Of a DNA stretch of 64,000 bases, positions 1-64,000 are shown piece by piece. The DNA is from Bryoerythrophyllum caledonicum. Its lineage: Eukaryota; Streptophyta; Bryopsida; Pottiales; Pottiaceae. Where the stretch lies: contig OZ020523.1 in the NCBI GenBank assembly GCA_963971425.1, positions 12,954,867-13,018,866 on the forward strand. The letters run 5' to 3'. A program made the position numbers and the translations under genes. The notes beneath the pieces were generated by a model, which saw only the letters and a program-made list of their open reading frames with translations, was not told the DNA's origin and did not search any database. Within the stretch, counting starts at the first letter, position 1, and every line of letters starts with the position of its first letter.

Positions 1-120
1 CTAAAACACCAACAAAAATCGAACAAGCATGCTCTACAATATGTCGACGTATGTTTGTTCTGTTTACTCTCAGCTTCTACTCGATTAAGTGAGTAAATTG
101 ATATCTGTGCTATTTTACAG

Positions 121-3100
121 ATTTCACATCGGTGTGAATCATACGAGTTGCAGCGGTTCCCTGTCTTACGACGTCGCATTGAGGAAGTGATCGCAAATTT
201 TTTGCGTGACGGCTTAGCTCCTGCAGAAACTATGATTGGACATCTTATTGAAATGGAGGTGCTTCTAGTGCTCTAATATTTCAGTCCTAGTCAAATGCGA
301 ATTTTTCATTCAGTAGGACTCCATATTTGCTGATCTCGTGCATGAGCTTTGAGAAGTTTGATGATGTTTCTTAGATGCTGGTCAATGTCCTGGGCAGAGT
401 ATGTATGCTCTAATTCCGATCTAAGACAGTTGATAGCGCTTGGTGTATGCCCTTGGAGGTATCTGTAGAATCGTTTTGCAAATAAGCCTTATTGCCTTCG
501 GACTGCCACTTTTCCAGTATGCTTCATGCCTAGTGTGCAAGAAGTTCAGTGCTTCGTTGATAGACTAAGGTACAGCATAATTTTTACATGGTGCCTGAGT
601 GGTGAATTGACATTGGCAGATGGACTATATAAACACTTCTCATCCTGCCTTTCTTGGAGGCAGTAAGGCCGTTGAGGTTGCGCTTCAGCAGCAGCGGAGT
701 TCCAAGGTTTCAACCTCTAACACTATCAAAGCCAAGGTTACTTCCCATAATCTTTCTGTTTTACCTGGCTACTGGTATGCTGCTCCGAATGTAAATTGCA
801 TCAGTTGAGATTTTTTCCCGACTGAAATAATTGGCATTGCTAATTGACGAAGTATATATTTGTTCTGCGGCAAGTCCATGATATAGTTTCGTCCTAGATT
901 TGAGCCAGCTCCAGCTCTAGATTTTCAGATGGCTCGTTACTTCAAAAATTCAAGTTATATTTGGTCTATAATTTACACATTATGGTGTATTCTCTGGCTT
1001 GGCCTGAGTGTAATAATTGTTGGTGCCAGGATGCACATGATTGGAAAGAAATTGGAGCTGATAGACTGATGAATTCAGAGAAGCCTACAAAGGCACGGGC
1101 ATTTTTGGCTCGCACCAATTCATCCACAGTTGTTTATCCTGATCGTGTATGTGTGCCAATCCACATCATCCAGTGTATTTTCGCTGGATGATAGGATTGG
1201 TCAATACATTAAGTTGTTGTCTAATGTTGGATTTTGTTCGAATATAAATTCCAAACCATTTGTGCAGTGCCTATGTAGAGTGTGTTTGTGTTCGACTTGT
1301 TTTAGGCATCATATGATCTCTAGATCTCATGTCACTTTCAAAGAGACACCTCTCATTGGTTGTAGTTTCTCCTTGTTCTGAAGTGTTTTCCCTTCTCTAA
1401 ATGCAGAATGGAAAACCGCTGGCTCCACAACAAGAGAAGTCGATTACATCAGGTGCCGTCTACAAGTGAACAATCTTAGTCCTTTGTTCTTACCTTTTAG
1501 CATTATTTTATGTGAATGACTCAATTTGCCATATGGATTTTGAGAGTGATTCATTTGTAATATATTTGGTATTAGTGAAGATATTGGTCCAGAAAGTTAT
1601 AGCTTTGGTCGTATTATAACTTCTGGAAAGAACAGATTCGTTTTTTTGTAGGTTTTGTTAAATAATTCTTGTTGTTCCGTTTTTTTCACTAAAACTTGAG
1701 TGGTTAACAGGAAACTCCGGACCTGTGGGAAGCTGGGGAATACCATCAATATTTGGAAACACTGAAAAAAGCTCTAGCAATGGGAACAGCAAGGAACATG
1801 TCTTAAACCGCGTTCACAGTGAACCCATCCAAGGAAGCTTAGAGTCATCGTTTGCAAGTATTCAGCTCCGCGAGGTATTTTTGAGACGACGCGCATTCAG
1901 TTTCCATAAAAATGTTTCAGATTTGTTTTAGGCCCTTTCTGACAATGCCCTGGTCTGACCCGCAGTCAAAGTGGGCTCCGTGTCCTACATTTTTTACAGT
2001 CCGGGCCTTTATGTCTTGTTTTGACTGGTGGGAGGACGGTGGTGTTCTGGAACAGCCGCCATCGGTATTGCGAGCTAATGATGCTCAAACAGAGCAAGAA
2101 TATGTGGAAATCTCTGTGACACGGTTGCTTCTAAAGTCCTACTACGACATAGTACGAAAGAACATCCAGGATTCCGTTCCCAAGGCCATCATGCATTTTC
2201 TGGTATTACAACTAAATCTAAAGTTACCATACATCTCTCATTTTTCATTTTTGCTCTATGTTTATGTGAGGTCAGTTGTGATGTGTTTGCGAACTAAGAT
2301 TTATGTGCGTTGCAAAGAGATGGTTTTCATCAATCTGTTTCACATGATGCTGGCTTAAATGATAATGTGCGCTACGATTTATTTTGGTTTGTTTTAAGTT
2401 GTCGCTTAAAAGGTAAATTTTGTTTCTATTGGGACTAGGTGAACCATTCCAAGCGGGAGCTTCAAAGTATCTTCATCAGGAAGTTGTACAGGTAATGGAG
2501 AGTGTAGAATGCAATCTGATACTATAAATTTGAATGTACCTTTCTGATTATGCACACTACGCTGGGTATTTCTGAATACAGCTTAAAGTTGGTACTACGA
2601 CTAAAGTTGGTTTACATACTAGTGAAATAACTAACATCTTGATTCAGCATTGGAATTTGTGACATGCAGTGGAAGTATCATTGGTTGCAGCTGTATGACT
2701 TCATTAAATAAGCATTGTAGACCATGAGGCCTGCCAATTTTCTTGCACATTTTGTTCTATCACTACAATCTGCAGTTATCGTCATGCATTGTGAACAGTT
2801 ATTCTCGGTGTTCAGTTTCTCTTGATGTGGTGCATTGTATCCATCTTTCTTGTCGGTTCATTTTGTTTCGGAATTCCTAGAATAAGCAAGTGTGCTTCAA
2901 TTTGTACAGGGAAAACATGTTCGAGGAGATGCTTCAAGAAAAGGAGGAGATAGCAGCGAAGAGGAAGCGATGTAAGGAGATCCTGCGCGTGCTACAACAA
3001 GCTGCCTGGGTACGTCGCTTGCTCTTACATACATCACTAGGTTTAACCTGCTTGCAGTCTTGTGTCATGAGGAGGATGGTAATTAAATGCTGATACAAGG

Positions 3101-3695
3101 TAAGAATAGATATGCCGGGGCTTTTTGTCTCTGTCAAAACGTGTGAAGTCTGTTAATAAAGAACGGAGTCGCTATCAAGTAACCTGTAGTACTTGCACAT
3201 ATGCTGTTCCATCACCGCTCATAAGATAGTGAGGATCCTGTAGTGGTCCTACTAATGGTATGATATGTAGATTGAAAGCCATGCACCTACTTGTGCTGGG
3301 ATGGTTAACAGAGCTATTCCGATGCTGAGAGAGGCTTCGCAGAATGTATGAGCAGTGGATGTTATTGGAATTGTGACCAGACTTTGGAAGAACTGCCCCT
3401 TGACTCCGAAGGGTCGTCTCGACAGTCGCATTCCAACATTGACGCAACGGGTTTGCCGCCACCGCCATCCGCAAAAGGACCTTCGAATTCTGGAGCCCTT
3501 CATGGTGAGTACAATGGAGGGATGGCTTCCCAGTCGCCTAGATCGTTCATGGGTTCGCCAAGATCGTCCAAGTCACGGAGAGCAAATTCTGATCCCTCGA
3601 TGGGCTCCAACAATGGCTTCATGTCGTCCAACAGTGGCGAACTCGGTGTTGCGGCGTCAGGTGGGGTGCGATACCCAACCATTGACAAGAGTTAA
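121..3695 (+). CDS. DRP3: Dynamin-related GTPase, DRP3 type (C-terminal part, 5' end outside window)
   Basis: Nine exons fit with consistent phases: 121-258, 620-736, 1030-1146, 1407-1453, 1711-1874, 2056-2202, 2439-2491, 2910-3009, 3381-3695 (stop TAA). Seen: the middle-domain end with GLAPAETMIGHLIEMEMDYI and NTSHPAFLGG, a variable Ser-rich linker with WGIPSIFG, then the GTPase effector domain (KSYYDIVRKNIQDSVPKAIM, LYRENMFEEMLQE, KRKRCKEILRVLQQA) and a Ser/Gly-rich tail. Family knowledge: plant DRP3A/DRP3B self-assemble on the outer surface of mitochondria and peroxisomes and drive their fission. The GED contacts the GTPase domain, which lies upstream of the window with the stalk start. 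The tail after TLEELPLDSE, about 95 residues, is longer and more Ser-rich than I recall for the Arabidopsis proteins. Assignment to DRP3 rather than DRP1/2 rests on the linker and the absence of PH and proline-rich domains. Confidence 0.9.
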
Positions 3696-5372
3696 CTGCC
3701 TTGGTTGTTGATATCTAGCAGTTTTGTTCGATGCATCTTGAGTCCGTAGTTTAGGTTGAATCAGATCTACACTAGACACTATCAATTTTTGAAAATGTCG
3801 CTAATTTGAATCTTAACGAGTTTTGGGTTAAGTTCTGTCAGGTGAACAATTTTTTTCCTCGTGGTCGTAGATAGAATGCATCTCTTTTAAGACATTATCT
3901 CATTATGGAGGATTTTGTAACATACTGAAAGTGTGGCCTTGTCGAGGACGTAGTTTTTTTTTGTAGTCTTGCCATGCCGGCTTTGGCTCGAAAGATAATC
4001 TTGGTATATATTTGATTTTTGTACATGCTGAGTATAGTAATGATTCAGTTTTGATTTATTGAGTTTAGGATGAGCATGTTTTTGAAGCATCAGGTATGGA
4101 GAAAGCTGTATCAAAGTATATATATGAGAAAGGATGATATAACATTTCTAAACTAAAATTTTCTTGTGATTATTTCCATTGGTATCAAGTTTGGACTTTT
4201 TGATGTCTCCAGTAACAACTTAATTAAAAGACGTATGTACTTAATTCTGTAGGATTTTCGTTCAACCATTATGAAATGCAACTCGGGAGGTATTTTATGC
4301 AATTGATGTACATAGAAAGATGCAGGTCTTAAATACTTATTAGATTCTATTTATACAGTTAAATTCATACATATTGTCACCAATAATTTCTTATTGATTT
4401 TGGTATTCAAAATTCTCTTTAATTTTTAGGACCTTTGAATTGTATTTTCCTTATTAGTTCTTAAAGGACCATGAGCATGTTTCACCAAAACCACCCCAAA
4501 ATTGCTCTCTTTAGTGTAAAGATTGGAATTGAAAAATAAATTTCTTATTTACTTACAACTCAAATTTCCTTGATTATATGTAATAGTGTCATATTTGTAA
4601 TCCACTTGATTATTTATAATAGTGTCATATTAAAATATTTTCGACATTGGATAATACTCATTCCGGTAAGAATTATATTTTATGAAATTTCATCATAAAT
4701 GACTAAATAACAAGGTGGTATTCAGTTGCAGTATACAAGTCTGTTGTAGATAGGAATGATTTGGATGGATATTTGATATTTACATGGATATGGTTCAAGT
4801 AGGTACAAACACAACTACATCCACACTTCTCCATACCACATCCAATACACTTCATCAAAATGATGCAACTTCTAATCAAGGAGTGTTTAAGATATTCCCA
4901 CATTCAGACTCTTAGCATGATATTCATTGTATTTTACTGTATTTGATGTATTTTGTATTGTATTCCTGGCTTTTCCATGAGTTCTACAACTCCAAATCAT
5001 GATCTGATTTTTTGTAGAGTGTTCATGTAATGTGTGCGCAAATCTGAGCTGCAAATCTCACAACCTAATTCCTTATGGATCTCATGCAAATTGAGTTTAA
5101 ACACCTCCAGCGTCGCATTTTGGGTCTCGTGGGCGTCAAAGGATTAGGGATTAATCCCTAAAGGACCACGCCCAATTTCACACCAATCTCAACTCCCTCA
5201 ATTAAGAACTGCCGAGAGGAGCTTATTGAGAATGTAACTGAAGGATCTCCTCTCTAACTTAAATGAGACGATGTGGTTAAAAATTTGTGAAATTTGACCG
5301 AACTGAGTGAAAGATATCTGGTATCAAAGTGAAAGATTTTGTCCACATAACGCTCACTAGGTCCATTACAAG
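3696..5372. other. Intergenic DNA downstream of DRP3
   Basis: The first few hundred bases are probably the DRP3 3' UTR. The rest is AT-rich with no convincing reading frame. The stretch 4905-5150 is an inverted relative of 60672-60908 (same TGTATTTGATGTATTTTG and CTCATGCAAATTGAGTTT runs), so it is part of a dispersed repeat. A palindromic GGATTAGGGATTAATCCC lies near 5143-5160. Confidence 0.5.
4905..5150 (-). repeat. Dispersed repeat, inverted relative of 60672-60908
   Basis: Read on the minus strand this segment follows 60672-60908 closely: the same order of a degenerate TTAACCCTTTGGCGCC-like end, the CAATTTGCATGAGATCC run, an AT-rich middle, and CAGGAATACAA followed by a TGTATTTGATG-type run. 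By eye about three quarters of bases match. It looks like a partial, older copy of the TTAA-bounded element described at 60674-61477. Confidence 0.55.
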
Positions 5373-5502
5373 TTAACCCTTTAACATCAGGCTGACAACA
5401 GTGCGACCACCATCTACAAGAGTAATAGGTTCTTAAATGTATAATCAACTACAATTGTAGATCAATGGCCACGCCATAGCCAACTCGGCGTTAAAGGGTT
5501 AA
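5373..5502. mobile_element. TTAA-flanked mini-element with CCCTTTAAC inverted ends
   Basis: The body (5377-5498, 122 bp) starts CCCTTTAACATC and ends GGCGTTAAAGGG. These are inverted copies for at least nine bases, and TTAA lies at both edges (5373-5376, 5499-5502). A TTAA target duplication with CCCTTT-type ends is the signature of piggyBac-like transposons. It has no coding capacity, so it would be a non-autonomous copy. The ends match those at 60674-61477 and 30078-30351. Confidence 0.55.
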
Positions 5503-6887
5503 GATACTACTTGAAGATCCACTAAGCAAACGCACATGAGCTCCATACGGTGCTATGAGGTACCAAATCCGACTCCTACGGGGCCGGGTTTGGTGTCTTA
5601 CACCCATATCGGGTTGAGGTGGAAAACTAGTTTGATAACAAACCAAACCATTTGTTTACCCTTCTTCGACTTCACAATTTTTACCATATTTGTAACTATT
5701 TGTTCCCAGTGCATTCCCACCTTATTCTCATGTACTCCCCAATCTTCCCAAGCGAGTTCCCAAGTGTTCCCAATGTGTAACTATTAAATGTCAAAAAACA
5801 AAATTCACGTCAAGTGGGGCCCACCATCTGACGTTGGTGTCCGAATCGAAGCTCCATCTGGTTGCATGTGCGTTTGCTTAGTTGTGTGTCACACAAGCAG
5901 TAAGTTAGGTCCATCGAAGTATGCTCGGAGAGGTCCATCGTGCACCCCCAACTTTGACGTCCGGCACGTCGTCAATAGCATGCACGTAAAGAAAAAAAGA
6001 TATTTGGAGTGGGGAGGTGTGTGGACGCACACCAAGCCTTCAACTAGTCCGTCGGTCCCACTCCTCCGACGTGGAGCCCCATCCGAACTTTCAACAGGGC
6101 CAGTGCCCTGCACGCTCCGGATCGGATCCAACAGCCAACCGCACTTCCCAGTCCTAGGAATGATCCCTCTCGTACAAGGACCCTCCTTCTCCTGCTCCTC
6201 ACACATCACCTCTTCCGGCCTCCACGACCACTCTCCAGGTCCGTTTCCAAGCTCACACTCATAATTTTGAAGCTGCCAGGTTTGGATATGAGGCTACACT
6301 GGGTTGATGTAGTTTAGGAGCTAACGGTTTCGATCCGGAGCTTGAGGAGCTACCAGGTTTGTATCTGAGCTTGCTTTGGTTGATGTGGTTTGGGATTTTC
6401 CAGTTTTTTTAATCCTAAATCCAACATATATTATCTGGTTGTTGAGGTTTCTGAATTTTGATGTTGTCTGGGATGAATAGTTGTAATCTCGTTTCGATAC
6501 AGCTTGCTTTAAGTTTAGGAGCTACCAGGTTTGTATCTGAAGCTACATTGGGTCGTCATACTTTAGGGGCTACTAGGTTTGTGTCTGAGCTGACGTTGGG
6601 TTGATGTAGTTTGGGAGGTTCCAGGTTTGTATCTGGGCTTACTTGGGTTGATGTGGTTTACAAGTGATCGTGAATTAACATAAATCTGGTTGTTGATGTT
6701 TCTGAATGACGATGTTTTCTGGGATGAGTAGTTGTAAGCTCCAGCTATGGTCTTTGCATCTGGATGTGGTTGTGGTTGCGATGTGCTGAATTTGCTGGGA
6801 TTTCAGGGTTAGGAGTACATGCTGGAGGAGCGGAGTTGAGGCGGAGGGACCGGAATTTGAAGGTGTGGAGGGAGTGGATCAGCAGCG
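5503..6887 (+). promoter_or_regulatory. FtsH promoter and 5' UTR with a probable leader intron (6239-6806)
   Basis: A pyrimidine-rich stretch (about 6170-6238) resembles a plant 5' UTR and ends CTCTCCAG|GTCCGT, a good donor. An acceptor GGGATTTCAG ends at 6806, followed by a short leader to the ATG at 6888. The proposed leader intron holds five imperfect ~50-bp repeats (see the 6262-6740 entry). Reading frames in 5536-6264 have no recognisable family and read as chance ORFs on GC-rich promoter DNA. Transcript data would be needed to confirm the intron. Confidence 0.45.
6262..6740 (+). repeat. Imperfect tandem repeats in the FtsH leader intron
   Basis: About five copies of a ~50-bp unit of the form GCTACCAGGTTTGTATCTGA followed by GGGTTGATGTAGTTTAGGAG begin near 6270, 6350, 6520, 6567 and 6617. 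A second motif, TGGTTGTTGAGGTTTCTGAA with GGGATGAATAGTTGTAA, occurs at about 6438-6490 and 6683-6740. The block therefore seems to have grown by duplication of a larger unit. Confidence 0.7.
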
Positions 6888-9508
6888 ATGGCGCAGGTGA
6901 TAGGGTTAGCAGCGTTGCCGTCGTGCGCAGTGAGCAAGGGGGTTGTAGGTGCAGGGAGAGCGTTTGCGAGGTCGTCGATTCTGGGCAACAGGCTGGCAGT
7001 GGGCGTGTCGGTGGAGCTTGCGGAGCGGTCGGTCGTTACGCGCGCGTCGTTGCGTGATGTGAATGCGATCCCCGCCGCGACCATGGCGTCGATCATGCTG
7101 GCGCTCGTAGGGAGCCCCAGCATGGCAGTGGACATGCCGCCACCTCCTGCTGCAACCGAGAGCATCCAGCTGCAGGAGGTGAAGCCATCCGGCACCGGTT
7201 TGGCGATGGCGGCGCCGGCGGTGAAGGAATTATCCGGGGTACCTGAGGGCGCGCAGTGGCGCTACAGCGAGTTTCTGAACGCGGTGAAGGCTGGGAAGGT
7301 GGAGCGCGTGCGGTTTGCCAAGGAGGGGACCTCGCTGCAGGCGACGGCCGTGGACGGGAAGCGCGGGAGCGTGACGCTGCCCAATGACCCGGACTTGGTG
7401 GACATCCTGGCCATGAACGGCGTGGACATCTCGGTGTCCGAGGGCGAGGCGGCCACCAGCTACATCAACACGCTGGGCAACTTGCTGTTCCCCTTGCTCG
7501 CATTCGGGGGCCTCTACTTCCTCTTCCGTCGCGGCCAGGGCGGCGCAGGCGGACCCGGCGGCGGCATGGGCGGGCCCATGGACTTCGGAAAGTCCAAGTC
7601 CAAGTTCCAGGAGGTCCCTGAAACGGGCGTCACGTTCGCAGACGTTGCAGGAGCGGACCAGGCGAAGCTGGAGCTCCAGGAAGTCGTGGATTTTCTCAAG
7701 AATCCGGACAAGTACACCGCTCTCGGTGCCAAGATCCCCAAAGGGTGCCTCCTCGTGGGTCCTCCGGGGACGGGGAAGACGCTCCTCGCCAGAGCGGTCT
7801 CCGGAGAGGCCGGCGTGCCCTTCTTCTCATGTGCCGCGTCCGAGTTCGTGGAGCTCTTCGTGGGCGTAGGCGCGTCTCGTGTTCGTGACTTGTTCGAGAA
7901 GGCCAAGGCCAAAGCCCCTTGCATTGTGTTCATCGATGAGATCGACGCTGTGGGACGGCAGCGAGGCGCTGGCATGGGAGGAGGGAATGATGAGAGGGAG
8001 CAGACCATCAACCAGCTTCTCACTGAGATGGATGGTTTCACTGGCAACAGTGGCGTGATTGTCCTTGCTGCTACTAACAGGCCTGATGTGCTTGATTCTG
8101 CTCTTCTCCGACCCGGACGGTTCGATCGGCAGGTCACTGTTGACAGACCTGATCTTTCTGGCCGTGTCCGAATCCTCCAGGTATGTATCAGTGCACTCTG
8201 TGTACTTGTAGGGCGTGTTTTGATTGATAGTTTTGCTTTGTGTGATTGCTGCTTTATGTGCGTGTTTGGTGGTTTTCAGGTCCATTCTCGTGGAAAGGCG
8301 TTGGGCAAGGATGTGGACTTTGAGAAGATCTCCAGGAGGACGCCGGGATTTACTGGCGCCGATTTGGAGAACTTGATGAACGAGGCTGCTATTTTGGCAG
8401 CGCGGCGCGAGTTGAAGGAGATCAGCAAGGATGAGATCGCGGATGCGTTGGAGCGTATCATTGCTGGTCCAGAGAAGAAGAACGCCGTTGTTTCGGAAGA
8501 GAAGAGAAAGTTGGTCGCCTACCACGGTACTGAATCTTACTCTTTTACAGTTTAAATAATTCTCAATCAGCTCAAAGGAGAGAAAGGCAGCTACTATTCA
8601 TACCACTCTTTCTTCACTCTCAAAAGATGGCTAAAATTACTTGGACTTGAGTTTCGAGACCGCCCACCGCTTCCATAACTGAAGCTTTCAGACCACCAAG
8701 CCCTTTTATTGATCTAGAGCGAACAAATTGTAGTCAGAAAAGGGGGTTATAATCCGGATCTCTTCTTGAATTTGGATGAACAATAGCATCTATTTTGAGA
8801 GTTGGTGCTGTTTCAGAGGCTGGACATGCGCTGGTCGGAGCTTTGATGCCGGAGTACGACCCGGTTGCCAAGATTTCGATCGTCCCCCGCGGCGGCGCCG
8901 GAGGATTAACATTCTTCGCCCCCAGCGAAGAGAGGTTGGAGTCAGGGTTGTACAGCAGAAGCTACCTTGAAAACCAGATGGCTGTTGCCCTCGGTGGAAG
9001 GTAAATATACACATATGAATCACTCAAAGTACTCCTGATGGTAGCTATATTCGTTTCAGTGACAGTTTGAGTTCACATCTTGCATTGGATCTAATCATTC
9101 CTTGACGTGACCAGGATTGCGGAGGAGCTGATCTACGGGACAGAGAACGTGACCACCGGAGCGTCCAACGACTTCATGCAGGTATCCCGAGTAGCACGCC
9201 AGATGGTGGAGCGGTTCGGGTTCAGCAAGCGGATCGGGCAGCTCTCGCTCGGAGGAGGTGGAGGCAACCCGTTCCTGGGCCAGTCCGCGGGCCAGTCCGC
9301 GGACTACTCCATGGCCACTGCCGACATCATCGATGCCGAGGTCCGAGTGCTCGTGGAGGCCGCCTACGAGCGCGCCAAGTCCATCATGACCACGCACATC
9401 CAGATCCTGCACCAGCTCGCGGCGCTGCTGCTGGAGAAGGAGACGGTGGACGGCGAGGAGTTTCTCAACCTCTTCATCGACGGCCAGGCCGAGCTGTATG
9501 TCAACTAG
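6888..9508 (+). CDS. FTSH5: Chloroplast ATP-dependent zinc metalloprotease FtsH, type A (FTSH1/FTSH5-like)
   Basis: Exons 6888-8180, 8280-8526, 8817-9000 and 9115-9508 give 705 residues, the usual length. Order: Ser/Ala-rich transit peptide (about 1-70), hydrophobic [12 protein letters not shown], thylakoid-lumen domain, membrane span [19 protein letters not shown] module with Walker A GPPGTGKT (291-298), Walker [12 protein letters not shown], second region of homology [20 protein letters not shown], and protease zinc motif HEAGH (513-517). The HEAGH Glu codon is split by intron 2. Known role: FtsH1/5 (type A) form heterohexamers with FtsH2/8 in the thylakoid and degrade photodamaged D1 in photosystem II repair. 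Sequence such as [20 protein letters not shown] and the tail [18 protein letters not shown] favour type A over type B. Intron 1 is 99 nt, in frame and free of stops. The exons are GC-rich at third positions, unlike the genes at 35-42 kb. Confidence 0.95.
8567..8760 (+). repeat. GGTGGTCTC-family dispersed repeat inside FtsH intron 2
   Basis: It carries CTTTCTTCACTCTCAAAAG, ACTTGGACTTGAGTTTCGAG and GACCACCAAGCCCTTTTATT, the hallmark order of a repeat seen about eleven times in the window. It occupies most of the 290-bp intron, so the intron has probably been enlarged by the insertion. Confidence 0.6.
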
Positions 9509-12194
9509 CACCTCTGCCCCCATGTATTCTGTAGAGTACTCTATTGTCTAAAGTCCTTGAGTTGTAGAGTAATTTGTTGTCCATTATTGTGTAAAGTCTA
9601 GGCCGTGCATCTGTGGGCTGGTTTTGCTGTACACTATTACCGACACCGCTGCGCCGTTGTAATTGAAGCTGGCGTTTCATATGTAGTTTTCTCCAGTCTC
9701 ACATACCAAGATTTGTGGATTGGTTTCAATTTTCAATGCGTAATACTAAATTACAGGCTACCCACTTTTGCTGGAAGGCGTTGAAGGCCTACATCTGTGA
9801 CACTACATCTGAGAGCGCTTCATTCATTGGTGTTGACTCCACTTGTTATTGTTTGGTGAGGGTCATGTTGGTGAAGGTAATTTTATGTTCGGAGTCTTAT
9901 GAACTGATGTCTAATTTTCTTGAGGGCCTCTTCTGATTAATTATGATGAGTTTCAGGCGTACTTTTAATGAATGGTTTTTGGTGTGTGAAGTTGGAGGGT
10001 GTATCTTTAGTTTCTCCTAGTTGTCTATGATTTTAGCATGCTTGTTGTATTTATGAAAATGCCGGTAGTGCAAGGAGTGTCATGTTCACTTTTCAGGTTT
10101 GTAGATATCCATAAATCAGGATTTTCATAAGGTGGTGATAAATATATTTTATTTGGTTGTCACTTCCAACGTTTGTTATATCCTCAGGATACATCTTCTG
10201 ATTATAGATGATCATGTGAACTTTTAGTGAAGAGTTACTGACGTGTGAAGTTGGGGGTGTAGCTTTTGATGAGGATATCTATCTCATGTAATCAGTGTAC
10301 TATACGACCGGGTCAGCTTCGGACACACCCACGCAAAACTTTCAGACTAGAAAAACAGTCCCCCAACTCCCGTTCAACAAGAATACTCCTCACATCAAGA
10401 ATACTCCTACTTTTGCAAGCCTTTGTAGTAATCCACCAGCACTTGCCATCCTCCCGGGCTCATGAAGCCCTTTGGCAGTGCCACATTCACCTTGGCAAAG
10501 TTGCGCATCTTCAGACCACATCGGAGTTCAGACCACCAGAACGCGAAAGAGGGAACATGACAGAGCACGACCACATCAGATCTCTAAAGATTAAAATAAC
10601 TTACACACCTCAGTTCCAGAAATGAACAAAATGTCCGACGCCCTGGATGGATTGATGAAAGCCAGCTGGCTCTCTGTCTTCTCGTAAGCCGCAACCTGCT
10701 CAGTCTAACCTAGTCAATACACTCCACAACACCCCTCCAAAATCAACCCCCCCCCCAAAACAATAGAGCTAGCACAATACAGGATCCATCCCTGACGACA
10801 AGAGCGTCCAATATTGCCATAGCTAAGTAAACCTTAAACAAACATTTAAGAAGGCGCAGAGTTGTACATCAAAACTTTTCACTACGATTAATGGAACAGT
10901 TTGGATACAGAACAGTGCCATCTAATAATTATATTCTCACACTGAACCGATCTCTAACGTCGAAACCCTCACCATCTGAAACGCGTTCAACACTAACGAA
11001 TCGATCCACTTTCACCGAATGAATTCCACGCCACGAATTCAGATTTCGAGACTAGCGCCTTCACAAGAACCAACCAGTGCAACTCTCAAACCTCTCAACG
11101 AGAAAGAGCACATCCCAATGAACATCCACGACACAACACGCATCCCACCAAGCCATAAAATCACAAAGAACATCACGAAACCCAAATCAACCACAAAACC
11201 TGCCGCGAATCAGAATCTCACCGGCTCAAACCCTAGGCCTCTCCTCATGGACACAAAGACGAAGCGCTTTCATCGTACCGACTACCATGCTCACCGCGTC
11301 CAAAACTCCAATTAAACCGGCGCCACAGCTGCGAGAGCACGGGCAAGAAGAAGCAGCTTCAGTGTGGATGAAAACAGAGTTCAGGCATGATCTTGGTGGA
11401 GCGTTGTACCGCCAACTACAGTGCTGTGCTGACTGACCTATACAAAGCGTGTCGGGGCTTGCCGCTTGACAGCAGCTGAAGGTTTGCATGTTTGTGGAAG
11501 AGTTTATTGCAGTGCTTGATCTTCGACGAGCAAGAGCAAGAGTCTGTTTGGCACAGGATTTGGAGTGAGAGTATCGCACCAAGATCGGTTGAGGTGGGAG
11601 TTGGCGTTTTGCTTTTAGGGCTGGCAATCGCGCCTCGGTGCCTTGCACAAGTGGCTCGTTCCTTTCCGGGGGATCGTTGTCATTTACTGTCGGAGGTTCT
11701 TGGAGTGTGTTCGCTCTTGTCACTTGGGAGGAGCTCGAGGTTTGCGTTTTCTTGGAGGGTTTTATGAGTGCGATCGGTGAGCAGTGGGGTCGTCAAGGGC
11801 AGGAGTGGCCGCTTGCGGTGTAGCTTTGCGATTCCGTTGGAGTTGGTGGAGTGTTTGGACATTGTTCTGGTTAGGGTTTTGGTGAGGATGGCTTTCCCTT
11901 CGTTGCAACGTTTGCTTGTGGATTCGTTGATGTTGAAGTGTGCCAATCCTAGGGTAGATTTTCTGTGTGTTGATGTACATGTTTGTGCCCTAGATTTAGT
12001 CACGATTCTGGGAGCAACATCGTTGGTCTCCTGTCTGGCCAAGAGTAGGCAAGCATTTTTTCGTACTTTGTTCTCGTTTTGAAGGAACTATTCCTCTCGC
12101 TCCTCACACATTGGAACTGGTGATTGTGCTTGCAGACGAGAGTGAATACATGTGCTGCCTGTGCCTCCTATGGTGCAATCAATTGAGAGCTTGA
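9509..12194. other. Intergenic DNA between FtsH and the kinase gene
   Basis: The first ~200 bases look like the FtsH 3' UTR. Two related stretches (about 9930-10020 and 10190-10275) share GTGTGTGAAGTTGGAGGGTG-type sequence. 10700-11300 is low-complexity with a C-run near 10750. 11300-12190 is more GC-rich and may include a leader for the kinase gene. Overlapping ORFs on both strands here have no recognisable family. A 33-codon minus-strand frame at 10407-10508 is listed separately. Confidence 0.5.
10407..10508 (-). CDS. Short unrecognised reading frame, possible exon
   Basis: A 33-residue frame, starting MRNFAKVNVALPKGF and ending DYYKGLQK, stands out because it has balanced protein-like composition in an otherwise non-coding area. 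The ATG follows CTGAAG, so it could be a last exon (acceptor AG) or a tiny gene of its own. I do not recognise the family and see no partner exon. It may be chance. Confidence 0.2.
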   Translation of the reverse strand: MRNFAKVNVALPKGFMSPGGWQVLVDYYKGLQK

Positions 12195-13448
12195 TTGGGA
12201 GGGTGCTTGGGTGCGATGGATGCATGTGCAAGCAAGTCTGGTGATGGGGCGGCATTGGGGTTGGAAAAGCAGCAGGCTACCTCCTCTTGTTCAGAGTTTG
12301 TGACAGCACAGATTGAGCTTTCAAAGCGTCACTGGAGCAAGCTCTTGGGGCCCATGAGTGATAGCATATCTTGTGAAGAGGCGGCAAAGGCAAAGGTTAA
12401 TAACAAAATTACGTTCAAGAAATGGGAATTGCATCCAGAGTGGGGTAAGTTCTTTCAAACATTTGGTGATCATTCTGAAGTAAGGGGAAGTTCTGGGTCA
12501 TTGGAGGTGGGCGAGAAGTTTGCAGAAGGTGCGCAAGCGGAGCTTTTTCATGCACGTGTCAAGTGGAGTGTTTCTTTGAACAATGAGGATGATTTGATAA
12601 GGGGACATAAGTATGTCTTGAAGGTCTTTAATGAGGGGACCATTGTTCAAGATTTGCAAGTCCAGTGGCCTGAGGGATTGTTTCGCTATAGAGATGGGAT
12701 TCAGAAACTCTATGAGCTTGGGAAACCTCTAGGGACTAGGAACATTTGTGAAGTTGTTTGTGCAACTTTGCTAGAGGATGGCAGGTTTGCCTTCTTGATG
12801 ACAAAGGAAGATGGGGATTTGCGAAGTCTCATTGATGGCAATATGGTGGAAAGTGATCATGGTTGTGGGCCATTTTCAAAAGAGGTTGGTGAGGAGATCA
12901 TGTATCGTGTTGCTGAGGGAATGGAGGTTTTGCATGAGTACAACATTATCCATAGGGACCTGAAGGCGTCAAATGTCCTTGTCAAGACATCTCCAAGTGG
13001 GAAGTATCTTTGGTGCTCTGTGGCGGACTTTGAGTGTTCTATTGGGGTGGTAGGAACGGGATTTTGGAGGGCTCCTGAAATATTACAAGCTTGTAGGGAA
13101 ATGAATGTAAGAAAGAGAGAAGAGTTGTTTACAAAGGAGGTTGATAGCTATAGCTATGGCATGACATGCTACGAAGTGTTAACCGGGAGGGTGCCTTTTC
13201 AAGATCATCCTTTGAGCAACAAACTATTGACGGATCTTGTGATTGACCAAGACCTTCGCCCTGAGGTGCTAGATTATGTTGAGGATTGGGCACGAGAACT
13301 TTTGGATTGGTGTTGGAAACCTACTCCTTCCGAAAGACCATCATTTATGGAGATAATGGGTAACCTTGAAGCAAATTCCAATTCAATATATATCCAAAGC
13401 CAAGTGTCCGAGAGATTGAAGGATTCATCTGGAGATCTTGAGGAGTGA
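12195..13448 (+). CDS. Protein kinase-like protein (bryophyte-type TKL/MLKL-like), atypical DFE motif
   Basis: Intronless, 417 residues. The N-terminal ~95 residues have no known domain. The kinase domain follows: a degenerate glycine loop (EGAQAELFHARV), VAIK-type lysine in YVLKVF (Lys143), catalytic loop HRDLKASNVL (from residue 253), metal-binding motif DFE at 278-280 instead of DFG, then GTGFWRAPEI in place of APE, a DSYSYGMTCYEVLTGRVPF segment and a C-lobe ending WKPTPSERPSF. The catalytic Asp and the VAIK Lys are present, so activity is possible, but the altered DFG and glycine loop suggest changed nucleotide handling. I recall similar proteins from mosses and liverworts. The substrate is unknown. 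The start at 12195 is the first ATG; a second, in frame at 12216, is also plausible. Confidence 0.85.
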   Translation: MGGCLGAMDACASKSGDGAALGLEKQQATSSCSEFVTAQIELSKRHWSKLLGPMSDSISCEEAAKAKVNNKITFKKWELHPEWGKFFQTFGDHSEVRGSSGSLEVGEKFAEGAQAELFHARVKWSVSLNNEDDLIRGHKYVLKVFNEGTIVQDLQVQWPEGLFRYRDGIQKLYELGKPLGTRNICEVVCATLLEDGRFAFLMTKEDGDLRSLIDGNMVESDHGCGPFSKEVGEEIMYRVAEGMEVLHEYNIIHRDLKASNVLVKTSPSGKYLWCSVADFECSIGVVGTGFWRAPEILQACREMNVRKREELFTKEVDSYSYGMTCYEVLTGRVPFQDHPLSNKLLTDLVIDQDLRPEVLDYVEDWARELLDWCWKPTPSERPSFMEIMGNLEANSNSIYIQSQVSERLKDSSGDLEE

Positions 13449-16400
13449 AGTCCATGAGGGATTTGATTAAGAATCCTTTCTTTAGCTTCTCTCATCAACC
13501 TTATGGTAGTGTGATACTCAAACCTCAAGTTATTATGTATAGGCTACTTTGGTATAAACTCCAATTCCTTCCATTTTGTGGCATTTGTTATGTTTACATT
13601 ATGGTGCATTGTAACAATATAGCGAGGGACTTAGGGTTGCATTTGGTTGTGATTGGAATGTACATCTTTTCTTACAATGGTATAAAATTGCACCTCTTCT
13701 TACAATGGTATAAAGCTGCAGCTCTGTAGAATGGAGCAATTCTTGTAGATGTCCAAGTAGGCACTCCTTCTCATTGTAATATATGTTTTTAATCACCTAA
13801 GTGTGCAATATGGCATGTGAGGATTGTTGTAGCGAGGTTGTGGTGATTAGAGGACAATCAAGTTAAGTGTTAGATTTCAAATATTTGTACGAATCCACCA
13901 ACTTATCATAGAGTGATGCTTTTGAAGCTTGTGGTGTCACTATCTTCTCTAGCAATAGGAGCTGATATGGATTAGAAGCCGTGGTACAGCACGCGGACAA
14001 CTTGTGCGCACCTTGTCATGACTCACCATATGAAGTTTCTTGCCAAATAAACAATGTTTGTTGAAGAATCTTGAATCTTCAGGATTTAGTCTTGCTAAGC
14101 TGTAGTTCATTTTTGGTATTCGATAGAGTATAACATCTGCTTATATATATGGTTTCCAACTGACGTTTAAGGGTTAAGCTTTGAAAGACAATGTTGATAC
14201 ATTTTTTGTGCTAAATTTGAACTCTATTATAGATGCAGTAGAGTTACTAGAAAAGTCAAAGAAATATACAAGGGTTTTGACCTCTTGTCTCATTTGTAAT
14301 TATTATCATTTGTTATTTTTAATATTAGTTCTAAAAATATGTGATAAGCTCGAAGACATAAAAGGTTGTTCAAAATGACTTCTTCTTCTTCCTTCGTTAG
14401 TGTAGCAAATATTGTTCTAGCTTGAGTTTAGAGGTCACTAAGGTCTTATGTATTCAACATGGATTCTAGTGGAAAGGCCACCAAGCTCTTCCACATCTAT
14501 TAGCTATGAAGAGAAAACTAATAGGAGTATTAAAATCAAAAGTCCAATTGAGGACTTAGAATGATCTAGAATTTGCAAGGCATCCACTGCTTTGAAGGTC
14601 ATGAGGATCACGGTTGCGCCACAGAACTCCAGACTGTTCAACTCTAGAATTCAAAACGCATTATACTAATATCACTCTAAACAAACAAGCTGGTCATGTT
14701 GAAGAGAAGTAGTGAGATCTCTGACCTTCTTCTGCAAAGCCATGCGAAAAATACCGACACTCAGCTTCGTCATTGATGAGGACAAATGAACTGATGGCGG
14801 CCACGTTCTGCTCTGGTGAAGCTCGACTCAAGTGAGATGTCTAAAGTGGGGGTACTTTTTTGATCCATGAAGTGGCTTTACATTTAAGGATGAATGTGCA
14901 ACATATTTTTGGTATGTCGTGTAAACACTTTTCTTCACTCTCAAAGATAGCTAGAACAATTACTTTGGCGGGAATTTTTGCGACCACCAAGCTTTTCCAG
15001 TGACTAAATCGAAGAGTGAGACCACCAAGCTTTTCTATGGATCAAAGAACTTGTTATTGTGAGAAAAGAGTATTGAAAAGAAGAGGTTTCTTATCAAAGC
15101 TGCAGGTGACTACCCCTAAGTTTTCTTTTGCGGCTTTGACATGTGTTTGGCTTTGACATTGGCAAGTATGTATGCAAGTGACCGTGGGTGTCACACTCGG
15201 GCGCCGAGTCCTGGTGGGCTATATGGACAATTGCCTCTCCTTCTCAGCCACACTCCTTTCGCACATGTTGCGTCGCCTTGTCGGTAGTCGACATGCCAAT
15301 CAAGTACGTTAAACTCTCTCCATCAAAGTTTTAATAAGATACCTTATGTTTTAGACTACTCTTTCCCGACTCTCAGTGGATACTAGATCAATAGAGAGTT
15401 CTCTTTAGTCAATGGAAGAGGTTGGCAGTCTTTTAAGGTCAAGTCAAACTAGTTTTAGCCGTCTCTTAGAGTTTGCCCTCAATGTTAATCACCTTTCTCT
15501 CCTCTCAGCTTCTGTGTTGAAAACTATTCAGAGGTGATTGTAAGAATTAAAAAAGGGATATTCTCGGAATTAATTCTATTTCATCTTTTAATGCTCACTC
15601 TGCTTATCGGATTAATGGATAGAGTGGACAGGAGCTGCACATGAGATCGGAGAGGGGTTCTGTACTACAGTATTTTCGATGTCTTCTCTCTGATCTCCCT
15701 TCTTACTCAGATCCATGTCAGCCTTCAAGCCCAAGCCTAGGTAAAGGACATGATAGGAAGTGTCAACTTTTAAGGATGACCATGTGTTTCAGTCGTGAAA
15801 TGAAATCTTGTTCAATCTCCTCTTGTTTCCTTGTATTTTCACTCAGATACCGCATGTTACGAAGCTAGAACTCAGGGTTTAGCGTTTATGATGCTACTAT
15901 TTATCTACTATCTAGAGTTTAGGACTTGGCGTATGCACACTCGTTCGTCATCTTCTGGAATCTGTGGTGAGCAGATTAAATCCTCATGATTATACTCGGA
16001 GTTTAATCAGTTATCTAAGATTAGGATTTATGCTTCTGAAGAGTGCTCATTGAGAACTGCTTTTTGTTCACGTCATTTAGCAACCAAAGAACAAGCGTCT
16101 TCTGATTGTAGATTGTGCATCCTCTGTTATTGCTCCAATTCTCCGTGGCACCCAAGGTATTCACGGATTGCCTTGACATGTATACCTTTGGCACATCACC
16201 TGCCTTCGTTTTAGTAAGGAAATTCTACATTTCTGCATGAACATATGTTTGTATGAAGAGCCCAGTATGTATATACACCTTCGGTTTCCCCTCAGATTGC
16301 ACCAAAGTACTAACGGTTGGAATTCAATTTCTTGGCCTTTGCACAGGGCATGCATTGATGGTGAGTATGGGGATTAAAGTGAAGAAACTTGCACTTGAGA

Positions 16401-16490
16401 ACCATCTTGCAGTCCTTGTTAGCCAGCACCTTGTCGTTTTCTCTTCTTTCTCAGTTGCACTTATTGTAGCACAATAGATTGAAAAGAAAC
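13449..16490. other. Gene-poor stretch downstream of the kinase gene
   Basis: No convincing coding sequence. 13600-13730 has a doubled TCTTACAATGGTATAAA-type phrase. GACGTTTAAGGGTTAA near 14163-14178 resembles the CCCTTT ends of the TTAA-bounded elements but no partner was found. 14925-15115 is a GGTGGTCTC-family repeat. The remainder shows nothing I can name. Confidence 0.45.
14925..15115 (+). repeat. GGTGGTCTC-family dispersed repeat
   Basis: It shares TTTTCTTCACTCTCAAAGAT, then two copies of GACCACCAAGCTTTTC about 40 bases apart, then ATTGTGAGAAAAGAG, in the same order as at 8567-8760 and 29090-29285. Confidence 0.6.
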
Positions 16491-16499
16491 GTTCATGGT

Positions 16500-16725
16500 T
16501 CGATGGTGTATGAGAATGGGTGGGAGCCTTTCATTCATTCCAAGTCCATTGAGTTCTTTGTTGCTTATAATTGGGCAAGAGATAGTAGTTTACATGAAAT
16601 ACCATTATGAATACTAGCCGCCTTACTCTGCCTAGAACTGATTGAAATAATTGGGAACTAGGTAGGAAGATTCTAAAATGAAGAAAAAGAGGGGGTTATC
16701 TTCTTGAAACTCTTCGTGACTTTCG
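16500..16725 (+). repeat. Dispersed repeat, direct copy at 21170-21370
   Basis: Both copies run GAGAATGGGTGGG, CCAAGTCCATT, TTTACATGAA, GAATACTA, TTGGGAACTAG, GATTCTAAAA, GAAGGAAAAGAGGGG in the same order. In one frame they give a similar broken peptide (ENGW, PSKSIEF), so they may be decayed copies of a coding sequence. Confidence 0.5.
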
Positions 16726-16739
16726 AACTAACTCCTTTG

Positions 16740-16815
16740 CCTCTCTAACCCTTACATGATGGAGCCTATGACCGTGGCATCAATCTCAATTTCCATTCTA
16801 CTGTGTGCTCTAATT
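16740..16815 (+). repeat. Short dispersed repeat, also at 45295-45370
   Basis: The phrase GCCTATGACCGTGGCATCAA followed by TTTCCATTC is nearly identical at 16762-16800 and 45308-45350, with TAACCCTT or TAATCCCT a few bases upstream in each. Confidence 0.5.
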
Positions 16816-16829
16816 ATTCATTAAATATA

Positions 16830-17450
16830 AGTGGAATTTTTTTAGTTTCATTTTTCAAATATGATATCACGTGTTTTGTTTATGTCATAGAAACCACAAA
16901 TTCTTTTTGTGAGAATTTGAAAGTATTATGATTGTTTGAAGAAAAAGTGAAGAAAATCTACATCAAATACAAATTGTGCTTTAAAATTTTGAAAATTTCA
17001 CCGAAGGTGTACATCATAGTGCCAAAACCTGTGGTGGAAATGAAACTTTCTAATTCAGCGTGATTGGTCAACCACGGTTATAGGCTCAAAGTTCAATTTG
17101 TAATAACTTATTCAATTTTATGTATTTCTCAGTTTTCAAAATGGAATGGAAACTAGACTTCATGAGCTTTAGTTCATTAGTTGCACTCAAATTCAAAAAA
17201 TATCATTTTAATGACGCAAATTCAGATTTAGAGCTAGAGGTAGAAGTTCCTGAAATTCACTATATTGAAATCCATGGCACAAACATTTTATCCTGTAGAT
17301 ATAATAGAAATACCTCAATGAGGCAAGTTTCATCATCATCTAATATTTAAACATTCAGTGAACTCTCCACCAAAGAAATTGGATGAAAAGTGATCGTGTA
17401 CATCAAGTATCATCCTCAAATGTCATCCAAGAAACCATTGTTCAGCTTCT
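16830..17450 (+). repeat. ~600-bp dispersed repeat, direct copy at 59735-60320
   Basis: The two stretches align throughout: a GCTCATGTCATAAAA-type start, AAAATTTCACC, ATAGTGCCAAAAC, TAACTTATTCAATTTTATGT, GGCAAGTTTCATCATCATCT and GAAGAGTCATCCGAGAAGCC-type end. By eye about 75% of bases match. It does not code. An old non-autonomous element is the simplest reading. The boundaries are approximate. Confidence 0.6.
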
Positions 17451-17494
17451 CAAGCATTCTAAGGCTAGCTATGGCAAGTTAGCCTATTTTCCTG

Positions 17495-17665
17495 TGATGC
17501 ATGCCTTTCCTTCACTCTGGAGGATGCAAGAACTACTTGGACTTGAGTTTAGACATTGCCAAGCTCTTCAAATGATCCAATATTAATCCACAATGAGGAC
17601 ATAGAGAAGTGTACACAAGAGGTACCTTATTCAAACCCTGGATAACCTTGGAAAGGAGAAAACTT
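17495..17665 (+). repeat. GGTGGTCTC-family dispersed repeat
   Basis: It contains CCTTCACTCTGGAGGATGC, AACTACTTGGACTTGAGTTT and GCCAAGCTCTTC, and ends TTATTCAAACCCTGG, matching the copy at 21425-21600. Confidence 0.55.
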
Positions 17666-18534
17666 CTTAGTAGCCTGGACACTTGCTCCTCGTCGGTGAC
17701 ATGAGCATTTGCAATTTGTGCCATGTTTATGTTGTGAAGCATTGCAATCATGGTAGGATTAATGTCAAGACCAATGAATCTTTCTTACTAGGTTTTTCTC
17801 TAAAGTCGCCTAAAGCTTCACCCCTCTCTTGCTTAAGTGTAACTAGTATACTGACCTGTTGTCCCCAACGGGGCGACGTAGCAACTTTCTTTCTTTCTTT
17901 CTTTCTCCAGAATCTCCATTCTTGACCCCGGTCCACGTCCTTGTCCCCGTCCTCAAAATTTTGTGAATTTTGGCCGTATGGATTGTTGCAATCATCCTAG
18001 TAGTAGTATATCGCATAAATCATTACAAAATTCAAAATCTGCCCTTCTCTTGCTTTAGAATAATACTCTTTCCTCACTCTACATACAGTCATTCCTCCCA
18101 TAAGTGATACCTCTCATAAGTTATAATGCCACTAACTTATAACCTCAACTGACTATGACTTCAACTAGCTTCTTACTATTGCTCAGTGACATGTCTCAAC
18201 CATTTGTAGCTTCATGATGCGTTGCAGAGGCAAGGAATGTGGTTGTTGATGTTAGGAAAATGGCTCGTCAACCAATGTGGTCAGTTGATTCACTAAAGCC
18301 CTGTAGTATTATTAGAAGCATATGCTTACGTGGCCTCACACGTTGCTGCTAACATGGAGTAGAGTGGCGCTTTACGTGTAGCTGTAGTGGGTGATGTGGC
18401 GCTCTGGAGCCCTATGGGTAGTGTGGTGCTTTAGGTGCAATAAAATTGGGATAAAATAATCAAGCCCTCTATTAAATTCATCACTAACTTTTAACCTCTA
18501 CTAAGTTCTTACCATCTGTATCCATTGGCGCTAG

Positions 18535-18780
18535 ATTTGGCTATAACTTATGGGAGGGATGACTGTAGTTAGAATAGCTTGGTGGTCTCATCATTTGACT
18601 AAGTCAGTAGAAGAGTTTGGTGGTCTCAAAACTCAATCCACAGAAGTTGTAGCCGTCTTCTCGAGTGAAAAAATAGAGATCAAGCTAACGAATGTTGGCC
18701 ACCTCGTTCTCTTCTTTGAGCCGATTAACTGAGAGCTATTTAGAGGGGGTACATCATTCAAACCTTGTTTGACAACTCTA
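18535..18780 (-). repeat. GGTGGTCTC-family dispersed repeat, reverse orientation
   Basis: It reads AGCTTGGTGGTCTCATC, GACTAAGTCAGTAGAAGAG, TTGGTGGTCTCAAAACTCA, i.e. the reverse complement of the 8567 and 14925 copies, with a TCATTCAAACCTTG tail. Confidence 0.55.
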
Positions 18781-18983
18781 CTGTGGCCTTGACCTGACGT
18801 TTACCTGGGATGACTTCATAGTACTCGCATACACTGTGCGCTTGGTGTTTCTGTGCAGAGTTGCAACAGGCAGACAGCTTTTCGAATCACCAGGATGGGT
18901 TGAAACCTGCCATTTGAACGAGGGTGAACATGTTGGAGCCAAGGCTGGCTGGAAACATTTTCAGAATCATCAGATATCATAAT

Positions 18984-19157
18984 CACTACAAGAAAATAGG
19001 GTGTCTAGCAACATTTTGAAAAAATCCTAAGCAACACCTAGGGCCATGCTTTGTACATAAAAGCACGCTACAGTTGTTGCTTCTTTAAAAAGCAAGTCCC
19101 TAAGCGTTGCTTGAGAATTTTTCAAAGCGTTGCTAAACACCCTGTTTTCTTGTAGTG
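18984..19157. mobile_element. CACTA (En/Spm) MITE, 174 bp, with 3-bp target duplication
   Basis: It starts CACTACAAGAAAATAGGGTG and ends with the inverted form CACCCTGTTTTCTTGTAGTG. The inverted match continues for about 60 bases per side (TAGCAAC, TTTGAAAAA, AAGCAAC), so most of the element can fold on itself. AAT precedes (18981-18983) and follows (19158-19160) it, the 3-bp duplication expected of CACTA transposons. It has no coding sequence and depends on a CACTA transposase elsewhere. Confidence 0.92.
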
Positions 19158-19385
19158 AATGGACGAGCAACAGGTTTCAACCATCTGATCGGACAATAGA
19201 AGGTGGTTGGATTACGAGGAACTTGTTAGTGAACTATCTCAAATGCATGGGCTTGTTAGATTTTTAACGCATGTGAACCAGGTGTAAAAACCTATACTAA
19301 GTGCCCTTTGCATGTTAAAATATGCTGTAAGTTTTGTGAGTTATTGACGCGTTTCACTACTACCAACCCTGTCACTCCTCACATA

Positions 19386-19724
19386 CTATTTCAAGCATTT
19401 TAGAAGTTGATGAGTCGATCCGGTCACAAAAAACAAGAAAAAGCATTCTTTTCCGCACTCTACGTCAGTGAAAGGCGACACTTTTTGAGTGAGCAGCGAC
19501 AAGGTTTCTTCTAGTGCTTGTTTCTCCAAAGCTTGTATTAATCTGAAGCAAGTCTCCTGGTAATCTTGTAGTTGGATAAACCTGATGGTGCCAAATATGG
19601 AGCGTAACTGAGCTGCTCCCAAGAGTTGGTTTCTAGAGTACACCATCACAAGCAGGAGTGATTTGATGTAATCCGAGGTATAAGGTTCTTGATAAACACA
19701 GTATTCGTGAAAGTCACTTGGCAT
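19386..19724 (-). pseudogene. Coding-like fragment, unrecognised
   Basis: A 112-codon minus-strand frame beginning MPSDFHEYCVYQEPYTSDYI, with helical stretches such as QLRSIFGTIRFIQLQDYQET and CFRLIQALEKQALEETLSLL. The composition is protein-like and the pattern vaguely recalls the helical part of plant BTB-type proteins, but no diagnostic motif is present. It lacks neighbouring exons and sits in a repeat mosaic, so I read it as a gene fragment. Confidence 0.3.
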
Positions 19725-20219
19725 TTGAAAATGTCACGAATGACGTTTTGTCGTAACAGATTTCAACCATCTGTTACGATAAAACCATATTGGCTTCATC
19801 GTTCGTGTGTACAGCATACAAACCCTGACGTATAAGCTCAAAGTGTCTCCGAATCATACAAATTGGAAACTTTGTTGCTACCACATTTTTTGTCAGATAC
19901 ATATATGTTATAGAAGTGCTTACCTTAACCGGCAAGAGCAAGCGTTTCCAAGTGATGAAACTAAATGTAATTTTGTTGCAATACAAGTGAGAGTCTGAAC
20001 TCCAATCTTTCATCATGAGATAGAGTTATTTGTTAAGTCATCCAAAGTGCCTAGTAATCTTAATTTACTACTTGATAGTTTTTGAATCAATCTACATTTG
20101 AGTCTACCTCTGAGAAGAGGCAGTGAGGGTAGTACGTGCAACCTAGATCCTAGTCACCAAAGAAGTAGTGCTACCCCTAAAAGACTCTTTATTCACACTG
20201 ATGAACAAGGCCAACATAA

Positions 20220-20530
20220 CTCTTCCTCTCAACTAGCTTGAAGGAGGAAGGTGGCTAACATTCATCAAGGCTGATATCATGAGACAAGAATGCATACAAG
20301 AGGACAATGGAAAAATACCAAACGATAAAGTCTCATACAAAAAGAAAATGGAGAAATACCAAAGATAAGGGTTGATACCAAAAGATAATGGAGAGACAAG
20401 GGCACTACCGAAAGAGCTAGGTGGTCTCATACCCCAATTTAGTTAATGCAAGAGCTTGGTGGTCTCTAAGGTGAAGCCAATTAGTTCTAGTTGTTTTTGA
20501 GAGTGGAGAAAAGAATTAACATGAGCTCCT
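20220..20530 (-). repeat. GGTGGTCTC-family dispersed repeat
   Basis: It contains GAGCTAGGTGGTCTCATAC, GCAAGAGCTTGGTGGTCTCT and AGTTCTAGTTGTTTTTGAGA, the reverse-orientation order of the family. The left part, GGTGGCTAACATTCATCAAG, matches 28180-28200. Confidence 0.5.
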
Positions 20531-20629
20531 CAAGTACGTTGCTGCATTCATCCTTATTTGTACAATGACTTCATGTTTCATGAAGATACTTCCTCTTTAG
20601 ACTACTATTTCCTCAGTCTAGATAGTCAA

Positions 20630-21040
20630 TATTTAATTGATAGAAGAGCTTGGTGGACTCATCCTTCTATTTAGTCAAATGGAAGAGAATCTTGGTGGTT
20701 TACAAACTTAGGTCAAGTGTTTTAATAGTGGTCTTGGATAGTGAGTAAAGAGTTTGCATAATAGACATATTTGTTAAGTCACCCAAAAGATTCAATGGGA
20801 TACGCCTTGTTTAGAGTACTCTTTCCTTGTGAGTCTAGATAGTTATTAGATCTTTTGTGATCTTATCTTTCGATTAAGTCAATGGAAAAGCTTGGTGGTC
20901 TCTAAACCCAAGTCAAATTAGTTCTAGAATAACGAATTTGCCATGAAAACTAGTCACATTTCTCTTGTTTGTGCTAAAGAGTTGAGAACCATTTAGAGGT
21001 GGTTTTGATAAGAAGAAAAAGGGATCTATTTCAAACTTCA
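20630..21040 (-). repeat. Two adjacent GGTGGTCTC-family copies
   Basis: Each copy has a GATTAAGTCAATGGAAAAGC or related run followed by TTGGTGGTCTC or TTGGTGGTTTAC, then AAGTCAAATTAGTTCTAG or equivalent. They lie head to tail at about 20630-20760 and 20820-21040. Confidence 0.5.
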
Positions 21041-21424
21041 AATGGCTTTGTATCTTATCTTGAATTGATTACTCTGATTATTGGATGATGAATCGGTAGA
21101 GGAGAGCAAGAGCTCCAGAAGAGGTCGGGGAGGCAATAATGAGTGTCTACATCTAGATATAGACGAAGGTGTTTGAGAATGGGTGGGCTTCGTTCATGCC
21201 AAGTCCATTCTCTTGTGCTCTTTTGGCTGATGATCAGGCAAGACAGAAGATTTTACATGAATTACCCTATTGAATACTACCCGACTTTTTCTCCCTCAAA
21301 CTAATTTCGAATATTTGGGAACTAGTTAGAGGTGATTCTAAAAATGAAGGAAAAGAGGGGTTTACACTCTGGGTGACAATAGAAGGGAATCTGTTTTTGC
21401 CTCTGTAACAAAGACAAGTGAGCT

Positions 21425-21600
21425 TATTTGCTTGTGATGCGTGTCATTTCTTCACACTTGAAGATGACTAGAACTATTTCGACTTGACTTTAGAGACCAC
21501 CATGCTCTTCTAATGATCTACAATGAGTAACGAGTAGTGTAGAAAAGAGGTATCTTATTCAAACCCTGGGTGACGTTTCAAAGGAGAAAAATTCAGTGTA
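21425..21600 (+). repeat. GGTGGTCTC-family dispersed repeat
   Basis: The order TTGTGATGCGTGTC, TTCTTCACACTTGAAGATGA, TTTAGAGACCACCATGCTCT, TTATTCAAACCCTGG, GGAGAAAA is the same as at 17495-17665. Confidence 0.55.
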
Positions 21601-22129
21601 CCTGACACTCATCATATCATGGTTGCATGCTTGATAAGAAACATTGCACAAGTTGCTACTCCCTTCGCCCCTTCTCTCTTTAGATTTAACTGAAAACTAC
21701 TCAGAGGTGGATTCTACATGAAAATAGGGAGGGGAAATTGTTTATCTTAGAAAGACACTCCCTGAAATGTGTTTAGTCTTTATCTTGACCATGTGTGCCT
21801 CGTGTGTGAGTAGATTACAAATCGTACAGTTGGAACTTGGGGGAGAAGAAGGCCACCCGAATCCGGGGCTCCGGGAGACGTGGAAGGCCGTGCCCAATGT
21901 GTGCTTGCTCCTTGTCCACGATCGGAGCACCGGAAGCAACTTGTGCCATGTCTACATTGCAAAGCATGCAAACAAAGTAGGAGAAATGTGAGGACCAATG
22001 AATATTTCATGAAAGAGTATTTTCTGAAGTTGCCTAGAGCCCTTAGGGCCCAAGGCATTTTTCCTCACGAAATACTCCAAAACTGCCACTATCAAAAAGT
22101 GGCAAAGAAAAGTTTTTTTGAAGTAAATT

Positions 22130-23910
22130 TTTGGACTTTGAACCGTAAGATCTTAAAATTGACCTTTATATGAACTTAAGATATCTTTCTAGGTGCCATC
22201 CACCACACGGATATGAAGACTTCTAGCATTTGAAGTCAAAAAAATTGTTCATTTTCTTCCCTTTATTAGTGCATAAAAACTTTGACTTCACTTGGTGTCG
22301 AATGTTTGCACTACACAAGGTCCAAATACCATCATGTTTCGCATGATACTAGTTCCTTATACACCAATTTTTAGAGGTAGAGAAGGGTTGTGGCATATTC
22401 AAAACAAGTGTGCAGAGAATGGAGGATTTCACGACACATTGTTGTCTAAAAATAAAAAGTGAAAAATATGAAGATTTCTAAGTTTTATGTAGAAAACAAA
22501 AAGTTTTTTTGGTACCTTGCTTGACAATGTGTGAAAATGTTTGACTTGGGTTGAATTATTTATTTACACTAAAAACAAGAATTTTTATTGACAACTTTCG
22601 AGAAGGTAATCTTTTTGATATGTATGAAAAATCTCACTATCAATAGAAACAACTAGCAAAAATATTGGAGTTGCCCAGAGTCCTCATTTTGACTTGGAAG
22701 GCTGAATCAGATATTAACTTTCATATCATGAATCCAAGAAAATTAAAAAAAATAAAAATTGTCAAAGCTCATATCAGGGACAATCTAGCTTAAATATTGC
22801 AGGAAAGAAGATCTTTTTTTCGAATTATCGGATCCTGCCCAAATTGAAAAACGTTTACCCAGGGTTAAATAGGCTTGTGGGGGTGAAGCTTCACCTTTCT
22901 TTTGTTCTAGTATACTACACTTTCTTCACTCTATATAGTTTGAATAGCTTGGTGGTCTCATCCTTGGATTAAGTCAATCAAACAACTTGGTGGTTTCAAA
23001 GCTCAAATCAAGTAGTTGTAGATGTCTTTTAGAGTGAAGGAATGTGATCACACTAATGACTGTTAGCCAACATTCTCACTCCTTTGAGCTCACTAACTCT
23101 GAAAGGACCAAGTGTCTCTTTGGGGGGACAATTTGATTTGGGCAAGTTCGTTAAAAAAATTGAAAAATAAAATTAATTCTCACTCGATTGTCATGATAAG
23201 AGCTTTGTGGAGGTATTTCTATTATTTTTTTGGATTCATGGTTTGAAAGTTAGTACCATGAAAAGTTAGACATTGGGTCACTCTATGTAGCTCCAAAATT
23301 TTTCTAGAAATTTTTATTGACATTGAGATTTTTCCTACAAATCGAGAACATTACTTTCTTACAGATGTCAAAAAAAATTCTTGTCTTTTGTGTAAATTTT
23401 TTTTAACCTAAGTCAAACATTTTCACACATTTTGGGGAAGCGAGGAAAAAGACTTCATCTTTTCTATATTAAATCTAGAGATTTTCATTTGTTTAACCTT
23501 TTATTTTTTCCACAACAATATGTGGTGAGAACCTTCTTATTGACCGTTTGGTATATCATTCTAAAACATATCAACTTCACACAAAAATGAAATGAATTGT
23601 CAATTTTTTAACCTCCACTCCTTGCACACTTGTTTTGAATATGCTACACTCCTTGTTAACTCCTAAAAATTGGTGTATAGGGAACTAACATCATGCTAAA
23701 CACAATGGTAAAAGAGTTAGACCTTGTGTAGTGCAAAAATTTGATACCAAGTCAAGTCAAAGTCTGCTGATCCACTCAACGCAAGAAAGAAAATGAACCA
23801 TTTTCTTAACTTCAAACACTATAATCTTTCAATCCGTACAGGCAGAGTTTTGAAATTTTTGTGAGTTTGTTACTTAGTAAGTCTTAATTGAGATCCTACG
23901 GTCAAAAAGA
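22130..23910. repeat. ~1.8-kb foldback: two inverted arms of ~650-700 bp
   Basis: The left arm (about 22130-22800) and right arm (about 23190-23910) are reverse complements with about 70-75% match by eye. Landmarks include TTTGCACTACACAAGGTC (left) against GACCTTGTGTAGTGCAAAAA (right), ACACCAATTTTTAGAGGTAG against CTCCTAAAAATTGGTGTATA, and ATCATGAATCCAAGAAAATT against TTTTTGGATTCATGGTTTGA. The spacer holds a GGTGGTCTC-family repeat (22905-23090), likely a later insertion. No reading frame covers the arms. It could be a foldback transposon or an old inverted duplication. Confidence 0.7.
22905..23090 (-). repeat. GGTGGTCTC-family repeat in the foldback spacer
   Basis: It reads GAATAGCTTGGTGGTCTCAT, GATTAAGTCAATC, ACTTGGTGGTTTCAAAGCTC, TTTTAGAGTGAAGGAATGTG, matching the reverse-orientation copies at 18535 and 20820. 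Confidence 0.55.
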
Positions 23911-24371
23911 TACATGTAAGGTTTTGTTTTCCTTCCAATGGATATTCAACTAAATATGGACAAAACAAAGTCCAGAAATGAAAACGAGTCACAAACAAGT
24001 CACTGAGAAAAAAATACAGTCGGCGGGCACTAGAGGCCAAAGTAATAAAGCAAGAAAAACTCAATGGACAAATTCGATGTTCAAAAAAAAATACCAGTTG
24101 CAAAAAAGAGACGTTTATTGATCAAAACAAATTACAGTGTCGGCTGGCAGCCAATCAAAAAGTTGAGATCTCGAGAACTAATAAATACAACTGCCTAGAA
24201 GAAAACCATCATAGAATAAAGTTGATCGGAAACTAATGACACGTAGATGAACACTCTAAATCAAATTATACAACACAAATGTTCACTTTCATGAACTTTA
24301 CAAAATGCATCCTTCAAATCACGGAAAAAAACTAATTTGAAGACCATCGGCTGGCAGCCAAAGAAGAAGAC

Positions 24372-25985
24372 CTAATACCATTCGATTTCGTCCCGTCGGA
24401 CAACTGTGCGCCCATATTCACGCGCCTTTGAAACCGCCCAATGAGACTGACCAGGTCGATGTGCTTGCTTCAAATATTTAGGGACGCTTGAAAATCTGTG
24501 GAGCGGATGGATGAAGGGAAGGATGTCGGTCACCACGTTAGGAATAACTTGGTCATCGTCTCGAAGGCTCAAATGACCCTTAAACGGCCAGGGAATATAA
24601 CAAATGTTGTCAGGGTTTTTCTGGAGAGACCTTGGGTTCACATCCACGAATAGAACTTGATGAGGCACGCAGACAGAACGTGTATGATTCTTCTTAGAAA
24701 GAATAGACATCGTTTTGTAACTCCAAGGGAAATGTATGCTTTGCGCTAAGTCACGTCTGCTATAGACGAATGACAGCCTATCCATAACAGCAACCGGAAG
24801 AATATGCCGCAAGACTAGTTGTAACTCCTCCATCGGCAACGTTGACCAAAGCGCGACGTTAAAGCAAGGGAGCAACATATCAAAAGTTTCTTGAGGCCCG
24901 GCCGGCGAACTATATTCTCACGAAAGCAAGAACCAGAAGTTGGCACACGTAGTTTTACAAAGCAAAGGAGCCCATTGACACAGAGGACAACACACTTTCG
25001 ATACGGTGAAGGGGTTCCATATAAGCGTTTGAAATAAAATGATGACCCCTGGAAAATAAAAAAGAAGACAATCGTCATGATGCCAAATATTAAGGACGGA
25101 TGAAAACACAATACCGTCGGCTGCCAGCCGACGGTGCATAACAATGCACAGGACCATCATAAGAGATGAAGCACAGACATGTGATAAAGGCAATACATAC
25201 ACACAGGAAACTGGAATGAGAAAATATATCTTAAGATTGCCAAAATTAAAAAATTACAAGGAAATGAAGGATCAGTTTCTGATTGTCGATAGCAGTAAAG
25301 AGGAAAAGAAACTCGGAAAAGCCCATTGGAGAATAAATGGATGCTCAGTTTGAGTAGGCAATTAATAGCTTGGATACCACTTCATCGAGACAATATGGTG
25401 TGTCGAAACCCAAGGCGTGGGGATAGATGACCTCCCTGTACTTTTGATGTTGAAACGACCTAGGGTACAGTCGAGAAGTTCCAAATTCCCAATTTGAAGA
25501 GCGGTACTCCTGAACATTGACTCTAGACTTCAAAAGTCCCGAGAGAAAGGGAATTAACGCACTCAATAGGTACGGCTGCATCCCGAGAACTCAGATTCTC
25601 TGGAATATTATATTTAATAGAGAAGGATGAACAACATTATAGGGGCTACTGAGGATATTCTGGAGAGGAAAGGGATCAACGAGAAGCGTGTTCCGCTCAT
25701 TTGCATCAGGCCCGATTAAATAGTGTCTATCAGAAAACAAACGGGCCAACCTCTTCAGCAGCGGCGCAACTAAAGTCGTGGGATTCTTGGCTATGGAGGA
25801 ATCACAGTAGGTAGTGCCTACCCATAACTCTACACAAGGATAAAAATAGTGGAAGGTTTTCTCCAACCCATAGAAAAAAGGGCCCTTCTCCACCAGATTA
25901 CCAACCTCAGGCTGGGTGACATGCATGTGCTGTACCGATGCTTTCATATACAGTTTCATATCTTGCAACCAGACACCTCTGGTCC
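24372..25985 (-). pseudogene. Broken gene of unknown family in two coding blocks
   Basis: On the minus strand an upstream block (about 25985 to 25345, ~210 codons) and a downstream block (25028 to 24372, ~220 codons) read as protein with about one break in each. They are separated by ~300 bp that ends in an intron-like TTATTTTCCAG acceptor. Upstream block landmarks: DMKLYMKASVQHMHVTQPEV, HYFYPCVELWVGTTYCDSSI, DRHYLIGPDANERNTLLVDP. Downstream block: LIWNPF followed by CPLCQW, a possible zinc-binding motif, then SFVYSRRDLAQSIHFPWSYK. The WNP-then-CPxC arrangement recalls uncharacterised domains found with some eukaryotic DNA transposons, but I cannot name it. Flanking GGCTGGCAGCC repeats (24144, 24351, 25119 area) suggest a mobile origin. 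Confidence 0.4.
25114..25134. repeat. Perfect 9-bp-arm hairpin CCGTCGGCT/AGCCGACGG
   Basis: CCGTCGGCTGCCAGCCGACGG is a near-perfect palindrome with a three-base loop. Related TCGGCTGGCAGCCAA occurs at 24144-24158 and 24351-24361, so the motif recurs around the broken gene at 24372-25985. Confidence 0.6.
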
Positions 25986-26784
25986 CAGCCTCTCCTGCTC
26001 CAAAACTCTAGGAAAATCATAATAATAAGCAGAAAACAATTCTCTCTCTTACTGAGGCTGATCATCATCATCTTCCTACCATGCTACAGCGGAATTATTT
26101 AATTTTTTCAATTCACAATGGTTCATACACAATGGGTATTACCTAGGTATCACATGAATATTGCCTATATATTACATGGGTATGACCTTGGATTACATGA
26201 GTATCACCTTAGACAAATTCCTCGAATTTTCCAAGTTTTTTGTATAGTCTCCATTGTAAATGAATTATGTACCAAATTAACCGTGGCGCAGGGTATGCCC
26301 TTCTTGTTTTCTACTTTGAAATATACGGTTAACAATCCTCACTTTTATTGGATAAATCATATCTAGTCTATTGGAGTGCCAAGGCCAAAACCACTAAACC
26401 AAGCCACCAAGCGCTCTTCATTAACTTGCTGTAAAATCCAAACTAGTTAATGTTCAAGGGCTTGTGTGATTTTATTGCGCAAAGGAGTGTCATTTGGGTG
26501 AACCCTATACACGTCAAAAATATGTTCATAAAATCCCAATCCGGATTAATTCTTTTCCAATTGAAGGGTACCGAAATTCGGAAGAGGAAGAGAGAGGAGC
26601 TCAAGAACCTGCACTTTTCGATTGATATCCGCGCTCTGTCGGCGCGATACCACAACGATACCCGCGCGGCGTTGTGTGGTGGCCGAGTCTCGGAACTGGG
26701 AAGAGGAAGAAGAGACTCGGACGAGCGCGGCCACCTTCCATCTCCAGCTTGCCAACTCCGAGCTCGCAGCGCCGGACACCCACG
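25986..26784 (+). promoter_or_regulatory. Upstream region of the HAD hydrolase gene
   Basis: 26100-26230 has repeated ATGGGTAT and ACATGAGTATCACCTTAG-type phrases. 26560-26784 is GC-rich with purine-rich runs (GGAAGAGGAAGAGAGAGGAG) and is probably the promoter and 5' UTR. Overlapping ORFs here on both strands show no family resemblance. Confidence 0.4.
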
Positions 26785-29700
26785 ATGGGCCACTTGTACG
26801 CCCTCGACTTCGACGGCGTGCTCTGCGACAGCTGCGGCGAGAGCTCCATCTCCGCCCTCAAGGTGACCAAACTCACACCTCATCGGTTCCGAATCAAAAA
26901 AACCTCGAACGCAGTCAGTATGCTCTAGATTCGCCTCATCGCTGGCCCTCTGCTTGTTGCAATCCCCACACTAGAATTTCTCTCAGGCTTCTGAATCAAA
27001 CCTCGTGAATGGCGATGAATCCGTTTTGGTGGAGAAACTAGGTCTGAGAAGAGAAGATTGGTTTTGCTCTGGTTTTGTAGTCTTCTCCGCTGGTTTAATT
27101 TGGAGGGGGTGCTTTGAGGCTCCTGGGATTTTTAGGGTTTCCGAGAGGAAGTTGGTTGCTTTTGCATTATTGGCTACTGCTATCAATGTAGTTGATGTGG
27201 AATTCTGTGATTTTTTCTAAACGTGTAAGTAATTTTTCTGTGTTGCAGGCTGCTAAGCTGCGTTATCCGGAGCTTTTTGCGGGGGTGGATACCGCAACCG
27301 AGACATGGATTCTTGATCAAATGCGCGTGGTAAATACCCAACCTGATTCTATTTTTGAGTTCAAGTAGAGTGTTTCGAAAAGTCTGAAGAAACTAGAGGT
27401 CCTTGGCCTGTGTTTTCCTCCAAAAACTAATCTTGTCATTCTACAAGTCTAGATACAGAGTTTTCCTGCAGCACATTCAATTAAAGCATAACTAGTAGAT
27501 GGTCAGGGTTTTCTAATCCAGCTTTAGCCATTCTACGAATACTTTTGGCCTGAATTTCATTTTGACGAAACCCTAAGTTTTGAACTTTTTGGTTATACTC
27601 ACACTTAAGATACAATTTCTAGAAAGAGTCCAGAGTTGTATTATGGGGGTGAATTCTGAAATACCCATTTCTTCTTCTTATTTACTGTAGTTATTGCAAT
27701 TATGAGCAAGACCTGCTTCTTGGCCTTTAATTTTGAGGTTTAGAAACCTGAGCGCTCAGGTACATAGGGCGAGGTTCGTATAAGATTACTCTGATCTAGG
27801 ATCAAACAGGAGCTTTTGTTCATGATGTGTTCATTGTGGTGAGCAGGTGCGGCCAGTAGTGGAGACCGGATATGAGAACATCTTGCTTGTGCGGCTGCTG
27901 CTGGAAATCAAGGTCCCTCACGTCCGCAAGTCTTCGGTACGGTAACTCCAGAAAATCATATTGTTTTTGGTCCTCCATTCTTTGATACCAGTTCGAGATT
28001 GTGTAATAAATTGACTGGTTAATTAACTTTCACCCATATTAAACATACAAGAATCATACCACACAGGCAGCCTTCACATGTTTACGACGTTTTTCTTTTT
28101 GCGTCTTTTACAACACGAGCGCCTCGGTAGACTAGTATCACATTAATATCAGTCGAGAAGTGCACATTGTAGACAAAGGCAGCTAACATTTATCAGGTTT
28201 GATCTCATGCACTGCCACTCTTTGACTTGAGTTTAGAGACCACCATGCTCTTGTATGTAGATGATTTCAGGGCATGCATGCACTGTTTACTGGATCAGGT
28301 GGCGTCGAACTTGTCTATCGACGCTATTTTAGCAGATTGGGAGCATGGGATAAAGCCTGTGGTGATGAAAGAATGGGGCGAGAACGACAAAGAGGTGCTG
28401 GTGGAGTTTTTTGGGAAAGTGAGGGATGATTGGTTGGAGCGTGATCTTCACGGCTGGATTAGTGCCAACAGGTGTGTGTGTAAAATTATCCTCTATTCTA
28501 TTAAGTTTTTTCCTGCTTTTTTTATTATCTGTATGAGCCAAATGCTTCTTGTAAGACTGGGCACCAACATGCACTGTGTATGTCCTTAAACATTGATGGT
28601 AGTTGAATGCTCTAAACAAGATTTCTTGAGGGAGTAACTTCATGTGCAGGATTCTTCCTCATGGAATGTGTTTAGGGGATTAAAGTTTTCTAGATTTGTG
28701 ACAGGTTCTATCCAGGAACAGCAGATGCTTTGAAATTTTCATCGTCGACCTTGTTTATTGTGACGACGAAGCAAGTAAGTCATTTTATCCAGTTTTCATG
28801 AGTGCTCAACGGATTGTATTTTTCCATTTCTCACTGTTCACTTTTAATATATTTCAGGCCCGATTTGCGTCGGCATTGCTGAAGGAATTGGCCGGTGTTG
28901 ACTTCCCGATGGACCATATATATGGCCTTGGCAGTGGGTAAGCCTTTTGCATGAGATTTTTAGCCTTGGAACTCACCATTATGGCTAAATGTAGAGTTGT
29001 TTGTAAAGTGACCCAATGTTTGAATGAGATACCCTCTCTTTTTTTCATTTTGAATAATAAAAACCAGCTCCAAGTAGTTCTTAGTTAATCTAAAATGAGC
29101 TCAAAGGAGAAAGGCTGCTAATATGCAACAAGCAAGCTCTTTCTTCTCTCTCAAAGGCTCTTCCACACTTGATTGTAGGATAAGACCACCAAGCTCTTCT
29201 ATTCATCTATGTAGAGTGAAGTGTACTATATCATAAGATGGTAGGTGACTTTACAAGCAACTCTACTGTTTGATACAAAAATGTGGATAGGTTCTCTTGT
29301 GTTGGATATTTTTGTTTTCTAGAAGATTAACTTGGACATTGGCCAGCCAGACCCAAAGTTGAGGTGCTGAAGCAGCTGCAAGCGCGACCCGAACATGAAG
29401 GCTTGACTCTTCAGTAAGTTCATGCACCTCTTCTTTTTGTTGAACCTGTCGCTTAATGCCAGTGCATCATCGATGCTACCATGAATCCATACATTCACAA
29501 CATGACTAGTGCATCTACTGCTTTTACAGTTTTGTGGAGGATAGGCTTGCCACTTTACGCAATGTCATCAAGACCCCTGCGCTCGACAAATGGAACCTGT
29601 ACTTAGGTTAGTTCTATAACCTCTTGGTCCTGGTTCACATATAGTTAATTGCTTTCACTTTCTAAGCTGCCGAATTCTAACGAAGTGTACCGATGTTTAG

Positions 29701-29938
29701 TTCACCATTCTCCTCAAAAATAGTGGTCGTTGCCGGAGCTTATGAAACCTAGAAACTTTGCAGTAGGGGTTAAATTGTTACCAATGAAAAGGAAGAAGTG
29801 TGTTCATGCCCTTTTTTTTTTTTTTTGTGGTGTGTAGGAACGTGGGGTTACAACACCCCAAGTGAAAGAGAAGAAGCGGGCGGTATCTCGCGCATCCATG
29901 TCGTTGATCTCCCTGATTTCTGTACAAAATTGAAGTAG
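26785..29938 (+). CDS. HAD-superfamily (haloacid dehalogenase-like) hydrolase
   Basis: Nine exons with consistent phases: 26785-26862, 27249-27329, 27847-27936, 28299-28471, 28705-28774, 28858-28937, 29351-29413, 29530-29606, 29838-29938. They give 270 residues. HAD motif I is YALDFDGVLCDS (Asp8 nucleophile, Asp10), motif II is FIVTTKQ (Thr161/162), a motif III Lys probably lies in GPKVEVLKQL, and motif IV is HFVEDRLATL (Glu215/Asp216). VRPVVETGYENILLVRLLLE and GKVRDDWLERDL match a conserved plant HAD protein of about this length whose substrate is not established to my knowledge. Phosphatase activity on a small metabolite is the family expectation. Introns 3 and 6 carry copies of the GGTGGTCTC-family repeat. 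The C-terminus TKLK ends as in the plant homologues I recall, so the gene appears complete. Confidence 0.9.
28165..28265 (+). repeat. GGTGGTCTC-family repeat in HAD intron 3
   Basis: It contains AAAGGCAGCTAACATTTATC, GACTTGAGTTTAGAGACCAC and CATGCTCTTGTATGTAGAT, the first half of the family consensus. It ends just before the acceptor used at 28298. Confidence 0.5.
29090..29285 (+). repeat. GGTGGTCTC-family repeat in HAD intron 6
   Basis: It starts GAGCTCAAAGGAGAAAGGCT, like the FtsH-intron copy (CAGCTCAAAGGAGAGAAAGG). It continues CTCTTTCTTCTCTCTCAAAG and GACCACCAAGCTCTTCTATT and ends AGGTGACTTTACAAGC. These two intronic copies are among the best preserved. Confidence 0.65.
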
Positions 29939-30077
29939 AGAATCTTGGCAGCGTCCTGTATATTCAAATTGGTATGGAACTCCGTTCATTTCACAGGCTG
30001 ATGAACCGAACTCACGGTATTTAAATCATTCGCGTCCGTGTAGATGCTCATTGATTCACGTCTGTCTAGATATTGCA

Positions 30078-30351
30078 TTAACCCTCAAACGTGAGAACGT
30101 GCCTCAGGTGGCCACAGTATTCTACATTATAATGTTGTATTTGAACATGATAAGGTTCAGATATTGAAATGACCTCCGAAGTATTTGAACACGATAAGGT
30201 TAAGATATGAAAATCACCTCTGAATGAAAGATGTTAGTTGAAGAATCTTCATTTCTGTGGTGTAAGTCAAGCTAAAATTTAATCATATTTTGTATTCTAT
30301 TGAGTAAAATGTGTGCGTGTGTATTTGGTTTCTGATTGCGTTAAGGGTTAA
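30078..30351. mobile_element. TTAA-flanked 266-bp element with CCCT..AACG inverted ends
   Basis: TTAA at 30078-30081 is followed by CCCTCAAACGTGA. The far end reads GATTGCGTTAAGGG before TTAA at 30348-30351. The reverse complement of the far end is CCCTTAACGCAATC, so the ends match with one indel. It is non-coding. It lies about 140 bp after the HAD stop codon and may overlap its 3' UTR. Confidence 0.45.
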
Positions 30352-30424
30352 AATGATACTAGGATGGAGCCCATTGTAGGAGTTTACAGACATTGAGATT
30401 GTGCGACTTGTAGAACAATTTGAA

Positions 30425-30481
30425 TATTGGATGCAAACATTGGATGCAAACAATGGATGCCAACATTGGATGCAAACAATA
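30425..30481 (+). repeat. Tandem TTGGATGCAAACA repeat, left block
   Basis: About four units of a 13-14-bp phrase (ATTGGATGCAAACA, AATGGATGCCAACA) run up to the left end of the TIR element at 30482. Confidence 0.8.
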
Positions 30482-30870
30482 GTCCCCCGCACATGAGGCC
30501 CAACGGGGTCTGTTCGCACCCCAACCCCCCTCCTGCGGACCTGGATTCGTTGCGAACATGCCCCCACAGGCTGCTCCAACAAACTGTTGGGTTCGCACTC
30601 CAACAGTTCGCAAGGGGGGTTGTTTTACCCATAAAGTGAACCTTTTTAGCCTTTGGGGTAAACCTATCCATTCATCCACTACCACCATCATCATCCTTCT
30701 TCAATCTCTCACCAGGCATGTAGTGACACGGCATGTGAATTACCATGCGGAGCTTTGTGTGTCACGCACATGTGCGGCATTGGGGCTCCAAAAAGTCTCT
30801 GTTGGTGGGGGCCCGCCATATTCTCCATACTGCGAACCACAACCCTCGTTGGGCCTCATGTGCAGGGGAC
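30482..30870. mobile_element. 389-bp TIR element between two blocks of tandem repeat
   Basis: The left end is GTCCCCCGCACATGAGGCCC (30482 on) and the right end GGGCCTCATGTGCAGGGGAC (to 30870), an inverted match of about 23-24 bases with one or two differences. TA lies on both sides (30480-30481, 30871-30872), as expected for Tc1/mariner-type (Stowaway-like) insertions. The tandem repeat TTGGATGCAAACA runs in the same direction on both sides, so the element appears inserted within an existing array. The interior has no recognisable protein. Confidence 0.65.
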
Positions 30871-30872
30871 TA

Positions 30873-30945
30873 ATGGATGCCAACATTGGATGCAAACAGT
30901 GGATGCAAACAATGAATGCAAACATTGGATGCAAACAATAGCCAT
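30873..30945 (+). repeat. Tandem TTGGATGCAAACA repeat, right block
   Basis: About five units (ATGGATGCCAACA, TTGGATGCAAACA, GTGGATGCAAACA, ATGAATGCAAACA) continue the array after the TIR element and end CAATAGCC. Confidence 0.8.
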
Positions 30946-31832
30946 GCATACATGCACGCAAATGACACCTCAATGGGGACTAGCTCGTCAAGTGGCGGAC
31001 CCTTATATGACATGGCTCCAACGCCCAACTTGACCACACATGTGCTTCTCGGCCTTCACAGCCAAGGACGTGACGAGCACCCACATTTACCCTTGCCATT
31101 GCCGTTTATCCTTTTTGTTTTATCTTGGTCATAACTCTGAGTGTTTACATGGTTTGTGAATTTTTAGCAGTAGATCCATAATCATTGAGTTGTTGCATTG
31201 TTCCCATGAGGATCTCGAAACTTTCTTGTGCTTAAACTTATGAGGGGCTTATGTTTCATTTAATTTTTTCTTGACTTCTAGTTTGTAGTGAAGGAATTTA
31301 GAAAGGTGCAACTTCTAGTGGTTGTATCATGGTCGTGGTATGTTGTTTGTGAATGAATATATATGTTTAAAAACTTGTCCTACATGTTGTAAAGAATGTA
31401 TCAAGCTTTTTGATGGGTTTATTATACCTATTTGGGGAATTTTTTTAATACTTTGTAGTTTATTTTGTGTTTTCAATCGATTCTTGTTCTTTTTTTTCTT
31501 AATGAAGGTGCCTTCTAAGCAACAATGGACCCTTCTTTCTATGGTATGGTTGTGCTTATGTGGATGCTCTTTTTAATGACATTGGGCAACTCTACAATGT
31601 CATCGGGCAATTGGACATTTCAACAATTTATAAGGCAAGAGCGCAGAGGTTGGCGTCCATGACTAGCCTCTATTCACTTCTTTTTTTGTGGTTAATAGCC
31701 ACAAGGAAGAATTATGCTCTAAGGGTATGTTAGATCAAATCCAAGAAAACAACACATTGGAATTACATTGAATCCATTGTTTGGAGAGTATGAGAGGACA
31801 TGCAGTATAGAATATACATAAAGTTCTATAAA

Positions 31833-32420
31833 ATGAACCCAAATGCATTTGTTGCAGTACTCTATAAGCTTGCATATAGTTCTTCTCTTGACCATACTGT
31901 TGATTGTTTGAAAGTTGGAGAAACCACCATTTGCAAATATATAAAAATAGTTTGTTGATTGACTAAATTGAAGAATTACTCTTGCACAAAGTAATTTTTG
32001 GAGCAAGAAAAAGTTTCACTCTATTGTTTTACAAATTATTTACAATGCAATCAAACTCTTTAGAATGTGTGTGCAGGTCATCATGGAGGTGTTCATGATG
32101 GAGGGCAATTTCAATTAATTAGCCTTCAAACAGAATTGACAAATTGAGCTATTTTGCAAACTTTAATTGTGGATGTTGGAAGGAAGTTGTGCACTCCATA
32201 CTTGGTTGGTGATTTTGCTTATCCAATCCGCACTTATTTACAAAAGAGGTGGATATATCATAAGATGAAAACTAGAAGAGCTTTGATAATGCTATGAACT
32301 TAAGGTGGGTCATGATAGATAATGCGTTTGGATTTTTGAAGAATTTATGGCGACCATGGAAATTTATGGAACACTTGCATTGAAGAAGTTTAGGGTTTAT
32401 GATTGATGGGAGCATAAGCA
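31833..32420 (+). pseudogene. Broken PIF/Harbinger transposase
   Basis: Dispersed in-frame patches match plant PIF/Harbinger transposases in order: an N-terminal helical region (FVAVLYKLAYSSSLDHTVDC, KVGETTICKYIKIV), then HHGGVHDGGQF (the GSVHDARV-type block), LVGDFAYPIRTYLQKRW (the GDSAYPL block with a DDE aspartate) and AFGFLKNLWRPWKFM (the ERAFGRLKGRWR block). Several stops and frame changes separate them (for example the stop after KIV near 31955 and stops within 32250-32330), so it cannot encode a working enzyme. The termini of the parent element were not found. The second Harbinger ORF (Myb-like) was not recognised. Confidence 0.75.
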
Positions 32421-33164
32421 CATTGAGGTTCAAGAGAATGGGAGGTGAAGAGTTTGCACTTTAGTTCTGTGATGATGGATTAGGGTTTAGGAGAATTTCT
32501 AACTAATGAGAGCTTGAAGGAGCTTGAGAAGAAGCTTGAGAGTTGCGTACTTTTTGTCACTAGGATCCAACACTTGGTGTAGTATGAGCCTCCTTTGAGC
32601 TATAATCTAATCAAATTACAATTAAACCCTGCAATTATTATGTTAGAGACCTTAAATTTCCATTCATGAGTACCAAACCTTTTCTTTTTGCACCAAGATT
32701 TTCCAAAACCTTACACAATCTTCCGCATTCATAAAACTTTGCCTACGCTATGATCATCAAATTTCAACAAATTCCTTCATTTGCTAGACATTCATATATT
32801 TCAAAATTCCACCCACATGTCCATATGCAAACCATATCAACGGCAATCAAAAACAAAAAAACAACTACTCAACTTAAAGAGCAAAATCCATGTGAAACTC
32901 ACCAAAATTGAGCAACAAAGATGAAGAAGAGATGTCCACAAGCTCCTCAAGAGATGCATCGTCCCGAATTGAAACATGATTGTGGCTCAACGTGCATCGT
33001 GGTTATTAGACAACAAAATCCTAATTTCACAAACACTTTCGGTGAAGTGCAAACTCCACCCACGACGAATCTGTGAGAGAGGCCAATTCCAGCGGGGAAT
33101 CCTCGTCCAATAGGTCTTTGATCTTGCGTGAAATTTCACCAGACTGATTCCGTGACCGAACCAT

Positions 33165-33167
<3 letters not shown>

Positions 33168-33209
<42 letters not shown>

Positions 33210-33210
33210 A
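33168..33210. repeat. (TA)n-(CA)n microsatellite
   Basis: About 16 TA units pass directly into CA units and an ACACAAATACACACAAAC tail. Confidence 0.95.
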
Positions 33211-34394
33211 ATACACACAAACAAGTGTAGACCTCCATCGTCTCCAACGGGGCAAAAAAAATCTTCCAAGACCATGTATCAGCAATACCCATGTCCGGGT
33301 ATCAACCTATGTATAGGCCATGGATGGGTATGGAGGCGTTTTATTTTAGAGATACATGCATTTCATATTTATTGCATATAATCCTCATATAAAGGATAAA
33401 GTCAAAACAAATAACTATTATCCCTCGATCCAACCTAATTAATATGAATTAGTAGAATAATAAAATCAAAACAAAAGGAGTGGTAACAACTATGAGGTTC
33501 TTCAAAAAATAGCAACCATTATTGCAAATTATAACAATGTTGTTAGCTCCAGAGGATTAAGCAAGCCTTGTTGGTTGATAAAAATATACATTTGTCCATG
33601 GTACCTTAAAATGTATCTCAAACTCTCTTTGAATGAGTAGTTGAGGAATGATTGGACCAACTACAATTAGATGTAGCTAGTGTCTTAGCAAATGATGATT
33701 GAAATGAACAATCTTTAGATGATGGAGAAGGAAGTTATCTCATTATCTAAAGTAATAGTAAGTTCTTATTACAAAAATAAAGTCATGAAAGAATTGGGCA
33801 ATCTCCTAGAATGATAGCATATTTTATTTTTGGGATAAAACTCTAGATATAGCTATTAGCACCAATGTGATAAAAGACTCCTACCTTCTAGTACCATTCT
33901 AAGATTACACAATTTTTTCATAAACGAGTCAAAGTGTGTTAACCTTGTAATATCAAGGTTAAGAAAAACCACATACTTTACTTCAAATGTTATTATCTTC
34001 TAATTTGTGTGGTCAAAAAGTGTGTAAAATGATTTTTTAAATTTTGGTGGTCTTTAAGAGATTCCATGATTACAAGTGAAATAAGATCATTTTTTGTGAT
34101 TGCTTTGTATTCAAAATATAAATATAAAAATTTAAAGTGCATATTTTAATGACAAAGTTATGGTTCCAAAAGGGAAAAAGTATTGAACAAGTTTCCTAAT
34201 AATGAATGACTAATTAATGTTGTTCAAGTTTATGCTAAAATTAGCATGTGATATTTGGTGAATAATTCAAAAATAGCATTATCTTATTCTTTAATATTAT
34301 TACTAGCAATTGGGGCTTGCTTTGCAACGCAGTAGTTCAACTATTTTAATGTCGTTTTTACATTACAAACTTTTTATTAAAAAAAATGTAACAT

Positions 34395-34510
34395 GATTCG
34401 CTGCACGGTTGACTAGGCAATTAATTGCGCGGTTGACTGCAACGTTTCTATAGTTCACTGCACGGTTGACTGCGTAGTTGATCGCCGCGTGGTTCACTGC
34501 GTAGATTATG
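34395..34510 (+). repeat. Short GC-richer repeat block in AT-rich DNA
   Basis: CTGCACGGTTGACT, TTGCGCGGTTGACTGC, CTGCACGGTTGACTGCGTAG and GCGTGGTTCACTGCGTAG occur within ~110 bp. An upstream TTACTAGCAATTGGGGCTTG with TTGCAACGC recalls some Helitron ends in reverse orientation, but the hairpin is weak. Confidence 0.5.
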
Positions 34511-35066
34511 ATATTGTAGTATGATAGTCTTTGTCCAGGAATTATATTGGAAATTTCCTTTTACATTTTAAAAGATTTTGTAAAGATCTTGCCCTTTCAA
34601 AGGAAAGAATAATTAATTATAAATATTATAGAAGACAAACAACATCAAAATCTCCAAAATTTTATTAATCTTGAAAACTCTGTTTACATGTAGTTATTAT
34701 TATTGTCTTTTTGAACATATTCTTTGTTTTAAACTCCCCTTAGAAAGAGAGATTGTTGCAAGGCTTTCACATGATTTCTTTATATGCAACGTTCTTTCAT
34801 TTTGAACAATTTAAAAGATTTTGTTATCACATGTTATCATTCATAGTAATATATATGATTTTTTTACCACAAATTTTTAGTAGGTGGATTAAAGTGGACA
34901 CATTGTTGTATTTTGTAACAATAGAATATGAATTTTAATCATTAAAATATCAATTAATGAAAAAAATGTGAAATGAACACCTTTCATTTTTCAAAAACTC
35001 TTTGAAAATTGATTCAATAGATATGAATACTGTTTTTTTCATTTACAATAATGTTCTTGTTGGCAT

Positions 35067-37083
35067 TCAATCATCATCACTATCATCAACACTGGCAAAT
35101 TCTTGCAACATGCGACTTTTCCACATAGTTGCTTTGATTTGTCGAAGCTCGTCTATATCTTGCCAAAGACGATTATCAACAACTAATTTATTCTCTGCAA
35201 GTAGTGCTTGACATCCTGCACATGATTTATCATAACATCAACTAATTGATAAAGACAAATTTTGCCTTTGAATAAATAAATTGTTAAAAAGAAATATTAT
35301 AATACATTAATAATACCTGGAGATGCACAAGGACAAAAGCCATCTTTTGCCATGTTTGTTATGTAATCAAGAGCTGATACACGATCATAAATATGTTCAC
35401 ATTCTTTACTGTATCAAAATCAAAATGGCTACATTTGATTTTAATCTTATATTAAATCTTAGTGTAGTATTTTTTGAATAATAATATATCTATTCAAAAG
35501 ATTTATTAAAATTTGTCAAAAAATGTATTAAAAATTTCCAATAATTATTTGAATGGATTGACTCAATTCAAAATCACATCAATTTATGCATGATAATTTT
35601 AAATTGGATGAATTTTTAAAATGTTGGCAGACAAACAACCTGCGAACTGGATCATCAAGTTCAACCACTGGTATTCTAGTGATAGGGCATACAATATTCA
35701 ATGTTGAATAGGAAGAATTTGTCATGTATACATCACTCTCACCTTCCTCATCTATTTCTTTTCCTGATTTTTGACAACACTACAATCAAAGTACAAAGAA
35801 TATTAAATCAATAAGCAATGGGTTCATAGATATAGTAAGCAATGGATTTGTAGATATAAAAAATGATGTAGGTATAAAGAGAACATGCATTTAAATTTTG
35901 AGTTCTTTTTTGATGAAAATACTTTAAAAGAAGATCCATTTTATTACACCATTGATTAAAATTTCTTATATATTTTGAAAAAGATATGAGATTTTTATAT
36001 TTGATAGTGTTTGTGAAGAATTTTTGTAGTGTGCTTTGAAATTCAAGATTTGTGAACAATCATACTAAAATTATTACTTAAGGATCAAGAGTTACTATTA
36101 ATAAGACATACATGGCACCTTGTGCTTCCTTCACGATTGGTGTATTCTTGAAGTTCTAACATTCCATCATCATCAATTAAACCCTTCATTGCAAATCTAG
36201 CATTTTGAGATCGAAGTAATGGCTTCATAACTTCTTGTTGATTTAAATCTTGTGGGCAAATAGCAACTTCTTCAAAGTTATTGATCACTTCATCCATAAT
36301 TGCGTCAGTTGCAGATCGTGCATGTTCTAAGGAATTTATATCCTCTAGAGGATTGTGCATGTCATTCACATTTGAATCAACATCAATTTGATATATATCA
36401 GATGCCTCACCTAATGCACAACCGGCATAAATCTTTTCTTCCTCCTCCAAACGCTTTTTTAATTCAATAAATTCATCGTGTTTACTAGCCTTGGCTTCAT
36501 CATCTTCTTCAACATTTAATCCTTCTAAAGCAAATTTGACATGAAAATCTTGGAGAATATTTTGATGCCTCTCTCCCATTCCACAAAGGTTGCTCATTTC
36601 ATTTTTTACAAGAGATGGCTTCATTTTTCCTACTCCTTTTTGTTTTTTGGTTTTCTCCATAGGAAAGTTTAACATATCTTTATTTTCTTCACTTGATGGC
36701 TTTGGTTCTTCCAAAAAACTATCATGAGAGACCATGTTAACCATAGGTTTGGTCATTTGAAAACATTTTAGTTCAGGAATACATTCATTACCTTTTGTCA
36801 AAACGGTAATCTTGCAATCTTCAAGAAAATTATCTTGATCTATTGATTCTTCCAATTGTAGTTCTATTTCTTTATTTAAAAAAAATTCATCGTCTTGAAC
36901 CAATCGTAGCATTTGAAGTCCATCTAAATCCTCCGGCTTCAAGAAAGTAATTTCCTTTTCTATTTTTGCATCTTTCTCCATCAAATCATCCTTCTCTACT
37001 TTTGCGTCTTTTCCATGCGGATCCATAATAGAATCTTCTATGTCTTCATGTAAGTTTACAATATTTCCACCCAGATTTTCCAT
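35067..37083 (-). CDS. NSE2/MMS21-type SP-RING protein (putative SUMO E3 ligase) with long N-terminal extension
   Basis: Four minus-strand exons join in phase: 37083-36112 (324 codons), 35779-35640, 35408-35317, 35215-35067. They give 450 residues. The C-terminal ~125 residues hold an SP-RING: CPITRIPVVELDDPVRS, KECEHIYDRVSALDYI, GFCPCASPGC (the Cys/His pattern of MMS21) and an acidic tail SVDDSDDD, as in plant HPY2/MMS21. SGKEIDEEGESDVYMT just before it matches the acidic DDEDIVMT stretch of that family. Family role: SUMO ligase of the SMC5/6 complex in DNA repair and cell-cycle control. The N-terminal 324 residues are acidic and Lys/Glu-rich with coiled-coil-like HDEFIELKKRLEEEEKIY. They are far longer than the ~110-residue N-terminus I recall for plant MMS21, and their role is unknown. 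The first splice (AGGTGCCAT|GTATGT) is inferred from phase. Exon bases are strongly AT-biased. Confidence 0.75.
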
Positions 37084-39766
37084 TTTTTATTAACAAAGCT
37101 TCTAACACTATATTAACTAGCTAGAAATCAATTGTTCATAACCATGTAGTTTTCATCAAAGCATCATACATTTGCATAAGAGTTTCTTGCACGGGAATTC
37201 TTGAAATTAAAAGATAATTAACATTTTAGTGTCACTCTTCAGCAACAATGAACAATAACTTATTTTTAATATAAGACTTTACTTGCTCATGAAATACTCA
37301 AAAACTCTTAAAGCTTGCATTATTACAAAATACTAGCTTGATATATAAAATGATATTCAATGAGTATTTAAACAAAAAACAACAAAGATTCACATTACTT
37401 ATTGAAATGCATATAATGTAAAATTTTATTAGTATACAATATTGCTTATAAGAAATAGTTACATTACATAATGAGCTTATTGTTAGTGAAAGCATGTTTC
37501 CAAAGATCCTAGCTATGACATTAAATTAGCGGTAAAATAAAGTTTGATTTAAAATTGTTATATTTTGAATCATGGTACAAAATACCATATTGAAATAGAA
37601 ACTGCTTACATAGATGTTAACATGAAGTGGATTACACAATAATGTTGCAAAAAACAATGTAACTAGTTACAAAAACTGGAAGATCCATATTGTAAAAATT
37701 ATAATAAAGGTTTTAGTATTTTAAATGATGATGAAAGAAAAGCAAGGCAGATCTAGAAAGACATCAATTTTTTTTTAAACTATTTAAGGATATATGAAGT
37801 AAAAAATGTAGAGGACTTCAATGAGTGTCTATTGGAAACCAAGAGACTTACAACCCCTACATACATCTAATTAAAATTAGAAAAAAAACACTTTCACATA
37901 AACTCATTGCTATTTAGACATAATTTTTTGCTCTTTTACATGTCTTTTAATGTAAAACTCCAAATAACTAGTATGCAAGACATGGACCATCATTGAGTGT
38001 AAATTCAAACTTGCGTACATTATTCATAAATCTTTAGAACTATAAATGGATATTCCATGAATTTCATGATAGATTATTTGGAATTTCATCCTAGATTACT
38101 TTAATACAATCAACAAAGCAATGTAGGAGAGACAAAGATTATTATTTACCAATAATTTTGTAATGAAGAATTTATTACTCATGTGTAAATATTGTTGTAT
38201 TTAAAGGATGCCTCTATGGTATTGAATAACTAAACTAATAAAAATATTTTTTAAATATTTTTTATTTTAGTGGACATTATAAAAACTCTATTACTACTTT
38301 CTTTTTAACCCCTCAATGTTTAAAAGTTTTTCAAAAATTCTATTACTATTATTGATACATTGACAAGAATCCATTTAATTCTAAGCATTCAAATCTTATT
38401 CATGATTCCAAGTTATACACTAAAAACATGAATGTCTTAATACATTATGAATTGCAAATCATCATACACTTTTGCAATCACAAAATTCTGACATGGACAT
38501 GAATTTAAAATTTAACATAGCATCATCAATTCAATCTTCTTTTTTTTTTTGCTTAAAATGGGCCAAAACCCTAAATTGACATTCAACTCTAAACCATCCA
38601 AAAGAGGTATACAAATGAGAAATCGATACATTGGAAGCTAAAATAATCAACAATATTAAAGCAAATGCTATTATTGAAGTTTCCAGTTTTCAAATAAGAT
38701 AGATCCATGCAAGCTTCCTTCATTATTATTACTTTTGCAACTAAATTAGGTATTGAAGATCCTTTTTCATTTAGATGATCATATATATTTTGGTGGGTAC
38801 CATGTCTTCATAGCAGAACTAAAGTAGAATTTCAATTCATGGATATCATGTCTTTGCAGCAAAACTAGTGTTTAATTGTTTTCAATAATTACTTTGTAGC
38901 ACTTGCAATAAAATCAAGAGAAGTAAATGATTTAATCTTTAAAGCAACTATCTATAATCCCATTGATCAAAATAGAGGTTGAAACATAATCTATTGATTC
39001 TATATAATTGTATAGGGTGAACAATGTTTTAAATACATTATACTAGAGCTGGAAATAAACGAGTATATTGGTGATGGAACACTTGAAAAGACTCCTCTTT
39101 ACGTTTCATGATAGATGGGAAATATTTGTAAGTCTATTCACTCTACTGAAAATATATGTTAAGTATTAAGTATCCTTTTGAAGTTAAACGAACCACAATA
39201 TTATTGTTGCTTGATTGAAGATTTAGCAATTATTATGCATTATCTTTCCGATACATTTAAGATTATTTTCAAAAAATCTTCATATTTTTTCTATCTTTCA
39301 AAATATAAACGCTAAATAATTTAAAAGAATAATTTAGATAAATAGAATTAATATTATTTAAATTATCCAAATGAAGATCAAAATGTATTGTTGGAACTAT
39401 AAACTTAGTTTTTCAAAAAATAGATCTATTTTTTAAAAATTACTTTTATTATAAAATACTATAAATAAAATATCTTCCATGTTATGCACACTAGTCTATC
39501 TATATACATGTTACATTTATATGGAATAAAATATGGATTGTAATAAGCAGAGACATAAGACAGCATATCAAATGCATGTGCAGAATGCCTTTAATCTATA
39601 TTATTAAAATACATTTTCATCTAGAAAACTCAACTTTTGAATAAAAATGATCCATGTGTACATTTTATCTAGATTTTATAATCAATATCAGATTAACAAA
39701 AAAAAGAAAAATAACTTTTGCAACATATTCATTCCTCACAAGATTATTCTTTGAATTTTTTTATAG
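37084..39766. other. AT-rich DNA between two divergent AT-rich genes
   Basis: This is the shared 5' side of the minus-strand SP-RING gene and the plus-strand CDPK gene, so promoters of both should lie here, as should the missing first CDPK exon. 38945-39115 is a direct relative of 43995-44165. No coding sequence was recognised. Confidence 0.5.
38945..39115 (+). repeat. Direct repeat, left copy flanking the CDPK gene
   Basis: ATTGATCAAAATAGAGGTTG, GAAACATAATCTATTGATT, TTATACTAGAGCTGGAAATA, GAGTATATTGGTGATGGAAC and AAAAGACTCCTCTTTA recur in the same order and orientation at 43995-44165, about 5 kb away. Confidence 0.65.
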
Positions 39767-42529
39767 GTTCAAGCTATTGTCAAAAAATAGATGTTGGAAA
39801 AAAGAATGAATACAAATCACAAAAATCTAAACAAGTTGAACAAGTTGTTAAAGCAATAGTAGAAGCTGATACTAACAAAGGTAGTAAACAGGAAAAAGGA
39901 AATCTAACCGCATGTGTGTTGGGCCATAATACTGAAAACATTAAAGAATTATATAATTTGGGGAAAAAATTAGGGGCTGGAAATTTTGGTACTACATATT
40001 TGTGTATAGAAAAGAGCACCGGCCTTGAATATGCGTGCAAGACAATTCCTAAGAAGAAACTTGTATCTAAAGATGATGTTAGCGATGTCCGTAAAGAGCT
40101 TCAAATCATGCATCATTTATCCGGTAAAAAAATTATTTTAATTTTATCATTTATTCTTGTTACAATATTCTTTCAAAGAGAAATTGTTGATTTTAAAGGA
40201 ATATTTGACATTGGTTAGACTCTTTTTCACATATAAGAGAATTATAAATAAATGCAGAAGTTTAATTATAAGTGCATTTGTAATCCATTTAATCAATATA
40301 TATGGATATTTCTTTTTGATCACCAACCCAAATCATACATGTGGAATTAAAAGTTCAATTTGTAGTAATAAATGTAGTTTTTTGTATTTTTTATAAATTT
40401 AATAGATAATAAGATTGTAAAGTAGATATTGAAATTTATATAATCATCATAACTTTTTTTATTTAATTCATGTAGGTCATCCAAATATTGTGGCAATTAA
40501 AGGTGCATATGAAGATGCATTTGCTGTACATTTTGTAATGGAATTGTGTGCTGGCGGTGAGTTATTTACACGGATCACCGAAAGAGGGCATTATAGTGAA
40601 GCAGCAGCAGCTTCAGCGACTCGAACTATAGTAAGCGTAATAGAAACGTGTCATATTCTTGGTGTCATACATCGTGATTTGAAACCTGAAAACTTTCTTC
40701 TCCTCAATAAGCGCGAAGATTCTCCTCTAAAAGCAACTGACTTTGGACTTTCAACATTTTTCAAACCTGGTGATGTATGTAAAGACGTGGTTGGAAGTGC
40801 ATTTTACGTTGCTCCAGAGGTCTTACGAAGAAAGTATGGTCCGGAATCCGACATATGGAGTGCAGGTGTAATTCTTTATATCTTGTTATCAGGATTTCCT
40901 CCATTTTGGGCAGAAACTGAAGATGGCATATTTGCAGAAGTTTTGAAGGCAAAAATAGATTTTAGCTCAGATCCATGGCCTAAGATATCAAAAGAAGCAA
41001 AAGACTTAATATCGAGAATGTTGAATCCAATTGTAAAGCAACGGCTTTCAGCACGAGAGGTATGATTTTAAATTAAGTCCTGTTGTAGTAGAATGTTATA
41101 ATATTGATAAAATGTCCTAAAATAAATATAGGTAGTTCATATATAGTAAAATATAAAACTTTGGTAGTTCATAACTATTATAAGTTGAAATATTATAGCC
41201 TATAATTAGTCAAGAATTCAAATTTTAAAAAGAATTTGTTCACATAAAAGATGTTTACATATAATATAATCTAATATATTCATAGGTTTTTCAAAATCAT
41301 GATATCTTAAGTTGTAGAAGCTAAATTTTTGTATTGTGATATCATGAGCTATAGAAAATTTAACAAGTTGTATTATGAATTAATTTTATAGATAATATAT
41401 TCAATTTGCTAAATCTTAGTTCAAATAATGCATATTAAAGAAAACTAAATCTTTATTGAATTGAATACTAATAAGATAATAATCAACATTCAAAAAATGT
41501 GCATGACAATATAACCTTATTGAGTATACAAGCTTCTATAAGTATCAAAGCGATGCATGTTTATAATTGTTAATATGTTTGTTTATCATTTAAGGTTCAA
41601 TAATTATTTTAAATGATAAATTCAAGATAATTATCAAGTTTGTATATAATATATAAAATGATTTCTATTATTGCAGGTACTACTTCATCCATGGATAAAA
41701 GAAAAAGGAATAGCATCAGATAAACCAATCGATTCTTCAGTTCAATACCGGCTAAAACGTTTTGCAGCAATGAACAAAATGAAAAAATTAGCGGTTCGAG
41801 TGATAGCACAATCTATGTCCGAGGAAGAAATAGCCGGATTGCACAATATTTTCAAGATAATGGATGAAGATGGAAGTGGCACCATCACCTTTGAAGAGCT
41901 AAAACTTGGTCTTCAAAAGGTTGGTTCGAACATGAAAGAATTGGATGTGTATGATTTGATGGAGGCGGCGGATGTTGATAAGAGTGGTACGATCGATTAT
42001 GGAGAATTTTTGGCAGCTACAATTAACATGAATAAAGTTGAAAGAGAAGAGAATATGCTCGCTGCATTTCGCTACCTTGACAAGGACAATAGTGGGTATA
42101 TTACGGGTGAAGAGTTACAAAATGCAATCACGGAATTTAATATGGGTGACATGAGTGTGGAAGATTTGATGAATGACGTAGATACAGATCATGATGGGCG
42201 GATTGATTATCAAGAATTTGTTGCTATGATGCGTAAGGGCTCAAATGCGGGTGCATTGCCTTCTACCAAAGGATCTAGAATGGAACCAACTTTGGGCTTT
42301 CAAAATACTTTCAAGGTTATAAGATTTTTAAAAAATATTAATAATGCTCAATTTTTTTATAGAAAGTTCATCCAAATCTAATTTTTTAATGTTTGATGAG
42401 GATTCAAACTATGTATAGAATATTATCAATAACATTATATAATTATTACTAACAATATGTTTGAGTATTGTGCAGTTAAATAGTCTTCCAGCATTACCAC
42501 CAATTAAACCATTGCCGCCAAAACGTTGA
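39767..42529 (+). CDS. CPK: Calcium-dependent protein kinase (CDPK/CPK), first exon not found
   Basis: Coding exons 39767-40123, 40476-41059, 41677-42315, 42476-42529. Order: short variable N-terminus, kinase domain with [20 protein letters not shown] lysine, [28 protein letters not shown] in [11 protein letters not shown] and APEV, then the autoinhibitory junction [20 protein letters not shown]. Four EF-hands follow: [49 protein letters not shown] Pro-rich tail [14 protein letters not shown] ends the protein. Calcium binding to the EF-hands releases the junction from the kinase in this family. The first exon here begins after TTTTTTTATAG in phase 1 with (G)GT TCA AGC TAT TGT. An upstream exon ending ATG G would give MGSSYC, a plausible myristoylation/palmitoylation start, but I cannot see that exon. 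All motifs are intact. Third positions are AT-rich, unlike FtsH. Confidence 0.92.
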
Positions 42530-43994
42530 TTGAATTGATTAGAATTGAGATTTTCAGTCCGTACTTTTTGGGATTTTGAAAAAAATTGAAAGTAGTATAT
42601 ATCAAAAGGTTCTATGCAATTAATTATTGAGATGCTTTGTTATAATTTGTTTATTTAAAATTAGAATGGTATAAAAAATTCTTGACAAAAACTATCAAGA
42701 ATGTAAGCTGTGATATACCTTGTAAATACATGAGGTATATCATAGATAGTCAACACATGTATATATTGTAACTTCATGATGAAATAGATTTTATTTTAAA
42801 ATATTTGTAATAATCAATACTTGTAAATTATTTGTAAATTACAAAAGTATTTGTAAATGTTTGTGAATTATTTGTAAACTATTTGTAAATTACTTGTAAA
42901 TATATAATATATTAGATACATGGTTATTATTGATACACTATTAAATTATAAATTATATTAATACATATAATATAATGAAATTATTCAATTAAATAATATT
43001 AATACATAATCTTATATTGGAAATTATACATAATGATGTATTAATATAAAATATTGTATTAATTTCAATATAAAATATATATAATATAATATTGTATTAA
43101 TATATGTATTTATATGTTTAATATATCAATATATTTATATATGTATATATGTATATATTATATACATTACTTATATTACCTAATAAATATTATTACGTAA
43201 TTTAAATATATTCATATATATTACCTAATATATACCTATTATATAATGTAATATAAATTATTATTACCTAATATACACCTAATATAACGTAATATAAATG
43301 AATTAGGTAAAATATATTAGGTAATATATACCTAATAAATATATTTGGTAATTATTTTTTTAATTTTTAAAATATTAATTAGGTTATAATTATCTAATAT
43401 GTTAATTAGGTAATAATTAGGTTATATTAGGTATTTGTTAGGTAATGAATATATGTACAAATTTTATTACCTAATATTTACCTAATATATGATGTAATAT
43501 AAATTAATTACCTAATACATACGTAATATATATGAGTATATTACGTGATATTCAAATGTATGAATTAATATATATAATATATATTAATATATTATCAATA
43601 TTTTTAATTTATAATATAAACTTATATCAAATTTATATTGATTGTTACAAATTACATGTAAGAAATATAAATTCATTATACAATACATATAATATATGAA
43701 ATTATACAAATTTGTAATAAGTATTGGATGTGTGTATAGTTCCAATATTAATCTAATATTAATTAGTATAACACATGGACATTACAGATAATTATTATAA
43801 ATTCAGATGGATTTATAACAAATATACGCATTCGATACTTTTGTATTAATAGTTATATTGATATATAGTGAAATTTATTAATATAACAAATGCATTACAG
43901 ATAATTTACAGATAATTGAAATTTATAATAATTATAAATTATTTGGAAAAGTATTAATATTGGAAAACATTAGTTTTCAATCAAACAACCATTA

Positions 43995-44165
43995 AAAAAT
44001 CAAGTCTATTGATCAAAATAGAGTTTGAAACATAATTTATCGATTTGATTTAATTGTCTTGAATGAACATTTCTTTAATACTATTATACTAGAGCTAAAA
44101 TAAAGGAGTATATTGGGGATGGAACTCTCAAAAAGACTCCTTTTTAATTTTTTCATGATATATTT
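43995..44165 (+). repeat. Direct repeat, right copy flanking the CDPK gene
   Basis: It is about three-quarters identical by eye to 38945-39115, in the same orientation, with shared landmarks TTGATCAAAATAGAG, ATTATACTAGAGCT, GAGTATATTGG and AAAAGACTCCT. Confidence 0.65.
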
Positions 44166-44289
44166 ACCTCATTGTATAGCATGAAAAAATATAGTTTACC
44201 TCATTGTATAGCAAACACTAAATTTGGAGTTTCTAGAAAACAAGTGACTTCAACATCAAACTACTTAGAAGCAAAAAGAGGAGTAAAGT

Positions 44290-44489
44290 AGGACAATTCA
44301 AAACCAATCCAATACCGCTCCCTTCAATACGCTTCCTAGATTTCGGGGAGAAAATGTAGCCTATCTTTATATAACTTATGCACTGACCAATAAATTTATA
44401 AGTGATGACCGGCTACGTTTCCATCATGAAATCTAGAAAGAGTATAAAAAAGAGCGGTGTTGCATTGCCAATTGGTTTTGAGTTGTCCA
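44290..44489. repeat. Inverted repeat with ~75-bp arms
   Basis: The left arm GGACAATTCAAAACCAATCC...TAGATTTC...GTAGCC (44290-44361) is the reverse complement of the right arm GGCTACG...GAAATCTAGAAAGAG...CAATTGGTTTTGAGTTGTCC (44411-44489), with a ~50-bp loop. It may be a small foldback MITE. Confidence 0.6.
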
Positions 44490-44705
44490 CCCTTAATGAA
44501 AAGCAAGCAACTACAGGCTCTATCTTTCAGACCATCACAAGAGAGCATTCAAAATTGACATCCTAAAATATTCATTTTCAATGATCCATATAGAAAGTCT
44601 CACACAAAGAATCTTCCTATGGTTCCACACATCTAAATAGTAGAGAGATTCTTTGCACAAAAACCCGCCCTAAGTATGATAATTATACATTTGAATACCC
44701 CTAAA

Positions 44706-45206
44706 TAAGATCATCTCCACCACGGCACAAGGTCATGGCAAATTTGCCGCCTTGGAGTGAAACTTATAGAAATGTGCTCCACAGCCCACACCACAACCGT
44801 GCCATCAACATGCACGGCAGTTGTTCTCCAGTGTCCCGGTGGATTGGGCGACCTAGCCTGTTTAACACCAAATTCAGACAATTTGCCGTAGACGCGTTAG
44901 GTTTTGGCATTGAAGGTGGCTACTCTTGTGCCGCCACGTGACAACACGGGAGTTGTTGCGGCTCCGTGGACCGTAATATTATCCAAACTTAACTTCAAAT
45001 TACGTTTATTGGCGACTTTACGGCCCTTTCCGTCCTCCATGCACGGCAGTTGATGGCACATGTTGTTGGTTGGAAGTTGCGGATTTCCATTTCGGCTCAT
45101 TATTGGTGCAAAAAATTCCTTGCAGTCTCCCAAGCGTACACGTTCAACCCCTACGTCTCCCGCTTGGCGTAGACCAAGTTGGAGTTCATGGGTGGAGATG
45201 CTCTTA
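44706..45206. mobile_element. 501-bp MITE with TAAGAKCATCTCCACC inverted ends
   Basis: The left end TAAGATCATCTCCACC (44706-44721) and right end GGTGGAGATGCTCTTA (45191-45206) are inverted copies with one difference. GAGCATCTCCA-type ends are widespread in non-autonomous DNA transposons of land plants. The interior is GC-richer than the flanks and contains ATGCACGGCAGTTG twice (44811, 45040). It is non-coding. The target duplication is unclear: the outermost TAA/TTA may be part of the TIR or a Harbinger-type TWA target. Confidence 0.6.
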
Positions 45207-45491
45207 CATACTAATAGTTAACACCACTCTTAACCCTTTCACAATGAACAAGGCTAAAAGTGGTCATTTTTTGTCATACGGTTATAGGTCTCTTTGTTAA
45301 TCCCTACAGGATAGAGCCTATGACCGTGGCATCAATCCCAATTTCCATTCCACTATGTATTCTATCTCCTAATTAATCTTTTAGTGCTGAACATGACCGG
45401 CAAGACCTAGGAGATTCTATGAGCGTGATAGATCATGCGAAACATCATGTACACATTGGATACATATCATCGCAATACTAATTCATGGAAA
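45207..45491. other. Short spacer between MITE and gypsy fossil
   Basis: It contains TTAACCCTTTCACAATG at 45233, resembling one end of the TTAA-bounded elements without a found partner. The dispersed phrase GCCTATGACCGTGGCATCAA shared with 16762 also lies here. Confidence 0.45.
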
Positions 45492-45855
45492 TGTCACGGG
45501 ACATGGCGTCAAGGGCCTCTCCGCATCGTAGTTTTAGTGTAGATTAGTTTGTTACTAATCTATAGATTTAGGAATGTACGGAGGCACACCGCATTCATCC
45601 ATGGATGATTTTCATCCACTTAGGATTGTGTGTGTGTGCGTATAGCGCCGCACACGTCCTTGACTTGACGTCTTTGTCAAGTCAAGCTTTGTGAGTGAGT
45701 TAGAAAGAGTGTTGGAAAGTTCTTTGCTTGTTAATTATATCTTTTCATTAGAAATGGCTCCACATTCTTCTTTATTGCTTGCACTTGTTGATTCTTCCTT
45801 GGTGGAGTGCGTGACGCTTGACTACTAGAGTGATTATCTACTTATTCACTTGACA
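45492..45855 (+). repeat. 5' LTR (incomplete) of the gypsy fossil
   Basis: It matches 59090-59440: TGTCACGGGACATGGCGTC, CACACCGCATTCATCCATGG, GTGTGTGTGTGCGTATAG, TTGACGTCTTTG and GGTGGAGTGCGTGACGCTTG occur in order in both. The first ~110 bp of the 3' LTR has no counterpart here. Confidence 0.85.
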
Positions 45856-46050
45856 AAGACCCTCCATTCCTAGTCTTAGATCTCTTGTTATTGAGCTAGA
45901 AAATGTGAGAAAAAATTGTGGGTACTTAGATTGATGTTGTAGCACAAGTTTAGACAATTCTTACACAACAAACGACACTCAAATTTGACAAATTTTGAAG
46001 AAGTTGCAAGGATTGCATGGTGTGAAGCAAGAAGGTTGTTGTTGGCTTGT

Positions 46051-46140
46051 TCAGTGTTACATCCGAGCAGTGTTACATCCACAGCAGTGTTACATCCGCG
46101 GCAGTGTTACATCTAGGCAATGTTACATCCACGGTAGCTT
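46051..46140 (+). repeat. Tandem CAGTGTTACATCC repeat
   Basis: Five units of ~17 bp (CAGTGTTACATCCGAG, CAGTGTTACATCCACAG, and so on) are followed by related TTCATCCAC phrases. It lies in the leader region of the gypsy fossil. Confidence 0.85.
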
Positions 46141-47549
46141 TTCATCCACAACATAATTTCATCCACTAAATGCAGATTTCATCCACTATGGATGATACTA
46201 AAATTTGGACAAAAGTGACATAACTTTGCATTAATATCTCCCAAAATACCTTTTTAAAATTCCAACTTCGGATTTGAGCTCTCCATGGGAGTTTCTAACT
46301 TTCTATTTTGAGGGAGTGAAAAATTTTAGTGATTTTTTTTTCCAAAACCACTTTCTTGTGGATTGTTAAAAATAAAGTTTAGAGTCTAAACTTTGGAGGT
46401 AGTTTGTGAGGGCATTTTTACTCCGTTCAGAGTAAAATTGGCATCTAGAGCTAGGGTATTCCGCCATTTGTTCAATTTTAGTATTAAATTTTTAAATTGG
46501 CATATCGGCACGTTTGTCATTCAATGTGTTATTTGCATTTGGAGGACTTGTGTTTTTAAACACTGCAAAGGTATTAGCTCAATTGCAGTAGTTTCATAAG
46601 CAACACACAGATCATATAAGAAAAAAAAGTATGGGACCTTACTGCATGTTGCCCGTTTGTACCTTTATCCTTTGGATAATACCCGTAGATAGATCTCGGG
46701 GTGGTTTTTGTTTATGGTGAGTACCCGAAGTCGGTATTATCGCTCCCCCTCACCAGACCCTCCAGACTCCAGAGAGTGTTTTTACCACAGACTTTGGGCC
46801 ATGGTCGGATATTGACAAGGCTTTTGAGCATGTTTCAACATTGGATACCAACCATAGGCTTTGGGTATGGAGTGTGGCTACGTTTGACGACATGGAAGAC
46901 GATCTCCGTCGTGTCGTGCGAGATAGTTTTCTCGGGACGGGATGGGGGCATCTCCTTGCCCAATTGGCCGCTCCGATTCCAAACTTGGATAAAAGTAAAG
47001 CGCTAGCGGACACCGTCGTTTAACAATTGGTATGCATTCAAGCTCTTGCCCCAACATTTAGAGTTGGAGGCCTCTCAGACATACGAGAGCTGGACCATGC
47101 AACACGAGGCAAAATTGCGTCTCTGTTGAGGACTACTGGCGCCAATGTGTGGAGTTGGTGACCGTGCTCAAGGAGAGTGCGGTTGCCCAATGTGGGAGTT
47201 TAAAACTCCCACTTGGTTGCCCCTACAAAAAAAACTAGTTAAAATAGGGTTTTTGGTATTAATTAACTAGAAAAGTCGTTAGTGTTGTATGGAATTAGAT
47301 TAGATAGTGGATAGCGAAAATAGGGAAATGCTTAAGTAGTTAATTAGGTTTATAGAAGTGATAAAACTGGGTCTTAAAATCACTAGTTTATGTCTCGGAA
47401 AACAATTTCAAAAAGTCCCGGAAGAGATCCCGAGACGTAAGTCTAAAATCACCACTTAATCTAAATTAACTAGTTAAGTTTAGGAGGTAGTTAGAAGTAG
47501 TTGAGTTCTTCTAGATGCTAATTCTTGTTGAAAAAATTAGAGGTAGTGG

Positions 47550-47740
47550 TAGAAAAGAAAAGAAAAAAAGAAAAGAAAAAGAATAGAAAAGAAAAAAATA
47601 AACAAAAAAATAAAAATAAAAATAAAAATACATACCTGGGTATCAACCCGAGTATGAACTAGCGCGGGTACCAACCCGGGTATGGGCTGATACCCGGATA
47701 CCCGGGTATCACCCGAGCAGCAGCCCGGGTAGCTCCAGCC
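47550..47740. repeat. A-rich run followed by CCCGGGTA-rich block
   Basis: 47550-47632 is AAAAGAAAA/AAAAATAAA low-complexity DNA. 47633-47735 has seven or more overlapping CCCGGGTA or TACCCGGG phrases, strongly self-complementary. The C/T-rich stretch after it gives long spurious minus-strand frames. Confidence 0.75.
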
Positions 47741-48705
47741 GCCCTCAAAACCCCTCTCCCAAAATTCTCCTCTGCCGAATTTTTCTTCTCTCCAGAACTC
47801 TTCTTCTCCCCCTTCCAAAACTCTTCTCTTTCTCCCTCCTTCTCTAAAATCTTTCCCCTCCCCCTCAAATTTTCTCCTCTATTTCCCTCTCTAGTTCTCC
47901 CCCTCTCTCTATTTGGTTTTTTTTTGGAGTTGGAGTTTGAAGAAGTAGTCAAAGAAGTGAAAAGAAGGAGATGCAACAAGGGTTTTGGAAGAGGAGGTGG
48001 TACAAGCTAGGATTTGGAGGAAGAGGTGCGCGCAAGCTAGGGTTTGGTGGTGGTGGAGATTTCTAGGGTTTGTTGGAGGTGGAGGAGATTAGTGGCCAAG
48101 GCGAGAAGATAAAAGTGACAAAGAAAAGAGATTGTGGGTGCAACGAGTAGTGGGAAAACAATGGTGACTCTTGCCCATGTTGGGTTTCTCTTGTTTGTGC
48201 AAATTTCTTGTGTGTAAGTCTTTTCCTCTTTTTTCTACCGGGGTGATTCCCCGGTAACATCCTCCCCGGCCTAGAAAAAAAGTCCCCCGTGGGATTCTAT
48301 CTGGACCTTATTGTGACCTAATATACATGTGAAGTCTACATTAGTGTCATATTAATTGTTGTCTATTGTCCTAGCCTTGTGGCAAGTCATACTTTTAACT
48401 TTTCTCCATCTTCCTATCATTTTTAGGTCTTGCCCACATTTCCTATATTTTTTCCGGTCTAGCCGGTCAACCGGGAAAACATCTTTCTAAGTCCTTATCT
48501 CCAAAGTCCTCTTCTTGTTACGATTTTATGTGACCTTGTGTTGTTAGTATGTTTTCAGATATGTGAGACACCTATATCCACATATTCTAGCAAGGTGTTC
48601 CGGAGTTGTTTACCGATTGACCGGTAGACTTGTGTTTCCGGACCGGACCGGAGTTTGTGACAAGCTAATAGGGAGATTGGTGGAAGTACATGCATTTTAA
48701 GGATT

Positions 48706-49737
48706 TTGTCCACCCCGGACAACATGGCTCTACCGGTGTCGATAACTCTTTCAAAGATTGATCCAAACAAGTGGGAGGGGACTGCAAAAGGCATACAGTT
48801 AGAGGAAGACCTCATCCGGATGGGGTGTCGGGGACTTTACGAGAAGCCGTGGGTATTCCAGAGGGAACATGCAATGTTGGAATTGCACCCTTCCGGGAAT
48901 TCCCGAAAAGCCTACCAGACAAATCACCGGTCTTGGACCGTGGATGTATGGCGCGAAGTGTACTCTCTTCGTCAAGAGAGTGAGTGGTCAGTCGCGGTCA
49001 ACGGGGAGCTGTTAGAGGAACACGTATTGCAACTTTACAACTCATCAGAATGCTACCGGAGCGATCACTTCACGAATCATCAGTTGAGAAGGGCAGTTGA
49101 GTTTCTAAATCCAATCTTCCATCCCAACCATTGTGAAAGGGTCACGGCCCGGTTGGCCACTACCTACATCGAAGCATTTTTCGAAGAATCCTCTCCGGAT
49201 TGGGGATCCTTGTTGGTGGAGGCAATTTTGCCTCAAATTCGGGTGGTTCGACAAGGTGGAGGCTCCAAGACTTTCTTGACCCCCTATCTCATGCATTTAT
49301 ATGAGCACCACCGTTGTTTAGACCCGGATGAGCAGAGGATGTGGAGAGATGCGATGGCTCCTTTAGATCATCCTCTACGGGGCCCTCCTCAACAACCGGA
49401 GACCCGGTTGATGTTACCGGCAACTCTTTGGGATCTTTGGCAACCGGAGTCGCGGTCGATGCTACCTGCAAGACCCCGGGAAGCCTCTTCGTCTCAAGCA
49501 ATTCCAAGGAAGGAGAGGACCTCCCGATCTTACTGGGAGACACCATTTCAACCACTCGGGGCATCCAAGCAACTCACACTCGTGGAGAACATATCCAAGT
49601 TCTCCTGGGAGGTAACCTGGGAGATCCAAGAGATGAAGATGGAAGTAAAGGATGCAAAGAGTTTCAAAAGGGCTCTCCGGAGGATCTTTGAAGAAGAGGA
49701 CAATCCATGCCATTGTTGGAGGTGTCGCAGGCAATGA
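48706..49737 (+). mobile_element. Gag-like frame of the gypsy fossil
   Basis: A 343-codon frame starting MSTPDNMALPVSITLSKIDP, with AVEFLNPIFHPNHCERVTAR and LTPYLMHLYEHHRCLDPDEQ, sits immediately upstream of the protease, where gag is expected. I see no zinc knuckle and no clear similarity to a known capsid, so the assignment rests on position. Confidence 0.45.
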
Positions 49738-49989
49738 CGACTCCACCCACCACGGATGATTTGGTGGCAATGCCGGCTAGATTGGCGGCGGAGGCTATTT
49801 CTACGTTTGAGGCCAATACCACTTTTACACCTATGAAACAGTCCTTTGGGGATCGGTCACTGATCTTTGGAGTCGCTTATTTATCTGGCATTGCGGCCCG
49901 GTCACCACGGGAGCGACGTAGTGTGCCTCCAGGGATGGTACGTTTAGTGAATGACAACAGAGTCATAGTGGTTGGCGATACGGACGGCA

Positions 49990-50330
49990 ACCCCACTTGA
50001 CCTACTCCCCTACGTGTTATGTTTGACTCCGGAGCTCATTTAGTGATGATGGGCAAGCAACTAGCCTAGGATTTGGGTCTAGGTGCTTCGAACCTTGAGC
50101 CTTGCCCATTTACAATTGTTACATTGGTAGGGGGCACAAAGAAGGCCATGGAATACACCCGACATCCGTTGCAATTGATGTTCGGTGTGGAATCCGGTCC
50201 ATTGTTCTTCCACGTATCTCTCCAGTGTGCCGTGGCTAGTGCCATTAACTACAATATTTAAGTAGGCCAGCAGACACTTTATCTACTTGGTTTTGAGGTG
50301 GATAACTGGACGGAGGAGGCTTAGATTATG
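49990..50330 (+). mobile_element. Retropepsin region of the gypsy fossil
   Basis: It contains VMFDSGAHLVMMGKQLA, the DSGA active-site motif of retroviral-type aspartic proteases, followed by a flap-like region and downstream hydrophobic strands. The region is broken. Confidence 0.65.
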
Positions 50331-50689
50331 TCTAGGTGGTCTGCCGGTGATGGCATAATGAAGCTCATTCCGGTTGTCTTCGCAGCTAACGCGGTGACTA
50401 GCACGACAACCGCTATGTTCAAATAAAGTGCCTCAGCATCAGATTTGCCATGTAGTTCTACGCTTTTGGAGGAGACATATGCTTTTATGTTGATGGTGGC
50501 GGAATCACGTGAGCACATACCAGTGGAGATCCATGCACGTCATTGCAAGGATCTACTTCCTCCATGAGGGACTCAGCTGAAGTTCACTCGTCGCAGCCGA
50601 GAGGTTGTAGATGCTCTGGATGCTCTACATCTCTCACTAGACTCTTCCACTGTGTTGTTGGCTCGCATTATTCAATGGTGACCATCGGA

Positions 50690-51690
50690 GGAGTTTATTA
50701 CCCTCATAAAGCTATTTGCGGGTATCGGTACGAGGCTCGCGTCTGTGTTAGAGGCCGGACTCAAGGTACGGCAATATATCCATGTGGATAGTGACTTTGC
50801 AACCAACCGTGCCGCTCACCATCACATTCAACGTCTTTTGGAGTTGAATCGGGAGCAGTTACCGTCTTCTGCTATTCAAGGGTGTTTTGGCAAGTTGCCA
50901 CATGATGTGATATTGATCAGTGAAGATGATTTACGCCGGCTAGGTCACATGGACTTGGTGATTGCCAGATGGCCTTGCCAAGGCTATTCACAAGCGGGAA
51001 GTGGACGCGGCTTAGATGATCCACGGTCGAGTTTCTTTGCGGATTTGCTCAAGCTCATCCAGTGGTGGGTTATCCACCAATCAACGTCACCGGGGTGCAT
51101 TTTTGAGATGTACTTCCATTGGATGACATACGGACGAAGGTGCGTAAAGATGGGGCATACATCCATCGCCTTCTTGCTTTCCTTACGTTTGTAGATGCCG
51201 CGACATTGAGCTCTTACGCCCATTGGCCACGTTGGATTTGGACTAACATTGCATCATCGGCAACGCTCACCTCTACACTTGCTCAAGTGCAATGGCCTAT
51301 ACACCGAGAGGTCGATGACATCTTGGACGGCCACCGTGTATCCACGGCGATTACCAAGGATGATAAGCCACCATTGGCCGTGGTGAATTGCGTTGGTTTC
51401 ACTCAGAGGACATTTCCCACGTTGATGTGCTACCCGGGGTCTTTTACCTTTAGGACACACGGTCCGGGCATGGTTAAGGATTCTACTTTCCAAACTTATA
51501 AGAAGCCTTCTGCCGATGAGAGCGAGTGGGCGATGGGCTTTTTAACAGGCACTACCAACGCACTAGATCTCTCCGAGGGCCAACGTCATTATCTGTTGAG
51601 TCAAGCTATTGACCTCAATACTCTAGTTTGGATTTGTGGCCTCTATTTTGCTGTTCAGTGCCGTTCATGTGACCATCTACGTGTGTTGGT
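50690..51690 (+). mobile_element. C5 cytosine DNA methyltransferase region inside the gypsy fossil
   Basis: Motifs in order: KLFAGIGTRLASVLEAGLKV (motif I, cofactor binding), VDSDFATNRAA (motif II region), DDLRRLGHMDLVIARWPCQG with PCQ (motif IV, catalytic Cys), DDPRSSFFADLLKLIQWW (motif V-like), SSYAHWPRWIWTNIA, and WAMGFLTGTT with QRHYLLSQAIDLNTLVW (motifs IX-X, GF and the closing helix). It lies between protease and reverse transcriptase in the element's reading direction. Retrotransposons that captured such enzymes have been reported from dinoflagellates and charophyte algae, with the suggestion that they methylate their own copies. This copy is a fossil with a few breaks. Confidence 0.8.
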
Positions 51691-52049
51691 GGCAGACTGG
51701 AACTTTGATGGTCAGGAGACAACGGTGCCACATCTCACAGAGATCAAAGAAGTAGAGCTGTTTTTTTTGTTTGAAGAGGCACGCAACTGAGGAGCTTTGT
51801 GTTCAACATGTCTTTGTAGCCTTGGCGGAGGGCTTTGGCCGAGAGGATATTTTTTCCTGGTTTTATCATCACGACACGGGATTTTCTGTAGATCCTTTGA
51901 GCGAGGAGTCTAGAAGCACGAATGTCCTCTTTGCTACTAAGTAGCAATCATTGGCCGTGCCAAAATGCAATGAGTCTTCTATGGTGGAGAAGGTAAACAT
52001 GGAGTTTGATGATTGGCCTTTGGATTTGGGGCCACATCTTACCGATGCC

Positions 52050-53480
52050 AAGGTACGGAAGGTACTAGCGTTTATACGTTCGTATTGTAGTTGTTTTGCT
52101 TTTAGCCTCCATGATTTGGAGGGCTATAGAGGCAAATCGATACACATCCATTTGGAGGACAACCACCGGATCTTCTGACAACCATACAAGCTCAGTCTTT
52201 CACAGAAAGTTGGGATTCAGACTTGTTGTCAAGAATTGTTGGCTGCCAGCTTGATTAAGCTCTCTAACGGCGAGTATGATTGTGCCACGGTTATGCCATC
52301 AAAGAAGGATATCTTTAGCAATTGGACGGAGAAGTGGATGTATAGAGATTATAGGCCGGTCAATCGTAAGACAAAGTCATACTGGTATCCGATGCTGGAT
52401 GTCCACGCCGGACTCCGAAGGAGTTGTTCGATGCGATAGGCCACGCTAGAATATTTAGAACTTTAGATTTGCAATCTGGTTATCACTAGTTACCATTGAT
52501 GGTGGATGACCGGGTGAAGATTGCATTCTAAAGAGTTGATCAGGATGATAGAGATCAATTCTATTATTGGAAGTTCCTCTCATTTGGCCTCAAGAACGCA
52601 CCCGCTGAGTTTCTGAGTGTGATGGACTGGATGCTGACCGATTTACCATTTGCCCGATGCTACAATGATGATGTTGTCATTTTTAGTAGCAGCCTATAAG
52701 ACCATGTGGGGCATCTTTAGGCAATGTTCGAGACGTTGCAGTAGTGGAGATTGTGTTTGCTCCATGGCAAGTGCAAGTTCTTCCACGACCGGTTGCCATA
52801 TTTGGGACATATGATTGTTCCAGGGGTCTTCGTATGCAACAGACCAAGGTGGATGTGTTGCAGAAGATTCTTGCCCCAACCGACGTATCATGGCTTCAAG
52901 CTTTTCTTGGCTTGGCAAATTACTATTGACGATTTGCCAAGAACTTCAGCTTGATTGTTAAGCCATTGACTATTCTCACGGAAAAGGATCAACCATGGAC
53001 TTGAGGACATAATGAGCAGCATGCGTTTGCTACTTTGAAACTAAAGCTCGGTTCAACGCCTATGTTGCAGCGTCCAGATGCTATACGATCCTTTCACTTG
53101 CACACAGACTTGAGTGGTGTAGGATTGGACGTTGTGTTGACTCAGAAGGATGATGAGGGACGGGTCTACGTTGTGGCATTTGCTTCTAGAGGCAACAACA
53201 ACGAGGAGTCCAACTATTTGTCTTGTGAGAGGGAGGTCTTGGCCGTGGTTAAGGCCATAGCCCGTTTTAGGCCCTATTTGTATGGGCAACATTTTATGTC
53301 GGTGACCGACCATCAGCCTTTGAAGTGGCTAATGGAGTCTAACAAACTAATTGGCAAGCTCGCCAAGTGGGCTTTGTTGCTTTGTATAATGCATGGTTGT
53401 TTTGTACATCGGGCCGGCATCACAAACTTGGATGCGAATGGTCTATCTCGCAATTCAAGTCCTTCGGAGGAGGATTTGAC
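52050..53480 (+). mobile_element. Reverse transcriptase and RNase H region of the gypsy fossil
   Basis: Patches include YRDYRPVNRKTKSYWYPM, SFGLKNAPAEF, a YNDDVVIF active-site block (YxDD), FLGLANYY, then LHTDLSGVGLDVVLTQKDDE, EESNYLSCEREVLAVVKAI and TDHQPLKWL, the usual Ty3/gypsy RT-RNase H series. The region is broken in many places. Confidence 0.85.
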
Positions 53481-53789
53481 TGATGTCGGATAGCATGGGA
53501 ACTATGACAAGGAGTCAATCCTGGGGTAGCATGCAGCGGCTTACCTCACGTTGATGTCTGGCTCCGCATCAACGTTGTCTGATTTGGCAACGGATGAGGA
53601 ATCGGATAAGGCCCAAGTTGTTAGCAATGTGTGGGAAGACGGTCCAGTCTTGCACAAGCTACAACATGGGACACTTTCCTCACTTCTTTTTGCTATGGAG
53701 TGTGATAGAGTTGGGCACCGAATAACAAAGTTCCGTTGGAAGACTGCCTTCTATTTCGGGTGTAGCCACATGGGACTAGGCGTATAGTT

Positions 53790-54480
53790 CCAAGGCGAGA
53801 TCATAGGGCTTTGTTGGTACGGCAAGTTTACAAAGACCTAGGACATTTTGGTGTGCGGCAGACTCATTCAATGTTGCACAACTAGTACTGGTGGACCCGC
53901 ATATATCAGTAGGTTGCCACGTATGTTTCTCGGTGTGAAATATGTGATCGGGTTAGATCCAACTTCAACACCTTATCACCTCATTTGCAGCCTTTTTCCA
54001 TTATGAGGCTAGGACACCGATGGTCTTTGAACTTTGCTGGTCCATTTGCGTAATTCCACGCGGAGCTAGGTGCGTCTTGGTGATGGTGGAGCATTTCATC
54101 AAGTGGATTGAGCTTGTGGCCCTTCCGCAAAACTCTTTAGAGTTGGCGGCCATGGCATTCCTCGACCAAGTGTTGGCTCGCTTTGGAGCCCTATCTGAGG
54201 TTTTGATCAACTAGCAGCGTGAGTTCCTTGGGGCTTTTGAAGCTTTGTGTACCAAGGCATTGATTGATCATCGTATGACTTCTCGCTATCACTCGGAAGC
54301 AGACGGTTTGGCGGAGCATATGGTTCAGACCGTGAAGCGAGGCCTACAAAAGTATGGATTATTTCAAGGTGGCCACCGTGATTGGAATTTGATGATACCG
54401 TGGATTGTCATAGGCTACCGGTTTAGCTCCCAGGATTCACTTGTTGCTTTCAGATCGTATGAATCGTTGTAGGAGCGGGA
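53790..54480 (+). mobile_element. Integrase region of the gypsy fossil
   Basis: It includes YKDLGHFGVRQTHSMLHN (zinc-binding HHCC start), CEICDRVRSN and a catalytic-core stretch with an LVMVEHFIKWIELVALP-type motif and YHSEADGLAEHMVQTVKRGL. The order after RNase H fits Ty3/gypsy. The region is broken. Confidence 0.75.
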
Positions 54481-55002
54481 GCCAATTTTATCAAGTTCCG
54501 AGTGGCAAAAATTGGCTCCGGTTGTGGATTTGCACGATCCAAAGATGTGAGTCCACTGTGTACACGATTGAGCGTAGTTCTTCAAGCGAGCTATGCCCAT
54601 GGCCATGGAGATTTTATCCATTTCTCAAATTGTGACACCTTACGGTACACTTGTATTTGTAGCGGTGCCTACCGACCTCAATTACAACATTTTTCCAGGG
54701 GATATCATATTTTTCTGCAGCGTGAGGCGCTTACAACGTTGGACGTCAAGGCATGGCGCACTATTCTTTGTGTGAAGGACGTGTTGTCCAGTGGTATCTT
54801 GTTGCTAGAAGGCAAGGATGGCCGGGATTGTCGAGAGCACTTTGAGAATTGTACTCCCTTTCATTTATCCATTGATGGCTCAGTTCATCTCAAGTTGGTT
54901 GTTATCCCAGACGGCCTTCCGTGTTTCGTGTGTGGGGAGAAGAAGGGCGCGGTTACTATATGTTAGAGATTAGAGTTGCTTGTTGTTATTATGATATCGT
55001 AA

Positions 55003-55402
55003 GGGAAAAGCTCATATGTGAGCAAAGAAGAATAGAAGAAAAAGAAGAATAGAAGAAGAAGAGGAAGGAGAAGAAGAAGAAAATAATAGAAGAAGAAGAA
55101 GAAGAAGAAGAAGAAGAAGAAGAAGAAGAATAATAGAAGAAGAAGAATAGAAGATGCAAAAATAAACACTTAAGGCAAAGATGGGAGGAAGTACTAGAAA
55201 CTTCTAAAATCCTAGCAAAAATAGTTCCACGGTCTTAGCTCCCAGAAATTATTTTTTTAAGAAAAAAAAAGTAAATTTTTTAAAAAATAAATCAAATATT
55301 CGGAGAATATGCGAATATATCACAAATATTTTTATAATATTTGAATATTCTTTGCTATCTACGGCTGAATTTTCTACTCACTACTCACATACAAGACTCC
55401 TT
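55003..55402. mobile_element. 400-bp Mutator-like MITE inside the copia 5' LTR
   Basis: TGATATCGTAA (11 bp) occurs at 54992-55002 and again at 55403-55413. The 3' copia LTR has this site once, uninterrupted, at the matching position. The insert begins GGGAAAAGCTCATATGTGAG and ends CTACTCACATACAAGACTCC, giving imperfect inverted ends with shared TATGTGAG. A 9-11-bp target duplication is typical of Mutator-like elements. A GAA-rich microsatellite fills 55021-55145. Confidence 0.6.
55021..55158 (+). repeat. GAA-type microsatellite
   Basis: Runs of AGAAGA, with an uninterrupted stretch near 55095-55130, are interspersed with AATAGA. It lies inside the MITE at 55003-55402. Confidence 0.9.
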
Positions 55403-58264
55403 TGATATCGTAAATAGTTGAGGCAGATTTAGAAGGGAAAGTAAAGGGGAGAAAATAGAGAGACTCGTGCAACAAAGCCTTTGGAGATTGTGCATTCGGA
55501 TGTGTGTGGCCCTATGAGGACCACTTCCATAGGTGGTGCAAGGTATTTTGTGACCTTCATTGATGACTTTTCGAGGAGAGTGTAGGTGTACATTTTGAAG
55601 ACAAAGGGGGAATGCCTTCAGAAGTTCAAGGAGTTCAAGGCCCTTGCGGAGAAGCAATCGGAGCACAAGATGAATGTGTTTCAGTCGAACAATGGTGGGA
55701 AGTTCATATCCAAAGGCTTTCGAAGTTTTTTTAAGAAGCATGGCATTGACATGCACACATCAACACCTCACATGTCAAAGAAAAATGGAGTTGCGGAACG
55801 TGCAAATCGTACCATAGTAGAAATGGCGAGGAGGATGATCCATGCACAATGCCTAAAGCTTGAATTTCTGGCGGAAGCGGTGGCCAATGCGGTCTACAAC
55901 GGCAATCGATGTTCAACGAGGGCTCTTGTCACCATCACACTCCAAGAAGCTTGCAGTGGCCGCAAGCCATGCATTGTGCATATGCGTGTGTTTGGATGCA
56001 TTGCATATGCGATGGTGCCGGATACAAACAAGGATAAGCTTAATGCAAAAGGCACAAAGTGCTTGTTTCTTGGCTATTGTGAGGGCACTAAGGCATATCG
56101 GCTCATGTGCATTGAGACGAAGAAGATCATTAAGAGTCGTGATGTAGTATTTATTGAAGATACTACTAGTATCGGTGATGTTTTGGAGATGATTCCAAGT
56201 GGTAGAAGCGAGACCCCTACTTTGGTGGACAAATCTTCCAAACCACCACCCTTGAATGATTGCGATGGCAATACCATGAAAGAAGAGAGATTGGTTGCCA
56301 AAGAAGGAGGTGTAGCATCTTCATCAACACCTTCACCAAGCAATGAGGACTTCGGCAACTTACAAGAGCCACAATATCCAAGAAGAGAGTGTTGCCCACC
56401 CGGGGAATGGTAGAAGAGCCATATTTTGCCTCATTGAGATAGAGCGTGCCAATGTAGTGTCATTGGAGGATCCTTTAAAGGTGTGTGAGGCTATGCAGTC
56501 GGAAGATGCAAGCAAATGGGAGTTGGCCATACAAGAGGAGTACGACTCGCTCATGGCAAATGGCACGTGGGAGTTGGCTCTTCTTCCAAAGGATCGCAAG
56601 AGCGTTGAATGCAAGTGGGTGTTTTGTACAAAAAAGATGCTTTGAGTTGAGTGGTGCACTACAACGCAAGATTAGTTGCCAAGTGGTACTCTCAAGTTGC
56701 AGGAGTGAACTTTCTTGAGACGTTTGCTCTCGTTGCCAAGTTCATAACCATTTGGTGCATTCTTGCACTTGGGGCGGCCTTGGACTTGGAGATCCACCAA
56801 ATGGATGTGAAGACCATATTCTTAAATGGTGAGTTGTAGGAGGACATTTACATGGACCAACCCCAAGGTTTTGAACAAGAAGACTTTGATCATCTTGTGT
56901 GCAAGCTCAAGAAGCCATTGTATGGACTCAAGCAATTACCAAGAGCATGGTACCAACGCATCGATGTTTTCTTCATCAAGGAAGGTTTTACAAAGAGCCA
57001 AGTGGACCATTCCTTGTACATCAAGAAAACGGGTGAGTACTTGTTGATAGTGCTCATCTATGTGGATAACTTGATCATCTTGGCTAGCCTTTTGGCTAAG
57101 TTAACGTGGTTCAAAGGTAAGCTCAACACGGAATTTGAGATGAGCAATCTTAGTGAGTTAAATTATTGTCTTGGTGTAGAATTTGTAAGGGACCGCAAGG
57201 CACACACCATCACCATGAGCCAAATGAAGTATGATGAAGAGGTGCTGAAGCGCTTCAACATGGAGGAGTACAAGCCCATTGGTACCTCTCTTGATGTGAA
57301 TATTAATTATTGAAGCTTTCAGACGAAGAGTTTCAAGCCATTTAAGGTGAGATGTCATACAAGAGTGGAGTTGGATCATTGATGTATGCCATGGTGGGCA
57401 TACGGCTTGACCTTGCTTTTGCGGTGAGCATGGTGAGCCAATTCATCTCTAGGGCTGATCCGACACATTGGAGTGCCGTGAAGCGCATCATGCGGTACTT
57501 ACAAGATACTATAGACCACAAATTGTGCCCTGGTGGTAAGGACATTGCTTTGAGGGGGTATTGCAATGCGGATTGGGTCGGAGATGCGAACAAGCGTCGT
57601 TCGACAATAAAGTATGTGTTTTTTGTTGGAGTTGGTGCCATCTCGTGGAATTGCAAAAGGCAACCAACCATTTCCTTGTCCACAACGGATGCGAAGTACA
57701 TGAAAACTAGCAAAAGTACGAAGGAGGTCATTTGGCTTTGAAAGCTCTTAGCGGATGTAGGGTTTGTTCAAGAAGAAACAATGACCATCATGTGCGACAA
57801 CCAAGGGTGTATATCTCTTGCAAAGAATCCCACACACCACTTACGCACGAAGTACATTGATGTACAGGATCACTTTATTTGCAAGAAATTGGAGAGCGGC
57901 GAGAATAGCTTGAAATATTATCCAATGAAAGACATACTGGCGGATGTGTTGACAAAAACACTTACAAAAGAGCGACATCCAGAGTTGTCTACATAGACGG
58001 ACAGGGGCTCAAAGACAATGGACGGACGGACAGTTGAACAGACGGACATAACAGACAACATCCTTACTAGACAGATGCCGATAATATTTCAAAGAATATT
58101 CCTCAAATCTATAGGAATATTTCCAGATATTCTAGAATATATTGGAATATTTTCTATTGGATGGACAACAGCCTCTATCGGACGGACGTCGGAACAACCA
58201 TGGCGGCATCAAAGGTTAGCAAAGGCGATGGGATTGCGAGAAGGTAACTCTCGCAAAGTGAGAG

Positions 58265-58528
58265 TGCTAGAGATTAGAGTTACTCGTTGTTATCATGATA
58301 TTGTAAATAGTTGAGGTAGATTTAGAAGGGAAAGTAAAGGGGAGAAAATGGAGAGATGATACAAACTTAAAGTAGTCCCATATGTATTGGCAAAGGTTGT
58401 TACCAATTGGTACTATAAGTAAAGGCCTTCAAAAGAAGGTCATATCTCATTCCAAACATTGTTTGTAATACCTTATGTGTTTCATTTGCTTGTATAATCA
58501 TTTCTCTTCTTCTTTTGAACCTCAATAC
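58265..58528 (+). repeat. 3' LTR of the copia fossil
   Basis: It starts TGCTAGAGATTAGAGTT and runs through CTTTTGAACCTCAATACTATG, where gypsy sequence resumes. The right boundary is approximate within about ten bases. Confidence 0.65.
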
Positions 58529-58537
58529 TATGTTGTT

Positions 58538-58660
58538 TTGTGACAAAATGGCTTGTTTGACGCCGCTCTTTTCTACTCTACTGTCCGGGGATTGGACTTG
58601 CCCTCGTTGTCAAAGGTCTTCAAGCCACATTTCACCCAATGAAACCGCTTGAATTCTTCG
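58538..58660 (+). mobile_element. Remaining C-terminal finger segment of the gypsy fossil
   Basis: It contains ACLTPLFSTLLSGDWTCPRC, the second half of a PHD-type zinc finger (the W-x-C-P-x-C ending). The first Cys pair (CFVCGEKKGA, about 54919-54950) lies on the other side of the copia insertion. Confidence 0.55.
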
Positions 58661-58977
58661 TGAACTTGTCAGTATGTGGTGCTTTTCTATCCAATTGGAG
58701 TTCTTGGTTTCAATTTAGACATATGCGACGTGAAGATTGACCAAGGGATTGGCAACAAATTTTCCTAAGGCAAATAAAGATGGGACTGACATTGCATCCG
58801 GCCTACCTTCTCTTTGTTACTTCTCCATATGCTTATTGATTTGACGACGGGCGACATCTTTGACTAAATGCATAGAGTTATTGCAGCGACATCAATGTGA
58901 CATTTAGTCTTTTTAGTGTTATTTTGTCCTAGCTAGATAGAGGGTTTCTTTATCTGCTAGGGGGGGGCACTTGAAGG

Positions 58978-59440
58978 TGTACTACATATACTTGTTTTAG
59001 TATATGTTTTTTGTTTATTTGATGTTGGTTAGGACTCTCGATCTGTTGTGGTTATTAATATTTCTTTACACGTCAGCTGTCACGGGACGTGGCGCCGAGG
59101 GCCTCTCTGAGTCGTAGTTTTAGCGTATATTAGTTTGTCACTAATCTACAGGTTTAGGGACGTACGGCGGCACACCGCATTCATCTCTGGATGATTTCAT
59201 CCACTTTGAGTTGTGTGTGTGTGCGTATAATGCCGTTCACATCTTTATCTTGACGTCTTTGCCAAGTTAAGCTTTGTGCGTGAGTTAGAAAGGATGTTGA
59301 AGAGTGCTTTGCTTATAAGTGATGTGTTTTCACTAGTAAAGATTGCACATTCTTCTTTACCGCTTGCACTCGTTGATTCTTCTTTGGTGGAGTGCGTGAC
59401 GCTTGACTGCTAGAGTGATTCTCTTCTTATTCCTTGAGGG
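58978..59440 (+). repeat. 3' LTR of the gypsy fossil
   Basis: It follows a purine-rich tract (AGGGGGGGGCACTTGAAGG). It begins TGTACTACATATACTTG, contains all landmarks of 45492-45855, and is followed at 59441 by a new TGTACTACGTATACTTG, i.e. the start of a second, truncated LTR copy. Confidence 0.75.
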
Positions 59441-59520
59441 TGTACTACGTATACTTGTTTCAGTGTATGTTTTTGTTAATTTGATGTTGGTTAGAACTCT
59501 TGATCTGTTGTAGTTATCCC
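59441..59520 (+). repeat. Truncated second LTR start
   Basis: TGTACTACGTATACTTGTTT, TTGATGTTGGTTAGAACTCT and GATCTGTTGTAGTTAT repeat the first ~75 bp of the LTR at 58978, immediately after its end. A tandem or recombinant LTR is the likely cause. Confidence 0.65.
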
Positions 59521-60673
59521 TCTTTCTATACACAACAAAAATCACTATAGTTTGCAAAAGCTCAAATCAATTTTTGTGGCAATGGTCTTATTAAAATCAT
59601 CATACCCTCAACTACGCCCATAGTAAAGAATGTTTTGGCCCTAGTTTCCTAAATTGACTACGATAGTCTGTCTTCACCCCCCCTAGAGACCATGTTTGGA
59701 CCTTTCCGGCTCTAAAGGATTAAATATAGGTGGATTTTTTCTAAATTTTATTTCTCACTTATGAAATCACATGTCTTGCTCATGTCATAAAAATTACAGA
59801 TTTTTGGTGAAAGTTAATCATTATTGTGATTTTCCAAAGAAAAGTTGAAGAAAATTCATATCAGATACTAAGTATGTTAAAAAATTCTGGAAATTTCACC
59901 AAATTTGTACATTATAGTGCCAAAACTTGGAGTGTAGATGAAGCTTTTGTATTCAGCTCAAATTAGAAAATTGGTTAACCATGGATATAGGCCCAAAGTT
60001 CATATTGCGATAACTTATTCAATTTTATGTATTTTTCATATTTTTATATTGGGATAGAAACCAACTTCATAAGCTTTGTTTCATTAGTTGGACTCAAATT
60101 CAGACTTACAGCAAAAGCTAGAAGTTTCTAAAGTACAGACATTGAGATCCATGTCACAAAGATTTTCTTCTCTAGATAATACATGACTACCTCTACGAGG
60201 CAAGTTTCATCATCATCTATTACTTACACATTTGATAAACTATCCAAAAAAAATTGGATGAAAAAATATCATTCACATTGGTTATCATCCTTGAAGAGTC
60301 ATCCGAGAAGCCAATTTCTGGCTCCTCCGACGATATAGGTTTAGAGGTTTAAGTTGGTTATAGCAAACACTGAGTTATCGCAATAGTGAGTGATCACAAC
60401 ATTCTCCAGAAGGACAATTATGTAAAGATTGAGAATGGATGGTGCAATGGAAACCATTGCCCATTCTTTACCGTGTGACACTATGAAGATTGAGGAATGG
60501 GCCGGAGAGAAGAACATCAATCCTACAAGCCCATTCTTCACCTTGATCCTTCATTGCCTAAGTGGACCATGAGGCATTGGGAGAATTTACAAGGGTCACA
60601 TATTATGCAAAAAAATTCTATACAACGGGTACATTTTGTCATGACCCCACTTCACAAAAATCACTGTAGTTCG
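59521..60673. other. Repeat-derived DNA between gypsy and the TTAA element
   Basis: Most of it (59735-60320) is the second copy of the 600-bp repeat at 16830-17450. 60410-60540 has ATTGAGAATGG and GAAGATTGAGGAATGG phrases that recur near 61700-61815. No gene is supported. Confidence 0.5.
59735..60320 (+). repeat. ~600-bp dispersed repeat, copy of 16830-17450
   Basis: Landmarks TTTCACCAAATTTGTACATT, ATAGTGCCAAAAC, TAACTTATTCAATTTTATGT and GGCAAGTTTCATCATCATCT occur in the same order and orientation as in the first copy. Confidence 0.6.
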
Positions 60674-61477
60674 TTAACCCTTTGGCGCCCAAGTGACCCA
60701 AATGGAACAATTGATGTGTTAAAACTCAATTTGCATGAGATCCATGAGGAATTAGGTTGTGAAAGTTGAAGTTCATATTTGCGCACACATTACATGAACA
60801 CTTAGCAAAAACCATATCATGATTTGAAGTTATAGAACTCATGGAAAAGCCAGGAATACAACACAAAATACATCAAATACAATAAAATACAATGAATACC
60901 ATGCCACATACTATGTTGTATTTTATACACATGCAAAACAATTTTGGTCTTGAATTTTGATTGAAATTTGTCGTTAAAAGATTCTTCATTGTTTTGTGAT
61001 TGTTGATTTCTCTTATTGCGTACAAAACTTTTGTTTTAATTGGTATAAGTTTAGTACATTTTTGTATGCATTCAAGTAGACAAAAGTAAAAAATCATCAA
61101 TAATCATGTACAAATGTTTTCTTCACATATGATATGTCAATGCAAAGCTATTGACCTAGAGCATATGTGAACCTCTTTTATTCAAAGTACAAAAATTATT
61201 GCAAGAATCTATTGATGGATAAAGTAGTATACCCTCCAAACTTCAAAGTGCACAATTTTCATTACGAATATACAGTAACTCCAAACACTATAATCTTTTC
61301 CATCAACCACTTGATGTTGTACAAAATTTTCCCAAACTTTTGGTCATGGTTTGAGTTCAATTTTGTAAGGTTTGATACCAAAATTAGGCACTGTATCTCC
61401 ATCAAAGTTAGCTCAAAGAAAAAAACCAACACATACCTCGGTTTTGGGGAAACATGAACTGGGCACCAAAGGGTTAA
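60674..61477. mobile_element. 796-bp TTAA-flanked element with piggyBac-like inverted ends
   Basis: TTAA (60674-60677) is followed by CCCTTTGGCGCCCAAGT. The far end ACTGGGCACCAAAGGG precedes TTAA (61474-61477). The reverse complement of the far end is CCCTTTGGTGCCCAGT, a 16-17-base inverted match with one substitution and one indel. A TTAA target and CCCTTTG-type ends are the hallmark of piggyBac-like transposons. No transposase reading frame is present. The left ~235 bp has an inverted relative at 4905-5150. Confidence 0.7.
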
Positions 61478-61891
61478 TGCTTGCATCAATTGGATATCAG
61501 AGAGATGCGTAGGGAAGCTCTCTCGGAGCTCCGAAAGCATTTTGAGCAATGCAACAACAACGGACGATTGTGGTGAAAGTTACAACACCAAAAGCCCAAA
61601 AAAGACCCACCAGGGCCTCGTAGGCGTTAAAGGGTAAAAGGAAGAAGAATGCCTACTCTCTATCTTCATAGAAATGGAGTCCCCTTTTTTCCTGGCTGCG
61701 ACATCGCTAAAAGGACAAAGAATGGCCATTCTCAATCTTCATGAAATGGAATCCTTTCTTTTCCCAGAAAAGCTGCCACATTTCCCAATTCTCCAAAGAT
61801 TGAGAATGGACAAACATGGCTGTGACACGCTCTGAAATTCCAGGACGTGAAGAATGAGCTAACAATCGGCCATGTTCTATACAGAAATTGT
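61478..61891. other. Region 3' of the ATL gene
   Basis: It contains GGCGTTAAAGGGTAAAAGG (about 61628), another degenerate CCCTTTAACGCC end. It also has two ~70-bp related stretches (61640-61700, 61708-61770) sharing AAGAATG, CTC-ATCTTCAT and GAAATGGA. Confidence 0.45.
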
Positions 61892-63469
61892 TCAGAAACG
61901 GATTGGATCAGGATCGGTCGCCGGCGACGGAGACGCTGCGGAGAACACGACGCGCTTGTCGCGCCCCATGAGCCAGTTCAACGAGAATCGTCGCGAGAAC
62001 GAGCCCTGCTTCGCACTCTGCTGCTCCTCCGTCAACGCTGCGTCGCCCTGATGATCCCAGACGTTGCTGTTCTTATTAAGCTGCAGCTCCTTCACGGCCT
62101 GCTCCAGCCCGACGGACGTCTCCGACAACGACCGTCGGTACCAGCTGACGCTCACCTTGCCTTCGGGCAGGCGGCTCAGCGACGAAGACCGCTGCTTGAA
62201 CTCGCTCGTCGTCTCCTTCTCGACGGAGGAGGACGCGTTAGAGAACGACTTCGTCCGCGCGGTCTGCACTTCCCAGCTCTCGTCATCATCGTCGTCGTCG
62301 TGGTCGTCGTCTTCGCCGCGCTCGATGTCGATGTCGATCCAGCGATCGCCGGGGTGAGGAGAGTACTCGAGAAACGCTGCGGGCGAGAATGCGACGTCGG
62401 AGCCGATCGGCGTGAGAAGCTCCCGGACGCGCGAGAGCGTGTGCGGCGTGTAGAGCCCGCGGCTGGCCCAGAAGAGCTCGTCGTTGGCAGGCGTGGTGCC
62501 GGCGCTCGCGAGCTCGGGGATGGAGTCCGAGAGCGCGCTGCGGTGCGTCGGCTTTGAGGAAGCCCAGTCCTGAGGTCTTCCGGGGTACGGTGTGGGCGCG
62601 ATTCGGAGCTCCCAGCTGGACGGGTCGACGATGTACTCGTAGCTGCCCATGGAGTACGAGCGGCCGCCTATGCGCGTGAGCTTGCGTGAGTCCGCGACGT
62701 TCTTGACCTTGCCGGAGACTTTTCCGAGCTCCACCTTGAGCACTCGGTGCGCGCCGTGCTCGTCCATGACGCGGATCGTGGGCGCGAACGGGCTCGGGGT
62801 GTCGGCGGGCACCTCGTCGTGGACCTCCTGGATCTCGTTCTCCGAGTCGTGATCCTCCGTCTCCTCCTCCACGTCGCAGATGCGGAAGCTGTTCTGGTAG
62901 CTCCCGTGGATGGAGCCGTGCAGGCTGCGGCGCGAGTCGCGCACGAGCTGCTCCTCCAGGGAGAGGCGCGAGCTGCTCGTGGACGCGCCGGCGTGCGGGT
63001 CCGGGAGCAGGCTGCGGCGGCAGAGCGGGCACGTCGAGTTCGACAGCAGCCATGTGTCGATGCACTCCAGGTGGAACGCGTGCTTGCATTTGGGCAGCAG
63101 CCGCAACCGGTCGTCGTCCCCGAACTCCGTCAGACACACCGCGCAGTCCGCGCTGTCCTTCAAGCCGCGGATGGAGCCGTAGGAGAACACCGGCAGCGTG
63201 TCGATGAACACCTGCTCCACGCCCGCATCGTGCAGGTGGAACAGGTGCTGCAGCTGCCCGTGGAGGGCGCTCACCAGCGGGCTGTGGTGCCGCGGCGCTT
63301 GCTGCCGCCTCCGCCCCAGACACCGCGCCAGCAGGTGCAAAAACCCCGAGAGTATGAACACCACGCTCAGAATCACCACTATCACCACCACGGACGGATT
63401 GATGTGCGCTCCTCGCTCCCCCCGCACACTCACACCCTGCGGCGGCGTCGCCGACATCGTCCTCGCCAA
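61892..63469 (-). CDS. ATL-type RING-H2 finger protein (putative membrane E3 ubiquitin ligase)
   Basis: Intronless, 525 residues on the minus strand, as most ATL genes are. Order: short Gly/Pro-rich N-terminus, one membrane span (about 25-47, VVVIVVILSVVFILSGFLHL), basic LGRRRQQAPRHH, the TLPVFSYGSIRGLKDSADC segment (GLD-type motif), then RING-H2 at 109-150: CAVC, LPKCKHAFH, CIDTWLLSNSTCPLCR, with the conserved Trp and the Pro before the last Cys pair. A long tail has YSMGSYEYIVD, an acidic DDDHDDDDDDE run and Ser-rich stretches, resembling the ATL13/46/47-type branch. Family role: RING-dependent ubiquitin ligase at a membrane, often in stress or defence signalling. Substrates are unknown. 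The long ORFs opposite it (61847-62557, 62747-63472, 62286-63515) are shadows of its GC-rich coding sequence. Confidence 0.92.
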   Translation of the reverse strand: MARTMSATPPQGVSVRGERGAHINPSVVVIVVILSVVFILSGFLHLLARCLGRRRQQAPRHHSPLVSALHGQLQHLFHLHDAGVEQVFIDTLPVFSYGSIRGLKDSADCAVCLTEFGDDDRLRLLPKCKHAFHLECIDTWLLSNSTCPLCRRSLLPDPHAGASTSSSRLSLEEQLVRDSRRSLHGSIHGSYQNSFRICDVEEETEDHDSENEIQEVHDEVPADTPSPFAPTIRVMDEHGAHRVLKVELGKVSGKVKNVADSRKLTRIGGRSYSMGSYEYIVDPSSWELRIAPTPYPGRPQDWASSKPTHRSALSDSIPELASAGTTPANDELFWASRGLYTPHTLSRVRELLTPIGSDVAFSPAAFLEYSPHPGDRWIDIDIERGEDDDHDDDDDDESWEVQTARTKSFSNASSSVEKETTSEFKQRSSSLSRLPEGKVSVSWYRRSLSETSVGLEQAVKELQLNKNSNVWDHQGDAALTEEQQSAKQGSFSRRFSLNWLMGRDKRVVFSAASPSPATDPDPIRF

Positions 63470-64000
63470 TAAATACCGTGTCTACAGCAACTCCTCCGCA
63501 ACCATCATGAATCACTTCCCGTCGCTCACCTAAACTCCCCTTCTACCATCGTCTCGTTGAACAAACATTGTACTACCTGTCAACTTCTATCCGCCTTGAC
63601 ACAACCTCCTCTCCTTGACACAACCTTCGCTGCATGTTAGGAACCCTAGTAGCTCTCCCAATCCTCTCCATCACGTCCATTGCAAGCTGCGCTCATTACC
63701 TTCCTGACCCGGGAGACGTTCCAGCTCGACCCACACTCACAATGCAGCTCCACCCATGCGCCATTGTCACCTAAACTTCAAAATCCTGTCCAGCACTACT
63801 CATGCATGAGAGAAAACTGCTGCAAGCTGTGCTTCCAATTACCTCCACTAAATTACCGACAAGCAACTCACGACGTCGTTGCTAAGCTGCAGTGTTTTGT
63901 GTTTTAGGCACCTGATGAGGCGCTGCATGTGAGAATGAGGTGTGGGGTGAGGGAGTGAGTGAGGGGCCCGCTGCTGCTGCAGTGGCTGCTGGCGATGGTG
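63470..64000 (-). promoter_or_regulatory. Upstream region of the ATL gene
   Basis: Probable 5' UTR and promoter, read on the minus strand. It is pyrimidine-rich on the plus strand with CTTGACACAACCT twice (63595-63625). No other gene is supported to the end of the window. Confidence 0.4.

What the first reader, a model, noticed from the sequence alone, without database searches (positions are those of the whole stretch)
50690..51690. A cytosine-5 DNA methyltransferase domain captured by a Ty3/gypsy retrotransposon
Between the retropepsin (DSGA) and the reverse transcriptase (YxDD) lies a region with C5-methyltransferase motifs in canonical order: FAGIG (motif I), PCQ (motif IV), and GF plus the closing helix (motifs IX-X). 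Retroelements normally lack such enzymes. Capture has been reported from dinoflagellates and charophyte algae, with the idea that elements methylate their own DNA and so hide from, or cooperate with, host silencing. Finding it here marks a rare lineage of element and may help place the host. This copy is an old, broken fossil.
Basis: partly seen in the sequence, partly recalled or inferred. Interest (0 to 1): 0.92.

Follow-up and report, generated by a model that had tools for sequence, protein, structure and literature searches.

The report
Moss retrotransposon carrying a DNA methyltransferase
A moss genome carries many copies of a jumping gene that encodes its own DNA-marking enzyme, kept in shape by natural selection, so the element may be able to put the host's silencing mark on its own DNA; the copy in this window is an old broken one.

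The parts
45492..45859 (+). 5' terminal repeat B1 (begins TGTCACGGGAC)
   Evidence: blastn to L005 7057-7426; 84.5% to B2 over 362 columns; start read
46709..47188 (+). N-terminal part of gag
   Evidence: 79.6% nt identity to L005 8604-9074
47189..49703 (.). foreign insert that stands in place of about 1.3 kb of gag; holds most of an intact 358-codon ORF (48661-49737) not part of this element
   Evidence: gap in L005 alignment; ORF; no Pfam family passes its cut-off, no PDB match better than E 0.68
49704..50684 (+). retropepsin and linker, one frame with 7 stops; active site FDSGA at 50022
50685..51661 (+). DNMT3-type C5 methyltransferase domain (ends approximate); no stop codon, one frameshift at motif VI
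51662..51941 (+). tail after the methyltransferase, with small indels
51942..51950 (+). UAG CAAUCA: stop codon with CARYYA readthrough context between PR-DNMT and RT
   Evidence: motif definition in PMC3542737 (passage)
51951..54915 (+). reverse transcriptase, RNase H, integrase, broken by 18 stops and several indels
   Evidence: RNase H PF17917 E 2.5e-31; colinear with L005 RT-RH-IN; stops and indels
54916..54959 (+). first part of the PHD finger, cut by the copia insertion
   Evidence: intact PHD in L005, PF00628 E 4.3e-10
54960..58547 (.). Ty1/copia-like insertion (not part of the element)
   Evidence: gap in L005 alignment; ORFs 55586-57996 read as copia-like integrase and RT by eye
58548..58660 (+). 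rest of the PHD finger (end approximate)
   Evidence: alignment to L005 6531 onward
58969..59075 (+). repeat A1 (ends approximate)
59078..59437 (+). repeat B2
59433..59537 (+). repeat A2, 3' end of the element (ends ...ACAACA)

Best explanation
The window holds a dead copy of an abundant, recently amplified moss retroelement whose pol is of Ty3/gypsy type and which took up a DNMT3-type methyltransferase, apparently long ago. Most ribosomes stop at the UAG and make Gag-PR-DNMT; a few read through UAG-CAAUCA and make Gag-PR-DNMT-RT-RNaseH-IN-PHD. The enzyme is thus made at Gag level and packed into the particle, where it most likely methylates cytosines (CpG above all) of the element's own cDNA before or during integration, while the PHD finger on integrase reads a histone tail at the target. 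New copies would arrive already carrying the host's mark for a silent transposon, which may spare cDNA from being treated as foreign and limit damage to the host. The split repeats suggest that the cDNA passes through a circle-like junction (A joined to B) before integrase inserts it with a 4-bp duplication. Shown here: anatomy, copy abundance, conserved catalytic residues, purifying selection, conserved UAG-CARYYA, ends and target duplications. Inferred: readthrough (about 0.85), active methyltransferase (about 0.85), action on own cDNA (about 0.45), PHD as targeting module (about 0.5).
Against: The K. nitens gypsy-borne enzyme gave no methylation in yeast, judged inconclusive by its authors because human DNMT3B failed too. 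CpG observed/expected of the element is not low (0.76 window, 0.80 L005, against 0.56-0.67 in the neighbouring inserts), which does not suggest unusually heavy CpG methylation in the germ line. Within the moss copies the whole region around the UAG is conserved: the 9-nt site ranks only 7th of 182 windows, so its conservation inside the family is weak evidence by itself. Among open copies DNMT has dN/dS 0.22, twice that of RT and PR (0.10), though like IN (0.23). No expression, methylation or protein data were available.
Confidence: 0.7

Rival explanations
1. The methyltransferase acts in trans on the host genome (competing elements or target sites) instead of on the element's own cDNA, and so tames or hides the family at the chromatin level.
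For: A packaged enzyme and an enzyme imported with the integration complex look alike in sequence; PHD finger next to integrase. PMC5890265 discusses host-wide effects as a possibility (section 11).
Against: In the 24 distinct copies it lies inside the polyprotein that should form the particle.
Confidence: 0.25
2. The domain no longer methylates DNA and is kept for binding nucleic acid or for particle assembly.
For: The K. nitens relative showed no activity in yeast, though inconclusively.
Against: Motif VI Glu-Asn and motif VIII Arg-x-Arg are kept in 37 of 37 and the motif IV Cys in 36 of 37 complete domains, whose identity to the queries runs from about 30 to 92%; all 13 open moss copies keep PCQ and ENV.
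Confidence: 0.12
3. RT-IN is made by reinitiation or from a separate RNA, and the UAG is a plain stop.
For: No translation data here.
Against: Same frame, 1047 open codons after the stop, no Met before residue 117, close to the RT motif; UAG-CARYYA matches the known type I signal, which follows about 1 stop triplet in 760 in these sequences, own sites set aside.
Confidence: 0.12
4. A host methyltransferase fragment inserted by chance in this one copy.
For: None found.
Against: Same place in 24 of 24 distinct copies examined, with purifying selection; relatives in liverworts. The copies were found by their DNMT, so this does not show that every copy has it.
Confidence: 0.01

Closest known systems
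KnitGypsy-Dnmt3 of the charophyte Klebsormidium nitens (de Mendoza et al. 2018, PMC5890265; abstract, sections 9-11 and passages read)
   Same: Dnmt3 without DRM rearrangement inside the Pol ORF of a Gypsy-type element; purifying selection on the domain; repeats with the same structure as in DIRS elements, domains typical of Gypsy.
   Different: Moss host; UAG-CARYYA between DNMT and RT and a PHD finger, neither mentioned in that text (PHD 0 occurrences, stop codon 1, in another context). The place of the domain within the K. nitens Pol, the copy number and the sequence could not be seen (figures and supplements not held).
SymbioDIRS-Dnmt3 of Symbiodinium (same paper)
   Same: DNMT3-type domain in Pol; A-coding-B-A-B repeats; domain order within Pol varies between types.
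   Different: Tyrosine recombinase instead of DDE integrase; the authors treat the K. nitens capture as independent of it.
DNMT3A/DNMT3B catalytic domains
   Different: No PWWP or ADD domain (recalled as parts of DNMT3); embedded in a retroelement polyprotein.
Type I stop-codon readthrough of tobamoviruses (PMC3542737, passage)
   Same: UAG followed by CARYYA.
   Different: Lies between protease-methyltransferase and RT of a retroelement; function not tested.
Chromoviruses (integrase chromodomain elements; recalled, and in search listings only)
   Same: Chromatin-reader module at the integrase C-terminus.
   Different: PHD finger instead of chromodomain.

Membership tests
DNMT3-type C5 methyltransferase | C5 methylase profile match | tested here: met
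   PF00145 E 3.1e-8 window, 6.8e-12 L005
DNMT3-type C5 methyltransferase | closer to DNMT3 than to DRM2, DNMT2 or bacterial enzymes, motifs in canonical order (not DRM-rearranged) | tested here: met
   Profile A1 against PDB: DNMT3C/3B 4e-19, 4onj (listed only as DNA methyltransferase) 8e-10, HaeIII 1.5e-9, HhaI 4e-9, DRM2 5.8e-9, DNMT2 1.8e-5; fold ranks DNMT3A/3B first. Plant host DNMT3, CMT and DNMT1 sequences were not compared.
DNMT3-type C5 methyltransferase | methylates DNA cytosines | not testable with these tools
   needs an assay
Ty3/gypsy element | order PR, RT, RNase H, DDE integrase | tested here: met
   Pfam order in L005 and tblastn order in 9.9-kb copies (IN missing in the stretch of L015)
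Ty3/gypsy element | two ordinary LTRs | tested here: not met
   5' end B only, 3' end A-B-A in 11 of 12 loci whose 5' end was fetched, one of them a duplicate; L016 lacked B2 and A2
DIRS/PAT elements (definition partly recalled) | split direct repeats A-coding-B-A-B | tested here: met
   arrangement defined in PMC5890265
DIRS/PAT elements (definition partly recalled) | tyrosine recombinase, no target duplication | tested here: not met
   rve integrase; 4-bp duplications
KnitGypsy-Dnmt3 lineage | Dnmt3 in Gypsy Pol plus DIRS-like repeats | tested here: met
   compared with the paper's description only
KnitGypsy-Dnmt3 lineage | common descent of the domain with the K. nitens copies | not tested
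   no K. nitens sequence appeared under its name or 35
Type I readthrough signal | UAG-CARYYA between in-frame ORFs | tested here: met
Type I readthrough signal | measured readthrough | not testable with these tools
   needs a reporter or proteomics

The most novel reading that the evidence does not exclude
A bryophyte-wide lineage of gypsy-type elements with DIRS-like split repeats makes a DNMT3-type enzyme at Gag stoichiometry through UAG readthrough, methylates its own cDNA inside the particle, and inserts it by a PHD-guided DDE integrase after a circle-like junction: a retroelement that writes and reads the host's epigenetic marks on itself.
Probability: 0.35. Interest if true: 0.9.

Novelty: new variant of a known kind. 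Interest (0 to 1): 0.74.

Why it matters
Transposons are normally the targets of DNA methylation. Here a large, recently active family in a land plant carries the enzyme under purifying selection. Some mosses can be grown and gene-targeted (recalled), so the question why an element would encode its silencer's enzyme becomes testable. The UAG would set the ratio in which the enzyme is made, and the split repeats with a DDE integrase join two replication styles usually kept apart.

Tried and rejected
Ruled out: chance insertion into one copy; DRM-type enzyme (motif order is canonical, and the PDB profile ranks DNMT3 far above DRM2); ordinary LTRs; the intact 358-codon ORF upstream as gag of this element (it is foreign to L005; a 28% relative lies antisense beside another copy, L031). 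IMG/VR scans gave four loci with weak matches (27-37% identity over part of the domain; I did not examine them) and no RT relative. Pfam and PDB found nothing for the second DNMT piece alone. The first structure model was poor (pLDDT 54.3) and was replaced after a deeper alignment. An RNA stem after the UAG in L005 (z -2.39) was not pursued: I aligned the region but it is so conserved that I ran no covariation test. The tree has one truncated DNMT3B outgroup on a long branch, so it does not test whether all retroelement DNMTs share one capture. Five papers were opened: PMC5890265 (abstract, sections 9, 10 and 11 and passages read), PMC3441728, PMC3542737, PMC12344493 and PMC6453930 (passages only); all others were seen as search listings. 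PMC12344493 states that some DNMT3 members sit in retrotransposons, 'LTR Copia and DIRS', as reported in streptophytes and dinoflagellates. None of the titles and abstract starts listed in ten paper searches (lists capped at 12-20) reports a moss or liverwort DNMT-bearing retrotransposon; supplements were not available.

Full report
Observation. ORF 50682-51194 matches Pfam DNA_methylase (E 3.1e-8). A second ORF, 51107-51790, continues the domain in another frame but scores with nothing by itself. Searched together with an X at the break, they match 20 proteins, the best at 73% identity over the whole query. Motifs I, IV, VIII and IX-X are in canonical order; the frame breaks at motif VI, the ENV motif of relatives. 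Translation of the three forward frames shows retropepsin, linker and methyltransferase in one frame from 49704 to the break, and RT, RNase H and integrase pieces downstream.

An open relative. A scan of prokaryote genome contigs returned one contig filed under a cyanobacterial MAG (L005, CADCWO010000201.1, 9285 bases). It is 83.9% identical to window 49704-54959 over 5272 columns, colinear, and its first and last 127 bases are identical, so I take it for an assembly circle. From its Gag ATG it has 1346 open codons, one in-frame UAG, and 1047 further open codons. Pfam finds DNA_methylase (6.8e-12) and, below its cut-off, an aspartyl protease in the first part, and RVT_1, RNase H, integrase zinc finger, rve and a PHD finger (4.3e-10) in the second. 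The PHD matches those of CHD4, PHF12 and UHRF1 among others in the PDB (best 2.4e-14).

Host. For the FtsH exon at 6888-8180 the 120 best of 7988 matches were listed: an unnamed protein first (84%), then Ceratodon purpureus (86%) and Physcomitrium patens (81%); the liverwort Calypogeia (73%) and Selaginella (77% over 89% of the query) come lower. The host is therefore a moss. The genome search places the window in an assembly of 437,360,962 bases, 894 contigs.

Family in the genome. That search gave 1754 candidates for the first DNMT piece; 150 were scored and all 150 match (E 5.1e-63 or better); nine of the 150 lie in open frames of exactly 1353 codons with no stop in the match. L007 and L012 repeat L014 and L015, and L022 is the same insertion as L020 on another contig, leaving 24 distinct copies. 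DNMT precedes RT in 24 of 24 and PR precedes DNMT in 23 of 24; L030 has no PR match. PHD was found in 18 of the 20 long stretches, missing in L015 and L018. These copies were found by their DNMT, so DNMT-less sisters could not be seen; the RT-based search did not complete.

Selection. In 25 loci (L022 a duplicate) the DNMT is open without gaps in 13, has stops in 3 and gaps in 9. Pooled dN/dS of open copies against L005 is 0.09 for DNMT (13 copies), against 0.05 PR, 0.05 RT, 0.02 RNase H, 0.03 IN and 0.13 PHD; among copies DNMT is 0.22, RT 0.10, IN 0.23, PR 0.10. All 13 open copies keep PCQ and ENV; the motif I pattern is met in 10, motif VIII in 10, AMGF in 12. Choosing open copies favours low values, for each domain alike. 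So the domain evolved under constraint of the same order as the element's own enzymes.

Wider family. A second search found 37 proteins (7992 candidates scored): close relatives without names, Marchantia polymorpha (P0040, P0042, P0043, P0044, P0047), Calypogeia fissa (P0038) and a weak one from Closterium. In the tree the window groups with L005 (96/89); Marchantia, Calypogeia and two unnamed rows (P0037, P0039) form a group (98/99). By my reading, at least 33 of the 57 proteins run 50 or more residues past the domain and end before RT (P0011, P0012, P0030 and P0041 left out; an end may also be a gene-model or contig end); P0045 and P0048 continue into RT in one frame. In P0050, P0053 and P0056 the domain lies between RNase H and integrase; with P0052 and P0055, in which it precedes integrase, they form one group (99/93).

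The UAG. The stop is followed by CAAUCA in both the window and L005. UAG is present in 23 of 24 distinct copies (AAG in L011) and CARYYA in 24 of 24 (CAATTA in L010). Of 20 further, more diverged copies, 12 aligned across the site and all 12 read TAGCAATCA; 7 gave no alignment across it and one (L044) aligned spuriously over 28 bases, though the script counted it. UAG-CARYYA is the tobamovirus readthrough motif (PMC3542737, passage). After any stop triplet in the 20 stretches CARYYA occurs about once in 760, own sites set aside. Conservation inside the family is weak evidence, for the flanks are conserved too (7th of 182 windows, L044 included); the stronger points are the shared frame, open on both sides, and the lack of a Met before residue 117. 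A recoding stop after the methyltransferase, not after Gag, would mean that the enzyme is made in excess of RT. A stop between gag and pol without CARYYA is described in a Verticillium copia element (PMC3441728, passages).

Ends. The 3' end reads A-B-A and the 5' end only B. I fetched the 5' ends of 12 loci. In 11 (10 distinct) both ends could be read; all show a perfect 4-bp target duplication; nine of the 11 begin TG and two TA (L017 and L028, whose start I set two bases before the BLAST start), and all end in CA; L016 lacked B2 and A2. The internal A1-B2 junction carries two extra bases (GC in 10 of 11, AC in one), as expected if it copies the joined ends of unintegrated DNA. B1-B2 identity is 97.3-100%, so these copies are young; the window copy has 84.5% and a duplication with one mismatch in four, GAAA against AAAA. 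The K. nitens element is described as having repeats like a DIRS element with Gypsy domains (PMC5890265, Fig. 4 legend).

The window copy. Against L005 it has nine indels and 25 stops in 1322 codons outside the methyltransferase and its tail, but none in the 416 codons inside (Fisher p 0.0015; restricted to CAA/CAG/CGA/TGG codons 0 of 24 against 19 of 101, p 0.02). I noticed this after the fact; the frameshift shows the domain is dead all the same. C-to-T and G-to-A changes dominate (460 of 825 substitutions against L005; 22.7% of CG and 14.3% of other C sites), as expected of decaying methylcytosine.

Conclusion. The family is large, recently active and under selection. It is best described as a moss relative of KnitGypsy-Dnmt3 with added recoding and PHD features; action on cDNA remains inference.

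Noticed in passing
window 47189-49703: Foreign insert inside gag with an intact 358-codon ORF (48661-49737), no convincing family match; a 28% relative lies antisense beside another DNMT copy (L031 7427-8029).
   Followed up: partly
window 54960-58547: Ty1/copia-like element inserted into the PHD finger of the fossil.
   Followed up: partly
window 50685-51941: No stop in 416 codons of the methyltransferase and tail against 25 in 1322 codons elsewhere in the same copy (post hoc).
   Followed up: partly
L005 1-9285; P0004: Plant retroelement sequence filed in bacterial MAGs (a cyanobacterium; Obscuribacterales): likely contamination that yields false bacterial methyltransferase names.
   Followed up: partly
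L020 and L022: The same insertion with identical 300-base flanks on two small contigs, perhaps a duplicated haplotype in the assembly.
   Followed up: partly
L005 3486-3600: Predicted RNA stem starting about 8 nt after the UAG (z -2.39).
   Followed up: no
window 6888-9505, 39715-42378, 61895-63481: Host genes: chloroplast FtsH, and by eye a calcium-dependent protein kinase with EF hands and a RING-H2 protein on the minus strand.
   Followed up: partly
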